64,000 nt of DNA, from the NCBI RefSeq assembly GCF_013377855.1, contig NZ_JABXYJ010000004.1, positions 62,001 through 126,000 on the forward strand. The letters are read 5' to 3'. The DNA is from Cognatundibacterium oligocarboniphilum (GTDB lineage: Bacteria > Pseudomonadota > Gammaproteobacteria > Burkholderiales > Burkholderiaceae_D). A program made the position numbers and the translations under genes. The notes under the pieces are model-generated. The model worked only from the letters and a program-made list of their open reading frames with translations. It ran no database searches and was not told where the DNA came from. Shown one piece after another: positions 1 to 64,000 of this stretch (positions are counted from its first letter, which is position 1; every line of letters starts with the position of its first letter).

Positions 1-2
1 TG

Positions 3-911
3 TTTCAGGGCGGCGACATTACCGTCAAAGACCTGTTCAAGCGCGCCGATACCGCCATGTATGAAGCCAAAACCGCCGGCAGGAACGCGGTACGCTTTTT
101 TGATCCGGCAATGCAGGCCATCCTGGTGGTGCGCATGCTGATGGAATCGAACCTGCGCGCGGCGCTGGCCAACAACCAGTTCCAGCTGCATTATCAGGTA
201 CAGGTCAATGCCGATGGCAAGCTGATTGGCGCAGAAGCCCTGCTGCGCTGGAAACATTCTGACCGCGGCTTTATTTCACCCGCCGATTTCATTCCTGTTG
301 CCGAGGAAACCGGGCTGATCCTGCCGATCGGAAAATGGGTGCTGGAAACTGCCTGCGTCCAGCTCAAAAAATGGGAGGCCGACCCGGATACGGCCGATCT
401 GACACTGGCGGTGAATGTCAGCGCCAAACAATTCCAACAGCATGATTTTGTCGATACGCTGTGCGACATGGTCAGCCGGCATCAGATTAATCCGACCCGG
501 CTGAAACTGGAGCTGACAGAAAGCACGATTCTGGATAATGTCGATGCGACGACAGAAAAAATGCATCTGCTCAGAAAGATCGGCATTGCCTTTTCGATGG
601 ACGATTTCGGCACTGGCTACTCCTCGCTGGCCTACCTGCAACGGCTGCCACTGAATCAGCTGAAAATCGACCAGTCGTTTGTGCGTGACCTGAGTGAAGA
701 TGAAAATAACGCCACTATCGTCAGAGCGATTATCTCGCTGGGCGTGAATCTGGGACTGAACGTGATTGCCGAGGGCGTGGAAACCAAGGCGCAGCGCGCC
801 TTCCTGATTGCGCATAACTGCTACGCCTTTCAAGGCTACCTGTTTTCCAGACCCTTGCCGCAGGAAGGCTTTCTGGCCATGATCAAAGAGCCGCCATCAA
901 ACGATGCCTAA
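3..911 (+). CDS. GGDEF-EAL cyclic di-GMP phosphodiesterase, 3' part
   Basis: The reading frame is open from the window edge, so the 5' end lies outside. The first ~30 residues are the end of a GGDEF domain (ADTAMYEAK...GRNAVRFF). They are followed by a full EAL domain of about 240 residues. Residues of an active c-di-GMP phosphodiesterase are visible: the signature EALLRW, a Mg-binding Asn in NVSAKQF, ELTES, DDFGTGYSS, the lysine in LKID, and AEGVE. The protein presumably lowers c-di-GMP and so affects motility and biofilm. The missing N-terminus, probably with sensory or membrane domains, cannot be judged. The gene is convergent with the next one and their 3' ends overlap by 15 bp. EAL family is certain; activity is inferred. 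Confidence 0.95.
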   Translation, partial: FQGGDITVKDLFKRADTAMYEAKTAGRNAVRFFDPAMQAILVVRMLMESNLRAALANNQFQLHYQVQVNADGKLIGAEALLRWKHSDRGFISPADFIPVAEETGLILPIGKWVLETACVQLKKWEADPDTADLTLAVNVSAKQFQQHDFVDTLCDMVSRHQINPTRLKLELTESTILDNVDATTEKMHLLRKIGIAFSMDDFGTGYSSLAYLQRLPLNQLKIDQSFVRDLSEDENNATIVRAIISLGVNLGLNVIAEGVETKAQRAFLIAHNCYAFQGYLFSRPLPQEGFLAMIKEPPSNDA

Positions 912-1772
912 GGCGCTCCAGTCCACCTTATCATCCCGTACCGGCGGGCACCAGAAATAACTGGTGGTCAGCGGCAAGGTAAAACGGAACAGGGCATCGG
1001 TGATGCCGTCTTCCGCACCGGACATGCGCCGCAGCTGCGCTTCAAACGCGGCGAACGAGGCGGCAAACGCCACGAACACCAAGCCGGCCTGCTGCCCGTC
1101 CGCCCAGGGCATGGAACGGCGCAGCATAAATGCTTCCGGCTCAAAATCTTCCTGCGCGGTACGTTTCACATGCGCCGATGTGGGAGCATCTTCCAGTTCT
1201 TCATTGTCCGACGCACGCCGCCCTATCATCTGATCGCGCTCGTCCTGCGAGATGGCGTCCAATTTGTCGAAACGGTGTTCCCATTGCTGAACTGCGGCAA
1301 AGCTGCCGCCGTCTGCCGTCAGCGCCACCTGCAGCGCTTCCTCGCCCTGCGGATTTTCAGTGCCGTCTTCATAACCGCTGAGATCGCGTCCGTCCTGATA
1401 GCGGAAAGCGCAGATTGCCTGCCGCAAAACGAAGGCCGGTGCCAGCATCTGCTGCACATGGCGCTGCACGTGCACCAGCGCCCCGCGCTCGCTGTCGCGG
1501 CACCACAGCCATAATGCCGCCGGTGTCGCGGGCAGATGCATTGTCGCTCCCGGAATTTCCGTAAAATCGTACAGACCGGGAATCGCCGCGCCGAACAAGG
1601 CAGCCAGTTGCGCACCGATACCGGCCACCACCCGCTCGCCGTCTGCCAGTGACTGCAGTGCGCGTAACGCCGCCTCTGCGGCAGAACGGTCTGCCTGCGG
1701 CGAGAGCTCAAAACTCAGATAAACCGCCTGCGCCGGAATCGCCTGCAAAATCCCTTTCTGATACGCCTTCAT
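897..1772 (-). CDS. DyP-type heme peroxidase
   Basis: A 291-residue protein of the dye-decolorizing peroxidase family, close in length to the YfeX-like class (~300). The family signature GXXDG is present as GYEDGTENP near residue 133, giving the distal catalytic Asp. A likely proximal heme His sits in TSAHVKRT near residue 200, and the conserved RRSMPW arginines follow. There is no Tat signal, so it is probably cytoplasmic. These enzymes use H2O2 to oxidise dyes and porphyrin-like substrates; the natural substrate is unknown. A strong Shine-Dalgarno (GGAGGAAG) precedes the ATG. It stands alone, convergent with the EAL gene. Confidence 0.93.
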   Translation of the reverse strand: MKAYQKGILQAIPAQAVYLSFELSPQADRSAAEAALRALQSLADGERVVAGIGAQLAALFGAAIPGLYDFTEIPGATMHLPATPAALWLWCRDSERGALVHVQRHVQQMLAPAFVLRQAICAFRYQDGRDLSGYEDGTENPQGEEALQVALTADGGSFAAVQQWEHRFDKLDAISQDERDQMIGRRASDNEELEDAPTSAHVKRTAQEDFEPEAFMLRRSMPWADGQQAGLVFVAFAASFAAFEAQLRRMSGAEDGITDALFRFTLPLTTSYFWCPPVRDDKVDWSALGIV

Positions 1773-1985
1773 TTCCTTCCTCCATCATTGCCGAAACCGG
1801 ATCACTGTCCAGACCATAGTGTAATGCGGCGCAGCCCACCCTGCACAGAGCCTGACAAAAGGCTTGTGATCTCATCGCGTTCGTGATTACAATGAATCCG
1901 GCTGCAGGTTTTCACAAGAAGCCTTGTCACCACGTCGCTCGGACGGTTCCGGGCGTTACGTCACCCTACAATTTACTTTTCTGTC

Positions 1986-3239
1986 ATGACTACTACACTA
2001 ACTCCGCCGGGCCGGGGTTCAGCAGGTGAGGGCGTTGCTTCGTCCGGACCGCAGTTCTCCTTTTCCCGCATCAATCGTCTGCCTCCCTACGTTTTCAATA
2101 TCACCGCCGAGCTGAAGATGGCGGCGCGCCGTCGCGGCGAAGATATCATCGACATGTCGATGGGCAATCCCGATGGCGCCACCCCGAAACATATCGTCGA
2201 CAAGCTGGTGGAAGTCGCCCAGCGCCCAGACACGCATGGCTACTCGGCATCGAAAGGCATACCGCGCCTGCGCCGTGCCATTGCACGCTGGTATAAAGAT
2301 CGTTACGAAGTCGAACTCAACCCTGATTCTGAAGCGATCGTCACCATCGGCTCCAAGGAAGGTCTGGCGCATCTGATGCTGGCGACGCTCGACAAAGGCG
2401 ACACCGTGCTGGTGCCGAACCCCAGCTATCCGATCCATATCTACGGTGCGGTGATTGCCGGTGCCGATATCCGCTCGATACGCATGAGCCCCGGCGTCGA
2501 TTTTTTCGCCGAACTCGAAAGAGCGATACGCGAAACCTATCCGAAACCGAAGATGATGATTTTCGGTTTTCCATCCAACCCGACCGCGCAATGCGTGGAA
2601 CTGGATTTTTTTGAGCGCGTGGTGAAGCTGGCCAAAGAACACAACATTCTGGTGGTGCATGATCTGGCGTATGCCGACATCGTGTATGACGGCTGGAAAG
2701 CGCCATCAATCATGCAGGTGGAAGGCGCGCGCGATGTGGCGGTGGAATTTTTTACCATGTCGAAGAGCTATAACATGGCGGGCTGGCGCATCGGCTTCAT
2801 GGTCGGCAACAAAGAGCTGGTTGCCGCACTGGCACGCATCAAGAGCTATCATGATTACGGCAGTTTTACGCCGGTGCAGGTGGCGGCGATTGCCGCGCTG
2901 GAAGGCGACCAGAGTTGCGTGCATCAGATCCGCGATACCTATCAGGCGCGACGCGATGTGCTGGTGAAGGGTTTGCACGATATCGGCTGGATGGTTGAAA
3001 AACCGAAAGCCTCAATGTATATCTGGGCTGAAATTCCGGAACACTACCGCCATCTCGGTTCGCTGGAATTCGCGAAACAGGTGCTGGAAAAGGCCAGGCT
3101 GTGTGTGTCGCCCGGTATCGGTTTCGGCGAATACGGCGATGCTTATGTACGCTTTGCACTGATCGAAAATGAAGCGCGCATCCGTCAGGCTTTGCGCGGC
3201 TTGAAGCAGATGTTCAAGGAGGACGGTCTGATCAGCTGA
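1986..3239 (+). CDS. alaC: Alanine/pyridoxal-phosphate aminotransferase, AlaC-like
   Basis: A 417-residue fold-type I class I/II aminotransferase. It has NPSYPIH, the FPSNPTAQ substrate/PLP loop, DLAYADI and the PLP lysine in [13 protein letters not shown], all typical of AlaC/YfdZ. AlaC makes alanine from pyruvate using glutamate. In many Burkholderiales this gene precedes hom and thrC (recalled knowledge). Here it is followed by a terminator and then hisC, so the threonine genes are elsewhere. The first ~25 residues look unstructured. A start further downstream is possible but no better one is apparent. Family is certain; exact substrate is inferred. Confidence 0.9.
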
Positions 3240-3294
3240 ACCGGGATACCGCTTCCCGCGACGCTGGCAACACGTTCCTGAACATTTACCATGC

Positions 3295-3330
3295 GGTCAG
3301 CACAAGAACGTTTTTGTGCTGACCTTTTTT
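3295..3330 (+). terminator. Rho-independent terminator after alaC
   Basis: A perfect 11-bp stem, GGTCAGCACAA paired with TTGTGCTGACC (3295-3305 with 3314-3324), has an 8-nt loop and is followed by six T. It lies 56 bp after the alaC stop and ends alaC transcription before hisC. Confidence 0.9.
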
Positions 3331-3355
3331 CTGATTTTTTGTTTATCACCCTATC

Positions 3356-4435
3356 ATGAGCCAATACTGGAGCAGCCTTGTTCACACCCTGACCCCTTAT
3401 GTGCCGGGCGAACAGCCGAAGCTGCAGCAACTCATCAAACTCAATACCAACGAAAATCCGTATCCGCCGTCGCCGCAAGTACTGGCGGCCATTACCGGGG
3501 CAGCGTCTGCTGATCTGCGACTGTATCCCGATCCCGGTTCGGACCGGCTGCGCGAAACGATCGCTGCGTATTACAGTCGCGAAAGCGACAGCAGTATCAC
3601 ACCGCAGCAGGTGTTTGTCGGCAACAGTTCCGACGAAGTGCTGGCGCATACATTTCAGGCGCTGCTCAAGCATGCGCTGCCTTTGCTGTTTCCGGACATT
3701 ACCTACAGTTTTTATCCGGTGTATTGCGGCCTGTATGGCATCACTTACCGCAGCGTGGCGCTGGATGCCGACTTCCGGATTCAGACTGCGGATTATGCGC
3801 AGCCGAATGGCGGCATTATTTTTCCAAATCCGAATGCCCCGACCGGCTGTCTGCTGGGTCTGGAACAGATCGCCGCGCTGCTGGAAAGCAACCGGGATTC
3901 GGTAGTAGTAATCGATGAAGCGTATATCGATTTCGGCGGCGCATCGGCGATCCGGCTCGTGAACCGGTACCCGAATCTGCTGGTGGTGCAGACCCTGTCC
4001 AAATCCCGTTCGCTGGCCGGTTTGCGGGTCGGGCTGGCTGTTGGTCATCCCGATCTGATTGAAGCACTGAACCGCATCAAAAACAGCTTTAACTCTTACC
4101 CGCTCGACCGGGTGGCGGTGGCGGGCGCGATGGCTGCGTTTGAGGATCAGGCCTATTTTGAACAGATCTGCCGCGCAGTGATTGCTACCCGCGACCGGCT
4201 CACGCAAGGTTTGCAGCAGCTGGGATTTTTCGTGTTGCCGTCAGCGGCCAATTTTGTGTTTGCCCGCCATCCGCAGCACGATGCGGCAACACTGGCGCAG
4301 CGGCTGCGGGAACAGCATATCATCGTGCGCCATTTCCGCTTGCCGCGGATTGAACAATTTTTGCGCATTTCTGTCGGTACCGATGCGGAATGCGATGCGC
4401 TGCTGACGACACTCGCGCAGTTAGCCGGACAATAA
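3356..4435 (+). CDS. hisC: Histidinol-phosphate aminotransferase
   Basis: A 359-residue class I/II aminotransferase of the HisC family. It catalyses the PLP-dependent glutamate to imidazole-acetol phosphate transamination of histidine synthesis. Visible motifs are [11 protein letters not shown] near the N-terminus, [27 protein letters not shown] and the PLP lysine in [14 protein letters not shown]. Length matches the family (350-370). The gene is isolated from other his genes and sits between two terminators, as expected of a second HisC copy. Such copies may also serve aromatic amino acid transamination; this cannot be decided from sequence. Confidence 0.93.
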
Positions 4436-4437
4436 AA

Positions 4438-4466
4438 AACAGCGGTCTTCGCCGCTGTTGTCTGTT
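4438..4466 (+). terminator. Rho-independent terminator after hisC
   Basis: An 8-bp stem AACAGCGG / CCGCTGTT (4438-4445 with 4452-4459) has a 6-nt UUCG-type loop and is followed by a T-rich stretch. It starts 3 bp after the hisC stop. Confidence 0.75.
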
Positions 4467-4519
4467 TGCCTGACCGGCGCTGCCGGTTTGTTTTACAGGG
4501 TCGGCGTGCCGTGCGGAGA

Positions 4520-5014
4520 TTATTCCGGCCAGACTGACAGCACGAGTTCTTCGATATTGTCAGGATGACTGATTTTCTTGCGGGCATCGGCCCAGTCTGA
4601 CGGTTCCGGTCTGGCCTTACGGGTCTGCACCGGGGTGTCGACCGCCATTTTCATGGCAAATACGACGATGCCGGATTTGACCTCAAACGGCGGCAGTTTC
4701 TGCACGATGTCGTCGATCTGGCCCGCATAGTATTCATGCAGCGCCGGGCTCATGTCGAGCCAGGAAGCGGTCGCGCCATCGGAACGGATGGCGATCACCA
4801 GATAACCGGAAGTGGCCGGGATTTTCGCTTTTTTGAGTGTCTGGTAAATCTTCGACTGCAGCGTCCGTGAATAACGCCCCAGATTATCCGCCGTCACGCC
4901 TTTCTGTTGCAGCACCGGGTCGGGCTGGAAAAAATAAAACGCGTCAAACCGCACTTCTGCGGCCGGCGCCCAGGCCGACAGGGACAGTAACAGCGCAGCC
5001 AGCAGCAGTCTCAT
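4520..5014 (-). CDS. Secreted hypothetical protein
   Basis: A 164-residue protein. The N-terminus is a clear Sec signal peptide (basic MR, then LLLAALLLSLSAWA, cleavage near APAAE), leaving a mature protein of ~145 residues without cysteine, so probably periplasmic. I do not recognise a domain. The mature part alternates hydrophobic and polar residues as a small alpha/beta protein would (YLVIAIRSDG, GIVVFAMKM). Its start is only 14 bp from the 3' end of the short asparaginase gene upstream on the same strand, so the two may be co-transcribed. Function unknown. Confidence 0.75.
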   Translation of the reverse strand: MRLLLAALLLSLSAWAPAAEVRFDAFYFFQPDPVLQQKGVTADNLGRYSRTLQSKIYQTLKKAKIPATSGYLVIAIRSDGATASWLDMSPALHEYYAGQIDDIVQKLPPFEVKSGIVVFAMKMAVDTPVQTRKARPEPSDWADARKKISHPDNIEELVLSVWPE

Positions 5015-5028
5015 GATGTTTCCTTTTT

Positions 5029-5514
5029 TTATTTATGCACAAACACACCGGCGGCGCGATTTTTCTGCACGTCGTTCCACGGAAAAACCTTGCCGTTCAT
5101 CGCCACATGCACGCCGGGTGGCAGCAATTGGGCGGCGGCACAGGCAAAGCCAAGATTGAAAAACGCGTCGGAATTGGCGATTTCATACGGAATCATGGCG
5201 CCGGTGAAAACGATGGTTTTATCCAGTCCTGCCGCGCCCAGCACTTCGGCAGTTTCACGCATGGTGTCGGTGCCGTGGATGATGACGATGGCTTTTTCAG
5301 TCGCCTGGCTGCAGGCCTGCAGAACCGTCTGACGGTGACTGTCGTCCATGTCGAGCGAATCCATCAGCATGCAGATATCCAGCGCAACCGGCACCGTCAG
5401 CCGCGCGCGCTGCAGCACCTCGGGCAGATGGCTGTCGGTAAAACTGAGTTTGCCGTTGATTTCATCGTAGTGTTTGTCAAACGTACCGCCGGTGGCGAGA
5501 ATGCGCAGTGTCAT
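5029..5514 (-). CDS. Short single-domain asparaginase
   Basis: A 161-residue protein matching only the N-terminal catalytic domain of bacterial L-asparaginases, which are usually ~330 residues. Both threonine motifs are intact: the nucleophile region ATGGTFDKHY at residues 6-15 and HGTDTM in the middle. FTGAMIPY is also conserved. There is no signal peptide, so it should be cytoplasmic. The chosen ATG gives the family-typical MTLRILATGGTFD start; extending upstream adds 47 non-conserved residues. The C-terminal domain helps oligomerisation in long enzymes, so activity is plausible but inferred. It precedes the secreted unknown gene on the same strand. Confidence 0.85.
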   Translation of the reverse strand: MTLRILATGGTFDKHYDEINGKLSFTDSHLPEVLQRARLTVPVALDICMLMDSLDMDDSHRQTVLQACSQATEKAIVIIHGTDTMRETAEVLGAAGLDKTIVFTGAMIPYEIANSDAFFNLGFACAAAQLLPPGVHVAMNGKVFPWNDVQKNRAAGVFVHK

Positions 5515-5632
5515 GGTGAGTTTATTCGTAGAGGTGAAGGGAATCGGATGCCGCCATTGTAACGCGCCGGGGCAGGTGCTGAAAACTGCTACACTGACGC
5601 GCCTTCCCCCTGTTTGCTGGATGATTCCTGCT

Positions 5633-6409
5633 ATGAAACCGATTGCTCCCGGCACTGTTATTTTTCACCGGCACCGCGGCTATGGCGTGCTGACGGCTGT
5701 GAATCTGCTCACGGGCTGGGTCGGTGCGCGCTTCGGGGATGAAAAACGCAGCATCGATCTGAATTTGTCGGCCGATGAAGTCCGGCATGCAGACGGCGAA
5801 CCCATCCTGTTCCGGCGCGCGCCGCCGGAATGTATGCCGCATGCGCGCCTGATGGCGATGGTGCGCGAGCTGCACGCTGCGGGCTATCAACGGCTGTATC
5901 TGTACAGCTGGCCCAAACCGTCCGGCCTGCACTGGCGCTGGCAACTGTTCTCCGGCCAGCGCCACTGGATGCAGCGGCCACTGCGCGAGGGCTGGTATGG
6001 CTCGGGGGCCGATTATATTTTCAATCCCGTCATGGGCTGGGGCGATGCGCCCGGTGCAGACACCGCCGGACTGATCGCGGCGCTGGCGCAATACGACCCC
6101 GCCGGACTGGCCCAGGCGCTGGGCAGGGACGAAGATCACACGCGCTGGTTTGCCGGCGTTTGCGACGCGCTGCTGCCCGACTACGCCTACAGTCTCGGCG
6201 CCGATACCCCGGAGCAACCGCTGCCGCTGGATTTGCCGGTGATGGCGGTGCACCCGCGCCTGCCGCCTTATGCGAGATCTGCACTGACGTATCCGCCGGG
6301 CTGGGAACAGACCTGGAGCCCGGACAGCATCGCCCGCCGCCATCAACAGCGCACCGTGGTACGGCATGATGTGATTCCGTCCGGCTGGAGTCTGCCGCTG
6401 GAGTGGTAA
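5633..6409 (+). CDS. Hypothetical protein
   Basis: A 258-residue soluble protein that I do not recognise. It begins GTVIFHRHRGYGVLTAVN, which resembles a short SH3-like or CarD-type beta motif, then becomes rich in Trp, Pro and Arg (WSWPKP, WRWQLFSGQRHWMQRP, GWEQTWSPDS). There is no signal peptide or membrane segment. The start at 5633 was chosen because upstream residues in the same frame lie opposite the asparaginase gene start and look non-coding; an ATG at 5621 is also possible. It is divergent from the asparaginase gene. Confidence 0.7.
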   Translation: MKPIAPGTVIFHRHRGYGVLTAVNLLTGWVGARFGDEKRSIDLNLSADEVRHADGEPILFRRAPPECMPHARLMAMVRELHAAGYQRLYLYSWPKPSGLHWRWQLFSGQRHWMQRPLREGWYGSGADYIFNPVMGWGDAPGADTAGLIAALAQYDPAGLAQALGRDEDHTRWFAGVCDALLPDYAYSLGADTPEQPLPLDLPVMAVHPRLPPYARSALTYPPGWEQTWSPDSIARRHQQRTVVRHDVIPSGWSLPLEW

Positions 6410-6518
6410 GACCGACCAGCCTGTTCCGGATTTTTTCAAATCAATCCTGTCTCCACAGATACTCCCCCCACTTTTTTCCAAAATCAGTCTGATATCAAGA
6501 TTTAACAAGATCATTTTT

Positions 6519-6544
6519 ATATACTCCCATTGAGTATATTTTTC
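6519..6544 (+). terminator. Weak AT-rich hairpin with T-run
   Basis: ATATACTC (6519-6526) pairs with GAGTATAT (6532-6539) around a 5-nt loop and is followed by five T. It lies ~110 bp after the stop of the upstream gene and could end its transcript. The stem is weak. Confidence 0.4.
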
Positions 6545-6699
6545 CCCTGATAGTCATTCGCGTAAAAAGCGGGCACCGCAACATCTGCCATTGTCCTGCC
6601 CACTGTCGCCGCACGGCATGAAACCGGACAAAATCCGCTACAATCCCGCTTCCACCACATGTCGCGCATTGCCCGTCTCAGGACAAACGCGGCACGCAC

Positions 6700-6746
6700 C
6701 CGGGGACGACCCCGGCGCATCTCGTCATTCGCAGGGACGACCCTGC
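6700..6746 (+). promoter_or_regulatory. Guanidine-II (mini-ykkC) riboswitch
   Basis: Two perfect 6-bp GC-rich stems each close an ACGA tetraloop: CCGGGG-ACGA-CCCCGG at 6700-6715 and GCAGGG-ACGA-CCCTGC at 6731-6746, with a 15-nt linker. Paired hairpins with ACGR loops just upstream of a start codon define the guanidine-II riboswitch class. The second hairpin ends 25 bp before the ATG of a Gdx/SugE exporter, the class's best-known target gene. Guanidinium binding is expected to expose the ribosome binding site and switch the exporter on. Confidence 0.93.
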
Positions 6747-6771
6747 AGCCATCACCTTTCGGAATCCCATC

Positions 6772-7092
6772 ATGAACTGGATCACTCTGCTTACCGCCGG
6801 TCTGTTTGAAATCGTCTGGGCCATCGGCCTGAAATACACCGACAGCTTTTCCCGTTTCTGGCCCAGCGCCTTGACACTGGCTGCTATGGCAGTGAGTGTG
6901 GGCTTACTCGGAATCGCCATGAAAGGCCTGCCGGTCGGCACCGCCTATGCGGTCTGGGTCGGCGTTGGCGCAGTTGGCACCGCGATCATGGGCATCATCC
7001 TGTTCGGCGAACCCGCCAGCCCGGCGCGCCTGCTCAGCCTCGCCCTGATCGTCTGCGGCATCATCGGCCTGAAACTTGCCACGCCTGCCTGA
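6772..7092 (+). CDS. gdx: Guanidinium exporter Gdx (SugE), SMR family
   Basis: A 106-residue four-helix small multidrug resistance protein. The essential proton/substrate glutamate is Glu13 (LFEIVWA), followed by [15 protein letters not shown], which is typical of the Gdx/SugE subtype and not EmrE. Later helices carry [19 protein letters not shown] and the GE of LFGEP. The protein should sit in the inner membrane as an antiparallel dimer exchanging guanidinium for protons. The guanidine-II riboswitch directly upstream independently supports the substrate assignment. Confidence 0.95.
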
Positions 7093-7366
7093 GTTTGCCA
7101 CCAGCAATGCGCCTGTGCATCCAACAAGCGTGCGTAAATCAGCCGCTAAAATACAGGTGAACCAATGGAATTCTGCATACTCCTCCTGTTTTTAAGAAAA
7201 ACCCTAAAATCCCGTCATAAATATTGGGCTTGTAAACATACCCAGGGGAGTATATTTTTGGTGTTTTGAGATCGTGTGACGCGGTGGATTCGATCACTAA
7301 CAGCAAATGGACAATGCCAGACTCAGGCTGATGTGATGATTGTTGAAGAAAGCGTGGGGATTTGGG

Positions 7367-7453
7367 GTTCAACTCCGAACTAACCAGCACCCAGCATGTG
7401 CCGCGAAGCGGCAAGCTCTTTGCTGGGTGTCTGGGTTGAGTGACAAGTTAGGC
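7367..7453 (-). repeat. Integron attC recombination site
   Basis: Read on the minus strand: R'' GCCTAAC (7453-7447), 5-nt spacer, L'' ACTCAACC, a long imperfect stem with CACCCAGCA/TGCTGGGTG and a terminal TGCCGC-TTC-GCGGCA hairpin, L' GGTTAGT, 5-nt spacer, R' GTTGAAC (7373-7367). L'' carries extra bases relative to L', the extrahelical feature used in attC strand selection. Length (87 nt), two 5-nt central spacers and the core GTTRRRY all fit attC architecture. It lies 64 bp after the stop of the cassette gene. Confidence 0.88.
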
Positions 7454-8011
7454 AGGTGGCAAAGGCTCGATTGGTTGCGTCGTTAATGCGTTGCTCTGTG
7501 TTCGTTTTTTATTTTTTTAAAGCTTAGTACGCCACGTTTCTAAAACCAATTTCACCGCAGGCAAAAGAGGCTTTGTGGTTCCATCGTTAAGTGTGACGAA
7601 AACTTCAGCTGCTTCTGCGAAGCCACCTTCGCCAAACGACGCATGAAAAAGACCGAGTGTCGTGGTGACCCGATCGGAGGTTGGCACTTCGCGCACAGGT
7701 TTACTAGGGCTCTTTGGAACAAAAAGTTTCGCGTGCTTTGCTGCGTCCGCGATGTCTTGAATGAATTGGAAGCCAGGACATATTTCGAGCATTTCATTGC
7801 GAACAGCATCTAGGCGCTGGTTCATCGTTGAGCGATCCGTGGGAGGTTGGCCTTCCTGTGCTAAGTGATCTGCCATGTGATTAAGCACAATGGCTGCAAG
7901 CAATCCACGCCGCAGATCATGCGGAGATTGCGCGAACTCGGCCACAGTTGGTTCGACCATTAGGGTGAGAAAGTCTTTGGCACTTGACGGCATGGATTTT
8001 TCGAGGCCTAA
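7373..8011 (-). mobile_element. Single integron gene cassette
   Basis: The 5' cassette boundary on the minus strand is G|TTAGGC (8012|8011-8006). The six bases TTAGGC are the exact complement of the R'' half-site GCCTAA of the attC at the other end, as required for a cassette that was once circular. The unit therefore runs from 8011 to the G of R' at 7373 (639 bp) and holds one gene plus its attC. No second attC was found further along, so this is a one-cassette array. It points away from the integrase remnant, the normal arrangement. Confidence 0.85.
7517..7993 (-). CDS. Cassette-borne hypothetical protein
   Basis: A 158-residue soluble, mostly helical protein that I do not recognise. A central DIADAAKHAKL segment and an N-terminal LLAAIVLNHMADHL helix are the most distinctive parts. 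There is no signal peptide, membrane span or nuclease motif. An ATG at 8014 would straddle the cassette boundary (ATG|TTAGGC), so that codon comes from outside the cassette. The ATG at 7993 lies inside it and was preferred; a fusion start from 8014 after insertion remains possible. Codon usage looks poorer in GC-ending codons than in neighbours, as is common for cassette genes. Confidence 0.75.
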   Translation of the reverse strand: MPSSAKDFLTLMVEPTVAEFAQSPHDLRRGLLAAIVLNHMADHLAQEGQPPTDRSTMNQRLDAVRNEMLEICPGFQFIQDIADAAKHAKLFVPKSPSKPVREVPTSDRVTTTLGLFHASFGEGGFAEAAEVFVTLNDGTTKPLLPAVKLVLETWRTKL

Positions 8012-8140
8012 CATGATTTAATTTTCATTTTGCAACATTAACCGTCAATGATCAAACTGTCAACATGTTGCAATCCCCTTGAAAACCGCATGAATATTGA
8101 CTGCATTTGTTTATACCGATATTTTATACAGTACAAATAA
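8012..8140. promoter_or_regulatory. Presumed attI site with Pc-like promoter
   Basis: This 129-bp AT-rich region lies between the start of the integrase remnant and the first cassette, exactly where attI and the cassette promoter Pc belong. On the minus strand TTGACA (8063-8058) is followed after 17 bp by TAATGT (8040-8035), a perfect -35 with a weak -10 directed into the cassette. The recombination point is the GTTAGGC core at 8012-8006. Integrase-binding repeats could not be delimited by eye. Confidence 0.6.
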
Positions 8141-8272
8141 ATGAACAAAAACATCATCCCTCAAAAACCACGCTTGCTGGATCAGGTGCACGAACGTTTG
8201 CGTTATCAGCATGACAGCTTTTCGACTGAAAAAGTGTACGTGTGCTGGATACGTTTCTTCCTTCGCTGGTGA
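8141..8272 (+). pseudogene. Integron integrase intI, N-terminal remnant
   Basis: Forty-three codons followed by TGA. The translation has PRLLDQVHERLRY, then STEKVYVCWIRFF, which is the conserved N-terminal SAM-like DNA-binding domain of IntI tyrosine recombinases (pattern LLDQ.RERIR..HYS..TE..Y..W.R.F). Intact IntI is ~320-340 residues. Everything after about residue 43, including all catalytic R..H..RY residues, is missing. Nothing recognisable as IntI follows in any frame up to 8355. The gene is divergent from the cassette, the canonical orientation. Confidence 0.85.
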
Positions 8273-8354
8273 AAACTCACACGTTCTGCCACCACATCGC
8301 ACACTGCCAGTCATTGTGCATATATCTAACCTTATCCACAGCACATCTTCACCC

Positions 8355-9323
8355 CTACAATAAATTAGTCGGCATACCCTTCGCGAAATTCACGACATTC
8401 TGAAATGCCACCGAGAAATACAACTCGTAGCTGTCTTTTTCGACATAGCCCAGGTGCGGCGTCGCCAGCACGTTTTCTCTTCGCAGCAGCGGATGCTGCA
8501 AGGGCAGCGGTTCGCTTTCAAACACGTCCAGCGCGGCAAAACCGGGGCGGCCGGCGTCCAGCGCCTGTTCCAGCGCACCGGGCTCCACCAGCTCGGCACG
8601 GCTGGTGTTGACGAACAGCGCATCCGGCTGCATCTGCGCCAGATCGGCACGGGTCACGATGCCGCGCGTGGCGTCATTCAGTCGCAGATGCAGCGACAGC
8701 ACGTCGCAACTGGCAAAAAAGTCTTGTTTCGATGAGGCTACCTGATAGCCGTCTTGCAGCGCCTGATCGAGACTGGCTTCGCTGCCCCAGACCACCACGT
8801 GCATGCCGAAAGCGCGACCGTAACCCGCCACCAGCCGCCCGATGCGGCCATAGCCCCAGATACCGAGCCGCCGGTTGCTGAGTACGCGTCCCAACTGATT
8901 CTGTGCGGCATGCACCGAAGCCGTCTGCCACAGTCCCTGCTGCAGCAGCGACGTATAATTCACCAGCCGCCGCATGGAAGCCATGATCAGCGTCCAGGTC
9001 AGCTCGGCCGGCGCAGTCGGGTCGCCGATGCCCTCGGTGACCGCAATGCCGCGCTCTCTGGCCGTCTCCAGATCAATATGCCCCGCCACTTTGCCGGTCT
9101 GGGAAATCAGCTTCAGATTTGGCAGACGCAGCAGCAAAGCCCGCGGCAGGCGGGTGCGCTCGCGGATCAGCACCAGCGCATCAAACGGCGCCAGCCGAAT
9201 CGCCAGCTGACCCACGCCGACGGCGCTGTTATGAAACACTTTCACTTCGTGCTCGCTCAATAACTCAAAGCAGCCGAGCTGCCGCACCACATCCTGATAG
9301 TCATCCAGGATTGCAATCTTCAT
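8355..9323 (-). CDS. D-2-hydroxyacid dehydrogenase family protein
   Basis: A 322-residue NAD-dependent dehydrogenase of the D-isomer 2-hydroxyacid / 3-phosphoglycerate dehydrogenase family. It has the Rossmann motif GIWGYGRIGR, the catalytic Arg in NTSRAELV, a Glu in ALDVFESEPL and the catalytic His in TPHLGY. There is no ACT domain, so it is not a full-length SerA. The substrate is unknown; glyoxylate, hydroxypyruvate or phosphoglycerate are all possible. The start at 9323 gives the family-typical MKIAILDDYQD; residues upstream are not conserved. It is a single gene divergent from pckG. Confidence 0.9.
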   Translation of the reverse strand: MKIAILDDYQDVVRQLGCFELLSEHEVKVFHNSAVGVGQLAIRLAPFDALVLIRERTRLPRALLLRLPNLKLISQTGKVAGHIDLETARERGIAVTEGIGDPTAPAELTWTLIMASMRRLVNYTSLLQQGLWQTASVHAAQNQLGRVLSNRRLGIWGYGRIGRLVAGYGRAFGMHVVVWGSEASLDQALQDGYQVASSKQDFFASCDVLSLHLRLNDATRGIVTRADLAQMQPDALFVNTSRAELVEPGALEQALDAGRPGFAALDVFESEPLPLQHPLLRRENVLATPHLGYVEKDSYELYFSVAFQNVVNFAKGMPTNLL

Positions 9324-9669
9324 GGCGGGATTCCTTTGCGTGGAAAGAACAGATGAAACTGTTTCACTTTCATATTTTATATAATTATGATAACGAATCT
9401 GATGCAAAATTCGCCCGAAACAGCGCGGGCGTGTACAATTGTCAGTCCGTAGCTTTTTGATTCTTCCGCCCGCTCACCTGGCAGGCGCTAGCTGGAGTCG
9501 GGATCATCGTCCTGATTTCCTATTATCCGACAGAACCGCCGCTAGGGTATCCGCTTTGCTGGAGCCGGGAAATGCGTTCCCCCCGCGCTCGCAGGCCAGC
9601 CTTTCAACGACGATCCTGCCGTGCCGCTACACCGGAATTTTTTATTGAAATGGCATTGGAGGTAGTATC
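9324..9669. other. Intergenic region between divergent genes
   Basis: About 345 bp between the hydroxyacid dehydrogenase and pckG. It must hold both promoters. An AT-rich stretch at 9365-9400 is a likely promoter zone for the minus-strand gene. GGAGGT at 9658-9663 is the pckG ribosome binding site. No riboswitch, RNA gene or repeat was recognised. Confidence 0.5.
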
Positions 9670-11520
9670 GTGAATCAACCTATCATGCAAGGCGTGGCTG
9701 CAATCAACGCACCCGCTCACGTGAAACATCAGAAACTGATCAACTGGGTCGCTGAAATGGCGGCACTGACCAAGCCCGACACCATTTACTGGTGCGATGG
9801 CAGTCAGGAAGAATACGACCGCCTGTGCGCCCAGATGGTCGCTGCCGGCACCATGAAAAAGCTGAACCAGGCGAAGCGTCCGAACAGCTATCTGGCCTGC
9901 TCCGACCCGACAGACGTTGCCCGCGTCGAAGACCGCACCTATATCTGTTCCGAGAAAAAAGAAGACGCCGGCCCGACCAATAACTGGATGGCACCGGCAG
10001 AAATGCGCGCCACGCTGAACCCGCTGTTCGACGGCTGCATGCAAGGCCGCACGATGTATGTGGTGCCGTTCTCGATGGGTCCGCTCGGCTCACCGATTGC
10101 GCATATCGGCGTGGAATTGTCTGACTCTCCGTATGTGGCAGTCAACATGCGCATCATGACGCGCATGGGCAAAGCCGTATTTGACGTGCTGGGGACGGAC
10201 GGTGATTTCGTCCCTTGCGTCCATACTGTCGGCGCACCGCTGGCAGCCGGTCAGCAAGACGTGGCATGGCCGTGCAATGCCACGAAATACATTGTGCATT
10301 ATCCTGAAACCCGCGAAATCTGGTCGTTTGGTTCCGGCTACGGCGGCAATGCGTTGCTGGGCAAAAAATGCTTCGCGCTGCGTATCGCTTCGACCATGGG
10401 CCGCGATCAGGGCTGGCTGGCAGAACACATGCTGATTCTGGGCGTGGAATCACCTGAAGGTAAAAAACATTATGTTGCAGCGGCGTTCCCGTCGGCGTGC
10501 GGCAAAACAAATTTTGCAATGCTGATTCCAGCGATCAAAGGTTGGAAAGTCACCACGATCGGTGACGATATCGCGTGGATCAAACCGGGCAAAGATGGCC
10601 GCCTGTATGCGATCAATCCGGAAGCCGGTTATTTCGGTGTGGCACCGGGCACCAATACGGCAACCAATTCGAATTGCATGGCATCGCTGACAGCGAATAC
10701 GATATTCACCAACGTCGCACTGACCGACGATGGTGATGTCTGGTGGGAAGGCATGACGAAGGAAGCGCCGGCCCATCTGATCGACTGGCAGGGTAAAGAC
10801 TGGACCCCGGCCATCGCCAAGGAAACCGGCGCGAAAGCGGCGCATCCGAATGCCCGCTTCACCGTCGCCGCCACACAAAATCCGGTGATCGATGCAGCCT
10901 GGGATGATCCGGCTGGTGTACCGATTTCTGCGTTTATTTTCGGTGGCCGCCGTTCCACCACCGTACCGCTGGTGACGGAAGCACGTAACTGGATCGAAGG
11001 CGTCTACATGGCCGCGACCATGGGTTCCGAAACCACTGCCGCCGCCGCTGGTCAGCAGGGCGTGGTGCGTCGCGATCCGTTTGCGATGCTGCCGTTCATG
11101 GGTTACAACATGAGCGACTATTTCCAGCACTGGCTGGACATGGGTAAGAAAATCGACGCTGCTGGCGCAAAACAGCCTGCCATTTTCTGCGTCAACTGGT
11201 TCCGTACCGATGCGAATGGCAAGTTCGTCTGGCCTGGTTTTGGCGACAATATGCGCGTACTGAAGTGGATGCTGGATCGTATCGAAGGTAATGCCAACGG
11301 CGTGGAAAACGTGTTTGGCGTCACACCGACCTTTGACGACCTGAACTGGGATGGCCTCCAGTTCACGCAAGAACAGTTCAATACCATCACGTCGATCGAT
11401 AAGACGGCATGGGAAGCAGAGCTGAAACTGCATACCGAGCTGTTCGAGAAACTGGCCTACCATCTGCCGGCAGAACTCGAAGCGACCCGCGTGGCGCTGG
11501 AAAAACGTCTGGCAGCATAA
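9670..11520 (+). CDS. pckG: Phosphoenolpyruvate carboxykinase (GTP)
   Basis: A 616-residue GTP-dependent PEP carboxykinase, the usual size for the family (~600-620). It converts oxaloacetate and GTP to PEP, CO2 and GDP, the first step of gluconeogenesis. The active-site P-loop [13 protein letters not shown] lies near residues 274-286. IGDDIAWI supplies metal-binding Asp residues, and PNARFTVAA and [12 protein letters not shown] are also GTP-type signatures. The start used here (GTG AAT CAA CCT) follows a strong GGAGG site. It is transcribed alone, with a terminator directly after. Confidence 0.97.
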
Positions 11521-11540
11521 GCGGCGGTCTGATCCACGAA

Positions 11541-11568
11541 AAAGCGCGAAATCTTTCGCGCTTTTTTT
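11541..11568 (+). terminator. Rho-independent terminator after pckG
   Basis: AAAGCGCGAAA (11541-11551) pairs perfectly with TTTCGCGCTTT (11554-11564), with T continuing to 11568. It lies 20 bp after the pckG stop. The preceding A-run makes it potentially bidirectional. Confidence 0.9.
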
Positions 11569-11674
11569 ATGGTTTGCTACACTCTGCCTGTTACGGATAA
11601 GAAACAGGTCCACGATGCATCTCCGTCTTCCTCTCTGCCGCCCGCAACACTTGCTATGCCGTCTGTGATTCTGG

Positions 11675-12376
11675 TTGTGCTGCGCGGCCAGCAGCTCTGT
11701 TCATGCGATGACCCCGTTGCAAATTATCATCCTGGACGACACACGCCCCAGCTCTGTTGCTGCCAGAGAAGTATTACAGCAGGCTTATCAGCGCCTGAAG
11801 ATACCGGTGCAATTCATCGAGGTTCCGGCGAAACGGGGTATCGGTCTGTTGCAGGCAGGAAGCGCGGATGGCGTGACTTTCCGTCTGACGCTGGAACCCG
11901 ACTACGATATGCTGCCGGTGAAAGTGCCGGTGACCAGTGAAGAACTGATGGTTTATACCAGCGGAAAAAATTTTGAAGTGCATGGTTTTGCCAGCCTGCA
12001 GCCTTATCTGACCGGTTATGTCAACGGTGTGCTGATCATTGCCGAGCACACCGGTAATCTGCGCACAGACACCGCCCCGTCGATTGATTCGCTGTTCCGC
12101 AAATTAGCCGCCGGACGGACAGATATCGCTCTGGAATCGCGCCAGAGCTTATGCCATGTCATCCGCCTCGGCTTAACGCAGATTGTGATGCTGGAACCAT
12201 CGCTGATGCAGCGTCCTGGTTTTCATGTACTGCACAAAAAATACCAGACATTGATTCCGAAACTGGAAGTCGTGTTATCGCAAATGGAAAAACAGGGAGA
12301 AATCCGCAAAATCAACGAAGCAGCTATCCAGTCTTATCTGTCGCACTGCCATCAGGGGTTGCAAGCCCGAAGCTGA
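11675..12376 (+). CDS. Periplasmic substrate-binding-like protein, possibly disrupted at its 5' end
   Basis: The ~220-residue body (from MTPLQIIILDD) looks like a family-3 solute-binding protein, with a two-lobe pattern and a closing EIRKINEAAIQSYLSHC helix. A natural start appears to be ATG 11615, giving an Arg/Leu-rich signal peptide ending SSVHA just before MTPLQ. However, an in-frame TGA lies at 11666-11668, inside that signal peptide. Translation could begin only at a TTG at 11675 or the ATG at 11708, neither leaving a complete signal. So the gene is either a recent nonsense pseudogene or encodes a cytoplasmic form. Its stop TGA (12374-12376) lies inside the left inverted repeat of the island. 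Confidence 0.6.
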   Translation: MCCAASSSVHAMTPLQIIILDDTRPSSVAAREVLQQAYQRLKIPVQFIEVPAKRGIGLLQAGSADGVTFRLTLEPDYDMLPVKVPVTSEELMVYTSGKNFEVHGFASLQPYLTGYVNGVLIIAEHTGNLRTDTAPSIDSLFRKLAAGRTDIALESRQSLCHVIRLGLTQIVMLEPSLMQRPGFHVLHKKYQTLIPKLEVVLSQMEKQGEIRKINEAAIQSYLSHCHQGLQARS

Positions 12377-12411
12377 TTTTTTTCCGACGCCGGATGCTAC
12401 GGTACGCCGAT
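12373..12411 (+). repeat. Left inverted repeat of the metallophore island
   Basis: CTGATTTTTTTCCGACGC (12373-12390), then 11 bases, then GTACGCCG (12402-12409). The inverted copy at 25244-25281 has the same two blocks in the same order, differing by one T in the T-run and one base in spacing. The pair faces inward and encloses the whole iron operon. No target-site duplication is visible immediately outside. Confidence 0.6.
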
Positions 12412-12418
12412 AGCGGAC

Positions 12419-12545
12419 TCAGCGCACTCGCCCGACAAAGACCATCCCCAGTTGCCGCGCCCGCTTTTCCTCCTCCATATGCAGGTAGACCCGAGGTGGT
12501 CGACACCGAGCACGGCGACAGGGCACGGCTGCGCTCGACGATCAC
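12419..12545 (-). pseudogene. Tyrosine recombinase C-terminus, frameshifted remnant
   Basis: On the minus strand one frame reads ...CSVSTTSG and the next reads VYLHMEEEKRARQLGM...VR then stop at 12421-12419. Removing one G joins them into SVSTTSVYLHMEEEKRARQL, which matches the end of phage-type or transposon tyrosine recombinases (LGH.S..TT..YLH). The catalytic Tyr is the Y of VYLH. No upstream R..H motif could be recovered, so only the tail survives. It lies between the left inverted repeat and the iron operon. Confidence 0.55.
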
Positions 12546-12600
12546 CCAAAGGATCAGCCACTCGGTCCCTTGGCGGTAGGCAATCCGGGTAGGGGCGCTT

Positions 12601-13014
12601 TCAAGTCGCTTTCAGCATACATAGTTGAATTTCGGTCCGGGGCAGCACCGGCGCGAACCGGTGACGCGTCGTCTTATACGGGAAAATTCTGTTCTGCCAC
12701 AGAATAGTGCGAAAAATGCAGTCGACGCAAAACGCTTCCCCGGTGTTCCAATCCGTGACCGCGACACGCGGGTCGTCGTAGCTGAGCAGCACGCACGGCA
12801 AATGGTTCAGTCCCAACAAGGCCGCCGCCCGTATCCGGTGGTTGCCATCCATGACGATGCCGGTGCCGCCGTCAACGGGGACCGGTGTCGTCCAGATGCC
12901 CGCTTCTGAAATGACGGAAGCCAGCTTGTGTACGTCGACGTGGTCAACATCTTCCGAAGGACGGAAGAAATCGATCGGCTTGAGTGCAACGCAATAGGAG
13001 TGATGATCGGCCAT
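12601..13014 (-). CDS. SbnI-like ParB/sulfiredoxin-fold protein
   Basis: A 137-residue protein with a ParB-like N-terminal domain and the nucleotide-binding signature MDGNHRIRAA near residue 55. The closest role is SbnI of staphyloferrin B clusters and the archaeal SerK kinase, which phosphorylate free L-serine to O-phosphoserine, the substrate of SbnA. It is much shorter than S. aureus SbnI (about 250 residues), so a regulatory C-terminal part is missing. A good Shine-Dalgarno (AAGGAAAG) supports the start at 13014. It is the last gene of the minus-strand iron operon, 69 bp after the ATPase gene. The kinase role is inferred from family and context. Confidence 0.7.
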   Translation of the reverse strand: MADHHSYCVALKPIDFFRPSEDVDHVDVHKLASVISEAGIWTTPVPVDGGTGIVMDGNHRIRAAALLGLNHLPCVLLSYDDPRVAVTDWNTGEAFCVDCIFRTILWQNRIFPYKTTRHRFAPVLPRTEIQLCMLKAT

Positions 13015-13083
13015 GTTTTCTTTCCTTGGAGACGATTTCAATGACATAGATGAGGGTTTCAAATTCGTGCCAATGTCGTCCCG

Positions 13084-13920
13084 TTATCGCCCCGACGCCG
13101 TGCGCGGCCGCTGCAACGCAAAACTGGAACGCCGCGCCAGCTCGACATCGAAATGCGGTGGGGCGTCAGCCGCAATGGGCACGAAGGTGCCGTGCACGCG
13201 AAACACCTGCTCGATCAGACTGGTTCCGGCGAGTGCGTGCGGATCCCCGTCGAACACCAGGCTGCCCCGCTCAAGCAGCGAAATGCGGTCGCAAACAGAC
13301 ATTGCCTGATTCAGATCGTGGATCGCCATCACGATGGCGACACCCCTGTCGCGGCTGAGCCGATAGACGAGATCGAGTACCTCGACCTGATAACCGATAT
13401 CGAGGAAGGTGGTCGGCTCATCAAGCAGCAGGATCTGAGCCTCCTGCGCCAGTGCGGCCGAAATCCAGGCCCGCTGGCGCTCGCCGCCCGACAGTTCGGT
13501 GAGGCTACGGTCGGCAAGCCCGCTCAAGCCGGTGCATTCCAGCGCCCACCGGATCGCCTGCTCGTCGTCCGGACCATAGCCGCGGAACAAGCCGACGTGG
13601 GCGAATCTCCCCTGCCGCACCAATTGCGCGACGGTCATTTCATCGGGGGCCGTCGGCTGCTGGGGCAGATAGGCAAGGTGCCGGGCGAGTTCGCGGCGCG
13701 GCATCGCATCGACTGGCCTGCCGTCGATGGCGACGCTTCCGGCTGCCGGCCGAATCAGCCCGGCAAGCGCCTGCAGCGCCGTGCTCTTGCCGGAACCATT
13801 GGGGCCGATCAGGGCACGGATTTCGCCTTTTTCAAGAGCAAGATCAAATCCATCCAGCACCATGCGGCGGCCATAAGCGACGGATAACTGGGAACAGGTG
13901 AGCGGCATCGCAATCCTCAT
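13084..13920 (-). CDS. Iron-siderophore ABC transporter ATPase, FecE-like
   Basis: A 278-residue ABC ATPase of the FecE/FhuC type. Walker A is GPNGSGKST near residue 39, the signature is LSGGERQRA, Walker B is ILLLDEPTTFLD, and the switch His is in MAIHDLN. It powers uptake of a ferric chelate through the two permeases encoded directly upstream. The ATG at 13920 overlaps the permease stop as ATGA, indicating translational coupling; an ATG 12 bp further in is also possible. Confidence 0.93.
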   Translation of the reverse strand: MRIAMPLTCSQLSVAYGRRMVLDGFDLALEKGEIRALIGPNGSGKSTALQALAGLIRPAAGSVAIDGRPVDAMPRRELARHLAYLPQQPTAPDEMTVAQLVRQGRFAHVGLFRGYGPDDEQAIRWALECTGLSGLADRSLTELSGGERQRAWISAALAQEAQILLLDEPTTFLDIGYQVEVLDLVYRLSRDRGVAIVMAIHDLNQAMSVCDRISLLERGSLVFDGDPHALAGTSLIEQVFRVHGTFVPIAADAPPHFDVELARRSSFALQRPRTASGR

Positions 13921-14963
13921 GGGGTTTTGCGCAAGAGCGCAATCAGTACGGGAACGCCGCACAACGCTGTGACCACACCAATCGGAATCTCGTCTGCCTG
14001 GCCGGCGAGGCGGCCGACGAGATCGGCCAGCGTGACCGTGACGGCGCCGAGGGTGATCGTCAGGGGCAGGCGCAGGGCGCTGTGCCGGCCGGCAACGAAA
14101 CAGGCGAAATGGGGAACGATCAGCCCGACGAACACAATGGGGCCGACAACGCCGACCGCGCTCGATGCAAGGCAGGCGGAAAGCAACAGAACCAGCGAAA
14201 AGGCCGGGCGATAGGCAAGCCCGAAGGAGCGCGCCACCGGTGTCGAGAGGCTGAGGAGATCAAGGGGGCGGCGGATGAGCGGCAGTACGGCGAGGCCGAC
14301 GATGGTAAAGGGCAGAAGAAAAACGGCATGCCGCCAGGTGCGCGCATAAAGGCTGCCGGACAGCCATTCGAGCAGAACTTCGATCCGCGTCGATCCCCAT
14401 CCGGCAATGAGGCCGATTGCCACTGCATGCAGCACCGCGCCGACGGCGATGCCGGCGAGTGTCAGGCGCAGGGGGCCGAGATCGGCCTGCAGCGCCAGGG
14501 CATAAACGACAACGCAGGCGGCCAGTCCGCCGAGCAGGCCGATGCCCGGCAGCCAGTGCAGCGGAATTTCCGTGATCTGTGCGCTCGATCCTGGCGCGTA
14601 GGCATGAGCACCGAAGAGAAGGAACAGCGTGACGCTGAGCGTCGCTCCCTGGGAAATACCGACCAGCGACGGGTCGGCAAGTGGATTACGCGTGATGTTC
14701 TGGAGCAGGAAGCCGGCCAGGGCGAAATGGATGCCCGCCAGTACGCCAGTGGCGATTCTCGGCAAACGAATGTCGAGGATGATTGCCTGCGCCTCCGGTG
14801 ATCCATGTCCGAGCAACGTGGCGGCGACATCTCCCGGCGGCAGATCGACCACGCCGAAAAAAACGGCGAGGACGAGCGACAGTAGAAAGAGAGCGAAAGA
14901 TGCCGGCAGAAAGATCCGGGAAGAGGCCGGCCCGGCACCGGGGCGTAAAGAGTGGACTGTCAT
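13917..14963 (-). CDS. Iron-siderophore ABC permease, FecCD family
   Basis: A 348-residue inner-membrane permease of the FecCD/BtuC family. About ten hydrophobic segments are visible, with family motifs RLPRIATGVLAG, LQNITRNPLADPSLVGISQGA and VGVVGPIVFVGLIVPH. It should pair with the neighbouring permease as a heterodimer. Its ATG overlaps the previous stop and its stop overlaps the ATPase start, both by 4 bp, so the three genes are translated as a unit. Confidence 0.93.
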   Translation of the reverse strand: MTVHSLRPGAGPASSRIFLPASFALFLLSLVLAVFFGVVDLPPGDVAATLLGHGSPEAQAIILDIRLPRIATGVLAGIHFALAGFLLQNITRNPLADPSLVGISQGATLSVTLFLLFGAHAYAPGSSAQITEIPLHWLPGIGLLGGLAACVVVYALALQADLGPLRLTLAGIAVGAVLHAVAIGLIAGWGSTRIEVLLEWLSGSLYARTWRHAVFLLPFTIVGLAVLPLIRRPLDLLSLSTPVARSFGLAYRPAFSLVLLLSACLASSAVGVVGPIVFVGLIVPHFACFVAGRHSALRLPLTITLGAVTVTLADLVGRLAGQADEIPIGVVTALCGVPVLIALLRKTP

Positions 14964-16003
14964 GTTGCGGCCTCTCCCCTGAAGGCAAGGCTTTTGCTCT
15001 GGATAAGGTAGATGAAGACCGGCCCGCCAACGAGGGCTGCGACAATGCTGACCGGCAGCTCACGCGGCAGGGCTACGGTCCGGGCAACGATGTCGGCCGC
15101 GACCGTGGTGAAACCGCCGATCGTGGCGGCGAAGCCGATGGTCCAGCCCGGTCCGCCGGGTTTCAGGAACCGGGCGATATGCGGCGAGACCAGGCCGACG
15201 AAGGTGACCGGCCCGGCCACAGGGGTAACACCGGCCACCGGCAGAACAGCGAGGACGAGCAGCACCGGTTTCCAGAAGGCCAGCCGGATGCCCATGCCGG
15301 CAGCGGCTTCGTCGGAGAGCGTCATGAGGCCGATGACGCGTCGGCAGACCAGCGCTCCTGCGATGCCGGCTGCAACCCAGGGAGTCATATAGGCAAGATG
15401 CGACCATGACCGCCCCTGGAAGCCGCCCGACAACCAGAACAGCAGAGATTTCACCTGTGCGCCACTCCGCATCATGATATAGGTGGTGACGGCGGAGAGA
15501 AGCATCGATACGGAAATGCCGCCGAGCGCCAGGTGCAGCGAACGCGACCTTCCGGATGGCCCGTGGGCGATCCAAAAAGTGACGACTGCCGCAGCAAGCC
15601 CTCCCGCCATGCCGATCAACGGATAGCAGGCGGGAGAAAGCCTCGGCAGAAAGACAAAACAGAATACGATCGCGGCCACCGCGCCGGAGGAAACGCCGGT
15701 CAGCCCCGGCCCGGCAAGAGGATTGCGCGTCAGCGTCTGCAACAGAAAACCGGAAACGCCGAGACCGGCACCGCCGACGAAAGCGGCCAGACTGCGCGGC
15801 AGGCGCAGCGTCCACACGAGAATGGAATCGATCCGGTCATCGGGCGACAGCAGGATGGAGACGAGCGCCGAGGGCGTCAGCGACCGGGTACCGGTCATCA
15901 ACCCGGCGACGGCCACCAGCAGGGCACCGGCAGTCAGAGCCAGCGTCCAGCCTAACGGCCGCAGCCACGACCTTGCCGGTGCGGGTAACAAGGATGGTGT
16001 CAT
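14960..16003 (-). CDS. Iron-siderophore ABC permease, FecCD family
   Basis: A 347-residue permease, the second FecCD paralogue. Motifs RLPRSLAAFVGGAGLGVSGF, LTRNPLAGPGLTGVSSGA and VAGPVTFVGLVSPHIAR are clear. Its C-terminus carries the ELPVSIVAALVGGPVFIYL helix seen in FecD/FhuB proteins. It overlaps the binding-protein gene upstream and the other permease downstream by 4 bp each. Confidence 0.93.
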   Translation of the reverse strand: MTPSLLPAPARSWLRPLGWTLALTAGALLVAVAGLMTGTRSLTPSALVSILLSPDDRIDSILVWTLRLPRSLAAFVGGAGLGVSGFLLQTLTRNPLAGPGLTGVSSGAVAAIVFCFVFLPRLSPACYPLIGMAGGLAAAVVTFWIAHGPSGRSRSLHLALGGISVSMLLSAVTTYIMMRSGAQVKSLLFWLSGGFQGRSWSHLAYMTPWVAAGIAGALVCRRVIGLMTLSDEAAAGMGIRLAFWKPVLLVLAVLPVAGVTPVAGPVTFVGLVSPHIARFLKPGGPGWTIGFAATIGGFTTVAADIVARTVALPRELPVSIVAALVGGPVFIYLIQSKSLAFRGEAAT

Positions 16004-16977
16004 TTCTGCAACCCGGCCGGGATCAGTTTCACCGCCTCTGCGCGGACATCGACGGCCGGGAAGGTGCCGGGGTAAAGGTAGTGAGCCGCCTCGCGCAGAA
16101 CGATCTCGCGGGCGATCGGCCCGTTGGTCTCGACCCAGTGGTCGCCAACATAATGGACGCGCTTGTTCTTAACGGCAGAAAGTTGCTTCCAGATCGGGTT
16201 ATTTTCATGGGGGCGGTCCGGGCCGGAATCATAGACGAAGATCACCTCCGGGTTCTTTTCCAGCATGGACTCCAGGCTCAGTTCCGTACCGAACCGGCCG
16301 CCCTGTGTCATGGGGCCGGCAATGTTGACGCCGCCGAGCCCGATCGCAATCGAAGCGGCAGTGTTCTCGTCATGGAAGGAAAAGGGCGTGGCGCCTGCCC
16401 ACATGATCAGAAAGCGCGGATGCACGGCCTTGGGCGCCTTGTTTGCGTAATCCTGCAGATGCTGTCTGAAGGTGGCGTTGAGTTCCTTGCCGCGCTCGGG
16501 CTTGCCGAGAATCCTGGACAATTCGGTGACTTCCTTCTCGCTTTCGGAGAACAGCTCCATATTGTAGGCGACATAGGGCGCGATCTTCTCTAGGTGCTGC
16601 GCATTGGCGGCGGTATAGCGCCGCATAGCGATAACCAGATCAGGCTTAGCTTTGGACAGAAGTTCAAGATTGGGCTTGGCGCGCTGACCGAGCTGCACCA
16701 TGTCCCTGGTCAGGCCAAGCAGGAAGTCGGGCGCGCGCCCCGGCGTCAGATAGGTAGTGGCAAAGGGTTTGATACCGAGCGCCAGGGAAACATCCGCAGC
16801 CAGGTAGGAAATACCGGCGACGCGCTTCGGCGCAGCGGAAAGACGCACCGTCACGCCACGGTCGTCCCGAACCACAAAGCCCGGCTTGTCCTGCCCGCAG
16901 GCCGGTCCCGATGTCAGCGCCGCCAGCGCCACAATCGCGCTTCCTGCCGCCCATATGGTGCGAAGATGCCGCATCAC
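16000..16977 (-). CDS. Ferric-siderophore periplasmic binding protein, FecB-like
   Basis: A 325-residue class III periplasmic binding protein. The signal peptide spans roughly residues 1-28 (MRHL..., hydrophobic IVALAALTSG, near CGQ); the Cys in GPACGQ could make it a lipoprotein. Domain motifs are DDRGVTVRLSAAPKRVAGI, KPDLVIAMRRYTA and NPEVIFVYD, as in FecB/FhuD-type proteins. It delivers the ferric chelate to the two permeases. The 50-bp gap to the MATE gene upstream is the largest inside the biosynthetic-transport block, and a secondary promoter there cannot be excluded. Confidence 0.92.
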   Translation of the reverse strand: MMRHLRTIWAAGSAIVALAALTSGPACGQDKPGFVVRDDRGVTVRLSAAPKRVAGISYLAADVSLALGIKPFATTYLTPGRAPDFLLGLTRDMVQLGQRAKPNLELLSKAKPDLVIAMRRYTAANAQHLEKIAPYVAYNMELFSESEKEVTELSRILGKPERGKELNATFRQHLQDYANKAPKAVHPRFLIMWAGATPFSFHDENTAASIAIGLGGVNIAGPMTQGGRFGTELSLESMLEKNPEVIFVYDSGPDRPHENNPIWKQLSAVKNKRVHYVGDHWVETNGPIAREIVLREAAHYLYPGTFPAVDVRAEAVKLIPAGLQK

Positions 16978-17027
16978 TTATTTTCTCCAAAATATATTTG
17001 TTGTCACGATTGTTTCCGCCCCGGCAT

Positions 17028-18449
17028 TCATCGCGATGCCAGGCGCACTGCTGCCGGTTCGTCTTTCTGCTGCGGCTTCAGAACCGCCTGCAGGTCCGCG
17101 GCGAAGCGCCAGCCGAGCAGAGCGCTTGTGACAGCGAATCCAAGGCAGAGACCAAACCAGATGCCGTAACTTTTCCAGCCCAACCAGTAGCCGCAGACGG
17201 CCATGGCGGGGATACCGATCAGCCAGTAGCCGATGAGGGTGTTGGTGAGCCCGGCTTTGGTGTTGCCAAGTCCGCGCAGCAGACCGACACATATGTTCTG
17301 CGCGCCCTTGCAGTACTGATGCACGATGGCAAACCACAGCAAGCCGCCCGCCGCCGCCAGCACAGCCGGGTCTGCATCCGTTCCGAGAAAAGGCCGCAGC
17401 ACGATGCCCGGCACGGCCACATAGGCGATGGCAACGAGAGTCATGACGGCAAAGCTGATGGTAAAGCTGCGCGCCGCGATAGCACCGATCTTCCCCATTT
17501 CCCCCTTGCCAGTCGCACGACTCACCAGAATGGAAGAGCCGTGCGACAGCCCGATATTGAGCTGGTAGACGATGTACGCGAGCTGGTTGACGATGTTGGA
17601 GGCGGCCAGAACCACCGGCCCGAAGGTGCCCATGAAGACGGCGGCAATCGAGGTGATCGCAGCCTCCGAGCCATAGGTCAGCGTGATCGGCGTGCCCATC
17701 CTGGCGATGCGTGCAACCGTTTCCCGTCTGGCGCACCAACCGTTCAGGGCGATCAGCGCACCCAGTTTTTGATCGCGCAGCACGGTGCGGAGATAGACGA
17801 GAAAGGTCCACATATTGACCGCTGTGGTCGCCAGCCCGATGCCGGCGAGCCCTAGCTGCGGCAAGCCGAACCAGCCATAGATGAAGACAGCGTTGAGAAA
17901 GGCGTTGACAGCGATGGACACCAACGTAACCATCAGCAACGAGCCGGCGCGGCGCATGCCCACCGCGAATTGACGCAGGACATTGAGCCAGAGCATGGGC
18001 AGCAGACCCGGCGCCAGCGCCAGCATGATCGGCTTGGCCAGGGCGATCACCGCTGCATCCTGCCCCAGGAGAGGCAACAAATGGCCGAGACCGACCAGCA
18101 GCGTGCCGGCGCCAAAGGCAACGATGGTCGCCAGCAGCAGGGCAGCCCGCAACAGATCGCGGATTTCCTCGCGGGCAGGTTCATCCAGATCGGCGCTGCT
18201 GGTCCGTGTCTCGCCCTGTCCGGCGGCGGACGCGATGAGATTGCCGAGTCCCGTCACCATGCCGACGCACATGGTCCGCAGCTGATTGTAGAGCAGGAGG
18301 GCAAGTCCGCCGGCCGCGACGGCTTGCACGCCGATCAGGCCCATCATCAGAAGGTCGGTACTCGTCAGCGCGACCTGGGCGAACTGGATGCCCGCAATGG
18401 GAGCGGCGAGCGCGATGATTTCCCGATACTGTCGAAATTCCATGGTCAT
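17028..18449 (-). CDS. MATE-family efflux transporter
   Basis: A 473-residue membrane protein with about twelve helices in two similar halves, typical of MATE antiporters. Examples are LAAPIAGIQFAQVALTSTD in helix 1 and the equivalent MGTPITLTYGSEAAI at the start of the second half. It is placed 3 bp from the SbnA-like gene inside the metallophore operon, so it is most likely the exporter of the product. Staphyloferrin B clusters normally use an MFS exporter (SbnD) here. The C-terminal ~20 residues are charged and cytoplasmic. Confidence 0.92.
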   Translation of the reverse strand: MTMEFRQYREIIALAAPIAGIQFAQVALTSTDLLMMGLIGVQAVAAGGLALLLYNQLRTMCVGMVTGLGNLIASAAGQGETRTSSADLDEPAREEIRDLLRAALLLATIVAFGAGTLLVGLGHLLPLLGQDAAVIALAKPIMLALAPGLLPMLWLNVLRQFAVGMRRAGSLLMVTLVSIAVNAFLNAVFIYGWFGLPQLGLAGIGLATTAVNMWTFLVYLRTVLRDQKLGALIALNGWCARRETVARIARMGTPITLTYGSEAAITSIAAVFMGTFGPVVLAASNIVNQLAYIVYQLNIGLSHGSSILVSRATGKGEMGKIGAIAARSFTISFAVMTLVAIAYVAVPGIVLRPFLGTDADPAVLAAAGGLLWFAIVHQYCKGAQNICVGLLRGLGNTKAGLTNTLIGYWLIGIPAMAVCGYWLGWKSYGIWFGLCLGFAVTSALLGWRFAADLQAVLKPQQKDEPAAVRLASR

Positions 18450-18452
18450 TCG

Positions 18453-19523
18453 TTATCCTCCCGCCGCCAGATTGCACGACGGGCGCGATGCAAGGTGTAT
18501 CGAGTCCCGATAAGCATCGAACAGCCTGTGAAGACGCTGATGCGCCAGTTCGTCGAGGAGGTGGCGCTCGCGCAGCCACTCGTCGTCGTAGACGCTGTCG
18601 AGATATTTCTCTCCCGCGTCGCAGACCAATACCACCATGGTGCTGTTCGGTTCGACCAGCGCCAGCCGTTTCAGCGCGACATGAATCGCCGCGCCGGACG
18701 TGCCGCCGACCAGAATGCCGGTCCGGCGCGCAACGACGCGGGCGGCGGCAAAGGCGTCGATGTCGCTGACGGTCAGCCCTTCGTCGATCAGCGTGTGATC
18801 GACGTTCGGCCCGACGGTGAACCCGCCCGGTGCGCCGGCTCCGGTCTGCCAATACTTGCCGGGGGGACCGCCGAAGATGATGGATCCCAAAGGTTCGACG
18901 CCGATGCTGGTGACCAGGGAACCCAGGTGGCGCAGCTCCTTGACCGTGCCGCACATGGTGCCGCCGGTACCGACCGTGCCAACCAGATAATCGAGATCCG
19001 TGCCGAGATCGCCGAGCAGCTCGGCGGCAAGCCCGGCATAACCCTTGTTGTTGTTCGGGTTGGTGTGCTGATCCGGCCAGAATGCGCCGGTCTTCGCGAC
19101 GATTTCTTCAGCCAGCCGGCGCCGCGCGATCGTACTCGGCCCATCGCCCCTGCTCTCGGCAAAGACCAGATTGACGCCCATTGCCTGCATCGCGCGGAGC
19201 TTATCGCGTGCCGCATGATGGTCGACGATGGCCGTGAACTTGTAGCCGCGCTCGATGGCGACGAGGGCGATTCCCTGCCCGGTATTGCCCGAGGTGGGTT
19301 CGACGATATGACCTCCCGGCTTGAGCCTGCCGTCGCGTTCGGCGGCGAGGATCATCTCGCGGGCCATCCGGACTTTGCAGGAGCCGGTAGGGTTGAATTG
19401 TTCCAGCTTCAGCAGCAGGCGGCTGCCCGATCCGGTACGGGCCAACTCATACAACGGCGTCCCGCCAATCAGGTCGGAACATGCCATTACAATCCGTTCA
19501 GCAGACTGATGTTTGGGGATCAT
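18453..19523 (-). CDS. 2,3-diaminopropionate biosynthesis enzyme, SbnA-like
   Basis: A 356-residue fold-type II PLP enzyme of the cysteine synthase family. The PLP lysine is Lys50 (NPTGSCK), followed by the phosphate loop SGNTGQG near residue 78 and GTGGTMCGT near 184. SbnA condenses O-phospho-L-serine with glutamate to give ACEGA, the precursor of L-2,3-diaminopropionate. Here the usual K-D/I-R after the PLP lysine reads CKVR. The start at 19523 overlaps the upstream stop as ATGA with GGAGA before it; a longer upstream frame runs inside the SbnH-like gene and is not real. The SbnA rather than cysteine synthase role is inferred from the adjacent SbnB- and SbnH-like genes. Confidence 0.87.
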   Translation of the reverse strand: MIPKHQSAERIVMACSDLIGGTPLYELARTGSGSRLLLKLEQFNPTGSCKVRMAREMILAAERDGRLKPGGHIVEPTSGNTGQGIALVAIERGYKFTAIVDHHAARDKLRAMQAMGVNLVFAESRGDGPSTIARRRLAEEIVAKTGAFWPDQHTNPNNNKGYAGLAAELLGDLGTDLDYLVGTVGTGGTMCGTVKELRHLGSLVTSIGVEPLGSIIFGGPPGKYWQTGAGAPGGFTVGPNVDHTLIDEGLTVSDIDAFAAARVVARRTGILVGGTSGAAIHVALKRLALVEPNSTMVVLVCDAGEKYLDSVYDDEWLRERHLLDELAHQRLHRLFDAYRDSIHLASRPSCNLAAGG

Positions 19524-20869
19524 TGGTTTATTCTCCAGGTGAAGCGTCCGTCGTGTTGGTTCACGACGATTTTGGGCGGCAGAGCGAGCTGGTGGAACTC
19601 GCTCTCGTTCTTGTCCATCTGATAACCAGCGGTATTGGGGTAAACGATCAGGTCGCCGTGGCGGGGTACGGCGGGGAACGTGATCTTGCGCCACGTCAGT
19701 ACGTCGTACTCCATGCAACTGGAACCGCCGATCACCGCGCACACCGGATTTTGCGGACGCGCCGGTCCGCGCTGCACCAGGAAGGGAGCCGGCAAAAACT
19801 CGCTGTTTTTCCACTGCTCCGATAGGCTCATGGAGAGGCCCGCGACAGTCACGATCCCGTGCTCCGCATTGCGCTTGAAGCCTTGCACGGGAAAGACTGT
19901 CATTCCCGCGCCATCGAGCAGCGCCCGTCCCGGTTCCAGATAGAGCTGCACATCGGCAGCGATGAGCCTGGCTGCCAGCGTTCCGCCTCCTGTTTCAGTT
20001 ATCGTCTGCAAGATCGCATCCAGCATCGCCGCGCCGGTGGGCGACTGGTAATAAGGATAGAAATGGCTGAAGCTCTTTCCCGCATGGAACTGGGCGGGAT
20101 CGAGCCTTTCCTTGAAGACGCGCCAATCGTCCTCTTCGACGTAACTGCAGGCAAAACCACCACCGATGGAGACCGACGAGCAGGGAAAGCCCTGGCCGCG
20201 CGCTGCCACGCACCGGTCGATCAGCGCGGCAGCCAGCTCGGCGCGCGGCGCCACCGCGTAGCCGTCGAGATGAAAGGAAAAACCGTCCATCAAAATGTGC
20301 CGGCGGGCATCCGCGCAGCGCTGAAGCGCCGCGAGAAGATCGTCCTGATTCAGCCCGAAGCGGCTATTGGGGCTGTTAGGTGGAAGCACGCGCAGCAGGA
20401 TCCGCAAGACGTTTTCCGTGTTCGATCCTGCTGCAACGGCAATCGCGCGCTCCAGTTCGTCCAGGGCATCGATGGCAACGATCGCGCCGTGGCGGCAGGC
20501 CAGCCATAACAGATCGTCGCTCTTGGCCGCGCCCGTGACGCCGATGTCTTCTCCGCGGATGCCGTTGGCAAGCGCATGGACGAACTCGGGTTTACTGGCG
20601 ACATCGACCGCGCCGCCGAGCCTTGCCACTTCGCGCAACCACGCTCCTGCCTTGTTGGCCTTCTTGCCGAAATAGACTTGCCCCGCGATGTTGCGGTCCC
20701 GCAGAACACGCTGAAAGTCCGACAGATTCCCGGCAAAACTCTCGGGGTGAACGAGGTGGAAGGGGCCGTCCACCGCGCGGGTAATCTGGTCGAGCAGCGC
20801 GATGTCCTGTCGGGCGTCAACGGCCCAGGCCCGTTCGCAGGCGCGCATCGAGTTGGTGGTCAATTCCAT
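19520..20869 (-). CDS. PLP-dependent decarboxylase, SbnH/LysA-like
   Basis: A 449-residue fold-type III enzyme of the ornithine/diaminopimelate decarboxylase family. The PLP lysine lies in VYFGKKAN (about Lys70), the phosphate-binding glycines in SIGGGFACSYV, EPGRALLDG near residue 310, and the active-site Cys in GGSSCMEYDVL. In staphyloferrin B synthesis SbnH decarboxylates a citryl-diaminopropionate intermediate made by a NIS synthetase, but no such synthetase is encoded here. The substrate could instead be diaminopropionate, ACEGA or another Dap conjugate. It overlaps the SbnB-like gene by 10 bp and the SbnA-like gene by 4 bp. Confidence 0.87.
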   Translation of the reverse strand: MELTTNSMRACERAWAVDARQDIALLDQITRAVDGPFHLVHPESFAGNLSDFQRVLRDRNIAGQVYFGKKANKAGAWLREVARLGGAVDVASKPEFVHALANGIRGEDIGVTGAAKSDDLLWLACRHGAIVAIDALDELERAIAVAAGSNTENVLRILLRVLPPNSPNSRFGLNQDDLLAALQRCADARRHILMDGFSFHLDGYAVAPRAELAAALIDRCVAARGQGFPCSSVSIGGGFACSYVEEDDWRVFKERLDPAQFHAGKSFSHFYPYYQSPTGAAMLDAILQTITETGGGTLAARLIAADVQLYLEPGRALLDGAGMTVFPVQGFKRNAEHGIVTVAGLSMSLSEQWKNSEFLPAPFLVQRGPARPQNPVCAVIGGSSCMEYDVLTWRKITFPAVPRHGDLIVYPNTAGYQMDKNESEFHQLALPPKIVVNQHDGRFTWRINQ

Positions 20870-21855
20870 AGTTCGATCCGCTTGCCGCGGCCTGCGGCAA
20901 TGCCTCTGGTTGCGAGGGCATGCGCGACGGGAATATCCGTGATGATCATTCCGCTCGAGAATGCGAACACCCTATCCTCTTGCGATCGTCGCCCCGGCTT
21001 GCGGCCGGCCACGATGTCGGGCAGCTCGGCATCGATACGGGCTTCGTCGCCGGAGCCGGCGAGCCGCTTTCCGGTGACGCCCATCTGCCCTTCGTTCGTC
21101 GCGATCGCGTAGTCGGCGTCCAGCAGTGCGCCGGCCTCCACACCCTTGCTGGCGACCGAAATGAGCAAGCCGCCGGGTGGCAGCCACTTGGTCTGGATCT
21201 TGGGATGAGCGGCGCGTCCCGAAGCCACGACGACGATATCGGATTGGGCGACAGCAGCGGGCACGTCCTTCACCAGTTCGATCTCGCGATCGGGAAAATA
21301 CCTGGCAAAGGTCGAAAGACTTGCGGCGATCCCGTCAGGATGTGTGCCGAACAGGCGTAGGGTTTTGAGGGAAGGCAGCGCGGTCAGGAGATAGGGCAGC
21401 GTGTTGATGCCCTGCGCTCCGGTGCCGATCATCAACGCCGATTGGACATTCTCCTTGGCGCAGTGCTTGGCGATGATCGCCGTCGTTGCCGGCGTGCGGG
21501 AGCCCCCGACACGGTGGCAATCCATGAACACGAACGGTAATCCGGTTGTGTCGTCATAGAGGCTGATCGTCGTATAGTATTTTTCTGCGCTATCGGTGCC
21601 CTGGCGATAGGAGGTCTTGAAGCCGAGCTGCTGGAGAGCGCCGTCGTAACCGAGCATCGAATAAGAAACCGCGTCCCGCTGCGCATCGGGAAGTTCCATC
21701 ATGAGTTTCGTCGGGCAACGGGACTCTCCGTTGGCGTAGAACAAATAAGCATCCTCTACGAGCCGGATCACGTCCGCCGGAGGAAGCTCGATGTCAACCA
21801 GATCCGAACGGCTGAGAATATGGACGGCAGGTGTACGCATATATGACTTGGTCAT
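20860..21855 (-). CDS. 2,3-diaminopropionate biosynthesis dehydrogenase, SbnB-like
   Basis: A 331-residue member of the ornithine cyclodeaminase / mu-crystallin family. Residues 60-75 (KLMMELPD), GGSRTPATTA and the NAD-binding MIGTGAQG (near residue 142) are SbnB-like. SbnB oxidatively cleaves ACEGA to L-2,3-diaminopropionate and 2-oxoglutarate using NAD+. A good ribosome site (AAAGGAA) precedes the ATG. With the SbnI- and SbnA-like proteins it forms a complete serine-to-Dap route. Opine-dehydrogenase-like or imine-reducing activity cannot be excluded by sequence. Confidence 0.87.
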   Translation of the reverse strand: MTKSYMRTPAVHILSRSDLVDIELPPADVIRLVEDAYLFYANGESRCPTKLMMELPDAQRDAVSYSMLGYDGALQQLGFKTSYRQGTDSAEKYYTTISLYDDTTGLPFVFMDCHRVGGSRTPATTAIIAKHCAKENVQSALMIGTGAQGINTLPYLLTALPSLKTLRLFGTHPDGIAASLSTFARYFPDREIELVKDVPAAVAQSDIVVVASGRAAHPKIQTKWLPPGGLLISVASKGVEAGALLDADYAIATNEGQMGVTGKRLAGSGDEARIDAELPDIVAGRKPGRRSQEDRVFAFSSGMIITDIPVAHALATRGIAAGRGKRIELWN

Positions 21856-21875
21856 GTCAATTCCTTTCGATGTCG

Positions 21876-24107
21876 TTAAAGATCAGCCGATACCGTGATA
21901 CTAATGGTCCGCGGGGCGCCAACACTCATGTAGCCCGCCGTGTTCGACTCCCAGTACTTGCGGTTAAACAGGTTCGCGATGTTCAGATTGAGCGAGACGG
22001 GGGTGTCAGCGACCTTGGTGGAATACCGCGCGCCTGCATCGAAGCGGGTCCAGCTCGGCATCTGCACCTTGTTCGCCGCATCCAGGAATCGGGAGCCGGT
22101 GTGGAGGGTGCGACCGGTCAACGTCAGCCCAGGTATGGATGGGGCATCCCATTCAAGGCCAAGATTGAATTGAACCTTCGGCACTCCCACGGCCTGGTTG
22201 CCGTCAGTGCTGCCACCTGCGGTCTTCGTCAACTTGGGGTCCATCACGGTCACGCCGCTGAGCAAGCGCAGGTTGCGTGTCAACTCGCCAAAGCCCATGA
22301 TTTCGATCCCCCGGTGGCGTTGCTCGCCGTCTACGCCAAACACGCCCGTGCTCGGGTTCGTGATGCCATTCGGCGTGGAAATCTGAAACGCGCCTGCGGT
22401 AAGCGCCAAGGTGCCGAAGTCGTATTTCGTGCCAATTTCGACCTGCTTCGTCCTGTAGGGCGCGAATATCTGTCCTGCATTCACACTGGTTCCTGGGGCC
22501 GTAGGTCCTTGGGTGAGGCCCTCGACATAGCTCCCGTAGAAGGCCAGTGACTTGTTCGGGCGCAGGGTCACGCCCACCATGGGCGTGGTTGCACTCTGGT
22601 CGTACTGGGAAGTGATCGCGCCGGTCGTTCCTGAAAAGTTATCGACCTTGATCTTTTGGTGCCTGATGCCACCAGAGACCTGTAGGAAGCCGTCCGCGAA
22701 AGAGGCGACGTCGGCGATGGCGATCCCCGACAGCGAGGTTTCGGATGCGCGTTTCTTCGAGAAGGAGGACAAGGGAGACGCAATGGCTGTCGGCTGCGCC
22801 AACAGGACAGGCGCGTAAATGTTCGTCAGGAAGCTGGCGTACGATGTTTTCCCCAAGTCTTGATCCAGGCTGATACTGCTCGCCGCGATGCTCAAGTTGT
22901 GGTCAACCGCTCCAGTCCTGAATTTGCTCCTGATTCCGGCTTCACTCGATTTCGACCCATAGTCGGCGTCTTGGGATACCGACGCCACGCGCCCGCCACC
23001 GTTGGCATCGAGGATTTGGGTGCCGTTCTGATAGTCCAACCTGCGTTGATTGAACTGCGCGGCGCCGGTGGCTGCGAACAGGACGATGCGATCGGTGAGG
23101 TCGTATTCGGCCCGCACCATCCCAGTCGTACCGCGCGTCTTCGAGTAATCGAACGACTGGCTGGTATTGATGCCGGGGGTGGGAACGGAAGGAAGGCCGA
23201 CTCCCGAGGCCAGAAAGTAGCCACGCTCGGGAGCATGGATGGTGTCGGCCTGATACAGCAGATCGGCAAATAGCCGAAGCCGTTGGCCTTGGTAGTCCAG
23301 CCCCAGGGACATGTCCCCACTGTTCGCCTTTTGCCGATCGATCGGCGGACGTCCATCTCGATAAGCAACGTTCATACGTATGCCGATCTGTTTGTCCTCA
23401 CCCAGGCGGCGAGCCAAATCCAGATGACTGCCGAAACGGGAATCGGATGCGTATTCCGCAGTCAGACGGGTCAACGGATCGGCACCCGCACGCTTGGTCA
23501 CGACGTTGATGTTGCCCCCCGTGCTGCCGCGCGGTGGCGTGCCGTTAAGTAGCGCGCTCGGCCCCTTGAGCAGTTCGATGCGCTCCAGAGCGTCCGTGCT
23601 CACCATGTGCTTGGGAAGAAGGCCATACAGACCGTTCAAGGCCACGTCGTCGTTCGTAACCCGAAAGCCGCGGATCGTAAAGGCTTCGTACAGATTGTCC
23701 CGACCTACCACGTCACGGACGGATGGGTCGACCACGGTTAATAGATCTCCCACAGACTTTGCTTGCTGATCGCGTATGGCCTGCTCCGTATAGCTGGTCA
23801 TGCTGAAGGGAACGTCCATAAAATCTACATTGCCAAGCATGCCAAGGCTTCCACCGCGCGCAACTTGACCGCCGGAATAAGGCAGAGAGAGCGCGTCAGG
23901 CCGTCTCGCAGTGACCGTCACTACGGGGAGAGTTGTTACATCTCCGGCACCCTCTTGTTTTGGCGCGGTTTGGGCGTGACCGTGACTCATCACTCCGGTG
24001 GTCAATAGTCCCGCGAAGGCCATACGCAAGGCGGAAGCCAGCGGCTTGGATAGCATGGGCGCAGAGGCGCCCGTAGAGCGGGAAGCAGAAGTAGTCTTGT
24101 GCAGCAC
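21876..24107 (-). CDS. TonB-dependent ferric siderophore receptor, FhuE/FpvA-like
   Basis: A 743-residue outer-membrane receptor. After a long N-terminus the signal core is ALRMAFAGLLTTGVMSHGHAQ. The plug domain has VPFSMTSYTEQAIRDQQAKSVGDLL, FTIRGF, ERIELLKGPSALLNG and GGNINVVTKR. The 22-strand barrel ends in SITVSADL. There is no N-terminal STN signalling extension, so it is not a FecA-type surface-signalling receptor. A GTG at 24107 with AAAGGAA ~8 bp upstream was chosen; a GTG at 24131 lacks a good site. It lies between hemP and the biosynthetic genes and is expected to import the ferric product of this operon. Confidence 0.93.
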   Translation of the reverse strand: MLHKTTSASRSTGASAPMLSKPLASALRMAFAGLLTTGVMSHGHAQTAPKQEGAGDVTTLPVVTVTARRPDALSLPYSGGQVARGGSLGMLGNVDFMDVPFSMTSYTEQAIRDQQAKSVGDLLTVVDPSVRDVVGRDNLYEAFTIRGFRVTNDDVALNGLYGLLPKHMVSTDALERIELLKGPSALLNGTPPRGSTGGNINVVTKRAGADPLTRLTAEYASDSRFGSHLDLARRLGEDKQIGIRMNVAYRDGRPPIDRQKANSGDMSLGLDYQGQRLRLFADLLYQADTIHAPERGYFLASGVGLPSVPTPGINTSQSFDYSKTRGTTGMVRAEYDLTDRIVLFAATGAAQFNQRRLDYQNGTQILDANGGGRVASVSQDADYGSKSSEAGIRSKFRTGAVDHNLSIAASSISLDQDLGKTSYASFLTNIYAPVLLAQPTAIASPLSSFSKKRASETSLSGIAIADVASFADGFLQVSGGIRHQKIKVDNFSGTTGAITSQYDQSATTPMVGVTLRPNKSLAFYGSYVEGLTQGPTAPGTSVNAGQIFAPYRTKQVEIGTKYDFGTLALTAGAFQISTPNGITNPSTGVFGVDGEQRHRGIEIMGFGELTRNLRLLSGVTVMDPKLTKTAGGSTDGNQAVGVPKVQFNLGLEWDAPSIPGLTLTGRTLHTGSRFLDAANKVQMPSWTRFDAGARYSTKVADTPVSLNLNIANLFNRKYWESNTAGYMSVGAPRTISITVSADL

Positions 24108-24170
24108 AGTGTTCCTTTCTTTTGGATGCACTGGCTGGCGACAGCAGGCTTGTGCGACGATCGGTTGGTT

Positions 24171-24344
24171 TTAATTGGTGAGGATCAACTTTCCATTCAG
24201 CGTCAGTCGTAGCCGGTAAACTCTCCCGTCATGCACGATCTTCAATTCGCGCCGGTGGCCGGGAAGTTCCGCGCTCGTGATCCGTCCACATGCAGGACCA
24301 CCAGCAATTGCATGATCAGCCGCCGGCTGGCACTTATCGGGCAT
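24171..24344 (-). CDS. hemP: HemP/HmuP-family protein
   Basis: A 57-residue protein whose C-terminal half (RRELKIVHDGRVYRLRLTLNGKLILTN) is the HemP signature, with IVHDG..Y.LRLT..GKLILTK almost complete. HemP/HmuP proteins are Fur-regulated and act as activators or partners of TonB-receptor gene expression. It is the first gene of the operon, 63 bp before the receptor. An ATG at 24380 would add 12 residues, but it lies at the expected transcription start of the Fur-box promoter, so the ATG at 24344 is preferred. No strong Shine-Dalgarno is visible for either. Confidence 0.75.
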   Translation of the reverse strand: MPDKCQPAADHAIAGGPACGRITSAELPGHRRELKIVHDGRVYRLRLTLNGKLILTN

Positions 24345-24386
24345 TTCGTTTGGAGCGGATAATCGAGAAAATAAGCGCATGCACAA

Positions 24387-24416
24387 ATTATAAATAAGAA
24401 TCATTATTATTTGCAA
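24387..24416 (-). promoter_or_regulatory. Sigma70 promoter with embedded Fur box
   Basis: On the minus strand TTGCAA (24416-24411) is followed after 18 bp by a perfect TATAAT (24392-24387). Between and overlapping them, 24390-24408 matches the 19-bp Fur consensus at 13 positions, including nine consecutive bases AATCATTAT. Iron-loaded Fur bound here would block RNA polymerase and so repress the hemP-receptor-biosynthesis-transport operon. Confidence 0.8.
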
Positions 24417-24570
24417 CAATATTGTTCTCTATTTTCACCGCTGCACATAAATGCCATGCTTAGTATCATTTAAAAATGGATTGCGCGATTCGAGTGACAG
24501 CGCCGTGCCCGTATCAATGTGAACTGCTAATGCCTGGAAACACGAACAGAAGTACTTTTAATCAAAATAT

Positions 24571-25030
24571 ATGATGCGCAAACCAATGGATATTCCGCAA
24601 GAGCTGCGGGCATCCGGTCTGAAGGCGACTCTGCCGCGCTTGCGCATTTTGCAGTTTTCCCATGAAGGCAAAAACAAACCCTTGGCTGCCGAGAATGTGT
24701 ATCGCTCCTTGCTGGATGAGAAAATCGATGTCGGCCTGGCGACCATCTACCGGGGGGGCTGGTGCAATTTGCGAAAGCGGAAATCCTGATGCGCCGTCAG
24801 TTTGAATCCGGCCCCGGTGTCTTTGAATTGAATAAGGGCAGCCATCATGATCACTTGATCTGTACGGCATACGGCACAAGGTCGAGGAGTTTGTCGATAT
24901 TAAAATCGGGCGTCGTCAGGAAGAAGTTGCGAAAGAACGTGGCTATGCATTGCATCAACATTCACTGTCTTTGTGTGGTATTTGTGCGAGCCGCGGACAA
25001 GGGAAAGTCAAGACGGACACAGCCTGTTGA
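24571..25030 (+). pseudogene. fur: Ferric uptake regulator fur, frameshifted pseudogene
   Basis: The N-terminal DNA-binding domain is intact ([36 protein letters not shown]). At about 24753 two extra bases in a G-run shift the frame. Sequence then continues as [36 protein letters not shown]. At about 24880 a second +2 insertion shifts again, ending [33 protein letters not shown] to TGA at 25028-25030. The second Cys of the first CxxC zinc site is Tyr (ICTAY). Intact Fur is ~140-150 residues. The gene is divergent from the Fur-box operon and is presumably non-functional. A working Fur must be elsewhere if the box is used. Confidence 0.88.
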
Positions 25031-25243
25031 AGGACTTTCTGACATGATGCCGCACGCCGGACAAATAGATCGTGCAGCGAGAGATGCCAACTTCTATATC
25101 CCGATTCCTGATTCTCAGCAGCCACCCTCGTGGCCGGATCATCGGGCATCGTATCGCCCCAAATAATTAGAACACTGAGTCACCAGGATTGGGACATAGT
25201 AGATGGGAGTGACCTTCGTCGGCCGGGCACGTTAAATCAGACA

Positions 25244-25281
25244 CCGGCGTACTGCAACGCCCCAGCGTCGGAAAAAATCAG
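25244..25281 (-). repeat. Right inverted repeat of the metallophore island
   Basis: Read on the minus strand: CTGATTTTTTCCGACGC (25281-25265), 12 bases, GTACGCCG (25252-25245). This is the inverted partner of 12373-12409. Inside it, 25031-25243 holds no gene I can recognise; the stretch may be transposon-end sequence. Confidence 0.6.
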
Positions 25282-25313
25282 TTCTGGACTTATATCCCCA
25301 CCAGGAACAGTCA

Positions 25314-25340
25314 TAAAAAAAGCCGCACAGAGCACGGCTT
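25314..25340 (-). terminator. Rho-independent terminator for the DUF2798-like gene
   Basis: On the minus strand AAGCCG pairs with CGGCTT around a 9-nt loop and is followed by seven T in total. It lies about 50 bp after the stop of the minus-strand gene at 25389. Confidence 0.8.
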
Positions 25341-25388
25341 CAATCTAGCAATTGCAATGTGGTGGTTGCCGTCTCCGCAGTATTGTTT

Positions 25389-25781
25389 TCAGTAACGACT
25401 TGCAGACAAAGATTTGACTTGTAAACCAGCGATCCGGGTCGCTTCTGCAGCAGCATGCGGGATATCGCTGACCATCAGTCCCTGACGAACCGGCAAAGCA
25501 ATGGGCACAACCGGCTGACTCATGCTGCGGCTGACGTGGTTCAACATAGGACGCAGCATATACGCGACCGGAAACGCGATGGGCCAGGTGGTCAGCCACG
25601 CTTCCATCCAGGCACCGAAAAAATCGTTGCTGAAACCCAGCCACAGCAGGCGCATGACGGCCGTTGCGACCAGCGTGATCACGCCGGTACTCAGCATGGT
25701 CGGCAGCATGGATGCCAGGCTTTTGGAACCTGCAATCTGACGCGGTATCTTCTGTGGCAGAACAGAAACATAAGCTGACAT
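25389..25781 (-). CDS. DUF2798-type membrane protein
   Basis: A 130-residue protein with two hydrophobic segments, LPTMLSTGVITLVATAVMRLLWLGF and the segment ending FGAWMEAWLTTWPIAFPVAYML, which together match the DUF2798 pattern of small bacterial inner-membrane proteins. The C-terminal ~45 residues are polar. The start at 25781 has a GGAG site 8-10 bp upstream. Function of the family is unknown. It is followed by its own terminator and is oriented like the unknown gene upstream. Confidence 0.75.
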   Translation of the reverse strand: MSAYVSVLPQKIPRQIAGSKSLASMLPTMLSTGVITLVATAVMRLLWLGFSNDFFGAWMEAWLTTWPIAFPVAYMLRPMLNHVSRSMSQPVVPIALPVRQGLMVSDIPHAAAEATRIAGLQVKSLSASRY

Positions 25782-25857
25782 CGTTTTATCTCCGCAGGCA
25801 AAAATTTGTTGCATTGCAAAAGCAGGGATATGATCTGGCTTGTGCGAAATTTTTCAT

Positions 25858-26175
25858 TTATCCGCGGGCAGCCAGTGCACGCAATTCTGCCGCCATATTC
25901 GGCGATGTGCTGTCGAGGTCATTGGCAATATTGCGCACGGCCAGCATGCTGCGCAGATTACGCAGTGCGGATTTTTCTTCGCGGGTCTTATTCGGGAAAA
26001 CAGCCAGTTTCAAGGCGCGCAGCATACCTGCCAGTAACGGCTTGAACACGACCAGCATGGTGGTCAGCACGCCCAGACCCAGCAATGGACGGAATGAGGC
26101 GATCATTGTGCTGATGGCAGCTTCGGCAACAGGCAGGGCGCTGGTAGCGGGGAAGGCGATATTTAAGAAGTTCAT
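25858..26175 (-). CDS. Hypothetical membrane-associated protein
   Basis: A 105-residue protein. A hydrophobic stretch at about residues 25-50 (FRPLLGLGVLTTMLVVFKPLLAG) suggests one or two membrane helices. It is followed by a basic, helical tail with NKTREEKSALRNLRSMLA. I do not recognise the family. It is divergent from the LysR gene, separated by about 150 bp, which makes it a candidate target of that regulator together with the DUF2798-like gene. Confidence 0.65.
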   Translation of the reverse strand: MNFLNIAFPATSALPVAEAAISTMIASFRPLLGLGVLTTMLVVFKPLLAGMLRALKLAVFPNKTREEKSALRNLRSMLAVRNIANDLDSTSPNMAAELRALAARG

Positions 26176-26327
26176 GATGTTTTCTTTTTACTTTGACTTT
26201 ACGGAATAACGCCATATTATTGCATTGCAACATATAATCCCAATTTCCATTTCCTATAATTAATATATCGTTTGTGAATAATTGCAGTGAACGCTATATA
26301 TGAAGACAATATGTGGAGACCATCAGA

Positions 26328-27305
26328 ATGAACTTTCTGACATTAGATCTGAACTTATTGCGTGTGTTTGATGCCGTCATGATCGAACAGAATCTGACGC
26401 GGGCAGCCGATAAGCTGGCAATGACCCAGCCTGCGGTATCGAATGCACTGAAGCGCCTGCGCTATTCCCTGAATGATGAATTGCTGATCCGTACTGCTTA
26501 TGGTGTCAAACCGACGCCGCGCGCGGAAGCGCTGTGGCCGGTGATCCGCCAGGCGCTGTGCAGCCTGGAATCGGCGATCGCCCCGGACAGCTTTGATGTT
26601 TCCCAGACAAAAATCACCTTCCGGATGGCGATGGCGGATGCAACTGCCGCGCTCTGGATGCCGACCCTGGTCCGTTCAATCCAGAACGATGCGCCCGGCA
26701 TCAACGTGCGCATGGTGCCGTTAACAACCCGTGAGCCGCGCCCGATGCTGCTGCGCGGCGATATCGATATCGCCGTCGGCTTTTTCCCCGGCGTGGTGGC
26801 CCAACTGTCAGGCGGTCAAGCCGCGGGTAACAGTCCGATCCGGCACGAGCGGCTGTATTCCGGACGTTATGTCTGCGTCATGCGGCGCGACCATCCGCTG
26901 GCCGGTTCTGAACTGACGGTGGATGACTACTGCGCCGCCCGTCATCTGCTGGTGAGCTTTTCCGGCCGGGCGCACGGACTGATTGACGAAGTGCTGGCAA
27001 AGATGGGGCGGGAGAGGCATATCCTGCTGACCGTCAATCAATTCTTTACCGGTGGCAGGGTGGTTGCGCATTCCGATCTGATCACCGTCCTGCCGCGCCA
27101 CCTGATCAGTGCCACCGGCATGACCGAGGCGCTGATCTGGAAAGAGCTGCCGTTTGAAACCCCGCAGGTACATATCGATATGCTGTGGCATGAGCGTGAC
27201 AGCCGCAATCCGGCGCATCAGTGGCTGCGCGACAACCTGACCAGCATGACGCACTCCAATCTGGTGGCGGAACTGGAACAAAACAATATGGACGACGACA
27301 GCTGA
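26328..27305 (+). CDS. LysR-family transcriptional regulator
   Basis: A 325-residue LysR-type regulator of the NodD/PcpR-like branch. The N-terminal winged helix reads LDLNLLRVFDAVMIEQNLTRAADKLAMTQPAVSNALKRLR. A periplasmic-binding-protein-like effector domain starts near residue 90. The ATG at 26328 has GGAG 10 bp upstream; a GTG at 26313 is less likely. It is divergent from the two small membrane-protein genes. Effector and targets are unknown. Confidence 0.92.
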   Translation: MNFLTLDLNLLRVFDAVMIEQNLTRAADKLAMTQPAVSNALKRLRYSLNDELLIRTAYGVKPTPRAEALWPVIRQALCSLESAIAPDSFDVSQTKITFRMAMADATAALWMPTLVRSIQNDAPGINVRMVPLTTREPRPMLLRGDIDIAVGFFPGVVAQLSGGQAAGNSPIRHERLYSGRYVCVMRRDHPLAGSELTVDDYCAARHLLVSFSGRAHGLIDEVLAKMGRERHILLTVNQFFTGGRVVAHSDLITVLPRHLISATGMTEALIWKELPFETPQVHIDMLWHERDSRNPAHQWLRDNLTSMTHSNLVAELEQNNMDDDS

Positions 27306-27483
27306 AACCGGCACTGCGATGCGCTGAAGAATTGCACAGCCGGACAAAAATTGATAGGCTGCGGTATGTATTCTTCTTGGATTCAGACAGTCTGACCATC
27401 GGCCGGAAAGCCCGCTCTGCTGAAGGGTTTCCGGCAGACACGGGCTGTATAGAAGGCGGAACAGATTACTCTCATTCATCACC

Positions 27484-29529
27484 ATGCGACCAGCGACTCT
27501 CCCGCGTCATCTGTTATGCCTGCTGATATTTCTGATGTGGCTGCTGCCGGGCATCGCCACCCATGCCACTGCCGGCATACTCAGGCTGGATGACCGGCAG
27601 GAGCAAATATCGCTGCAATCCCATTTTCAGATGCTGGAAGACAAAACCAGCACACTGGATATCCGAGATATTCTGAAACCGGAAATCAACCAGCGCTTCC
27701 GCCCCATGTCCAGTAATCTCAGCGCTGGCTACAGCAATTCCGTGTTCTGGCTGCGGCTGGATCTGCAGCGCACACCTGAGAGCATTATCAGGAACTGGAT
27801 GCTGGAAATCACACCGGTTATGCTGGACGATATTCGTCTGTATCAGCAAGCGCAGGACGGCAGTATCCGCATGCGCCGGGCCGGTGACCGCATTCCGTTT
27901 TCCGAACAGGAAATCCGGTTTCATTACCCCGTGTTCCCGCTGCAACTCGATGACACCGCCGTCACCACGGTATATCTGCGGATACAGAGCACCAGCTCGG
28001 TGTTCCTGAGAGCGACGCTATGGGCGCGGGACCGGTTTGCCGAATCTTCCAATTACAGGTCCAATATGATGGGCATGTATTACGGCATCATGCTGGCGAT
28101 GATTGTCTACAACGCACTGCTGATGATCAGTTATCGCGATATCTCCATGCTGCATTATCTGATGCTGTCACTCAGCACGCTGGCAGCTGGCATGAGCGTC
28201 AACGGACATCTGGCGATGTATGTGGCACCGGACTGGCCCTGGCTGGTCGATATAGTGCCGGCGCTGTCTTCGCAGACCATAGTCTTGAGTTCATCGCTGT
28301 TTATTTCCAGTTTTATGCACCTCAAAACGACGATGCCGCGCACGTATCTGCTGTTTCGGGGTATCCAGCTGTTTGAACTGGTGATGATCGGCTTTGTCCT
28401 GGCCGGTTATAACCCGCAGATTGCCGCCATCGCGCAGTCAGTCGGTCTGGCGCAGATTCTTTTGTACCTGCCGGTCTGCCTGCTGTCCGGTTTGCGCGGT
28501 TATGCGCCTGGCTATATCGTACTGGCAGCGTCTGCGGCATGGATTTCCGGCGTATCGCTGGTGCCGTTGCGCAATCTCGGTATCATTGAACCGAGCTGGA
28601 TCACCGATTACAGCTTCCAGATCGGTTCTGCGATCGAAGTGATTTTGCTGGCACTGGCGCAGGCTTACCGCATCAGCCTGATTAAGAAGGAAAGCTCCAG
28701 AGTGCAAAGGCAAATGTTGAGACTGTCGCAGCAGGCCGAATCCGAGCTGGAAGAAAAAGTGCAGCTGCGGACCGCTGAACTGGACGAAGCGGTGCTGCGA
28801 CTGGAAGTGCTGGACAAGCAGAAAAATGAATTTCTCGGCATCGCCGCGCATGACCTGAAAAATCCGTTGACCAGCATCATCGGCATGAGCAAGCTACTGC
28901 TCAACATGGGGCACCAGCTGTCAGAACCGCAAAAACAGCAGTATTGTGAGCGCATCAGTACCAGCGGCGAACGCATGATGCATATTGTGACGAATCTGCT
29001 GGATGTGAATGCGCTGGAATCCGGCCAACTGAATCTGTCGCCGGAAACGATCGATCTGGGCAAACTACTCAACGAAACCGCACAGCAATATGAAGAGATG
29101 CTGAAAGCCAAAGGACTCCGTGCCGTGATCCATGCCGGGCGTGCCGTGATGATCCGGGGCGATGTCAGCGCCTGCACCCGCATTATTGATAACCTGGTGT
29201 CAAATGCCATCAAGTTTTCGCCGCCCGGCAGGCATATCTGGCTGCATCTGAGCGAGCAGGACGGCATGGGGCGGCTGGAAATCAAGGACGAAGGTCCCGG
29301 CCTGTCGGCAGAAGACCAGACGCATTTATTTACCAAGTTTTCGCGCCTGTCCCCGACTCCGACAGCGGGCGAACATTCCAGCGGGCTCGGTTTATCGATT
29401 GTTAAAAAACTCAGCGAAGCACAGCAAGGGCGGGTTCATTGTGTCAGTACGCCGGGGCAGGGCGCGGCATTCATCGTCGAACTGCCGCTGGCCATGATCG
29501 ATCCGGCGACGCTCTTCAATCCTGCCTGA
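27484..29529 (+). CDS. Sensor histidine kinase with 7TMR-DISM module
   Basis: A 681-residue membrane kinase. Order: signal-like helix (residues 1-30), an extracellular 7TMR-DISM extracellular-2-type beta domain (about 45-180), seven transmembrane helices (about 190-400), a short coiled coil, then HisKA with the phospho-acceptor His456 (AAHDLKNPLTS), and HATPase_c with N box DNLVSNAIKFS, DEGPGLS and SGLGLSIVKKLS. The DISM domain is thought to bind a carbohydrate-like or other small ligand. No response regulator is adjacent, so the partner is unknown. Confidence 0.92.
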   Translation: MRPATLPRHLLCLLIFLMWLLPGIATHATAGILRLDDRQEQISLQSHFQMLEDKTSTLDIRDILKPEINQRFRPMSSNLSAGYSNSVFWLRLDLQRTPESIIRNWMLEITPVMLDDIRLYQQAQDGSIRMRRAGDRIPFSEQEIRFHYPVFPLQLDDTAVTTVYLRIQSTSSVFLRATLWARDRFAESSNYRSNMMGMYYGIMLAMIVYNALLMISYRDISMLHYLMLSLSTLAAGMSVNGHLAMYVAPDWPWLVDIVPALSSQTIVLSSSLFISSFMHLKTTMPRTYLLFRGIQLFELVMIGFVLAGYNPQIAAIAQSVGLAQILLYLPVCLLSGLRGYAPGYIVLAASAAWISGVSLVPLRNLGIIEPSWITDYSFQIGSAIEVILLALAQAYRISLIKKESSRVQRQMLRLSQQAESELEEKVQLRTAELDEAVLRLEVLDKQKNEFLGIAAHDLKNPLTSIIGMSKLLLNMGHQLSEPQKQQYCERISTSGERMMHIVTNLLDVNALESGQLNLSPETIDLGKLLNETAQQYEEMLKAKGLRAVIHAGRAVMIRGDVSACTRIIDNLVSNAIKFSPPGRHIWLHLSEQDGMGRLEIKDEGPGLSAEDQTHLFTKFSRLSPTPTAGEHSSGLGLSIVKKLSEAQQGRVHCVSTPGQGAAFIVELPLAMIDPATLFNPA

Positions 29530-29623
29530 GAGCGCCGTCCGGCAACACTGCGCAGCGTTCTGCCCCGTAGCGGGGTGATTACTTTACAATCACGTCTGAT
29601 TTAAAATTTTGATCGGCAATTTT

Positions 29624-30340
29624 ATGTTCACAGGCATTGTTCAGGGCGTTGCCCATATCGCAGACATCAAAGACCTGCCGGGCTTGCGCAGTTTCCGAAT
29701 TGAATTTCCCGAAGGCTTTGCCAAAGACCTGGAGATCGGTGCCAGCGTCGCTGTCGACGGCGTTTGCCTGACGGTCACCCAGTTGCACGGGGCAAACGCT
29801 GCCAATTTCGATGTGATGCAGCAAAGCCTGAACATCACCACGCTGGGCAGCTATGCCCACAACAGCCGGGTCAACGTGGAGCGCGCCGCGCGCGATGGTG
29901 CTGAAATCGGCGGCCATCCTTTATCCGGCCATGTGGATTTCACCGCCCGGCTGGCGGCCATCCGTCAGACTGACAATAATTATGTGCTGCGTATTGCTGT
30001 TCCACCCGAATGGCTGCGCTACATCTTCGCCAAGGGTTATATCGCCGTCAACGGCGCCAGCCTGACGATTGCCGAAGTCAACCGTGCCGAAAGCTGGTTT
30101 GAAATCTGGCTGATTCCGGAAACCCTGCGCATGACCGTGTTTGCAGAAAAGACCGTGGGTGCGGCCCTGAATATCGAAATCGAACGCAGCACCCAGGTGA
30201 TCGTCGATACCGTGCATACCATACTCAGCGACACGCTGGGTCCGCTGCTACCAGCGCTGGAAACCCTGTTGCAACAACAGGGGGTGGATAACAGCCGGCT
30301 GTCCGGTCTGCTGGAATCGGTAAAAAACAGTCACCGCTAA
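29624..30340 (+). CDS. ribE: Riboflavin synthase alpha chain
   Basis: A 238-residue lumazine-binding-repeat protein. The first barrel starts MFTGIVQGVA and has VDGVCLTVT; the second starts near residue 100 (GHPLSGHVDFTA) and has VNGASLTI. It dismutates 6,7-dimethyl-8-ribityllumazine to riboflavin. It is about 25 residues longer than the E. coli enzyme, with a C-terminal extension after IERSTQV. No other rib gene and no FMN riboswitch lie nearby. The name ribE (E. coli usage ribC) follows the common Burkholderiales convention. A TTG five codons upstream is possible, but the MFTG start is conserved. Confidence 0.92.
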   Translation: MFTGIVQGVAHIADIKDLPGLRSFRIEFPEGFAKDLEIGASVAVDGVCLTVTQLHGANAANFDVMQQSLNITTLGSYAHNSRVNVERAARDGAEIGGHPLSGHVDFTARLAAIRQTDNNYVLRIAVPPEWLRYIFAKGYIAVNGASLTIAEVNRAESWFEIWLIPETLRMTVFAEKTVGAALNIEIERSTQVIVDTVHTILSDTLGPLLPALETLLQQQGVDNSRLSGLLESVKNSHR

Positions 30341-30405
30341 AGCCAGCCAGCACTCTGCGCAGGAGAATTGCACAATACATCATTATTGGTACCAGGCGGA
30401 CAGAA

Positions 30406-30786
30406 TTAAGCAATCTGCCCCATTTCCTTCAGCACCTCGTGTGCGGAACGGAAAGCATCAATCGCCAGTGGCATACCGCAGTACACGCTGGCATGCAACA
30501 AAACTTCCTGAATTTCCTGCATGCTGGCGCCATTATTCACCGCTCCACGCACATGACCTTTGATTTCATGCGCCCGGCCCAGTGCCGTCAGCATGGAGAT
30601 GGTCACCAGACTACGGGTTTTGAGTTCCAGCCCGTCACGGCACCAGACCGTGCCCCAGGCGTTGCGCGTTACAAACTCCTGTAACGGTGCCGTAAATGCA
30701 TCGTTCTGATTGAATGCCCGGGCAACAAACTCCTCTCCCATGACCTGTTTGCGAATCTGCAGACCGTCTTCAAATTGCTGATCCAT
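30406..30786 (-). CDS. pcaC: 4-carboxymuconolactone decarboxylase, PcaC-like
   Basis: A 126-residue carboxymuconolactone decarboxylase of the AhpD-like fold. It shares with PcaC the pattern DGLQIRKQVMGEEFV, RNAWGTVW, LELKTRSLVTISML, HEIKGHVRGAVNNG and VLLHASVYCGMP. PcaC acts in the protocatechuate branch of the beta-ketoadipate pathway. No other pca gene is near, so the role may be broader. A GAGGAAG ribosome site supports ATG 30786; a TTG directly before it also exists. It is convergent with ribE. Confidence 0.87.
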   Translation of the reverse strand: MDQQFEDGLQIRKQVMGEEFVARAFNQNDAFTAPLQEFVTRNAWGTVWCRDGLELKTRSLVTISMLTALGRAHEIKGHVRGAVNNGASMQEIQEVLLHASVYCGMPLAIDAFRSAHEVLKEMGQIA

Positions 30787-31125
30787 CAATTTCTTCCTCT
30801 GCTGGTTGATAAAATCGTCTCATCTTAAGGGGATCGGCCGTATTTCGGCAAATAGCGATAGCACTCAACATTTCCATATGGAAATGTTGCAGATGGTAAA
30901 AATTCATAAAAATGGCTTTTAAAAACGCACCGGACTGGCGCAGAATTATCCTGGTCAGGTGGAGTACCACAGGAGCAGTACATCTGGTGCAACAAGGCGC
31001 GATAACAACGACCGACCGGTTTTGCGCCCTCTTGATTAAATTACTGTGTCCGCTTTCATAGCCAGCGTCTAAAATGAAAAAATCCGCTACTTTTTTCAGC
31101 ACTGTTTGAACAGATCGGAAAAAAT

Positions 31126-32637
31126 ATGTCCTTCCTGAAGCCGGAAACACCGCGACTCTCTCCATGGAAAGTATTGCTGGTCGATGATGAGCCAGATGTC
31201 CATGACGTGACCAAGCTGACCCTGAGCCGTTTCCGGCTGGATGGGCGGGCGCTGGCATTTCTGGATGCCTACAGCGGCAAAGAAGCAAAAGAAATTCTGG
31301 CACGCGAACAGGATATCGCGCTGGTGTTTCTCGACGTGGTGATGGAAAACGATAATGCCGGGCTGGAAGTCGCACGCTGGCTGCGGCAGGATCAGAGTAA
31401 TTATTTCACCCGTATCGTCCTGCGCACCGGCCAGCCGGGCCAGGCGCCGGAAGAAAGCGTCATTGTGGAATACGACATCAATGACTATAAGGAAAAAACC
31501 GAGCTCGACCGCAAAAAGCTGTTCACCACCACCTTTGCCGCCTTGCGCGGCTACCGCGACATCATGACGGTGGAAGAGGCGCGCCGCTTCCAGTCCACCT
31601 ACCGCGAGGGACTGGAAAGAGTCATCGAAGCCTCCAGCCATATTTTTAAACAGCGCAATCTGTATGATTTTGCGCATGGCCTGCTGCAGCAGGTGGTCGC
31701 CCTGCTGCAGCTTGAAAACAGCATGCTGGTCAGATTACGCGGCGCTTCGGGGATTTCGGAAGAAAATAAATACGAAGTCATTGCCCGCATCGGTGACATG
31801 GGAAATGAAGAACCGATTTTTACACCGGAATTATTGACGCAGCTGAACGAAACCTGCATTAACCGCATCTCGCGCCTGTACGGCGATACCTATGTCGGCT
31901 ACTTTCCGAACAACAGCGGCAAAACCTCGCTGCTGGTGCTGCAGGGTGTGCATGATGTGTCTGAAGTTGATGCCAAGTTGCTGGAAATTTTTTCGTCCGG
32001 CGTGGCGATTGCGTTCGACAATATTCTGCTGAATCAGGAAATCACCGATACCCAGGGCGAGCTGATCATGCGTCTCGGCGATGTGGTGGAGTCGCGCTCG
32101 CACGAGGCTGGCAACCACGTGCGCCGCATGGCGGAAGTCTGCCATATGTTAGCCACCGAATCCGGTATGGACAGCGATCATGCCACCATCCTGCGGCAGG
32201 CAGCACCCATGCATGACATCGGTAAAATTGCGATTCCGGATGCCGTGCTGCTGAAACCGGGTAAGCTGAATGCCGAAGAATGGGAGATCATGAAACAGCA
32301 TCCGGATGTCGGCATGTCGATTCTGGACGGCTCGCAGCGCCCTATCCTGCGCGCCGCAGCCGTCATCGCGCACCAGCATCATGAAAAATTCGACGGCAGC
32401 GGCTATCCGCAAGGGCTGAAGGGTGAGGAAATTCATCCGTTTGCACGCATCGTCGCCGTCGCCGATGTCTTCGATGCCCTGATTCAGAAACGCTGCTATA
32501 AGCCGGCATGGCCGATTGAAGACGTGTTGAAACATTTGCAGGAAGTCGCCGGCACGCATCTTGATCCTCAATACGTACATATCCTGATCCGACATGTGGA
32601 TCAGGCGCTGGCGATTAATACCATGTATCCTGATTAA
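31126..32637 (+). CDS. Response regulator with DUF3369 and HD-GYP c-di-GMP phosphodiesterase domains
   Basis: A 503-residue three-domain protein. Receiver domain at residues ~14-140 with acidic pocket Asp20-Asp21 and phospho-acceptor Asp70 (VFLDVVME). DUF3369, a GAF-like region, spans ~165-300. The HD-GYP domain runs from ~320, with RSHEAGNHVRRMAE, the metal pair in PMHDIGKIAIPD, HQHHEKFDGSGYP and the GYP loop intact. It should hydrolyse c-di-GMP to GMP under control of phosphorylation. The soluble GAF kinase gene on the opposite strand ends 41 bp away and is a natural partner candidate. Confidence 0.95.
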   Translation: MSFLKPETPRLSPWKVLLVDDEPDVHDVTKLTLSRFRLDGRALAFLDAYSGKEAKEILAREQDIALVFLDVVMENDNAGLEVARWLRQDQSNYFTRIVLRTGQPGQAPEESVIVEYDINDYKEKTELDRKKLFTTTFAALRGYRDIMTVEEARRFQSTYREGLERVIEASSHIFKQRNLYDFAHGLLQQVVALLQLENSMLVRLRGASGISEENKYEVIARIGDMGNEEPIFTPELLTQLNETCINRISRLYGDTYVGYFPNNSGKTSLLVLQGVHDVSEVDAKLLEIFSSGVAIAFDNILLNQEITDTQGELIMRLGDVVESRSHEAGNHVRRMAEVCHMLATESGMDSDHATILRQAAPMHDIGKIAIPDAVLLKPGKLNAEEWEIMKQHPDVGMSILDGSQRPILRAAAVIAHQHHEKFDGSGYPQGLKGEEIHPFARIVAVADVFDALIQKRCYKPAWPIEDVLKHLQEVAGTHLDPQYVHILIRHVDQALAINTMYPD

Positions 32638-32678
32638 ACCGCACTGACAGCAACGGGACTGCTCTTGCAGCGGGAGTG

Positions 32679-34721
32679 TTATGCAGCGCCATCCACTCTG
32701 CCGGCTCGTGAAGCAGACGAGAGTGCAGTCCGGATACGGGGAAACTGCATCTGGTAAGTCAGCCCCTGTCCCGGGCTGCTGCTGGCATTCAAAGTTCCGC
32801 CCAGCGGTCCGGTCACCAGATTGTAGGAAATATGCGCACCAAGTCCGCTGCCACCCTGGCCGCGCTTGGTGGTGTAAAACGGCTCAAATAATTTTTCCAG
32901 CGCAGCCTGACTCATGCCGATGCCATCATCAGCATACGTCATGTGCACAGTGTCCTGCTCGGCGTGAGCACGAATCAGGATATACCCTTCATCGCGCCCT
33001 TCAAAACCGTGCATCAGTGAATTGGTGAGCATGTTGGTCAGTATCTGCGAAACGGCTCCGGGATAAGTCCGCATCAGGATGCCGGGCGGACAGTCGATCC
33101 GCACCTTATACTGATGGCCTTTCAGCTTGGGCTGCAGCGACAGCAGCACTTCATCCAGATAAGCGCGCAAATCGAATTCGCGGATACTTTCCGAAGACTG
33201 GTCCACCGCGACCTGCTTGAAGCTTCTGACCAGCGCCGCGCCGCGCAGACAGTTGGTCATCAGAATCCGCAGCGACTGGTCCAACACATCAAAAAATTGG
33301 TTCAGACCAGATTCATCGAGGTGTTCCTGTTCCAGTTCCTTGCGCACCAGCGCCAGCTCTTCGACGATATGACTGGCAGCTGTCACGCAAATTCCAAGCG
33401 GCGTATTGATCTCGTGCGCCACACCGGCCACCAGACGTCCTAATGACGCCAACCGGTCCTGATCCACCAATTCTTTTTGTGCCTTTTTCAGTGCAGTCAG
33501 CATCTGGTTCAGTGCATCGTTCTGCAGCTTCAGTTGTTCTTTGGCGATACGGTTATTTTCATCGGCCTTCATTCTGGCAAATGCCGCCGCCACATGGTGT
33601 GCGACAAATTCAATCAGGTCCTTATCTGCTTCGGAATACGTCACGGCTGCATCGTAGCTTTGCAGAATGATGACCCCATATACGACATCAGCGGCAATCA
33701 GCGGCGCACCGATCCAGCTATAAACAGCCAGACTCCCCAATGCCAGGATCGTGCCGTTATCGATCATTTCCAGTAACTGCGCACGGTTGATCAGCTGTGT
33801 CTGCCGGTTCTGTATCACATACGAAGTCATTCCTGAACCGAGCGGAAAACGCTTTCCCAGTGCGCTGTTTCCATCGACTTCATCGACCGAATATTCAATG
33901 CTGAATTCCTGACTGTCTTCATGAAACAGCGCCACCATAAAATTTTTGGAAGGTACCAGCTGACTGATGATTTCGTGCAGGCGGGAAAATTTCCGATCGT
34001 CTTCCGATGCCTGCACCGATAGTTCTGCAATCTGGAATAACACTCTTTGCAGAGTCTCGGCTTTTTTGCGCTCCTCAATTTCATGTTCCAGCATCAGGGT
34101 ACGTTCCCGCACAGCCTGCTCCAGCCGGTCAACGCTGAACAAGCTTTGCAAGGCTGCCGAGACATGGGCAGCAATCAGTCCGAAAATTTTCTGATCTTCT
34201 TCGGTATAAATATGAGTGGGGTCATAGCTCTGCACCACCATCACGCCGAGCGAATGGCGCTGATGATCCAGCAAGGGATGTCCCATCCAATGTTCTGCAC
34301 GGGTGCCCGAGCCCCAGGTTTTGTTTTCCCGCTCACGGGCTGCGTCCTCCTCGGCGGTCATCACAAGGGGCCGACGGTTCAGGATCACCCAGGCGGTCGG
34401 GGATGCCTCCGGCGAATCCAGCGGAAAGCGCTGTTCGGGATCAAGCGGCGTATCGAATTCATCGACTTCATACACATAGCGCACGCTGTACGTGGCATGG
34501 TCGAATAAAGCCACATAAAAATTGGCCGCATACATGATGCGGCCGGTGATCTGATGGACAGACTGCAGAAAACTGACGATATCGCTGCAGGCAGCAGACA
34601 GTCTGCTGATTTCCAGCACCGCATTCTGTACGGCTTCGAGTCTTTCCAGTCGTTTTTTCATGGGTGTTTCACTATCGAGATACGCCGGATTTTTTTCCGG
34701 CGACATACCAACAATGTCCAT
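32679..34721 (-). CDS. Soluble GAF-domain sensor histidine kinase
   Basis: A 680-residue cytoplasmic kinase without membrane segments. It has two similar GAF modules (about residues 30-195 and 235-385), each with a RFPL(D/G)S and SYD.....YSEADK-type pattern, a coiled coil, then HisKA with His436 (GVAHEINTPLGI) and HATPase_c with NMLTNSLMHGF, DDGIGMS and GQGGSGLGAHI. The two GAF domains may bind c-di-GMP, cyclic nucleotides or small ligands. It is convergent with the HD-GYP response regulator, which makes a two-component pair likely but unproven. Confidence 0.92.
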   Translation of the reverse strand: MDIVGMSPEKNPAYLDSETPMKKRLERLEAVQNAVLEISRLSAACSDIVSFLQSVHQITGRIMYAANFYVALFDHATYSVRYVYEVDEFDTPLDPEQRFPLDSPEASPTAWVILNRRPLVMTAEEDAARERENKTWGSGTRAEHWMGHPLLDHQRHSLGVMVVQSYDPTHIYTEEDQKIFGLIAAHVSAALQSLFSVDRLEQAVRERTLMLEHEIEERKKAETLQRVLFQIAELSVQASEDDRKFSRLHEIISQLVPSKNFMVALFHEDSQEFSIEYSVDEVDGNSALGKRFPLGSGMTSYVIQNRQTQLINRAQLLEMIDNGTILALGSLAVYSWIGAPLIAADVVYGVIILQSYDAAVTYSEADKDLIEFVAHHVAAAFARMKADENNRIAKEQLKLQNDALNQMLTALKKAQKELVDQDRLASLGRLVAGVAHEINTPLGICVTAASHIVEELALVRKELEQEHLDESGLNQFFDVLDQSLRILMTNCLRGAALVRSFKQVAVDQSSESIREFDLRAYLDEVLLSLQPKLKGHQYKVRIDCPPGILMRTYPGAVSQILTNMLTNSLMHGFEGRDEGYILIRAHAEQDTVHMTYADDGIGMSQAALEKLFEPFYTTKRGQGGSGLGAHISYNLVTGPLGGTLNASSSPGQGLTYQMQFPRIRTALSSASRAGRVDGAA

Positions 34722-34770
34722 GCTCAGTGTACTGCAGATCAGCGCGACACCTTGACTGTCGCGGGAAAAT

Positions 34771-35229
34771 TTATTTGATCGGCAGGCAACTGGTGTTTTT
34801 GACTTCTTCCATCACGGCATAGGTGTGTGTTTCGCGGACGCCACTCAGTTGCAGCAAGGATTTTCCGAGGAAATCGCGATAGGCGTTCATGTCTTTGACC
34901 CGTGCTTTCACGAGATAGTCGAAGCCGCCCGCCACCATGTGGCATTCGAGTACTTCGGGAATAGCCTGCACGCCGCGCCGGAACGCATCAAACACGTCGG
35001 GCGTTGTGCGGTCGAGCACGACTTCGATAAATACCAGCAGCGCCACATCCAGCAGATGCGGGTTCAGTTGTGCGGTATAGCCGAGGATATAACCAGATTC
35101 CTGCAGTTTGCGCACACGTTCCAGACAAGCGGCAGGAGAGAGGTTAACCCGTGTCGCCAGTTCTACGTTACTGATGCGGCCATCATTTTGTAATTCGGCC
35201 AGAATTCTTTTACTGATTTTGTCGAGCAT
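34771..35229 (-). CDS. Lrp/AsnC-family regulator of putA
   Basis: A 152-residue Lrp/AsnC protein: N-terminal helix-turn-helix (LDKISKRILAELQNDGRISNVELATRVNLSPAACLERVRKL) and a C-terminal RAM ligand-binding domain (HMVAGGFDYLVKARV). It is divergent from putA with a 150-bp AT-rich intergenic region. Such a pairing usually means proline-responsive activation of putA (PutR or BkdR-like). The adjacent PutA lacks its own DNA-binding domain, which fits. Confidence 0.9.
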   Translation of the reverse strand: MLDKISKRILAELQNDGRISNVELATRVNLSPAACLERVRKLQESGYILGYTAQLNPHLLDVALLVFIEVVLDRTTPDVFDAFRRGVQAIPEVLECHMVAGGFDYLVKARVKDMNAYRDFLGKSLLQLSGVRETHTYAVMEEVKNTSCLPIK

Positions 35230-35379
35230 AAGAAGTCAAAAATTGATCAGAAGGGAATTAATAAAATTCGGGATTATTTTCTCACAAAAAAGAAAATTTC
35301 GATATGTGTTCAGATTTCCAGAATTAATCATCAAAGAGCATCTATACAATGAAATCATATTTGTTCTCATTATTCTTCT

Positions 35380-38300
35380 ATGGATGCAACTTCTGTGCCT
35401 AACACTTCCAAGCCATTTTCCGCTCTGCAGACAGAGCTGCTGCCCGACCAGGGAACTCTCAGAACGGCAATTACCGCTGCATACCGCAGGGATGAAACTG
35501 AGGCCGTACAATGGCTGTTAAATGCAGTCCATCCTTATCCCTCGTTACAAAAAGATGTTGCGCAACTGGCACACACCCTGGTCACTTCGGTGCGCCAGCA
35601 ACGTACGCGGGCTTCCGGGGTGGATGCGCTGATGCACGAATTTTCGCTGTCATCGGAAGAAGGCGTGGCGCTGATGTGTCTGGCAGAAGCTCTGTTGCGG
35701 ATTCCCGACCATGAAACGGCAAACCGGCTGATTGCCGACAAAATCAGCCGCGGCGACTGGCGCAAACATCTGGGTGAATCGCCGTCACTGTTTGTAAATG
35801 CAGCTACCTGGGGCTTGCTGGTAACCGGCAAGCTGGTTGCCACCAACAGTGAGCAGGGGCTTGGCGCAGCGCTGACCCGACTGATCGCCAAAGGCGGCGA
35901 ACCGCTGATCCGAAAAGGGGTGGATCTGGCGATGCGGATGCTGGGCAACCAGTTCGTGACTGGTCAAACCATCGAAGAAGCGCTGAAAAACAGCCAGGAC
36001 AATGAGAAACGCGGCTATCGCTATTCCTACGATATGCTGGGCGAAGCCGCCCTGACCGCCAAAGATGCGGCTTTTTATTATCAGGCTTACGAAACGGCGA
36101 TTCATGCCATCGGCAAGGCATCGGCCGGTCGCGGCATCAAGGATGGTCCGGGTATTTCGGTCAAGCTGTCGGCACTGCATCCGCGTTACAGTCGCGCGCA
36201 GCGTGCGCGCACCATGACAGAACTGCTGCCGCTGCTGAAAAAGCTGCTGCTGCTTGCCAAACACTACGACATCGGTCTCAATATCGATGCCGAAGAAACC
36301 GACCGGCTGGAGTTGTCGCTCGATCTGATGGAAGCACTGGCATTCGATGCCGATCTCAAAGGTTTTGAGGGCATCGGCTTCGTGGTGCAGGCGTATCAGA
36401 AACGCTGCCCGTTTGTGATCGATTATCTGGTCGATCTGGCGCGCCGCAGCGGCAGCCGTTTTATGATCCGTCTGGTCAAAGGCGCTTACTGGGATGCCGA
36501 AATCAAGCGGGCTCAGGTCGATGGTATGGACGGTTATCCGGTCTATACACGCAAGGTGTACACCGATTTGTCTTACCTGACCTGTGCGCAGAGATTGCTG
36601 GCAGCGACCGATGTGATTTACCCGCAGTTCGCCACCCATAATGCGCTGACCTTATCCACCATTTACACCTGGGCGCAATCCGCCGGCATCACCGACTATG
36701 AATTCCAGTGTCTGCATGGCATGGGAGAAACTCTGTACGATCAGGTGGTCGGCAAAGACCGCCTGAATAAGCCCTGCCGTATTTATGCGCCCGTCGGTTC
36801 ACACCAGACGCTGCTGGCTTATCTGGTGCGCCGTCTGCTGGAAAATGGTGCAAATTCGTCTTTTGTGAACCAGATTGTCGATGAAAGTATTTCCATCGAA
36901 TCACTGATCGCCGATCCGCTGGCTGTTTCACGTGAACTCGGCGGGAAAGCGCATCCCGGGATTCCGCTGCCGCATGATCTGTACGGACAGGAAAGAAAAA
37001 ATTCTGCCGGGCTGGATTTTTCCAATGAGCTGACATTACAGAAAATTTCAGCACATTTTGCTTCTGCGGCTGAACGCAAATGGCAGGCTGCGCCACTGCT
37101 TGCTGCTGACAGCACCGCCAGCGCCAGCCATCCGGTACTGAATCCTGCCAACCAGCTTGACCGGGTCGGTGAAGTGATTGAAGCCAACAGCCATGATGTG
37201 CAACAGGCACTGACCGATGCCGCGCATTTTGCGCTCGAATGGCAGACCACCGCACCTTCAGCCCGCGCCGCCTGCCTCAAAAAAGCAGCCGACCTGCTGG
37301 AAGCGCAAACGCTGGATTTCATGGGGCTCGCCATTCGCGAAGCCGGAAAATCCCTGCCGAACGCGCTGGCAGAAGTGCGCGAAGCGGTGGACTTCTTACG
37401 CTATTACGCCGCCCAGATCGAATCGCACACCAACACCCAGGCGTTAGGCCCGGTGGTGTGCATCAGCCCGTGGAATTTCCCGCTGGCGATTTTCATGGGC
37501 GAAGTCAGTGCAGCGCTGGCTGCCGGCAATGTGGTGCTGGCAAAGCCGGCAGAACAAACGCCGCTGATTGCATTCCGCGCAGTGGAAATTCTGCATGAAG
37601 CCGGCATACCGCGTGCGGCGCTGCAATTCCTGCCCGGCACCGGGGAGATCGTCGGTGCCGAACTGGTGGCAGATCATCGCGTGAAAGGAGTGATTTTTAC
37701 GGGTTCTACGGAAGTCGCGCAGATCATCAACCGGACGCTGACCAAACGCGCCGCTGCGGAAGGCATTGATATCCCGCTCATCGCCGAGACCGGCGGACAA
37801 AATGCCATGATCGTTGACAGCAGCGCCTTACCGGAGCAGGTCGTCAACGATGTGCTGTCTTCTGCATTCGATAGTGCGGGTCAGCGTTGTTCCGCTTTGC
37901 GGGTACTGTGTCTGCAGGAAGATATCGCTGATAAAACCATAGAAATGCTGCATGGTGCGATGCAGGAATTACGCATCGGCCAGACCGACCGGCTGGCAAC
38001 CGATATCGGCCCGGTGATTGATGCCGAAGCACAGGGCAACCTGCTGAACCACATCCGCCACATGCGAGGCGTAGCCAAATCGTTTTACAGCCTGGAGTTG
38101 GGAAGCGACTGCCGGCAGGGAACGTTTGTGGCGCCGACCGTCATGGAAATTGCCGATCTGTCGGAGCTGAAAAAAGAAGTGTTCGGTCCGGTACTGCATA
38201 TCCTGCGTTTTCGCCGCGACCAGCTGGGACAACTGGTGGAGCAGATCAACGCCACCGGTTTCGGCCTGACGCTCGGCATTCATTCGCGTATTGATGAAAC

Positions 38301-39039
38301 CATCCATTTCATCACCAGCCGCGCCCACGTCGGCAATATGTATGTGAACCGTAATATCGTCGGTGCGGTAGTCGGTGTGCAGCCATTCGGCGGTGAAGGA
38401 AAATCCGGCACTGGCCCGAAAGCCGGTGGCCCGCTATATCTGAAACGTCTGCAACGTACAGCCCAGGCCGATATTGGCGGACACACCGTATACGAACGCC
38501 AGACCCCTGCGGCGCTGAATGCGCTGATGGTGTGGGCTAATGCAGAGGGCCTGCAGAAAATTGCCGAGCTGGGCGAACACTATGCGCATCAGAGTCCATA
38601 CAAGATCACGCAGGTCCTGCCTGGTCCGACCGGCGAGAGAAACACCCTGTCGTTCGTGCCGCGCGGAGCGGTTTTTTGTAGCGCAGACAAACTGCCTTGC
38701 CTGGTGAATCAGCTTGCCGCCTGCCTCGCGACCGGAAATACCGCCGTGTTGCCATCCGCTACCATGACATTGCTGCCAGCCAGTCTGCCAGAAGCAGTAC
38801 GCGCACATCTGCGTGCCGGTGAAGCCCAGCACTGTGGTGCGCAACTGGCGTTGATTGAAGGTGGTCAGCTGCATGCGTATCAGGCTGTCTTTGCGGCCAT
38901 GGATGGCGCCATTGTTTCCGTCGTCGAAACCAGCGATCACCAGGAAATTCCTTTGTGGCGACTGGTCGCCGAGCGTGCTTTGTGCGTCAATACCACCGCA
39001 GCTGGCGGTAACGCCAGCCTGATGACGATGACCAGCTGA
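35380..39039 (+). CDS. putA: Bifunctional proline dehydrogenase / P5C dehydrogenase PutA
   Basis: A 1219-residue PutA. It oxidises proline to glutamate using FAD then NAD+. The proline dehydrogenase barrel is about residues 190-500 (VKLSALHPRY, RLVKGAYWDAEIK, FATHNALT). The aldehyde dehydrogenase domain is about 570-1020, with the catalytic Cys in AGQRCSALR and Glu in AETGGQNAM. A C-terminal ALDH-like extension follows. It starts directly at SKPFSALQTELLP and lacks the N-terminal ribbon-helix-helix of enterobacterial PutA, so it is bifunctional rather than self-regulating. Control is assigned to the divergent AsnC regulator. A terminator follows. Confidence 0.95.
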   Translation: MDATSVPNTSKPFSALQTELLPDQGTLRTAITAAYRRDETEAVQWLLNAVHPYPSLQKDVAQLAHTLVTSVRQQRTRASGVDALMHEFSLSSEEGVALMCLAEALLRIPDHETANRLIADKISRGDWRKHLGESPSLFVNAATWGLLVTGKLVATNSEQGLGAALTRLIAKGGEPLIRKGVDLAMRMLGNQFVTGQTIEEALKNSQDNEKRGYRYSYDMLGEAALTAKDAAFYYQAYETAIHAIGKASAGRGIKDGPGISVKLSALHPRYSRAQRARTMTELLPLLKKLLLLAKHYDIGLNIDAEETDRLELSLDLMEALAFDADLKGFEGIGFVVQAYQKRCPFVIDYLVDLARRSGSRFMIRLVKGAYWDAEIKRAQVDGMDGYPVYTRKVYTDLSYLTCAQRLLAATDVIYPQFATHNALTLSTIYTWAQSAGITDYEFQCLHGMGETLYDQVVGKDRLNKPCRIYAPVGSHQTLLAYLVRRLLENGANSSFVNQIVDESISIESLIADPLAVSRELGGKAHPGIPLPHDLYGQERKNSAGLDFSNELTLQKISAHFASAAERKWQAAPLLAADSTASASHPVLNPANQLDRVGEVIEANSHDVQQALTDAAHFALEWQTTAPSARAACLKKAADLLEAQTLDFMGLAIREAGKSLPNALAEVREAVDFLRYYAAQIESHTNTQALGPVVCISPWNFPLAIFMGEVSAALAAGNVVLAKPAEQTPLIAFRAVEILHEAGIPRAALQFLPGTGEIVGAELVADHRVKGVIFTGSTEVAQIINRTLTKRAAAEGIDIPLIAETGGQNAMIVDSSALPEQVVNDVLSSAFDSAGQRCSALRVLCLQEDIADKTIEMLHGAMQELRIGQTDRLATDIGPVIDAEAQGNLLNHIRHMRGVAKSFYSLELGSDCRQGTFVAPTVMEIADLSELKKEVFGPVLHILRFRRDQLGQLVEQINATGFGLTLGIHSRIDETIHFITSRAHVGNMYVNRNIVGAVVGVQPFGGEGKSGTGPKAGGPLYLKRLQRTAQADIGGHTVYERQTPAALNALMVWANAEGLQKIAELGEHYAHQSPYKITQVLPGPTGERNTLSFVPRGAVFCSADKLPCLVNQLAACLATGNTAVLPSATMTLLPASLPEAVRAHLRAGEAQHCGAQLALIEGGQLHAYQAVFAAMDGAIVSVVETSDHQEIPLWRLVAERALCVNTTAAGGNASLMTMTS

Positions 39040-39078
39040 GTATTGCGGCGCCGCTTGCCGGTATCGCGTTTCTCCAGA

Positions 39079-39103
39079 CCCCGCAGTTGCGGGGGTTTTT
39101 TTT
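39079..39103 (+). terminator. Rho-independent terminator after putA
   Basis: CCCCGC (39079-39084) and GCGGGG (39089-39094) form a GC-only stem with an AGTT loop, followed by eight T. It lies 40 bp after putA. Confidence 0.9.
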
Positions 39104-39310
39104 ATGAAAATACTGCCGCAGACTGCGATGGGTAAAATCCGGATTCTGCGCTTACAATGCACAGGCGTTGAATCTGCGGTGCGCTCGATGCCGGATGAGC
39201 CATGACGCCGCAGATCATGCAAAATCGATTCTTTGCACGATAGGTCGCCACAGGTGCGGATCGCAAGAATATGCGCTAACCGGGATTTTTCCGTCGTTTG
39301 ATTCACTTAC

Positions 39311-39328
39311 AATGTTATCGCTAACATT
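39311..39328. promoter_or_regulatory. GntR-type operator before the LacI-family gene
   Basis: AATGTTATCGCTAACATT is a near-perfect palindrome of the LacI/GntR type, 13 bp upstream of the repressor's ATG. A related palindrome precedes gluconokinase at 40571. The position fits autorepression. Confidence 0.75.
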
Positions 39329-39340
39329 TTTCAGATTGTT

Positions 39341-40369
39341 ATGAGCAAAATTCAGACTGCCAAAGGACGTGCCAGCGGTAAAATCACCCTCGCCGAAGTG
39401 GCTGCCAGGGCAGGGGTCGCCAGCATGACGGCATCGCGTGCGATCAGCCAGCCGGAGCGGGTTTCTGCCAGCCTGCGTGAACGCGTGGAACAGGCCGTGG
39501 CTGAATTGGGTTACGTGCCAAACCGGGCAGCGCGGGCACTGGCTTCGGCGCAGTCAAATGTGATTGCCGTGCTGGTGCCGTCGCTTTCGAACGCTGTGTT
39601 CACGGAAGTGCTGGCCGGCATTCAGGATGTGCTCGATGCAGACAATTATCAGTTACTGATCGGGAATACCCGTTACTCCGATGCCGAGGAAGAAAAACTG
39701 CTGGGTATCTACTTGCAATCGAATCCGGATGGTATCCTGTTATCCGGCATGACGCACAGCCCGCGGGTGGAACAAATGCTGCAGGCGTCGCAGATACCGG
39801 TGGTATCCATGATGGACCTGGCAGAAAGCGGGCAGGCTTTTGCGGTCGGGTTTTCCCAGTTTCAGGCGGGCTATACCATGACGCGCTACCTGCTGGACAA
39901 AGGACATCGTCGTATCGGTTTTATGGGCGCCCAGCTCGATGAGCGAACATTAAAACGTGCTGAAGGTTATCGCAAAGCCATGCGGGAATCCGGCCTGGAA
40001 AACAACAGGCTGGAAGTCATGGTCAGCGATCCTTCCACCATTGCACTTGGCGCCGAATTATTAGGGCGGATGTTATCGGTAGCGCCGGACTGTGACGCAA
40101 TCTTTTGCTGCAATGACGATCTGGCGCATGGCGCCATTTATCAATGCCAGCGTCGCGGCATTGCTGTTCCTGATCAGATCGCTATTTGCGGATTCAATGA
40201 TTTGCCCGCTTCTGCCTGGATGAAACCTTCAGTCACCACCATCAGTACGCCGCGTTACCGGATCGGGTTCGAGGCGGCCAGCCTGTTACGCGCACTGATC
40301 CGCAAAGAAGCGGTTCCTCAGACCCAGATTGACCTCGGATTTACCCTGATGGCACGCGAAAGTGCCTGA
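39341..40369 (+). CDS. gntR: LacI-family gluconate repressor GntR-like
   Basis: A 342-residue LacI/GalR protein. The helix-turn-helix (ITLAEVAARAGVASMTASRAISQPERVS) is at residues ~15-42 and the hinge helix follows. The sugar-binding core has QLLIGNTRYSDAEEEKLL and the C-terminal ARESA. It resembles E. coli GntR. It is encoded just before gluconokinase and a carrier, with matching palindromes ahead of both this gene and gntK, so the effector is probably gluconate or its 6-phosphate. Confidence 0.88.
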   Translation: MSKIQTAKGRASGKITLAEVAARAGVASMTASRAISQPERVSASLRERVEQAVAELGYVPNRAARALASAQSNVIAVLVPSLSNAVFTEVLAGIQDVLDADNYQLLIGNTRYSDAEEEKLLGIYLQSNPDGILLSGMTHSPRVEQMLQASQIPVVSMMDLAESGQAFAVGFSQFQAGYTMTRYLLDKGHRRIGFMGAQLDERTLKRAEGYRKAMRESGLENNRLEVMVSDPSTIALGAELLGRMLSVAPDCDAIFCCNDDLAHGAIYQCQRRGIAVPDQIAICGFNDLPASAWMKPSVTTISTPRYRIGFEAASLLRALIRKEAVPQTQIDLGFTLMARESA

Positions 40370-40570
40370 AAAACGACACTGCAGGATTCAGAACGCTGAC
40401 GCTGAATCCTGATATTTTTCTGGCTGCCCGAAACGCGCACAGCCAGTATTTTCCTGCCTTTTACATGGTTTTACTGCACATTTTCCGGACACTTTGATGT
40501 CATGTTTATGCTGCCATGCAGCATCGGATGTTCTTTACAAATTCCCAGCCAGGATTAAACTCCGATTCAA

Positions 40571-40585
40571 ATGTTAGCGCTAACA
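40571..40585. promoter_or_regulatory. GntR-type operator before gluconokinase
   Basis: ATGTTAGCGCTAACA contains the perfect palindrome TGTTAGCGCTAACA, 38 bp upstream of the gntK start. It shares TGTTA..CGCTAACA with the operator at 39311. Confidence 0.8.
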
Positions 40586-40622
40586 ATAAAGCTGACTAAG
40601 TTGCTTCTTGAACGGAAATTTT

Positions 40623-41168
40623 GTGAATAACTCCTCTGAAACCCATACTTCCGCCGCATCCACCATTTCCCGCCGCTGGGTGATCATGGGCGTCTGCGGC
40701 TGCGGCAAAAGTGAAATCGGCCAGCGTCTGGCAACCGCATTGGCAATCCCTTTCAGCGAAGGCGACAGCTATCACCCGCCTGCCAACATACAGAAAATGC
40801 AATCCGGTATTCCATTGACCGATACAGACCGCGCAGACTGGCTGCAAGTGTTGAAGCAACAGCTTGCCACTGCCCGGGACAATCATCAGAACCTGGTCTT
40901 ATCCTGCTCGGCGCTCAAACGCACTTACCGTGATCTGTTACGTGAAGCAGATCCGGCGCTGGTATTTGTGCATTTGCACGGCGAACGTGCGCTGATCACC
41001 AGCCGTATGCGCATGCGCAACGACCACTTCATGCCTTTATCGCTGCTCGACAGTCAGCTGGCTGATCTGCAGATGTTAGAAGTCGATGAAACCGGTCTGC
41101 GTCTGAATATCGAGCAACCGCCAGCAACACTGATCGAGGAAATTATTGACTGGACGGCTGGCAGCTGA
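40623..41168 (+). CDS. gntK: Gluconokinase
   Basis: A 181-residue P-loop kinase of the thermoresistant gluconokinase family. Walker A is GVCGCGKSEIG near residue 26, followed by EGDSYHPPANIQKMQSGIPLTDTDRADWL, the family signature, and CSALKRTYRDLLR. It phosphorylates D-gluconate to 6-phosphogluconate. A GTG start at 40623 was chosen; a TTG at 40608 would add five residues. The first ~20 residues are non-conserved. It precedes the carrier gene in the same direction. Confidence 0.93.
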   Translation: MNNSSETHTSAASTISRRWVIMGVCGCGKSEIGQRLATALAIPFSEGDSYHPPANIQKMQSGIPLTDTDRADWLQVLKQQLATARDNHQNLVLSCSALKRTYRDLLREADPALVFVHLHGERALITSRMRMRNDHFMPLSLLDSQLADLQMLEVDETGLRLNIEQPPATLIEEIIDWTAGS

Positions 41169-41296
41169 ATCCCTGCACATCTGATTTTTTTTCGCTTTTA
41201 TCCACACTGACGCGACTTTTTGCTCTGGCCTGACCAGATCTTGCCCGAGTAAAACCAGACGCGCCGGCTTATAACAACTGATTCAAGGAGACACCC

Positions 41297-42601
41297 ATGA
41301 ATACACCGCAATCCACCAGCATTCCGCGACGACGCTGGGGTATCGGCGCACTGCTCGGTATCGGCGTGCTGATCAACTACATCGATCGTATCGGCCTGTC
41401 AGTTGCCGCACCGCAGATTCAGGACTTGTTCAAACTGAGTTCTGTCGAAATGGGTTTGCTGTTCAGCGCATTTGCCTGGTCGTATGCAATTTTGCAGATC
41501 CCGGTCGGCATGGTACTGGATAAATTCGGTCCTACCAAAGTTGGTCGTTACGGCGCCTTTTTATGGGGCATCGCTTCCACCATTACTGCCTTGTCCAGCG
41601 GTTTTGCGGGGATCTTTTTTGCGCGGATTCTGCTCGGCATTGCAGAGGCGCCGGCATTTCCGGTGAGTTCCAAGGCAACCGGTTACTGGTTTCCGCGCAA
41701 GGAGCGCGGTCTGGCAACCGCCATTTTTGATGCTGCCGCCAAATTTTCCAATGTAATCGGCGTACCGCTGGTGGCAGTGACGGTGGTGAGTTTTGGCTGG
41801 CGCTGGGGCTTTGCGCTAACGGCCTTGCTGAGTTTTATGTATTTTTTTGCTTTCCTGATTTTTTACCGTGATCCGAGCGCTGATCCGCATTTATCCCGAG
41901 CCGAGCTGGATTATATTCAACAAGGCGGTGCCGCACCGGAAGGCAAGGCAGACAATGGCGCTATCGGCATGCTCGGCTATCTGCTGCGCCAGACCAAAGT
42001 CTGGGGTCTGACGATAGGCTTTGCCGCGTATGGTTATTCGTTTTACCTGTTTCTGACCTGGCTGCCGGGCTATCTGGTGCAGACCATGCACATGAGTATT
42101 CTGAAATCCGCCGGCTATGCAGCCATTCCCTGGATATTTGCCACATTGACGGACCTGTTCGTCGGTGGATGGCTGATTGATCACCTGATCTCACGTGGGT
42201 GCGATGAATCCAGAGTCCGCAAGACCGTGCTGATCATCGGTATGTTATTTGGCCTGGCAGTGTTCGGCGCTACTCAGACGGTGGATCCGGTCTGGGCGAT
42301 TTTCTGGATTTCGATCGCACTCGGTGGTCTGGCATCAGCCGCGCCGGTTGGCTGGTCGCTGCCTTCGCTGATTGCGCCGAAAGGCGGGGCGGGTACCATC
42401 GGCGGCATCATGAATTTTGTGAATAATCTGATGGGTGCAGCAGCACCGATAGTGACCGGTTACATCGTCGGCGCCACCAATTCATTCACTAATGCGTTCT
42501 TTGTCGCCGGAATAATTTTACTGGTCGGCATTATTTCTTTCGTCTTCGTGCTTGGAAAAATCGAGCCGATTGCCGAACCAGCGGCCAGTCAGCATCCCTG
42601 A
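41297..42601 (+). CDS. MFS transporter, anion:cation symporter (ACS) type
   Basis: A 434-residue major facilitator with twelve helices. NYIDRIGLSVAAPQI in helix 1, the motif-A loop LDKFGPTKVGRYGAFLWG, and the segment EAPAFPVSSKATGYWFP match the ACS family of hexuronate, glucarate and phthalate carriers. Given its place after gntK, gluconate or a related sugar acid is the likely substrate. That is unusual, because GntP-type carriers normally fill this role. A strong GGAG site lies before the ATG. Confidence 0.9.
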   Translation: MNTPQSTSIPRRRWGIGALLGIGVLINYIDRIGLSVAAPQIQDLFKLSSVEMGLLFSAFAWSYAILQIPVGMVLDKFGPTKVGRYGAFLWGIASTITALSSGFAGIFFARILLGIAEAPAFPVSSKATGYWFPRKERGLATAIFDAAAKFSNVIGVPLVAVTVVSFGWRWGFALTALLSFMYFFAFLIFYRDPSADPHLSRAELDYIQQGGAAPEGKADNGAIGMLGYLLRQTKVWGLTIGFAAYGYSFYLFLTWLPGYLVQTMHMSILKSAGYAAIPWIFATLTDLFVGGWLIDHLISRGCDESRVRKTVLIIGMLFGLAVFGATQTVDPVWAIFWISIALGGLASAAPVGWSLPSLIAPKGGAGTIGGIMNFVNNLMGAAAPIVTGYIVGATNSFTNAFFVAGIILLVGIISFVFVLGKIEPIAEPAASQHP

Positions 42602-42839
42602 TTGGCCGCTTTTGATCAACATCCGCATGGATTGTCGAAGCAGCCAATCAATGGATTCAACTACGACGCAATCAGCAAATCAGGCGGATGAATTAAGTCA
42701 GGGCAGTGCTGTACATGACGAAGTAACGTGTCAGTGCTGACCAGTCTTATACCTGCTCACACTCACTAACCAATTAACAAAAGGTTCCGCGGGAGCCAGA
42801 GCTTTCTGCATGCCTTTTATTCGATAAAAGAGAGACATC
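42602..42839 (+). other. Intergenic region before porin gene
   Basis: About 240 bp with no convincing gene. No copy of the gluconate operator palindrome was seen here. GAGAG before the porin ATG is a likely ribosome site. The porin may have its own promoter or be read through from the carrier gene. Confidence 0.4.
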
Positions 42840-43919
42840 ATGAAAAAGATTAAACAACTCACCTGGATTACCGGAATCGGTTTCACCAGTCTGGCACTGT
42901 TCAGCCATGCAGCGCTGGCACAAAGCGCCGTCACCATGTACGGGGTGATGGATGTGGGCGTATCGGTCGATCAGGGTGGCATCAATGGCAGCTCAGTGCG
43001 CCTCACCAGTGGGATGGCTACCCAGAGTCGCTGGGGGTTCCGTGGTACTGAAGATCTGGGCCAGGGTATGTCTGCCTTCTTTGTGCTGGAAGGCGGTGTT
43101 CATGCCGATACCGGCGGCTCCACCCAAAACGGTACGCTGTTCGGACGCACCTCTGTCGTCGGCCTCAGTAATACGCTGGGCAAGGTATCGCTCGGCTTGC
43201 AGGACACGCCTTATTTCACTGCGCTCAACACGATAGTAGACCCTTTGCGTAACGGTATTGCCCGCTCCAACAATCTGATGGCGGCCACCGGTTTCCGCGC
43301 CGGAAATTCCATACTGCTCAGAAGCGCCAGCTTCGGCGGTTACAGCGCAGACCTGATGTATGCGGCAGGTGAAGTCAGCGGCGATGTGCATGCTGCCAGC
43401 GCCATTGGCGGCTCTTTCGGTTACAGCCAGGGACCATGGAACTGGCGGGTCGCTTACCATCTGAAAAACAATGACAATGCCAGTATCAGGAATACGGATT
43501 CTGCGCGCAATTTCCTGATCGGCACTAACTATGATTTTGGTGCGGCGAAACTGTACCTGGGTTATGCCATTGACCGCGGTCCCAACAGCGCTTCATTAAA
43601 CAATACCGCCGCCAGTTTTGGCGGTGCCGCACCGGTTGCCTCGACCGACAGTACCGATCTGCTGCTGGGAGTCTCGGTGCCTTTCGGTGCCAGTACCGTC
43701 GTTGCGACCTATATCCGGAAAGATGATAAAACCGCGCTGAATCAGGATGCCCAACAGTATGCGCTGGCTTATATGTACACTCTTTCCAAACGGACAGACA
43801 TCTACACTTCCTATGCGCTGATCCGTAATCAGAACGGCGCGGCCTATACTGAAGGCAACAGTGAGGAGCCCGGCCTCGGTAACAAGCAATTCACCGTTGG
43901 CCTGCGTCATCGTTTCTGA
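42840..43919 (+). CDS. Gram-negative trimeric porin
   Basis: A 359-residue outer-membrane porin of the betaproteobacterial OpcP/Omp32 family. The signal peptide (KKIKQLTWITGIGFTSLALFSHAALAQ) is cleaved near residue 27. The mature protein begins SAVTMYGVMDVGV, has the repeated amphipathic strands of a 16-strand barrel, and ends in the assembly-signal Phe (LRHRF). The long third loop would follow SVGLSNTLGKVSLG. It is a general or anion-selective diffusion pore, possibly serving the sugar acid carrier upstream. Confidence 0.93.
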   Translation: MKKIKQLTWITGIGFTSLALFSHAALAQSAVTMYGVMDVGVSVDQGGINGSSVRLTSGMATQSRWGFRGTEDLGQGMSAFFVLEGGVHADTGGSTQNGTLFGRTSVVGLSNTLGKVSLGLQDTPYFTALNTIVDPLRNGIARSNNLMAATGFRAGNSILLRSASFGGYSADLMYAAGEVSGDVHAASAIGGSFGYSQGPWNWRVAYHLKNNDNASIRNTDSARNFLIGTNYDFGAAKLYLGYAIDRGPNSASLNNTAASFGGAAPVASTDSTDLLLGVSVPFGASTVVATYIRKDDKTALNQDAQQYALAYMYTLSKRTDIYTSYALIRNQNGAAYTEGNSEEPGLGNKQFTVGLRHRF

Positions 43920-44010
43920 TGCCGCTGTGACGCTGTCCGGATGAGCGTATCGCTGCGAAAACATCGCAGTCTGATGGCTGAAACATCCCAGCGGCAGGCA
44001 CTTCATTGAA

Positions 44011-44034
44011 AAGCCCTGCGAGCAGGGCTTTTTT
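44011..44034 (+). terminator. Bidirectional terminator between porin and livM
   Basis: AAGCCCTGC (44011-44019) pairs with GCAGGGCTT (44022-44030) and is followed by four more T. An A-run on the left lets it work for the convergent liv operon as well. Confidence 0.85.
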
Positions 44035-44064
44035 CACTGATTCAGACAGGTAAGAGGGCCGCTC

Positions 44065-45042
44065 TCAACGTTTTCCATTTGCGGTGCGCTGAAATACCTC
44101 GGCCAACTCACCAACAATCCCCTTACGGAACAGCAGAACGCAGACAATGAAAATAAAACCGGTCACTATCGTTACCGAGTCTCCCAGTGTCCGGAACCAC
44201 TCTACCGTCGTGATATTGGCCAGCAGATTACCCAGATCGCCCAACTTATTTTCCAGCGCAATAATAATAATTGCCCCGACAATCGGTCCTGCCAGCGTCC
44301 CCAGCCCACCTACCAGCGTCATCAGCACGACCAGGCCGGACATCGTCCAGTGCACATCCGTCAGCGTTTCGAAACCCAGCACCAGCGTCTTGGTTGCGCC
44401 TGCCAGGCCCGCCAGCGCCGCCGACAGTACAAACGCCATCAGCTTATATCTGTCAACGTCATATCCCAGAGAAATGGCGCGCGGTTCATTTTCTTTGACT
44501 GCTTTCAGCACCTGCCCGAAAGGAGAATGGATCGTACGCACCACCAGCATGAAACCAAAGACGGCAATCGCCAGCACAACATAATACAAAGTCAGATCGG
44601 AACTCAGGTCGATCATGCCAAGTAATTTTCCGCGTGGAACGCCCTGCAAACCATCCTCACCGCCAGTAAATTTAGCCTGTAAAAATACAAAATACAGCAT
44701 CTGCGCCAGCGCCAGCGTGATCATTGTGAAATAAATACCCTGGCGCCGGATCGCCAGCGCCCCCATGACCAGGCCAATCAGCGCAGCAGCCACAACGCCC
44801 AGCAGAAGTCCGATTTCAGTCGGCAAACCCGCATCACGCAAAGCCCAGCCTGCGATGTAACCGGCACCGCCAAAAAAAGCGGCATGGCCAAAAGACAGCA
44901 GGCCGGTAAAACCGATCAGCAGATTGAATGCGCAGGCAAACAAGGCAAAACATAGCAGCTTCATCAGAAATACCGGGTACATCATTGTCGGTGCCACCAG
45001 CAGCACCAGCAGAGCAATACCGTAAGTCATCTTTTTATTCAT
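44065..45042 (-). CDS. livM: Branched-chain amino acid/amide ABC permease LivM
   Basis: A 325-residue inner-membrane permease of the LivM family, with about nine helices. LLIGFTGLLSFGHAAFFGGAGYIAGW and KENEPRAISLGYDVDRYKLMAFVLSAALAGLAG, the EAA-like coupling region, are conserved. It is the last gene of a livGFKHM operon, 11 bp after livH. Confidence 0.93.
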   Translation of the reverse strand: MNKKMTYGIALLVLLVAPTMMYPVFLMKLLCFALFACAFNLLIGFTGLLSFGHAAFFGGAGYIAGWALRDAGLPTEIGLLLGVVAAALIGLVMGALAIRRQGIYFTMITLALAQMLYFVFLQAKFTGGEDGLQGVPRGKLLGMIDLSSDLTLYYVVLAIAVFGFMLVVRTIHSPFGQVLKAVKENEPRAISLGYDVDRYKLMAFVLSAALAGLAGATKTLVLGFETLTDVHWTMSGLVVLMTLVGGLGTLAGPIVGAIIIIALENKLGDLGNLLANITTVEWFRTLGDSVTIVTGFIFIVCVLLFRKGIVGELAEVFQRTANGKR

Positions 45043-45053
45043 GATCGCTCCGA

Positions 45054-45938
45054 TTATTTTTCTTTACCAAACAGGCCAGCCGGGCGAATCATGAGCACAA
45101 TCGCCATGACAATAAATACCACCGTCGCCGACAGTTCAGGGTAAAACACGCGGGTCAGCCCTTCGATGATACCCAGACCCAGCCCGGTCAGAATCGAGCC
45201 GAGAATCGATCCCATCCCACCAATCACCACTACAGCAAACACGGTGATAATCAGGTTGGAACCCATCAGCGGTGATACCTGAATAACCGGTGCAGCAAGC
45301 ACGCCGGCAAATGCGGCAAGCGCCACGCCAAAACCATAAGTCATGGTGACCATCAGCGGGACATTGATACCAAATGCTTCGACCAGTTTGGGATTTTCTG
45401 TTCCCGCCCGTAAATAAGCGCCGAGCTTCGTCTTTTCGATCACAAACCAGGTTGCAAAACACACGACCAATGACGCCAGCACGACCCACGCACGGTAATT
45501 CGGCAGAATCATAAAGCCGAGATTGGTCGCCCCCATCAGCGCATCGGGAACGGAATAAGGCTGACCGGAAACGCCGTAAACGGAGCGAAATACCCCTTCG
45601 AGCATCAGCGTGATCCCGAAAGTCAGCAGCAATCCGTACAGATGGTCCAGCTTGTACAACCAGCGCAGCATGGTTTTTTCAATCACGATGCCGAAAATAC
45701 CTACCAGCAGGGGTGCCGCGATCAGCATCACCCAGTAATTGATGCCGAAGTAATTCATGCCCATCCAGGCCAGGAATGCACCCATCATGTACAAAGCGCC
45801 GTGTGCAAAGTTAATGACGTTCAGCAATCCGAAAATAACCGCCAGCCCCAGTGACAGCATGGCGTAAAAAGAGCCGTTCACCAGACCCAGTAAAAGCTGG
45901 CTCAGCATCGCTTGCAGCGGAATACCAAATATTTCCAT
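45054..45938 (-). CDS. livH: Branched-chain amino acid/amide ABC permease LivH
   Basis: A 294-residue LivH-type permease with about eight helices. GLVNGSFYAMLSLGLAVIFGLLNVINFAHGAL and the coupling segment RAGTENPKLVEAFGINV are characteristic. It pairs with LivM. It is separated from the binding-protein gene by about 150 bp that contain no obvious gene. Confidence 0.93.
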   Translation of the reverse strand: MEIFGIPLQAMLSQLLLGLVNGSFYAMLSLGLAVIFGLLNVINFAHGALYMMGAFLAWMGMNYFGINYWVMLIAAPLLVGIFGIVIEKTMLRWLYKLDHLYGLLLTFGITLMLEGVFRSVYGVSGQPYSVPDALMGATNLGFMILPNYRAWVVLASLVVCFATWFVIEKTKLGAYLRAGTENPKLVEAFGINVPLMVTMTYGFGVALAAFAGVLAAPVIQVSPLMGSNLIITVFAVVVIGGMGSILGSILTGLGLGIIEGLTRVFYPELSATVVFIVMAIVLMIRPAGLFGKEK

Positions 45939-46088
45939 GGCACTCTTCAGAAAAATTTCCGTCGCAACGGAGGATGAAAATACCGGGTTTTTCCAGGATC
46001 GCCCGATGGCAGAAAAACCCGCTGACGATGAATCGACTGCCCAGCCTGTGCCCCGGCAAACATTCCGGGGTACAGACCGGCAATCAGA

Positions 46089-47300
46089 TTATTTCCATAA
46101 TGCGCACTTGGATTCAGCCTTTGATGTGAATGCTTGCTCACCAGGAATCGTTTGTGCCACCTTGTAATAGTCCCAAGGCTCTTTGGATTCAGACTGGGTT
46201 TTCACCTGCATCAGATACATGTCGTGAATCATGCTGCCGTCGGCACGGACATAACCGTTCTTGGCATACATGTCGTTAATCTTCATGCTCTTGAGCTTCG
46301 CCATGACCTTGTCTGTGTCATCACTGCCAGCCGCCTTGACTGCATTCAGGTACTGGATGGTGGCAGAATAATCTGCGGCTTGCAGACTGGAAGGCATCTT
46401 CTTCATTTTTTCAAAATACCGGCGTGACCAGGTGCGTGCTTCCGGAGTCTGGTTCCAGTACCAGCTGTCAGTCAGGTACATGCCTTGTGTCAGATTCAGT
46501 CCGAGCGAGTGGATGTCGTTGATAAACATCAGCAGACCGGCCAGCTTCATCGACTTGGTGACGCCAAATTCATTGGCCGCTTTAATCGCGTTAATCGTAT
46601 CGCCACCTGCGTTGGCCAGCCCCAGAATCTGCGCTTTGGAAGTCTGGGCCTGTAACAGGAAAGAAGAAAAATCAGAAGCAGAAAGCGGATGTTTCACCGA
46701 ACCGGATACCGTGCCGCCATTCGCCTTGACGACATTGGCAGTGTCATTTTCCAGCGAGGCACCAAAAGCGTAATCCGCTGTCAGAAAATACCAGCTTTTT
46801 CCACCCTGCTTCACTACCGCAGAACCGGTTCCCTTCGCCAATGCGACGGTATCGTAAGCGTAATGCACGGTATTCGGTGTGCATTCTTCATTTGTCAGAC
46901 GGGCAGTGCCGGCGCCGATCGAGATAAAGACTTTTTTCTTTTCTGCCGCCACTTTAGACATCGACAGGGAAGTACCCGAATTCGTACCGCCAATCAGCAT
47001 ATCCACACCGTCGCGGTCAAACCATTCACGTGCCCGGCTGGCGGCAATGTCTGCCTTGTTCTGGTGATCCGCCGTCACCAGTTCAATTTTCTTGCCGAGA
47101 ACCGTGCCGCCAAAATCGGCAATCGCCATTTTGATGGCTTCGATCCCGCCCTGACCGTCAATGTCGGAATACAAGCCGGAAATATCCGTGATGAAACCGA
47201 TTTTAACGACATCGCCCGATACCTGGGCAGATGCGGAACCGGCAAATCCCGCCAGAGCGGCGGCGACAGCGAGGCTGGCTGCTTTGTATTTTACTTTCAT
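46089..47300 (-). CDS. livK: ABC transporter substrate-binding protein, LivK-like
   Basis: A 403-residue type I periplasmic binding protein. Signal peptide KYKAASLAVAAALAGFAGSASAQ, cleaved near residue 25. The mature protein starts VVKIGFITDISGLYSDIDG, with ELVTADHQNKADIAASRAREW, the urea/amide/branched-chain pattern common in Burkholderiales. The ligand (branched-chain amino acid, amide or aromatic acid) cannot be told from sequence. The ATG at 47300 gives a clean signal peptide with AGA before it. It lies between the ATPase pair and the permease pair. Confidence 0.92.
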   Translation of the reverse strand: MKVKYKAASLAVAAALAGFAGSASAQVSGDVVKIGFITDISGLYSDIDGQGGIEAIKMAIADFGGTVLGKKIELVTADHQNKADIAASRAREWFDRDGVDMLIGGTNSGTSLSMSKVAAEKKKVFISIGAGTARLTNEECTPNTVHYAYDTVALAKGTGSAVVKQGGKSWYFLTADYAFGASLENDTANVVKANGGTVSGSVKHPLSASDFSSFLLQAQTSKAQILGLANAGGDTINAIKAANEFGVTKSMKLAGLLMFINDIHSLGLNLTQGMYLTDSWYWNQTPEARTWSRRYFEKMKKMPSSLQAADYSATIQYLNAVKAAGSDDTDKVMAKLKSMKINDMYAKNGYVRADGSMIHDMYLMQVKTQSESKEPWDYYKVAQTIPGEQAFTSKAESKCALWK

Positions 47301-47358
47301 GTCTTCTCCAATCAATTTTTATGAATACCTGCAAACCTGCAGGTCACGGCAGGAATCG

Positions 47359-48081
47359 TTACACACCCAACAGCTCATTCAAGACAGGCATCTTGTCCTG
47401 CAGCAGTGAGGCTGCGAAAGTTTCGACAATCTGCCCGTGCTCCATCACATAAAACCGGTCTGCCAGTGGCGCAGCAAAACGGAAATTCTGTTCCACCATC
47501 ACGATCGTGTAGCCCTTGGCCTTCAGCGTCATGATCATCCTGGCCAATGCCTGCACAATCACGGGCGCCAGACCTTCGGAAATCTCGTCCAGCAACAGCA
47601 GGCGGGCACCGGTACGCAAAATGCGCGCAACCGCCAGCATCTGCTGTTCGCCACCGGACAAACGGGTTCCCTGGCTGTTTTTACGCTCCGCCAGATTAGG
47701 AAACATGGCGTAAATTTCTTCCACCGGCATACCGGCATGATCGTGCGAAACCAAAGGCGGCAACATCAGGTTTTCTTCTGTGGATAAGGAAGAAAATATC
47801 CCGCGCTCCTCAGGGCAATAACCTACGCCGAGATGCGCGATCTTATGGGTCGGCAAGCCGACGGATTCGACGCCATTGATTTTGATTGAGCCCTTGCGCG
47901 CACCGGTCAGCCCCATGATGGCGCGCATGGTGGTGGTACGGCCAGCGCCATTTCTGCCAAGCAGGGTAACGACTTCGCCCGGATGCACCAGCAGATTCAC
48001 ATCATGCAGGATATGCGATTCGCCATACCAGGCCTGGAGATGGCTGATTTCCAATGCGGGGGGAGTTGCCGGGACGCTCAT
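47359..48081 (-). CDS. livF: ABC transporter ATPase LivF
   Basis: A 240-residue ABC ATPase of the LivF type (LQAWYGESHILHDVNLLVHPGE). The Walker A motif reads GRNGAGRTTT, with Arg in place of the invariant Lys. The signature LSGGEQQMLAVARIL and Walker B LLLLDEISEGLAP are intact, and the switch residue region ends VMVEQN. The Arg (codon CGT) is unusual; similar substitutions are, as I recall, found in some Burkholderiales LivF proteins, so it may not be inactivating. It overlaps livG by 4 bp. Confidence 0.93.
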   Translation of the reverse strand: MSVPATPPALEISHLQAWYGESHILHDVNLLVHPGEVVTLLGRNGAGRTTTMRAIMGLTGARKGSIKINGVESVGLPTHKIAHLGVGYCPEERGIFSSLSTEENLMLPPLVSHDHAGMPVEEIYAMFPNLAERKNSQGTRLSGGEQQMLAVARILRTGARLLLLDEISEGLAPVIVQALARMIMTLKAKGYTIVMVEQNFRFAAPLADRFYVMEHGQIVETFAASLLQDKMPVLNELLGV

Positions 48082-48854
48082 GCATGCGCTCCCTGAAGTT
48101 CACCCTCGGTACTGCCCATATATGCCTCCATGACTTTCGGATTCTGAGAAACCTCGGCGTAAGTTCCCTCTGCCAGCATTGCTCCACGTTGCAATACCGA
48201 AATTTTGTCGCAGATGCCGGAAATGACACTCATGTTGTGTTCCACCATCAGAATGGTGCGGCCAGCCGATACTTTCTTGATCAATTCCGTCACACGGTGC
48301 ACGTCCTCGTGCCCCATGCCCTGAGTCGGCTCATCGAGCAGCATCATTTCCGGCTCCATCGCCAGCGTAGTGGCAATTTCCAGCGCACGCTTGCGGCCAT
48401 AAGGCAAATCAACCGTGACCGTGGCGGCAAATTCTGTCAGATCAACTTGCGCCAGCAGCTCCATGGCGCGTTCATTCAGGCGGTTCAAACTGTGATGGCT
48501 TTTCCAGAAATGAAATGAGGTTCCCAACGCCCGTTGCAGACCGATACGCACGTTTTCCAGCACAGTCATATGCGGGAACACGGCAGAAATCTGAAATGAA
48601 CGGATGATGCCCTGACGCGCAATCTGGGCGGGCCTTGCAGAAGTAATATCCTGACCGTTAAACAGAATCTGTCCTGAGGTTGGTACCAGAAATTTGGTCA
48701 GCAAATTAAAACAGGTGGTTTTACCGGCGCCATTCGGGCCGATCAGTGCATGAATATGTCCGCGCTGAACCTGCAGGTCCACAGCGTTAACCGCCGTAAA
48801 GCCCTTGAACTCTTTTGTCAGGCGCTTGGTCTCCAGGATGACATTATTGGTCAT
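48078..48854 (-). CDS. livG: ABC transporter ATPase LivG
   Basis: A 258-residue LivG-type ATPase. Walker A GPNGAGKTT is canonical, followed by RTFQ-like IIRSFQISAVFPHMTVLENV, a signature region LPYGRKRALEIATTLA, Walker B MMLLDEPTQGMGHED, and the LivG tail MAYMG-like VMEAYMG. In LivG the signature Leu-Ser-Gly is normally replaced by YG(K/R), as here. The ATG at 48854 was chosen because it follows a GGAG site. It is the first gene of the liv operon. Confidence 0.93.
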   Translation of the reverse strand: MTNNVILETKRLTKEFKGFTAVNAVDLQVQRGHIHALIGPNGAGKTTCFNLLTKFLVPTSGQILFNGQDITSARPAQIARQGIIRSFQISAVFPHMTVLENVRIGLQRALGTSFHFWKSHHSLNRLNERAMELLAQVDLTEFAATVTVDLPYGRKRALEIATTLAMEPEMMLLDEPTQGMGHEDVHRVTELIKKVSAGRTILMVEHNMSVISGICDKISVLQRGAMLAEGTYAEVSQNPKVMEAYMGSTEGELQGAHA

Positions 48855-48927
48855 CTCGTCTCCTTGTTGTTTCCAGAACCGCACCTTTTGGCGTCAGTCC
48901 CTGTTTTTATGAAAACACCACAACAAA

Positions 48928-48947
48928 CCCGCTGATCGTGCAGCGGG
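48928..48947. terminator. GC hairpin between GMC gene and livG
   Basis: CCCGCTG (48928-48934) pairs perfectly with CAGCGGG (48941-48947). An AT-rich stretch follows on the plus side and TTTGTTG on the minus side. It lies 190 bp after the minus-strand GMC gene and could end that transcript. The 48960-49136 interval holds no gene and must carry the liv promoter. Confidence 0.5.
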
Positions 48948-49136
48948 CATTTATTATTTTATTCTTGAGAACTGCGCTGAAACTATACCTGCAAAATACG
49001 CTGGTTCAACGACATTTTGTACGTTTTGCCTCATTGTGATTCCCAACTTTTGATAGTAACCAGCAAATCAAGTGAACGCCAATACGGTATAACTACGGTA
49101 AGTAATAGCACGTAGATCAACGATAAATCGCCCTCG

Positions 49137-50762
49137 TCAGGAGGTGGTGTTAAGCATGTGCAATGCCGCTTTTTCAGCAATCATGACGGTCGGGGAATTG
49201 GTATTGCCGGAAGTAATCGTCGGCATAATCGACGCATCCGCCACCCTCAGACCACGGATACCCCTGACGCATAATGTGCTGTCGACCACGGCACTGGCAT
49301 CATCTGCCAGCCCCATTTTGCAGGTTCCCACCGGATGAAAAATAGTGGTGCCGATATCGCCGGCAGCTCTGGCGAGTTCTTCTTCGGTACGGAATTCCAC
49401 GCCCGGTTTCATCTCTTCCGGCAAGTATTTTTGCAAAGCAGGCGCTGCTACGATTTTTCTTGTCAAAGTCAGTGAATCCGCCGCAATTCTGCGGTCCTCC
49501 GGCGTGCTCAGATAATTCGGCACAATCTTTGGCGCTGTCAGCGGATCGGTTGCGGCAATCCGGACATGGCCGCGTGAGGTAGGGCGCAGGTTACAGACAC
49601 TGGCGGTAAATGCCGGAAAATCATGCAGCGGATCGCCGAATTTTTCCAGCGACAGAGGTTGCACATGGTATTGCAGGTTTGGTGTTTCCTGACCGGCATC
49701 CGAGCGGGTAAACGCACCAAGCTGGGAAGGCGCCATGGACATAGGACCACTCTGAAACATCAGATATTCAAGGCCGATACGGGCTTTGCCAAACAGGTTG
49801 TTCGCCATCTTGTTCAGCGTTCTGGCGCCCTGGATCCTGAAGGCTGAACGAATCTGTAAATGATCCTGCAAATTGGCGCCGACACCGGGCAAATCGTGCA
49901 GCACCGGTACCCCCACCTGTTGCAAATGTGCAGCGTCGCCAATACCGGAATGTTGCAGAATAGCCGGTGACCCGATCGCGCCGGCAGCCAGCACGGTTTC
50001 ACGCCGGGATTCGGCAAACCATGCCCGTCCGCCGCCGGTGAATTCAACGCCGGAGCAACGTTTTCCCTGTTCATCGGCGGTGATCTGCAGACGCTGTACC
50101 TGGCAGCCGGTCATGATGGTCAGGTTCGGTCGGCTGGCGGCTGGCTTCAGAAACGCTTTGGCGGCGTTCCAGCGGATACCGCGTTTCTGGTTCACATCGA
50201 AGTAACCGCAACCCTCATTGTCACCGCGATTAAAGTCCTCCGTTTTCGGGATACCGGTCTCGGCAGCCGCTTCGCGGAAAGCATCCAGAATCTCCCATGA
50301 CAGGCGCTGTCGCTCGACCCGCCATTCGCCGCCACTGCCATGAAATGCGGCATCGCCGCTGTAATGGTCCTCACTTTTTTTAAACAGGGGCAGCACCCGA
50401 TCCCAGCGCCAGCTGTCGTCACCACTCAGCGCCGCCCATTCGTTGTAGTCGCGCGCCTGGCCGCGCATGTAAATCATGCCGTTGATGGATGAACAACCGC
50501 CCAGCACTTTGCCGCGCGGATAAATCAGGCTGCGGCCATTCAGCCCCGGTTCGGATTCGGTCCGGAACATCCAGTCAGTGCGCGGATTATTGATGCAGTA
50601 CAGATAGCCGACCGGAATATGAATCCACAGATAATCATCTTTCCCGCCAGCCTCAATCAGCAGCACATGATTTTCTGGCCGTTGTGACAGCCGGTTTGCC
50701 AGAACACAACCTGCGGTGCCACCACCAATCACAATGTAGTCGTACTGACCTGCTGATTCCAT
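49137..50762 (-). CDS. GMC-family FAD-dependent alcohol/choline oxidoreductase
   Basis: A 541-residue glucose-methanol-choline oxidoreductase. The FAD-binding motif is YIVIGGGTAGCVLANRLS at the N-terminus. Signature 1 is PRGKVLGGCSSINGMIYMRGQ near residue 80; signature 2 is AGAIGSPAILQHSGIG near 255. The catalytic His is in FHPVGTCKMG, and a second conserved His-Asn region is in ITSGNTNSPTVMIAEKAA. The substrate alcohol is unknown; choline or aliphatic/PEG-type alcohols are possible. It is followed upstream on the same strand by a flavoprotein and an aldehyde dehydrogenase. Confidence 0.93.
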   Translation of the reverse strand: MESAGQYDYIVIGGGTAGCVLANRLSQRPENHVLLIEAGGKDDYLWIHIPVGYLYCINNPRTDWMFRTESEPGLNGRSLIYPRGKVLGGCSSINGMIYMRGQARDYNEWAALSGDDSWRWDRVLPLFKKSEDHYSGDAAFHGSGGEWRVERQRLSWEILDAFREAAAETGIPKTEDFNRGDNEGCGYFDVNQKRGIRWNAAKAFLKPAASRPNLTIMTGCQVQRLQITADEQGKRCSGVEFTGGGRAWFAESRRETVLAAGAIGSPAILQHSGIGDAAHLQQVGVPVLHDLPGVGANLQDHLQIRSAFRIQGARTLNKMANNLFGKARIGLEYLMFQSGPMSMAPSQLGAFTRSDAGQETPNLQYHVQPLSLEKFGDPLHDFPAFTASVCNLRPTSRGHVRIAATDPLTAPKIVPNYLSTPEDRRIAADSLTLTRKIVAAPALQKYLPEEMKPGVEFRTEEELARAAGDIGTTIFHPVGTCKMGLADDASAVVDSTLCVRGIRGLRVADASIMPTITSGNTNSPTVMIAEKAALHMLNTTS

Positions 50763-50781
50763 ATCCTCTTTCCCCGAATAG

Positions 50782-51822
50782 TTAAGCGGTCTGCATGTCG
50801 CGGACGAGTTCCGCCATCAGATCTGCCACGCTGATTTCCTTGCTTCTGGCGACCCCCTGACCGCACCACAAAGACATCAGTTCAGTATTGTTTTCTTTCG
50901 CTGCTGCTGCGCGGATTGATCCGGTCAGCGCATTCTGTACCGGATAGGCCGGCACCTGTTCCGCCACCCCGGCCATCAGCTGCATGAAACGATTGTCGAG
51001 GCCGCGTGCATAACGCCCTGAAAAAGCCCGGGTCTGGCGTGTGGTGTCGCTCTCTGCCTGCAACAGGCGTTGCTTGTAAGCAGAAGAAATCCCGGATTCC
51101 AGCGTCGTCAGGAAAGCGGTTCCCATCTGCACCCATTGCGCACCGGCGGCGCGCATGGCGGCGATATCGTGGCCATCCATGATGCCGCCTGCAGCGATCA
51201 GCGGAATCTGCATATGCGGAAGGCAAGCCTTCAGCAACGCCATCGTACCCAGCGTGGATGCCTGTTGTGCGCCGATGAACGTACCGCGATGTCCGCCAGC
51301 CTCCACGCCTTGCAGGCAGACTGCATCGGCGCCGATCGCCTGCCATACGATCGCTTCCTGCAGATTGGTCGCGGTGCCGACCACCAGAATCCCGGCGTCG
51401 TGCAAGCGCTGCATCTGGCTGCCATGCAAGACATCAAAGGTAAAACTGGCCATCGCCGGATGTGCGGTAATCAGTGCATCTAACTGCGATTCAAAATCTT
51501 CACACCAACGCGTCGGCGTCGGCAGTGCTTCCCAGCCCAGCTCCTGGCAAACAGGCTGCAACAGGAGTTTGGCCGATTCCAGCGCGGCAAAATCGATCGT
51601 TGGCCGGGCCTGTACAAACAGATTGATCGCAAACGGTTTGTCCGTCAGGCGACGGATATGCTCGGCCTGTTCGATAATCGCCAGCGGGGACAACAGCGGC
51701 GCGGCCAGCGAACCCAGGCCACCGGCATTGGACACAGCAGCCACCAGCTCCGGCGTCGTGGCACCACCCGCCATTGGCGCCTGTATGATCGGATAAGGGC
51801 AAAGATGATCCATCGTCAGCAT
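50782..51822 (-). CDS. NAD(P)H-dependent flavin oxidoreductase, nitronate monooxygenase-like
   Basis: A 346-residue TIM-barrel FMN protein of the 2-nitropropane dioxygenase family. YPIIQAPMAGGATTPELVAAVSNAGGLGSL is the family N-terminus. GVEAGGHRG (phosphate loop), LIAAGGIMDG and GAQWVQMGTAFL are conserved FMN-binding parts. It probably oxidises nitronates or acts as a quinone reductase. An AAGGAAA site precedes the ATG. It lies 19 bp from the GMC gene, in the same operon. Confidence 0.9.
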   Translation of the reverse strand: MLTMDHLCPYPIIQAPMAGGATTPELVAAVSNAGGLGSLAAPLLSPLAIIEQAEHIRRLTDKPFAINLFVQARPTIDFAALESAKLLLQPVCQELGWEALPTPTRWCEDFESQLDALITAHPAMASFTFDVLHGSQMQRLHDAGILVVGTATNLQEAIVWQAIGADAVCLQGVEAGGHRGTFIGAQQASTLGTMALLKACLPHMQIPLIAAGGIMDGHDIAAMRAAGAQWVQMGTAFLTTLESGISSAYKQRLLQAESDTTRQTRAFSGRYARGLDNRFMQLMAGVAEQVPAYPVQNALTGSIRAAAAKENNTELMSLWCGQGVARSKEISVADLMAELVRDMQTA

Positions 51823-51999
51823 GAAATTTCCTTCGTCAGAGTGTTGTGTATGATGAGCGCAGCCGTCCGTATCAACCCGGAACGTCAGAAAGACTATACG
51901 GCGGATTGCTTACACCAGACTTTATCGAGCCCGCTGCCGCAGTCCGGCATGCCATGCTTTTCAGAGGTCACGGCAGGCTGATCTCATCAGGCATCACAC

Positions 52000-53496
52000 T
52001 TACTTGGCGACCGGCATGGTGAATTCCGCCCCTTTACCGATACTGTCCGGCCAGCGCTGCATGATGGATTTGTAGCGCGTATAAAAACGGATACCTTCTT
52101 CACCATAAGCATGCTGATCGCCGAACAGCGAACGCTTCCAGCCGCCGAAAGAATGCCATGCCATCGGCACTGGAATCGGTACATTGATGCCGACCATACC
52201 GACCTGAATGCGGCGCGAAAATTCACGCGCAGTATTGCCATCCGACGTGAATAAAGACACGCCGTTTCCGAATTCATGGCGATTGATCAGCTCGACGGCC
52301 GAAGCAAAATCCGGCACACGGACGATGCACAGTACCGGGCCGAAAATTTCTTCACGATGAATTTTCATGCCTTCTTTCACGTGATCGAACAAAGTACCGC
52401 CAAGGAAAAATCCTCCGGCATGTCCGGGCACGCTCAGGCCGCGACCGTCCACCAGCAGTTGTGCGCCTTCGGCCACGCCGTCTGCGATATAGCCTTCAAT
52501 CTTTGCCTTATGCACAGCCGTCACCACCGGCCCCATTTCGGCATCGGCTTCCATGCCATTTTTGATCTTGAGTGCCTGTACCCGCGGAATCAGCGCGTCG
52601 ACCAGTTTATCTGCCACCTCACCGACCGCCACAGCTACCGAGATCGCCATGCAGCGTTCACCCGCGGAACCATAGGCAGCACCCATTAACGCATCAACTG
52701 CCTGTTCCAGGTTGGCGTCCGGCATCACCACCAGATGATTTTTGGCACCGCCCAGAGCCTGAACCCGCTTGCCCAGCCGGGTGCCTTCGCTGTAAATATA
52801 TTCGGCAATCGGCGTCGAACCGACAAATGACACTGCCGACACATCAGGATGTTGCAACAAACCGTCCACCGCAGCTTTATCACCTTGCAATACATTGAAC
52901 ACGCCATCCGGCAAACCAGCTTTTTTAAACAGTTCAGCGATGAATAAAGAACAGGATGGATCACGCTCAGACGGCTTCAGAATAAATGTATTACCAGTGG
53001 CGATCGCCAGCGGAGCCATCCACATCGGTACCATGAAAGGGAAATTGAACGGCGTGATTCCTGCTGTCACGCCTAAAGGCTGGCGCAGATTGTAATTATC
53101 GATACCGCCACCAATATTGTCGGAAAACTGTGATTTCAGCAGTTGTGGCATACCGCAGGCAAATTCAACGACCTCGATACCGCGTGTGACTTCGCCCATG
53201 GCATCGGACAGTACTTTGCCGTGTTCACGGGTAATCAGCGCAGCGATTTCCCGGTGATGCGCATCGAGCAGCGCCTTGAACTTAAACATCACACGGGCGC
53301 GCTTGAGCGGAGCCGTCTCGGCCCATGCCGGCGCCGCTGCCTTGGCCGCAGCAACGGCAGCATTGACGGCATCCTGATCGGCCAGCGCCACCTGAGCCAC
53401 GACTTCACCGGTGGCAGGATTAAATACGTCCTGCTGACGACCGCTGGCAGAATGTAACACCTGACCATTTACATAATGCTGAATCATGAATGTCAT
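52000..53496 (-). CDS. mmsA: Methylmalonate-semialdehyde dehydrogenase (acylating), MmsA
   Basis: A 498-residue CoA-acylating aldehyde dehydrogenase. [31 protein letters not shown] and the catalytic Cys in [11 protein letters not shown] are MmsA-specific. The C-terminus has the [16 protein letters not shown] segment. It converts methylmalonate or malonate semialdehyde to propionyl- or acetyl-CoA, as in valine and inositol breakdown. The partner MmsB dehydrogenase is not in the window. It is divergent from a LysR regulator. Confidence 0.95.
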
Positions 53497-53641
53497 AAGA
53501 AATCCTTAGTCAAAATTAGAAACTGAGTAGCAGATTAATCGACTCGCCATAGCAAATCCAATGAGTTATTATCAACAGCAATATAAATTTTCTTTATAAA
53601 GCATTCACCTGCAATTCGGGTTTTCTGGCTCAGGAGTTGTC

Positions 53642-54535
53642 ATGGACATTGTCCAGCTGCGTTCTTTCGTTACCGTCGCCCGTGAAGGAAATCTGACCCG
53701 TGCGGCAGAAAAACTCCATTTGACGCAGCCCGCCGTGAGCCTGCAAATTAAAGGATTGCAGGAAAGCCTGAATCTGCAACTGTTCAGCCGCAGTGCCAGT
53801 GGCATGCGTCTGACCAACGATGGCGTCAAATTGCTGCCCTACGCTGAACGTGTGCTCAGCACGCTGACCGAATTTCGCCAGGCGGCAGATTCCCTGCATT
53901 CCACTATCAGCGGCGAGCTGGCCATCGGGACCATTCTCGATCCGGAATTTACCCGCCTCGGGGTGTTCCTGAAACGGCTGGTCGAAACCTATCCGCAACT
54001 GTCGACGCGTCTGCAACAAGGCATGTCCGGTTCGGTGCTACAGCAGATACGGGCAGGAACGCTGGATATTGGTTTTTATATAGGGGATATTCCTGATGAT
54101 GGAAAAACGCCCTGCCACAGCACCGTACTCACCCATTTTACTTATCGCGTGGTGGCGCCCGGAGGCTGGCATACCCGGGTACTGGGCCAGCCGTGGGAAA
54201 GCCTGGCGCAACTGCCTTGGATCTGGACCCCACCGGAATCGGCGCATCATCGTCTGCTGGGTAAAATTTTTGCCGCGCTCGGCGTGACGCCGAATAAAGT
54301 GGCGCTGGTCGATCAGGAACCATCGATGCTTGATCTCGTCAAATCCGGCGTGGGTTTGAGCCTGATCCGGGATTCAATTGCGATCCGCGAAGCCCATGCG
54401 CATGGACTGGTGATTGCGGACGCCGTCAGCGTAGAAACTCAATTAAGCCTGATCTGTCAGGAAAAACGAAAAAATGACGCCATGATTGCAGCCGCATTCC
54501 AGTTGGTCCGGCAATGCTGGCAATTATTGATATAA
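53642..54535 (+). CDS. LysR-family transcriptional regulator
   Basis: A 297-residue LysR protein with the helix-turn-helix LRSFVTVAREGNLTRAAEKLHLTQPAVSLQIKGLQE, then an effector domain (ELAIGTILDPEFTRLG...). It is divergent from mmsA with a ~145-bp intergenic region, so it probably controls the mmsA-nitronate monooxygenase-GMC genes. The inducer is unknown. Confidence 0.92.
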   Translation: MDIVQLRSFVTVAREGNLTRAAEKLHLTQPAVSLQIKGLQESLNLQLFSRSASGMRLTNDGVKLLPYAERVLSTLTEFRQAADSLHSTISGELAIGTILDPEFTRLGVFLKRLVETYPQLSTRLQQGMSGSVLQQIRAGTLDIGFYIGDIPDDGKTPCHSTVLTHFTYRVVAPGGWHTRVLGQPWESLAQLPWIWTPPESAHHRLLGKIFAALGVTPNKVALVDQEPSMLDLVKSGVGLSLIRDSIAIREAHAHGLVIADAVSVETQLSLICQEKRKNDAMIAAAFQLVRQCWQLLI

Positions 54536-54611
54536 ACCGTAATTGATACGGAAAGTCAGATTACAATGCCCGGTTATGATGTCGTATTTCAACCGAACCT
54601 TCCGGGGGAAA

Positions 54612-55349
54612 ATGATCGTGTCCAATTCACGCACTCTGGCTCTTTTTCTTGCACTCGCCACTGCTGTGCCTGCCCGGGCCGATGCAGGAAACATCCGGTT
54701 GCTGATACAGGAGTTCGCACCATTCACTTACACGGATAAAGATGGACAAATCCGCGGCTACGTAACAGAAAAAATCATGGAAATCATGAAGCGTGCCGGG
54801 GAAACGCCCGTGATCAGCAGTACCTCGCTGGCCCGTGGACTGAGTGCAGTATCAAGCGAGGACAACACCTGTCTGTTTGCATTCCGGCGTACCCCGGAGC
54901 GGGAAAACTCCTATCAATGGGTGGGGCCCCTGACCACCGACACCTGGGTTTTATATGGCCGGAAAAACGATAACCACCTTCTGAAAAAATTGGAAGACGC
55001 CAGGCCCTACACCATTGGTTCCTATAAGAATGCCGCCACCGGCCTGCAGCTGACGGCGCAGGGATACCGCATTGTGTTTGCCGGTGTAGATGAGGAAAAC
55101 CCACGCCTGCTGGTAAATAAACGTATCGACTATTGGATCGTTTCAGAGCTGCACGGTATGCATATCGCACATCAGCAAGGTTATGCCGATGATATCGTGG
55201 AAGCCATCCGGTATAAGACGATGGAACTGAATATGCTGTGTAGCCTTCATATGGAAAAAAAGCGGATTGAGCTGTTCAATAAACTCAATAAAGACATCGA
55301 TAACGACGGAACTATGGAAAAAATTTTACGTCAATACGGAATCAGATAA
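54612..55349 (+). CDS. Periplasmic amino acid-type binding protein (SBP family 3)
   Basis: A 245-residue secreted protein. Signal peptide SRTLALFLALATAVPARA, then GNIRLLIQEFAPFTYTDKDGQIRGYVTEKIMEIMKRAGE, the family-3 solute-binding start. It ends EKILRQYGIR. No transporter genes are adjacent, so it may be an orphan binding protein or ligand-sensing partner. A CGGGGGAA site supports ATG 54612. Its stop overlaps the next start as TAATG. Confidence 0.85.
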   Translation: MIVSNSRTLALFLALATAVPARADAGNIRLLIQEFAPFTYTDKDGQIRGYVTEKIMEIMKRAGETPVISSTSLARGLSAVSSEDNTCLFAFRRTPERENSYQWVGPLTTDTWVLYGRKNDNHLLKKLEDARPYTIGSYKNAATGLQLTAQGYRIVFAGVDEENPRLLVNKRIDYWIVSELHGMHIAHQQGYADDIVEAIRYKTMELNMLCSLHMEKKRIELFNKLNKDIDNDGTMEKILRQYGIR

Positions 55350-55627
55350 TGGCACGTTCAACCAAAGCCAGTCACGCAGTACAACGCCTCAAGGAACGGA
55401 GCCAGGGGCAAATCTATGCGATGGTCAGCATGGCCGATGGCCGCTTTTTTCTGACCCGCCGCACCGGAGACCAGCCAGCGCCTGAAGTGCTGTGCGAACC
55501 GCTGGAAATCGACGACTTTGTCAGCTACGTCAACAGTCTGGAAAAACAGGCTGCTAAAAAGATCAGTAAACTGGATCAGGCATTTGAACAAAACCTGCAG
55601 CGTGCCAAAAATAAATCCTCTGTCTGA
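55349..55627 (+). CDS. Small hypothetical cytoplasmic protein
   Basis: A 92-residue basic protein that I do not recognise. An N-terminal helical segment (SHAVQRLKERSQGQIYAMVSMADGRFFL) is followed by a short beta part and a charged C-terminal helix (KKISKLDQAFEQNLQRAKN). No signal or membrane span. It starts at the TAATG junction with the binding-protein gene, so the two are translationally coupled. Confidence 0.65.
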   Translation: MARSTKASHAVQRLKERSQGQIYAMVSMADGRFFLTRRTGDQPAPEVLCEPLEIDDFVSYVNSLEKQAAKKISKLDQAFEQNLQRAKNKSSV

Positions 55628-55664
55628 ATATTTAATCACTGTATTGTCATTGAAGGAATCCACC

Positions 55665-56108
55665 ATGAAACCTGCCCTTTCCGCCATATTGCTCAGCACC
55701 TGCCTGATTCTGCCAGCCAGCAGTGTCATGGCACAGATGCAAAGCGATACCCAGGAAGTCAGCAGCCGCCTGCAAAAAATCGACGTAAAAACCGGCAACG
55801 GTGAAGAAATCCAGTCCGGCAGAACAGCCGTCGTCCATTACACCGGCTGGTTGCATGACCCACTGGCAGCAAAGGAACACGGTCAGCAGTTTGACAGCTC
55901 GCGGGGCAGGCCGCCGTTCAGTTTCGTACTGGGATCGGGGAAAGTGATCAAAGGATGGGAGCAGGGCGTTGCCGGTATGAAAATCGGCGGCAAGCGAACG
56001 CTGATTATTCCGCCGGAGCTGGCATACGGCTCACGAGGCGCCGGTGGCGGCATCATCCCGCCTAATGCAGCGCTGATTTTTGATATCGAACTGATCGACA
56101 TCCGCTAA
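55665..56108 (+). CDS. FKBP-type peptidyl-prolyl isomerase, periplasmic
   Basis: A 147-residue FKBP. Signal peptide KPALSAILLSTCLILPASSVMAQ, then a single FKBP domain with VVHYTGWL, FDSSRGRPPFSF, LGSGKVIKGWEQGVAGMKIGGKR, IPPELAYGSRGAGG and IPPNAALIFDIELI. All ligand-pocket aromatic positions are present. It should assist proline isomerisation of periplasmic proteins. The ATG at 55665 gives the signal peptide and is preceded by AAGGA; longer frames upstream run into the preceding gene. Confidence 0.93.
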   Translation: MKPALSAILLSTCLILPASSVMAQMQSDTQEVSSRLQKIDVKTGNGEEIQSGRTAVVHYTGWLHDPLAAKEHGQQFDSSRGRPPFSFVLGSGKVIKGWEQGVAGMKIGGKRTLIIPPELAYGSRGAGGGIIPPNAALIFDIELIDIR

Positions 56109-56128
56109 ACTACCGCAGTCATATCCAG

Positions 56129-56437
56129 TTACACGATGCGACGCTCATCGTGTTGCGCCAAAGGTACTGACAATGTCTCTTCCTCGCGCAGTATCACCGG
56201 ATCAAATATGTAGATAACATAGAAAAAGCAGGAAACCGCCAGCACCAGCGCCAGCGTGCCGACGAAAAACAGGGGTTGCAGGCCTTCAGGAAAAATATAC
56301 TGATACCAGCCGATCAGGCTCGATACCACCATCAGCGCAAAAGTCACATTCATCAAGCGCCGGGATTTCCATCTCATGGCGGCAGCAAACAACAGCATCA
56401 CCAGTAAGGATAACGAAAAACTGATAACTCCTGACAC
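56129..56437 (-). CDS. Small hypothetical membrane protein
   Basis: A 102-residue protein with three hydrophobic segments (SLSLLVMLLFAAAM, MNVTFALMVVSSLIGWYQYIF, FFVGTLALVLAVSCFFYVIYI) and a polar C-terminal tail. Inner-membrane location is expected. I do not recognise the family. It is convergent with the FKBP gene and divergent from glpK. Confidence 0.7.
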   Translation of the reverse strand: MSGVISFSLSLLVMLLFAAAMRWKSRRLMNVTFALMVVSSLIGWYQYIFPEGLQPLFFVGTLALVLAVSCFFYVIYIFDPVILREEETLSVPLAQHDERRIV

Positions 56438-56552
56438 AGGATGACCTCTCTGTTTAAATATCTAATAATAAATTAGCATAAAAAAATATAAATTCCTTGA
56501 TTTTTTACAATCATTTTCTTTTTTACAGCGTCCATTTTCCTGAGGAAAAATT

Positions 56553-58022
56553 ATGACTTATCTGTTAGCGCTGGATCAGGGGACATCCAGTTCGCGCAGT
56601 ATCATTTTTAACCACCAGGGGCAGATTATTGCAGCGGCACAGCAGGAATTCCGTCAGATATTCCCGCAACCCGGCTGGGTGGAACATGATCCGGCAGAAA
56701 TCTGGCTGAGCCAGTTTGCAACTGCCCGCCAGGCGTTGCGAAATGCCGGTTTGCAGGCGCAGGATATCGCTGCCATCGGTATTACCAATCAACGGGAAAC
56801 CACCTTGCTGTGGGATAAACAAACCGGTCAGGTTTTATCGAATGCGATTGTCTGGCAGGACCGGCGCACGGCCAGCGTCTGCGAGTCACTGCGGGCGGAC
56901 GGTCATGCTGGAACCATCCGGGAAAAAACCGGCCTGATTCTCGATCCGTATTTCTCTGCCAGCAAGCTGCAATGGCTGCTGCAACATCTGCCGGGCGCCA
57001 TGCAGCGCGCGAAACGGGGTGAACTCGCATTCGGCACGGTCGATACCTGGTTAGCCTGGCAACTGAGCGAAGGCAAACTGCATGTGACGGATAGCAGCAA
57101 TGCTTCCCGCACCATGTTGTTCAATATCCATACCGGGCAATGGGATCCGGCATTACTGGAATTATTCGGCATTCCGGCAGCGATCCTGCCGGAAGTGCAT
57201 CCTTCCAGCCACCATTTCGGCGAAACACATCTGTTCGGCAGCCCGATTCCGATTGCCGGCATCGCCGGCGACCAGCAGGCCGCCTTGTTCGGGCAAGCCT
57301 GCTTCACGCCGGGCATGGCAAAAAATACCTATGGCACCGGATGTTTCATGCTGATGCACACAGGACAGCAAGCGGTCACATCCCATAACGGGCTGATCAG
57401 CACGGTGGCTTGCCAGACAGGAGACCAGGCGCAATACGCACTGGAAGGCAGCGTTTTTATCGGTGGCGCAGTCGTGCAATGGCTGCGGGACGGACTCAAG
57501 GCGATCCAACATTCACCGGATGTGGAGGCGCTCGCGGCCAGCGTTCCCGATTCCGGCGGTGTGGTATTTGTACCCGCATTTACCGGACTGGGTGCTCCTT
57601 ACTGGGTGCCGGACGCCAAAGCTGCGATTGTCGGCCTCAGCCGCGGCAGTACCGTTGCGCATATCGCCCGCGCAGCCCTCGAATCCATCGCCTTTCAGAC
57701 TACTGCCGTACTGCAGGCCATGATCAAAGATGCGGTATGCCCAATTACAGAATTGCGCGTCGATGGCGGTGCAGCGGCCAATAATCTGTTACTGCAATTC
57801 CAGGCCAACCTGCTGGGTATTCCCGTGGTGCGGCCGCAAGTGACAGAAACCACCGCGCTGGGTGCCGCCTGCCTGGCCGGGCTGGGTGCCGGCATCTTCA
57901 GCCATATCGACGAATGTGCATTGCTGTGGCAGACTGAACGTCAGTTTTTACCGACCATGAGCCGGGATCAGGCACAGGAATTCATGCAACACTGGGAAAC
58001 GGCAGTAGGGCGGGTGCGCTGA
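56553..58022 (+). CDS. glpK: Glycerol kinase
   Basis: A 489-residue FGGY-family kinase. [15 protein letters not shown] begins the ATPase fold. [10 protein letters not shown], the FGGY signature region [20 protein letters not shown] and the C-terminal [20 protein letters not shown] are all glycerol-kinase specific. It makes sn-glycerol 3-phosphate. No glpD, glpF or regulator is adjacent. GAGGAAAA precedes the ATG. Confidence 0.96.
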
Positions 58023-58111
58023 CCGGACAAACAGGCAGCCGGGCTTGGCGCGGATCATTGCTGCCGTTATCTGTCAGACAGCGTGGGTTTCGTTTTTTCA
58101 GGGAGACGGAA

Positions 58112-58645
58112 ATGAAAGCGGTTCGATACACACTGGGTTTTCTGTTGCTGCTGGTGCTGGTTATCGTCGGTCTGGCCTTACTGCAACCGAATCATTACAG
58201 CGTCAGCCGCAGCATTCTGATCAGGGCAGCACCGGAAAAAATCTATCCCCTGATCGCAACGCCGCGTTTGTGGAAAAACTGGTCGGTCTGGAATCAACGT
58301 GATCCGGCCATGCAGATGCAGTTTTCCGGGCCGGACAGTGGTCAGAACGCAAGCTGGGAATGGAAGAGTAAAACCCAGGGAAACGGCGGCATGCGCTTTA
58401 CCAGCGCCGTGCCCAATCGGGAACTGGCTTATGAGCTGCATTTCGAGGGCATGGGAAAACCATCGACCGGTACCCTGCGCATAGAAAAAACCGGTGATGG
58501 TTGTACTGTACTGTGGGATATGCAGGGCAACACCGAAGGAAATCTGATGATGAAGCTATTTCAGCCATTTATGGATAGAATGGTGGGTTCCGATTTCGAT
58601 GGCGGTCTGAAAAACCTCAGAAAAATCGTGGAGCAGGCACCCTGA
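58112..58645 (+). CDS. SRPBCC/polyketide cyclase-like membrane-anchored protein
   Basis: A 177-residue protein. An N-terminal hydrophobic helix (YTLGFLLLLVLVIVGLALL) anchors or exports it. The rest looks like a START/SRPBCC domain: VSRSILIRAAPEKIYPLIATPRLWKNWSVW at the start, a middle beta sheet, and a C-terminal helix (FQPFMDRMVGSDFDGGLKNLRKIVE). The domain forms a hydrophobic ligand pocket; the ligand is unknown. A GGGAGA site precedes the ATG. Confidence 0.8.
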   Translation: MKAVRYTLGFLLLLVLVIVGLALLQPNHYSVSRSILIRAAPEKIYPLIATPRLWKNWSVWNQRDPAMQMQFSGPDSGQNASWEWKSKTQGNGGMRFTSAVPNRELAYELHFEGMGKPSTGTLRIEKTGDGCTVLWDMQGNTEGNLMMKLFQPFMDRMVGSDFDGGLKNLRKIVEQAP

Positions 58646-58718
58646 TTTCCGGTATTCCCGCGCAACAACAGCAGGACCAGCCATCAGGGCGGCGCATTTT
58701 ATTTCGCTATTGACTCTC

Positions 58719-59105
58719 ATGAAACTCAAGTTTTCCCTGTTGCTGGCGATCAGCCTGATCAGCAGCATCTGTTTTGCACTGGAAACCCGGACAGCTGGCA
58801 AACCAGCCGGCAGCCCGCCCGATACACCGTCCCAGTCTGTATTCGTAGTCGGCGCTGAAGATTTGCCACAGGCTGCATCTGGCGTCCGGATCGATGTTCC
58901 GACGATGGAGCAGGAAAAGGTCAGACCCTCCATCCCGGTGACGGCAGCACAGGTCTGGTCAGGGCCAGTGCCTTTGTCCGGAGTCCTGTTTGTACTGGTC
59001 GCCTCCATGCCAGTGCTGGCTTCGCTATATTTTGCTTACCAACTGTTCCTGTTCATCCGCGCCCGCAAACGCCGCTTGTCTGTCCACCACAGAAACGAAC
59101 CATAA
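58719..59105 (+). CDS. Hypothetical membrane protein
   Basis: A 128-residue protein with an N-terminal signal-like helix (KFSLLLAISLISSICFA), a Pro/Ser-rich extracytoplasmic stretch of ~60 residues, a second membrane helix (GVLFVLVASMPVLASLYFAYQLFLF) and a basic cytoplasmic tail (RARKRRLSVHHRNEP). Family not recognised. It lies between the SRPBCC gene and the BtaA-like gene in the same direction. Confidence 0.65.
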   Translation: MKLKFSLLLAISLISSICFALETRTAGKPAGSPPDTPSQSVFVVGAEDLPQAASGVRIDVPTMEQEKVRPSIPVTAAQVWSGPVPLSGVLFVLVASMPVLASLYFAYQLFLFIRARKRRLSVHHRNEP

Positions 59106-59211
59106 ATTTATTTACAGGCAGTCTGTTTTTCACGAAAACTTCATTGAACTGTCACCAGCCTGTCACCTGAGCCGCCTACAGTCTCCGTATCTATAACAAT
59201 AGCCGGAGACG

Positions 59212-60429
59212 ATGATGTCCAGCAAAGCACTGATAGATAGCGCGGTTTTCAATTCAACCACAGCTGGCCGTAAAGGCATTGCGGATAAACTGTTTGCTCA
59301 CTGGTTCAGCCGCCTGGTCTATGCCCAGATCTGGGAAGATCCGCAATCCGACCTGCAGGCACTGCAATTGCGTCCCGGTGCCAATATCCTGACGATTTCA
59401 TCCGGCGGCTGTAATGCGCTCGCTTATCTGTCGGCGGAACCTGCTGCCGTGCATGCAGTGGATCTGAATGCAGCGCATCTGGCGATGCTGAATATGAAAC
59501 AGCAGGCCATCAAGCATCTGCCCGACTATGATGCAGTGCTCGCTTATCTCGGGAACGCCGACCAGACGGACAATCTGAAACGTTATAAACGCCATATCCG
59601 CCAGCACCTGTCAGACGATGCGAGTAATTTCTGGGAAAGTCGTTCACTGACGGGCAAACCGCGCTACCACTACTTCACCGATCAGGCTTATCAACACGGC
59701 CTGCTGGGGCAGTTTATCGGCATTGCGCATGTCTTCGTCCGCATGATGGGCGGCGACATGCGCAAAATGCTGGAAGCACGCAATCTGCAAGAACAAACCA
59801 GCCTGTTTGAACGCTACGTCGCACCGGCGTTTGATACCGCATTGTTTAAATTGATCGCGCGGCAACCGCTGGCGCTGTACAGCCTCGGCATTCCGCCATC
59901 CCAGTTTGAAGCTTTGAAAAACGATGCCCGCGACGGCTTGCACAATCTATTCAAAGAAAGAATGCGTCATCTGGCCTGCGATTTCCCGCTCGATCAGAAC
60001 TGCTTTGCGCAGCAGGCGTTTGGCCGCCGTTACGACACCGGTAAACAGGCAGCGTTGCCCATGTATCTGCAGCAAACGCATTTTCCGGCATTGCGCCGCA
60101 ATATCGACCGCCTGCATGCACACCACACCACCCTGACTGATTTCCTCAGCACCCAGCCGCGTGCGTCAATGGATGCCTATCTGTTTCTGGATGCGCAGGA
60201 CTGGATGGATCAGCAACAGATCACTGCATTGTGGGAAGAAGTCACCCGCACGGCAGCACCGGGAGCCAAAGTGGTGTTCCGTACCGGCGGCAGTGAATCT
60301 CCGCTGGAACACAAGCTGCCTGCGGGCCTGCTCACCGCCTGGCAGACCGACCCAGCCCACAACAAGGCGCTATATGCGACCGACCGTTCGGCCATTTACG
60401 GTGGCATGCATCTGTATCAGAAAATCTGA
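59212..60429 (+). CDS. btaA: BtaA-like SAM:diacylglycerol 3-amino-3-carboxypropyltransferase
   Basis: A 405-residue DUF3419-family protein. LVYAQIWEDPQSDLQAL is the family N-terminal signature. The SAM-binding fold follows with ILTISSGGCNALAYL and VHAVDLNAAHLAML. The C-terminal half has YLFLDAQDWMD and VVFRTGGSESP. BtaA transfers the aminobutyrate part of S-adenosylmethionine to diacylglycerol, giving diacylglyceryl-homoserine, the precursor of DGTS betaine lipids. The usual partner BtaB (N-methyltransferase) is not adjacent. A GGAG site precedes the two ATG codons at 59212 and 59215. The family is clear; the lipid product is inferred. Confidence 0.88.
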   Translation: MMSSKALIDSAVFNSTTAGRKGIADKLFAHWFSRLVYAQIWEDPQSDLQALQLRPGANILTISSGGCNALAYLSAEPAAVHAVDLNAAHLAMLNMKQQAIKHLPDYDAVLAYLGNADQTDNLKRYKRHIRQHLSDDASNFWESRSLTGKPRYHYFTDQAYQHGLLGQFIGIAHVFVRMMGGDMRKMLEARNLQEQTSLFERYVAPAFDTALFKLIARQPLALYSLGIPPSQFEALKNDARDGLHNLFKERMRHLACDFPLDQNCFAQQAFGRRYDTGKQAALPMYLQQTHFPALRRNIDRLHAHHTTLTDFLSTQPRASMDAYLFLDAQDWMDQQQITALWEEVTRTAAPGAKVVFRTGGSESPLEHKLPAGLLTAWQTDPAHNKALYATDRSAIYGGMHLYQKI

Positions 60430-60483
60430 ACGCGTCGGCCTTGAAATGATTAACTCTCCATACGCACTCTGATATCTGCTGAT

Positions 60484-61611
60484 TTGAATACCTCTTTACC
60501 ACCTCGCATGGTGGCTGATGCCCTGTGGCTGCTGACCGCACGTTCACGCGGCGGCAACCACTGGGTCAGCAATAGCCATTGCGATATCCAGACCACCGAC
60601 ATCGGCGGCCATCCTTATCCGGTCAGCCTGCTGGACAACAGCGACTGGCAGGAAAGCTACGTATCCAGCCCGCGTTCCACCTGGCTGCGGTATGCACGGC
60701 AGGAAGCCCTGCGCCAGCTGCCGCCGCCATTATCCGCTTTGCTGAAAGCCGGATCCTGCCTGATTTTCGGCCCGCTGTCGGCGCTGCTGCAGGCCAGCAG
60801 GCTGGATCAGGCCGCTGTCATCGGCAATCATCTGGTATCGACCAATCTGTATCCGGCCTGGAGCTATGCCGAGTTACAATGCATGACAGAAGCCATGAGC
60901 ACCCGCCACCCACAACGGCCACTGATGATACGCAACATCTGCCCGGAAGTATGCCCCGACCTGATGCAGCATCTGCAACAGCTGGGCTGGAACATGGTGC
61001 CGGCGCGCATGATCTATCTGTGCGACCCGCAACAAAAATCCGTCTGGAAACATAATCACGTCAAACAGGATACCCGTCTGCTGCAGGATGGTCAGGTCGA
61101 AATCGTTTCGCAGGATCAACTGACCAGCAGCGATCTGCCTGCCTTGCGCCAGTTGTTCCGGCAATTATTCATCGACAAACATTCCCACCTGAATCCGGAT
61201 TTCAGTCTGGCATTTTTTGAACTGTGTCTGGAAACACGCTTCCTGGAGTTCAAAGCCCTGCGCTGGCAGGGACGCTGGGTCGGAATTCTGGGTTTGTATG
61301 CCCCATCCGGCAGCAACTGGCTGACGACTCCGCTGATCGGCTACGACACCAGTTTGCCACAAGAACTCGGTTTATACCGCCGCCTGATGGCATTACTGCT
61401 GCACGAAGCCCGTCAGCGCCAGCTTGGACTGCATTACAGCTCCGGCGCCAGCCAGTTTAAACGTGCCCGCGGTGGCGTTCCAGCACTGGAATACACTGCA
61501 ATCCACGACCGGCATCTCCCAAGCCGGCCCAAAAGATATATCCGCTTATGGGAAAAATTATTCCAGCAATGGGTACCGGGTTTGCTGAGACGCGCTGACA
61601 AGCTGTTATAA
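60484..61611 (+). CDS. Acyltransferase-like (GNAT-fold) hypothetical protein
   Basis: A 375-residue soluble protein. The C-terminal ~200 residues resemble a GNAT/FemAB-type acyl-CoA N-acyltransferase: a beta-rich FLEFKALRWQGRWVGILGLY strand pair followed by a helix and HYSSGASQFKRARGG. The N-terminal half (WLLTARSRGGNHWVSN, STWLRYARQEAL) is unlike known domains. It follows the BtaA-like gene by 54 bp and may act on its product. Start unclear: TTG 60484 or ATG 60508; neither has a strong ribosome site. GNAT assignment is tentative. Confidence 0.65.
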   Translation: MNTSLPPRMVADALWLLTARSRGGNHWVSNSHCDIQTTDIGGHPYPVSLLDNSDWQESYVSSPRSTWLRYARQEALRQLPPPLSALLKAGSCLIFGPLSALLQASRLDQAAVIGNHLVSTNLYPAWSYAELQCMTEAMSTRHPQRPLMIRNICPEVCPDLMQHLQQLGWNMVPARMIYLCDPQQKSVWKHNHVKQDTRLLQDGQVEIVSQDQLTSSDLPALRQLFRQLFIDKHSHLNPDFSLAFFELCLETRFLEFKALRWQGRWVGILGLYAPSGSNWLTTPLIGYDTSLPQELGLYRRLMALLLHEARQRQLGLHYSSGASQFKRARGGVPALEYTAIHDRHLPSRPKRYIRLWEKLFQQWVPGLLRRADKLL

Positions 61612-61881
61612 ACGTCGCGAATCGGCCATCAATCCTTCCGAATAGACACCCATTCAAGATTGGTAGAATCCTGAAATGTGCCATTTCTAGCCCTCCGATT
61701 ACCTGTATGAGTATGCTTTAGCCTGTGGATAAAGCGCTGCATATCCCCAGACGGTTTTGGGGAAAACTCCTTTTTTGACGACAACCTTTTTTTTTATCCC
61801 AAAACTATACGTCAGTCATACAAAAATTATCCGAAGACCTATCCTGCAGCTAAACGATTGTTTACGTGGATAAATAGTGAG

Positions 61882-61931
61882 TTATCCACAAAAAATGGCG
61901 CCGTTAACTATTACTACTATGTATATATAAA
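61882..61931 (+). repeat. DnaA-box/GTTAAC/AT-rich module, copy 1
   Basis: TTATCCACA (61882-61890), 12 bp, GTTAAC (61903-61908), 7 bp, ACTATGTATATATAAA (61916-61931). The same elements in the same order and near-identical spacing recur at 62476-62526. Confidence 0.8.
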
Positions 61932-62475
61932 CTAAATACTATAAACGAAGGTTTTTCCCCATATGGCTCAAAATCTGGAATTTTGTTAAGTCTTCAAGAT
62001 GACATTCTAAGAAGGAAAGTTTCTGAGATTCGTTTTTACAAATCTGTTTGAATCTGGCACATTAAAACGGCTATTCCTGAAAACCAATGCCGAAAATACT
62101 TCAACATTTTGCAAAATCCTGGCCATGGACTAACTCTGACAGATGAATGTCATGCGGTTTTGCCAAAAAACAGATTTCCGATTGCTGACTCGTTGGCAAT
62201 GAACTCACAAACAAGCTCATTAGATGTACCAGCTGATCATATTTATTGAATCACACCGTAAAACAGTCCGGAATCAGGCCAAAAGCAACCTGAAAACAAC
62301 AGTTTAAAAATATTTATTGTGGATAAGTGAGCCGATATCCACTGTATAGCTTGTGCGCAACAAACTCGACTGACGCTATGCTTATTTTTGTCCAGTTTTT
62401 ATCATGCAGATATACAGACTTTTTTCACCTGTTTATCCTTGTGCTAATTCAATGATTCCGTGGATGTTTTCTTAG

Positions 62476-62526
62476 TTATCCACAGCTATAAGTGATCGTT
62501 AACAATCACCACTATGTATATATAAA
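62476..62526 (+). repeat. DnaA-box/GTTAAC/AT-rich module, copy 2
   Basis: TTATCCACA (62476-62484), 13 bp, GTTAAC (62498-62503), 7 bp, ACTATGTATATATAAA (62511-62526). It is a direct repeat of the module ~595 bp upstream; sequence between the elements is not conserved, which suggests the elements themselves are selected. Confidence 0.8.
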
Positions 62527-62779
62527 TTTATTCAAGTTAACACTATCCACAAGCTGCAACAGCGAAAAAACCACAGCGCTGAATTTCCTTTAGAATGCGT
62601 TACTTACCAGACCGGAACAGTTTCAGAAGATCGAAATTGCGCCAGCTGCGGTGGTGTTTTTTATTGACCGGACTAACAGGCTAACCACTGCAGGCGGGGC
62701 CGCAGTGCGTATCGTATCTTGAATCGAATTAAGGACGGTAAGCGGGGATGAAAATGCATTTTTTACGCTGATTTTTCTA

Positions 62780-63250
62780 ATGAGTTTACGAGTATTGCAA
62801 GTACAAGATGCCGATATGATTGCCAGCTTATGGTTGCGTGGTGCTGCAGAAAGCGCGCAGACAGACAGTGCTTATCAGCCGCAGATTTCTTTAACGGAAT
62901 ATGCTGCCATTCTGCGTGACAACTTGCAAAACGGAGACAACCTGGGCTGGGGATTATTCGCTGAAGAAGATGGACAGCTGCTGGCGTATCTGACAGCCCA
63001 AGTGCGTTATCCGGAACAGGAATTCAGCCAGCAGCCTTATCTGTGTCTGCTGGATCTGGATGTGCATGTCGCTGCGTGCCGACAGGGATGCGCAGCTCGT
63101 CTGGTCAGCGCCGCAAAAGTGCATGCGCAACAACATCAACTCAGTCATATCGAGGTCAGCTGGCTGAGTGCCGACCCACAGGCAGCGGCTTTCTGGGCCA
63201 GTCAGAGAGCGACGTCCTTCCTGAGCCGTGGCCGTATTCATACCGCCTGA
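62780..63250 (+). CDS. GNAT-family acetyltransferase
   Basis: A 156-residue GNAT N-acetyltransferase. SLRVLQVQDADMIASLWLRG is the typical N-terminal strand-helix. LLDLDVHVAACRQGCAARLVSAAKVHAQQ holds the acetyl-CoA pyrophosphate loop, with a degenerate Q/R-x-x-G-x-A (RQGCAA). It ends with WLSADPQAAAFWASQ. The substrate is unknown. It lies inside the DnaA-box-rich region. Confidence 0.82.
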   Translation: MSLRVLQVQDADMIASLWLRGAAESAQTDSAYQPQISLTEYAAILRDNLQNGDNLGWGLFAEEDGQLLAYLTAQVRYPEQEFSQQPYLCLLDLDVHVAACRQGCAARLVSAAKVHAQQHQLSHIEVSWLSADPQAAAFWASQRATSFLSRGRIHTA

Positions 63251-63566
63251 AAAATTCCTTGCGAACAGATTTTTAATAGCTAAAGTTTTTATAAAAAACA
63301 GGGAGTATATTATCCTGAACAAAGGGTTGTTACAGGTGGATATGGGGTGAAAATTGAGAAGGAAGTGTCGGGTTTTTACTAGCCTCATTAGTACTTATCC
63401 ACAAATTCTTGTGAATAAATTCGATATAAAAAAAACCACCAAAATTCATGCTGAGGGTTTTTCTTGGATGCAAATGCCTGCGAATTCAGCTTCTATTGTT
63501 GTATTGCACTTTTCTTTAAGATGACGTTGCAAAAGCAGGATTTCATAGGGATAGGATGTCAGTCAT
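63251..63566. other. Intergenic region with two DnaA boxes
   Basis: About 315 bp, AT-rich, without a gene. It contains a perfect DnaA box TTATCCACA at 63395-63403 and, 6 bp on, an opposing TGTGAATAA (63410-63418, a TTWTNCACA match). This extends the DnaA-box cluster across the GNAT gene. Confidence 0.55.
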
Positions 63567-64000
63567 TTACCACGCTGCAGCATAGATTGCGCGGGCATCG
63601 GTTAATCCCACTTCACGTGGATTATTGCCGAGCAGACGGGTTTGCAGCATTGCATCGGCGGCAAGACGATCCAGATCCTGTTGCTGAATGCCGACCTGGC
63701 GCAGACGGGTTTCTATTCCTGTCCGGAATGCCAGATCTTCCATTGCGCTGATTAAGGCGTTGCAGCGCGCTTCGTTACTGCCTCTGGCATCAGGAGCAAT
63801 AATATCGGCCAGTTCTGCATACAGTTCAGACGCAGCAACAGCGTTAAACCGGAGGACATGCGGCAGGACCAGTGAATTGGATAAGCCGTGCGGCACATGG
63901 AAAATTCCGCCAATCGGGTAGGCCAGTGCGTGCACGGCTGCACAGGGTGCATTGGCGAAAGACTGGCCGGCCATCATGGCACCCAGCAACATAGATTGGC
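63567..64000 (-). CDS. Iron-containing alcohol dehydrogenase, 3' part
   Basis: The visible 144 residues are the C-terminal half of a group III (iron-type) alcohol dehydrogenase. AMM-GQSFANAPCAAVHALAYPIGG and FHVPHGLSNSLVLPHVLRFN carry conserved metal-binding His residues (AVHALAYP, VPHGLSN). The frame runs off the window edge, so the N-terminal nucleotide-binding domain lies outside. Length, metal ligand set and substrate cannot be completed. The last residues are DARAIYAAAW. Confidence 0.92.
   Translation of the reverse strand, partial: QSMLLGAMMAGQSFANAPCAAVHALAYPIGGIFHVPHGLSNSLVLPHVLRFNAVAASELYAELADIIAPDARGSNEARCNALISAMEDLAFRTGIETRLRQVGIQQQDLDRLAADAMLQTRLLGNNPREVGLTDARAIYAAAW

Follow-up and report, generated by a model that had tools for sequence, protein, structure and literature searches.

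A probable synthetase-free operon for an EDDS-type aminopolycarboxylate metallophore in Cognatundibacterium oligocarboniphilum

Introduction

The published class of aminopolycarboxylic-acid metallophores includes ethylenediamine-disuccinate (EDDS) and EDHA, a siderophore in which hydroxyarginine and succinate are carried on ethylenediamine. [S,S]-EDDS is assigned to the aes cluster of Amycolatopsis japonicum and is reported to be Zur-controlled (Spohn 2016, as summarized in the available text of citing papers), and EDHA clusters are reported from Streptomyces, Nocardia and Burkholderia (Spohn 2018, from citing papers likewise available in part). EDDS is a biodegradable substitute for EDTA (PMC9252823, available text), and the accessible portion of PMC4993170 says no more of its enzymatic route than that it differs from NRPS and NIS pathways. 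At the gene level, a cysteine synthase, a DAP decarboxylase and a cyclodeaminase together mark an aminopolycarboxylic-acid cluster (PMC13206832), and a MATE gene is listed for such a cluster in Nocardia (PMC10920908), in each case according to the available part of the source. antiSMASH 7 holds a rule for the class. Rhizobactin is a siderophore described in 1984-85, as cited in the available text of PMC7676072.

Here we analyze a window of 64,000 nucleotides from Cognatundibacterium oligocarboniphilum (contig NZ_JABXYJ010000004.1, positions 62,001 to 126,000). It contains the cysteine-synthase-like, DAP-decarboxylase-like and cyclodeaminase-like genes together and appears to match the published class. 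The operon that carries them is probably a horizontally acquired system for a synthetase-free, EDDS-type aminopolycarboxylate metallophore.

Gene content of the operon

The operon spans positions 12601-24380 on the minus strand. All eleven of the tightly packed genes proposed in the initial annotation are present, and no overlap or gap between neighbors exceeds about 50 nt. In operon order they are:

24171..24380, minus strand: hemP-like small gene (PF10636 hemP, 52.6 bits)
21876..24131, minus strand: TonB-dependent siderophore receptor (TIGR01783, 341 bits; PF00593, PF07715)
20860..21855, minus strand: SbnB-like NAD-dependent imine reductase/dehydrogenase, OCD/mu-crystallin family (PF02423, 102 bits)
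19520..20869, minus strand: Y4yA-family, LysA-like PLP decarboxylase (PF02784, 60.6 bits)
18453..19523, minus strand: SbnA-like PLP beta-replacement enzyme, PALP/cysteine synthase family (PF00291, 219 bits)
17028..18449, minus strand: MATE exporter (PF01554; TIGR00797, 161.7 bits, over cut-off)
16000..16977, minus strand: FecB/FhuD-type periplasmic binding protein (PF01497, 85 bits)
14960..16003, minus strand: FecCD-type permease 1 (PF01032, 271 bits)
13917..14963, minus strand: FecCD-type permease 2 (PF01032, 262 bits)
13084..13962, minus strand: FecE/FhuC-type ATPase (PF00005, 114 bits)
12601..13062, minus strand: SbnI/SerK-like ParB-fold protein (weak matches to SerK and ParB_N)

Pfam matches above cut-off name nine of the eleven genes, and hemP is recognized through PF10636. 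The best NCBIfam match of the ATPase is PRK11231 (FecE), at 243.7 bits against a cut-off of 375.

Three of the proteins resemble staphyloferrin B proteins at the level of family. The SbnA-like protein scores 223.7 bits against TIGR03945 (cut-off 350) and the SbnB-like protein 95.3 bits against TIGR03944 (cut-off 327), while the SbnI-like gene gives only weak matches (SerK 25.8 bits, cut-off 380; ParB_N 16.6, cut-off 26.3). The SbnA-, SbnB- and SbnI-like designations proposed earlier thus stand as family resemblances, with scores below cut-off. The PLP lysine K51 of the SbnA-like enzyme is conserved in 82 of 82 sequences, and the decarboxylase retains its catalytic motifs. An SbnH-type label is a loose fit for the decarboxylase: it shares the SbnH fold but belongs to the Y4yA family; diaminopimelate decarboxylases are nearest to its model and SbnH chains appear only at ranks 35 and 39. 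Its homologues in plasmid records are annotated as 'Y4yA family' or alanine racemase. The nearest fold to the predicted SbnB-like model is pyrroline-2-carboxylate reductase, which places the enzyme among imine reductases on the basis of modeling; its structural neighbors also include SbnB, at rank 6, and CmnK, an enzyme that forms Dap, at rank 22. The SbnI-like protein is 66% identical to its homologue in locus L112 and 32-40% identical to those in proteobacterial cassettes.

Genome-wide searches

The absence of an NIS synthetase or NRPS from the operon, noted in the initial annotation, extends to the whole genome (completeness given as 100, 34 contigs), in which neither IucA/IucC (PF04183) nor the NRPS Condensation domain (PF00668) gave a match. 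Its suggestion that such a synthetase is encoded elsewhere found no counterpart in these searches. PF04183 is also absent from all 13 genomes reached via named loci (13 chosen of 80). Of 13 cassette genomes searched for Condensation domains, ten contain them; the three without them, the genome studied here and those of L034 and L035 (completeness of the latter two not stated), lack PF04183 as well. Among the operon genes scanned, no octopine dehydrogenase was found, nor was either hallmark of the opine-type metallophores staphylopine and pseudopaline, a nicotianamine-synthase-like CntL and a CntM-type opine dehydrogenase.

An origin of the enzymes as ordinary CysK/LysA duplicates was rejected, since other parts of the genome encode a LysA (387 bits) and two CysK/CysM-type proteins (436 and 388 bits), each scoring above its cut-off. 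The case of an ordinary cysteine synthase and ornithine cyclodeaminase, named at the outset as refuting the metallophore reading, was set aside because the trio also travels as a unit.

A route through free Dap appears unlikely. In it, the SbnA/SbnB-like enzymes would release L-Dap as SbnA and SbnB do for staphyloferrin B, the decarboxylase would convert it to ethylenediamine, and the chelator would be put together by a ligase or lyase whose gene lies elsewhere. The family-level resemblance to SbnA and SbnB, the ranks of SbnB and CmnK and the weakly matching SbnI-like gene are consistent with it, as is the existence of an EDDS lyase in Chelativorans. Preparative use of an enzyme of this kind has been published. 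Against this route are the SbnA/SbnB scores far under cut-off, the lack of IucA/IucC and Condensation domains in the genome and the two further cassette genomes that have neither. In addition, four relatives that we interpret as rhizobactin-like clusters (L112, L113, L142 and L143) all use the decarboxylase with an SbnA-like enzyme and show no SbnB match in the stretch; in SbnB's place is an opine-type dehydrogenase adjoining an IucA/IucC gene. Because these clusters keep the decarboxylase and SbnA-like enzyme without SbnB, the decarboxylase plausibly acts on the SbnA adduct. The near-complete route from serine to free Dap proposed earlier is less well supported than its EDDS-like alternative, in which three enzymes alone form an aminopolycarboxylate.

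Conservation and phylogeny of the cassette

The first neighborhood clustering chose antisense ORFs in GC-rich loci, and some clusters are probably artefacts; gene content was therefore taken from tblastn and record annotations. One entry, G067 (L114), had no match to the operon proteins and was excluded. SbnB, decarboxylase, SbnA and MATE genes form one uninterrupted cassette in 64 of the 80 named loci, which come from Rhizobium, Nocardia and Amycolatopsis, among others. Eight more have SbnB, decarboxylase and MATE with SbnA not between them, so that 72 of the 80 loci, like the window, have a MATE gene next to the cassette. A truncated staphyloferrin B cluster was rejected on this conservation and on the absence of IucA/IucC from the 13 sampled genomes.

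The tree was built from SbnB, decarboxylase and MATE in the 74 rows where all three had an acceptable length, of 82 rows with a decarboxylase protein. It comes from a quick search without bootstrap, and its long branches L111 and L090 are unsure. The window falls within an 11-row proteobacterial clade (SH-aLRT 100), which lies beside 14 Nocardia rows (98) and then 17 rows that include the Amycolatopsis Zur-box loci (95). Its core proteins nest with cassettes of Nocardia and of Amycolatopsis relatives of the EDDS producer A. japonicum.

An EDHA-type siderophore is a further candidate product. EDHA belongs to the same class, the available text of PMC10702961 reports an EDHA cluster in Burkholderia, and a Burkholderiales relative, L111, combines the class genes with a VioC/GntD-like, arginine-hydroxylase-like gene. 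Such a hydroxylase occurs in 11 of 88 sequences: a nine-row clade, L089 and L111. However, neither the window nor its genome gave a match (control G099 did), and the hydroxylase-bearing Nocardia rows form a clade distant from the window. We compared those nine rows with 69 (decarboxylase), 61 (SbnA) and 64 (SbnB) others, excluding L089, L111-L113 and, for SbnA, divergent or separate rows. At every one of the 53 separating columns the window agrees with the other group, in which it was itself counted; L111 carries the hydroxylase-type residue at 27 of them. These columns may reflect descent rather than function. An EDHA product is, on balance, most improbable.

The operon is absent, leaving an empty site, in eight of eight congener stretches examined, and its GC content (59-66%) exceeds the 50-57% of most flanking bins. 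It was probably acquired by horizontal transfer.

Regulation and metal

The top-scoring promoter-like site within 12300-25400, a region with six such sites against a mean of 4.2 in shuffles, lies ahead of hemP:

24387..24416, minus strand: predicted sigma-70 promoter TTGCAA-18-TATAAT (10/12) overlapped by a Fur-like box (13/19)

Candidate hemP starts are in-frame ATGs at 24344, where the initial annotation ended the operon, and 24380, and the predicted -10 position favors 24344. The Fur-like matches (24390 and 24393, 13/19) are not significant alone, as equally good ones occur elsewhere in the window, and 13/19 is also reached when the region is shuffled, in 36 of 300 cases, and in 33 of 1264 other 250-nt tiles. 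Together with hemP and the Fec-type importer, the overlap of promoter and box points weakly to iron.

Either iron or zinc may be the metal, since some related cassettes have IdeR-like boxes and others Zur-like ones. In 10 of 72 loci, among them the A. keratiniphila-group loci L080, L082, L086, L087 and L091, Zur-like boxes (at least 12/15) are found no more than 350 nt from SbnB, against 0-1 in five shuffled sets. IdeR-like boxes lie within 150 nt ahead of actinobacterial cassettes in 11 of 72 loci and in none of five shuffled sets. Irr-like boxes (11/14) were seen in L031, L032 and L033 without a shuffle control; the window also scores 11/14 elsewhere, and these boxes were left out of the evidence.

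A further reading is uptake and catabolism, in which the dehydrogenase, PLP enzyme and decarboxylase would degrade an imported aminopolycarboxylate or opine. Ti-plasmid homologues, which lack MATE and have as neighbors genes for an Opp-type importer, an RpiR-type regulator and a protein resembling sugar isomerases, fit such a role. The adjoining MATE gene, the IdeR-like boxes and the biosynthetic nature of the EDDS precedent argue against it, and we regard it as very unlikely.

Proposed pathway

For the preferred EDDS-type reading, we infer the substrate, step order, product and metal as follows. O-phosphoserine would be supplied by central metabolism or possibly by the SbnI-like protein. The SbnA-like enzyme would attach an amino acid, most likely aspartate, through its amino group to the C3 carbon of O-phosphoserine, and the decarboxylase would remove the serine-derived carboxylate to give an N-(2-aminoethyl) amino acid, the ethylenediamine arm. 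The SbnB-like enzyme may then reductively couple this amine with a 2-oxo acid such as oxaloacetate, yielding [S,S]-EDDS or a closely related compound, probably without release of free Dap. MATE would export the chelator, and the receptor and Fec-type importer would return the metal complex, probably iron under Fur.

Comparison with known systems

The operon seems to fall in a class that is already known, though poorly understood. The novelty implied by the initial annotation is less well supported, given the antiSMASH 7 rule and the members reported in Burkholderia.

A. keratiniphila (L082) and its kin carry a homologous SbnB-decarboxylase-SbnA-MATE cassette with 57-68% identity to the window, and these Amycolatopsis relatives with their Zur-like boxes provide the sequence-based link to EDDS. 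Relative to aes as described, the window also has genes for a receptor, hemP, a Fec-type importer and an SbnI-like protein; its promoter candidate is of iron type, where Zur control is reported for aes. The operon, which is compact, proteobacterial and equipped with genes for both import and export, offers a clean system in which to work out the EDDS route.

Among EDHA-like loci, L111 shares receptor, SbnB, decarboxylase, SbnA, MATE and Fec-type importer on one strand, whereas its core proteins are 42-52% identical to those of the window and it alone of the two carries the hydroxylase. Staphyloferrin B (sbn) shares family-level SbnA, SbnB and SbnI resemblance and the SbnH fold, but the window's SbnA/SbnB matches are under cut-off and its genome, lacking PF04183, has no SbnC-, SbnE- or SbnF-type NIS synthetases.

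The rhizobactin-like clusters share the Y4yA-family decarboxylase and SbnA-like gene (four of four) and a TonB receptor, SbnI/ParB-like and Fec-type genes (three of four each); the window's receptor is 41-44% identical to those of L112, L113 and L142. They differ in having an octopine/nopaline dehydrogenase and an IucA/IucC gene (four of four), no SbnB match, and an MFS exporter in L112, L142 and L143, the three read. A broader proposal, which could equally prove right or wrong, is that the SbnA-like enzyme, Y4yA-family decarboxylase and imine reductase form an interchangeable 'ethylenediamine bridge' module built on amino-acid nitrogen, with Dap never released. The SbnB-like reductase alone would lead to EDDS, an added arginine hydroxylase to EDHA, and an opine dehydrogenase with an NIS synthetase to rhizobactin, from clusters of the L112/L113/L142/L143 type; the window would be a proteobacterial, iron-linked EDDS maker. 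Comparing the hydroxylase and opine-dehydrogenase variants makes the enzyme order, with or without free Dap, directly testable, and suggests candidate genes for rhizobactin.

Results

Eleven minus-strand genes, with neighbours overlapping or no more than ~50 nt apart, occupy 12601-24380, bearing out the compact operon described in the initial annotation.

Genes at 12601-24380 (minus strand)
hemP-like gene
TonB-dependent receptor
SbnB-like dehydrogenase
LysA-like decarboxylase
SbnA-like PLP enzyme
MATE exporter
periplasmic binding protein
two FecCD permeases
ATPase
small SbnI/SerK-like protein

The Sbn names are family-level assignments from sequence. Profile searches gave 223.7 bits for the SbnA-like protein (cut-off 350), 95.3 bits for the SbnB-like protein (cut-off 327) and 25.8 bits on SerK for the SbnI-like protein (cut-off 380). 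Catalytic motifs are retained in all three cassette enzymes. The decarboxylase keeps K70 in 80/82 aligned sequences and C385, D389, E312, G314 and R315 in all 82, while K51 of the SbnA-like enzyme (82/82) and G144 and G146 of the SbnB-like protein (75/75) are invariant.

A decarboxylase scan of genome contigs, from which the best 80 of 103 relatives were kept, recovered a conserved cassette. SbnB, decarboxylase, SbnA and MATE genes are contiguous and in that order in 64/80 loci; eight more have SbnB-decarboxylase-MATE without SbnA in between, and the remaining eight are otherwise arranged or cut. For matches spanning over 80% of the query, identities between the window and 12 proteobacterial loci are 69-86% (SbnB), 68-78% (decarboxylase), 71-83% (SbnA) and 66-75% (MATE), and to actinobacterial loci 44-77, 46-63, 33-71 and 47-68%, respectively. 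In a quick-method tree of SbnB, decarboxylase and MATE (74 rows, SH-aLRT as sole support measure), the window falls inside a proteobacterial clade of 11 rows (100); next to join are 14 Nocardia rows (98), followed by 17 rows including the Amycolatopsis loci with Zur-like boxes (95). Mycobacterium cassettes (L058, L061, L066, L074, L092, L094) carry a divergent SbnA-like gene (33-35%) upstream of SbnB, and L061 also has an LpqS-like copper-homeostasis gene close by. An Opp/Nik-type importer adjoins the cassette at L046:4056-5663, with a NikA/CntA-like binding protein, and at L035:3650-7179, there in addition to a Fec-type importer.

The decarboxylase also occurs in 85/72,556 plasmid records (E 1e-30 or better), where it is labelled Y4yA family, alanine racemase or amino acid decarboxylase; five regions were read. 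Agrobacterium Ti plasmids (L144:7560-18504 and L040) hold SbnB-decarboxylase-SbnA homologues (68-71% identity) and an SbnI-like protein (39%) without MATE, adjoining an Opp-type importer, an RpiR-type regulator and a sugar isomerase-like gene, with a phosphoenolpyruvate mutase gene also adjoining in L144. These homologues could represent an opine-like or a metallophore trait.

The operon was originally described as making diaminopropionate (Dap) without an NIS synthetase or NRPS, which left open a synthetase encoded elsewhere. Neither PF04183 (IucA/IucC) nor PF00668 (Condensation) has a match anywhere in the organism's own genome, which is listed with a completeness of 100 in 34 contigs. PF04183 was also unmatched in all 13 genomes (11 proteobacterial and 2 from Amycolatopsis) that were reached via named loci of the cassette, 13 being chosen out of 80. 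Among six further genomes in that search it was unmatched in G000, G099 and G239 and matched in G209, G027 and G117. Condensation domains occur in 10/13 cassette genomes and therefore do not track the cassette. Three cassette genomes (the own genome, Rhizobium herbae L034, and L035) lack both families, completeness being stated for the own genome only. LysA and two CysK/CysM-type genes sit elsewhere in the own genome, outside the operon.

The decarboxylase was unmatched in two congeners of a first survey, G209 and G239. Eight congener stretches, drawn from 20 congeners searched, all retain the DUF2798 and LysR genes and lack the operon. PEPCK is in place in seven, the eighth contig beginning after it. 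The PEPCK-DUF2798 distance is ~0.2-0.9 kb in six stretches, one with an SBP gene between, and L140 has 3.1 kb of other sequence there. No operon protein finds a counterpart in these stretches apart from the receptor, which matches at 24% about 8 kb distant in L137. GC per kb is 59-66% in the operon and 50-57% in most of the bins that flank it, with 59.8% in bin 6000-6999. Together with the rhizobial identities, the empty site and the GC difference point to horizontal acquisition. Because G209 carries two IucA/IucC matches (G209:C13:110511-114187) without the operon-type decarboxylase, members of the genus may exchange siderophore systems with one another.

Zur-like boxes (at least 12/15) lie within 350 nt of SbnB in 10/72 loci, five of them A. 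keratiniphila-group loci, against 0-1 in five shuffled sets. IdeR-like boxes (at least 15/19) within 150 nt were found in 11/72 loci and in none of five shuffled sets. EDDS is reported to be under Zur control (PMC6103462, PMC9252823), so the Amycolatopsis Zur-box loci are probably aes clusters, judged by relatives and boxes. Within the window, a Fur-like box beside hemP overlaps the best promoter candidate (24387-24416) and is not significant by itself.

A VioC/GntD-like hydroxylase was found in 11/88 searched sequences, comprising a nine-row Nocardia clade far from the window in the tree, L089 and the Burkholderiales locus L111; calls in L099, L089 and L111 came from family scans. This distribution agrees with what the name ethylenediaminesuccinic acid hydroxyarginine (EDHA) implies. 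None was found in the window or the other loci searched, and the family is also unmatched in the own genome, in a search where the control G099 gave a match. L111:2492-15183 (in G099) holds a Burkholderiales EDHA-type gene set, with the hydroxylase between receptor and SbnB. The hydroxylase clade and L111 carry F, S and S in place of decarboxylase residues K354, Y388 and K420, which could hypothetically read an acidic side chain; we keep this as a hypothesis only, because both lysines lie in low-confidence model loops (351-354, 418-426) and L111 follows the clade at only 27/53 separating columns.

Discussion

The EDDS-like aminopolycarboxylate alternative raised at the outset is supported. In the proposed route, the SbnA-like enzyme would form an adduct from an amino acid and O-phosphoserine, the decarboxylase would act on this adduct, and the SbnB-like enzyme would catalyse reductive addition of a 2-oxo acid. 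Structure comparisons offer some support. The SbnB-like model (pLDDT 90.8) comes closest in fold to pyrroline-2-carboxylate reductase; SbnB follows at rank 6, the Dap-forming CmnK at 22 and iminosuccinate reductase at 23, so the fold by itself does not discriminate reduction from oxidation. For the decarboxylase model (pLDDT 89.1), diaminopimelate decarboxylases are the closest neighbours, and SbnH appears further down, at ranks 35 and 39.

The route gains further support from four loci (L112, L113, L142, L143) that combine the decarboxylase and an SbnA-like gene with octopine/nopaline dehydrogenase and IucA/IucC, and in which SbnB had no match in the stretches examined. With no SbnB to release Dap, the decarboxylase there plausibly works on the SbnA adduct. 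Their gene content fits rhizobactin, which PMC7676072 describes as combining ethylenediamine, alanine, lysine and malic acid, making these loci candidate rhizobactin clusters. L112:7198-19715 lies in G027 and L113 in G117; on Sinorhizobium fredii pSF25509a the cluster is flanked by nopX and nopL. Among the literature matches listed, none described SbnA/decarboxylase/SbnB enzymology for EDDS or gave a gene assignment for classic rhizobactin.

The metallophore class of the operon is already known. The EDDS route is described as unlike NRPS and NIS pathways (PMC4993170), and antiSMASH 7 counts aminopolycarboxylic acid metallophores among its detection rules (PMC10320115). Published reports cover the trio of cysteine synthase, DAP decarboxylase and cyclodeaminase genes in Rhodococcus (PMC13206832) and a Nocardia cluster with MATE labelled with an iron regulator (PMC10920908). 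Corynebacterium striatum is reported to have an EDDS-like cluster (PMC10486106), and for Burkholderia there are predictions of EDHA or of other members of the class (PMC10702961, PMC12981146). To these systems the present analysis adds a hydroxylase-free proteobacterial clade, an operon with its own importer and weak iron signals, an empty site in congeners, and a module comparison across cassette variants.
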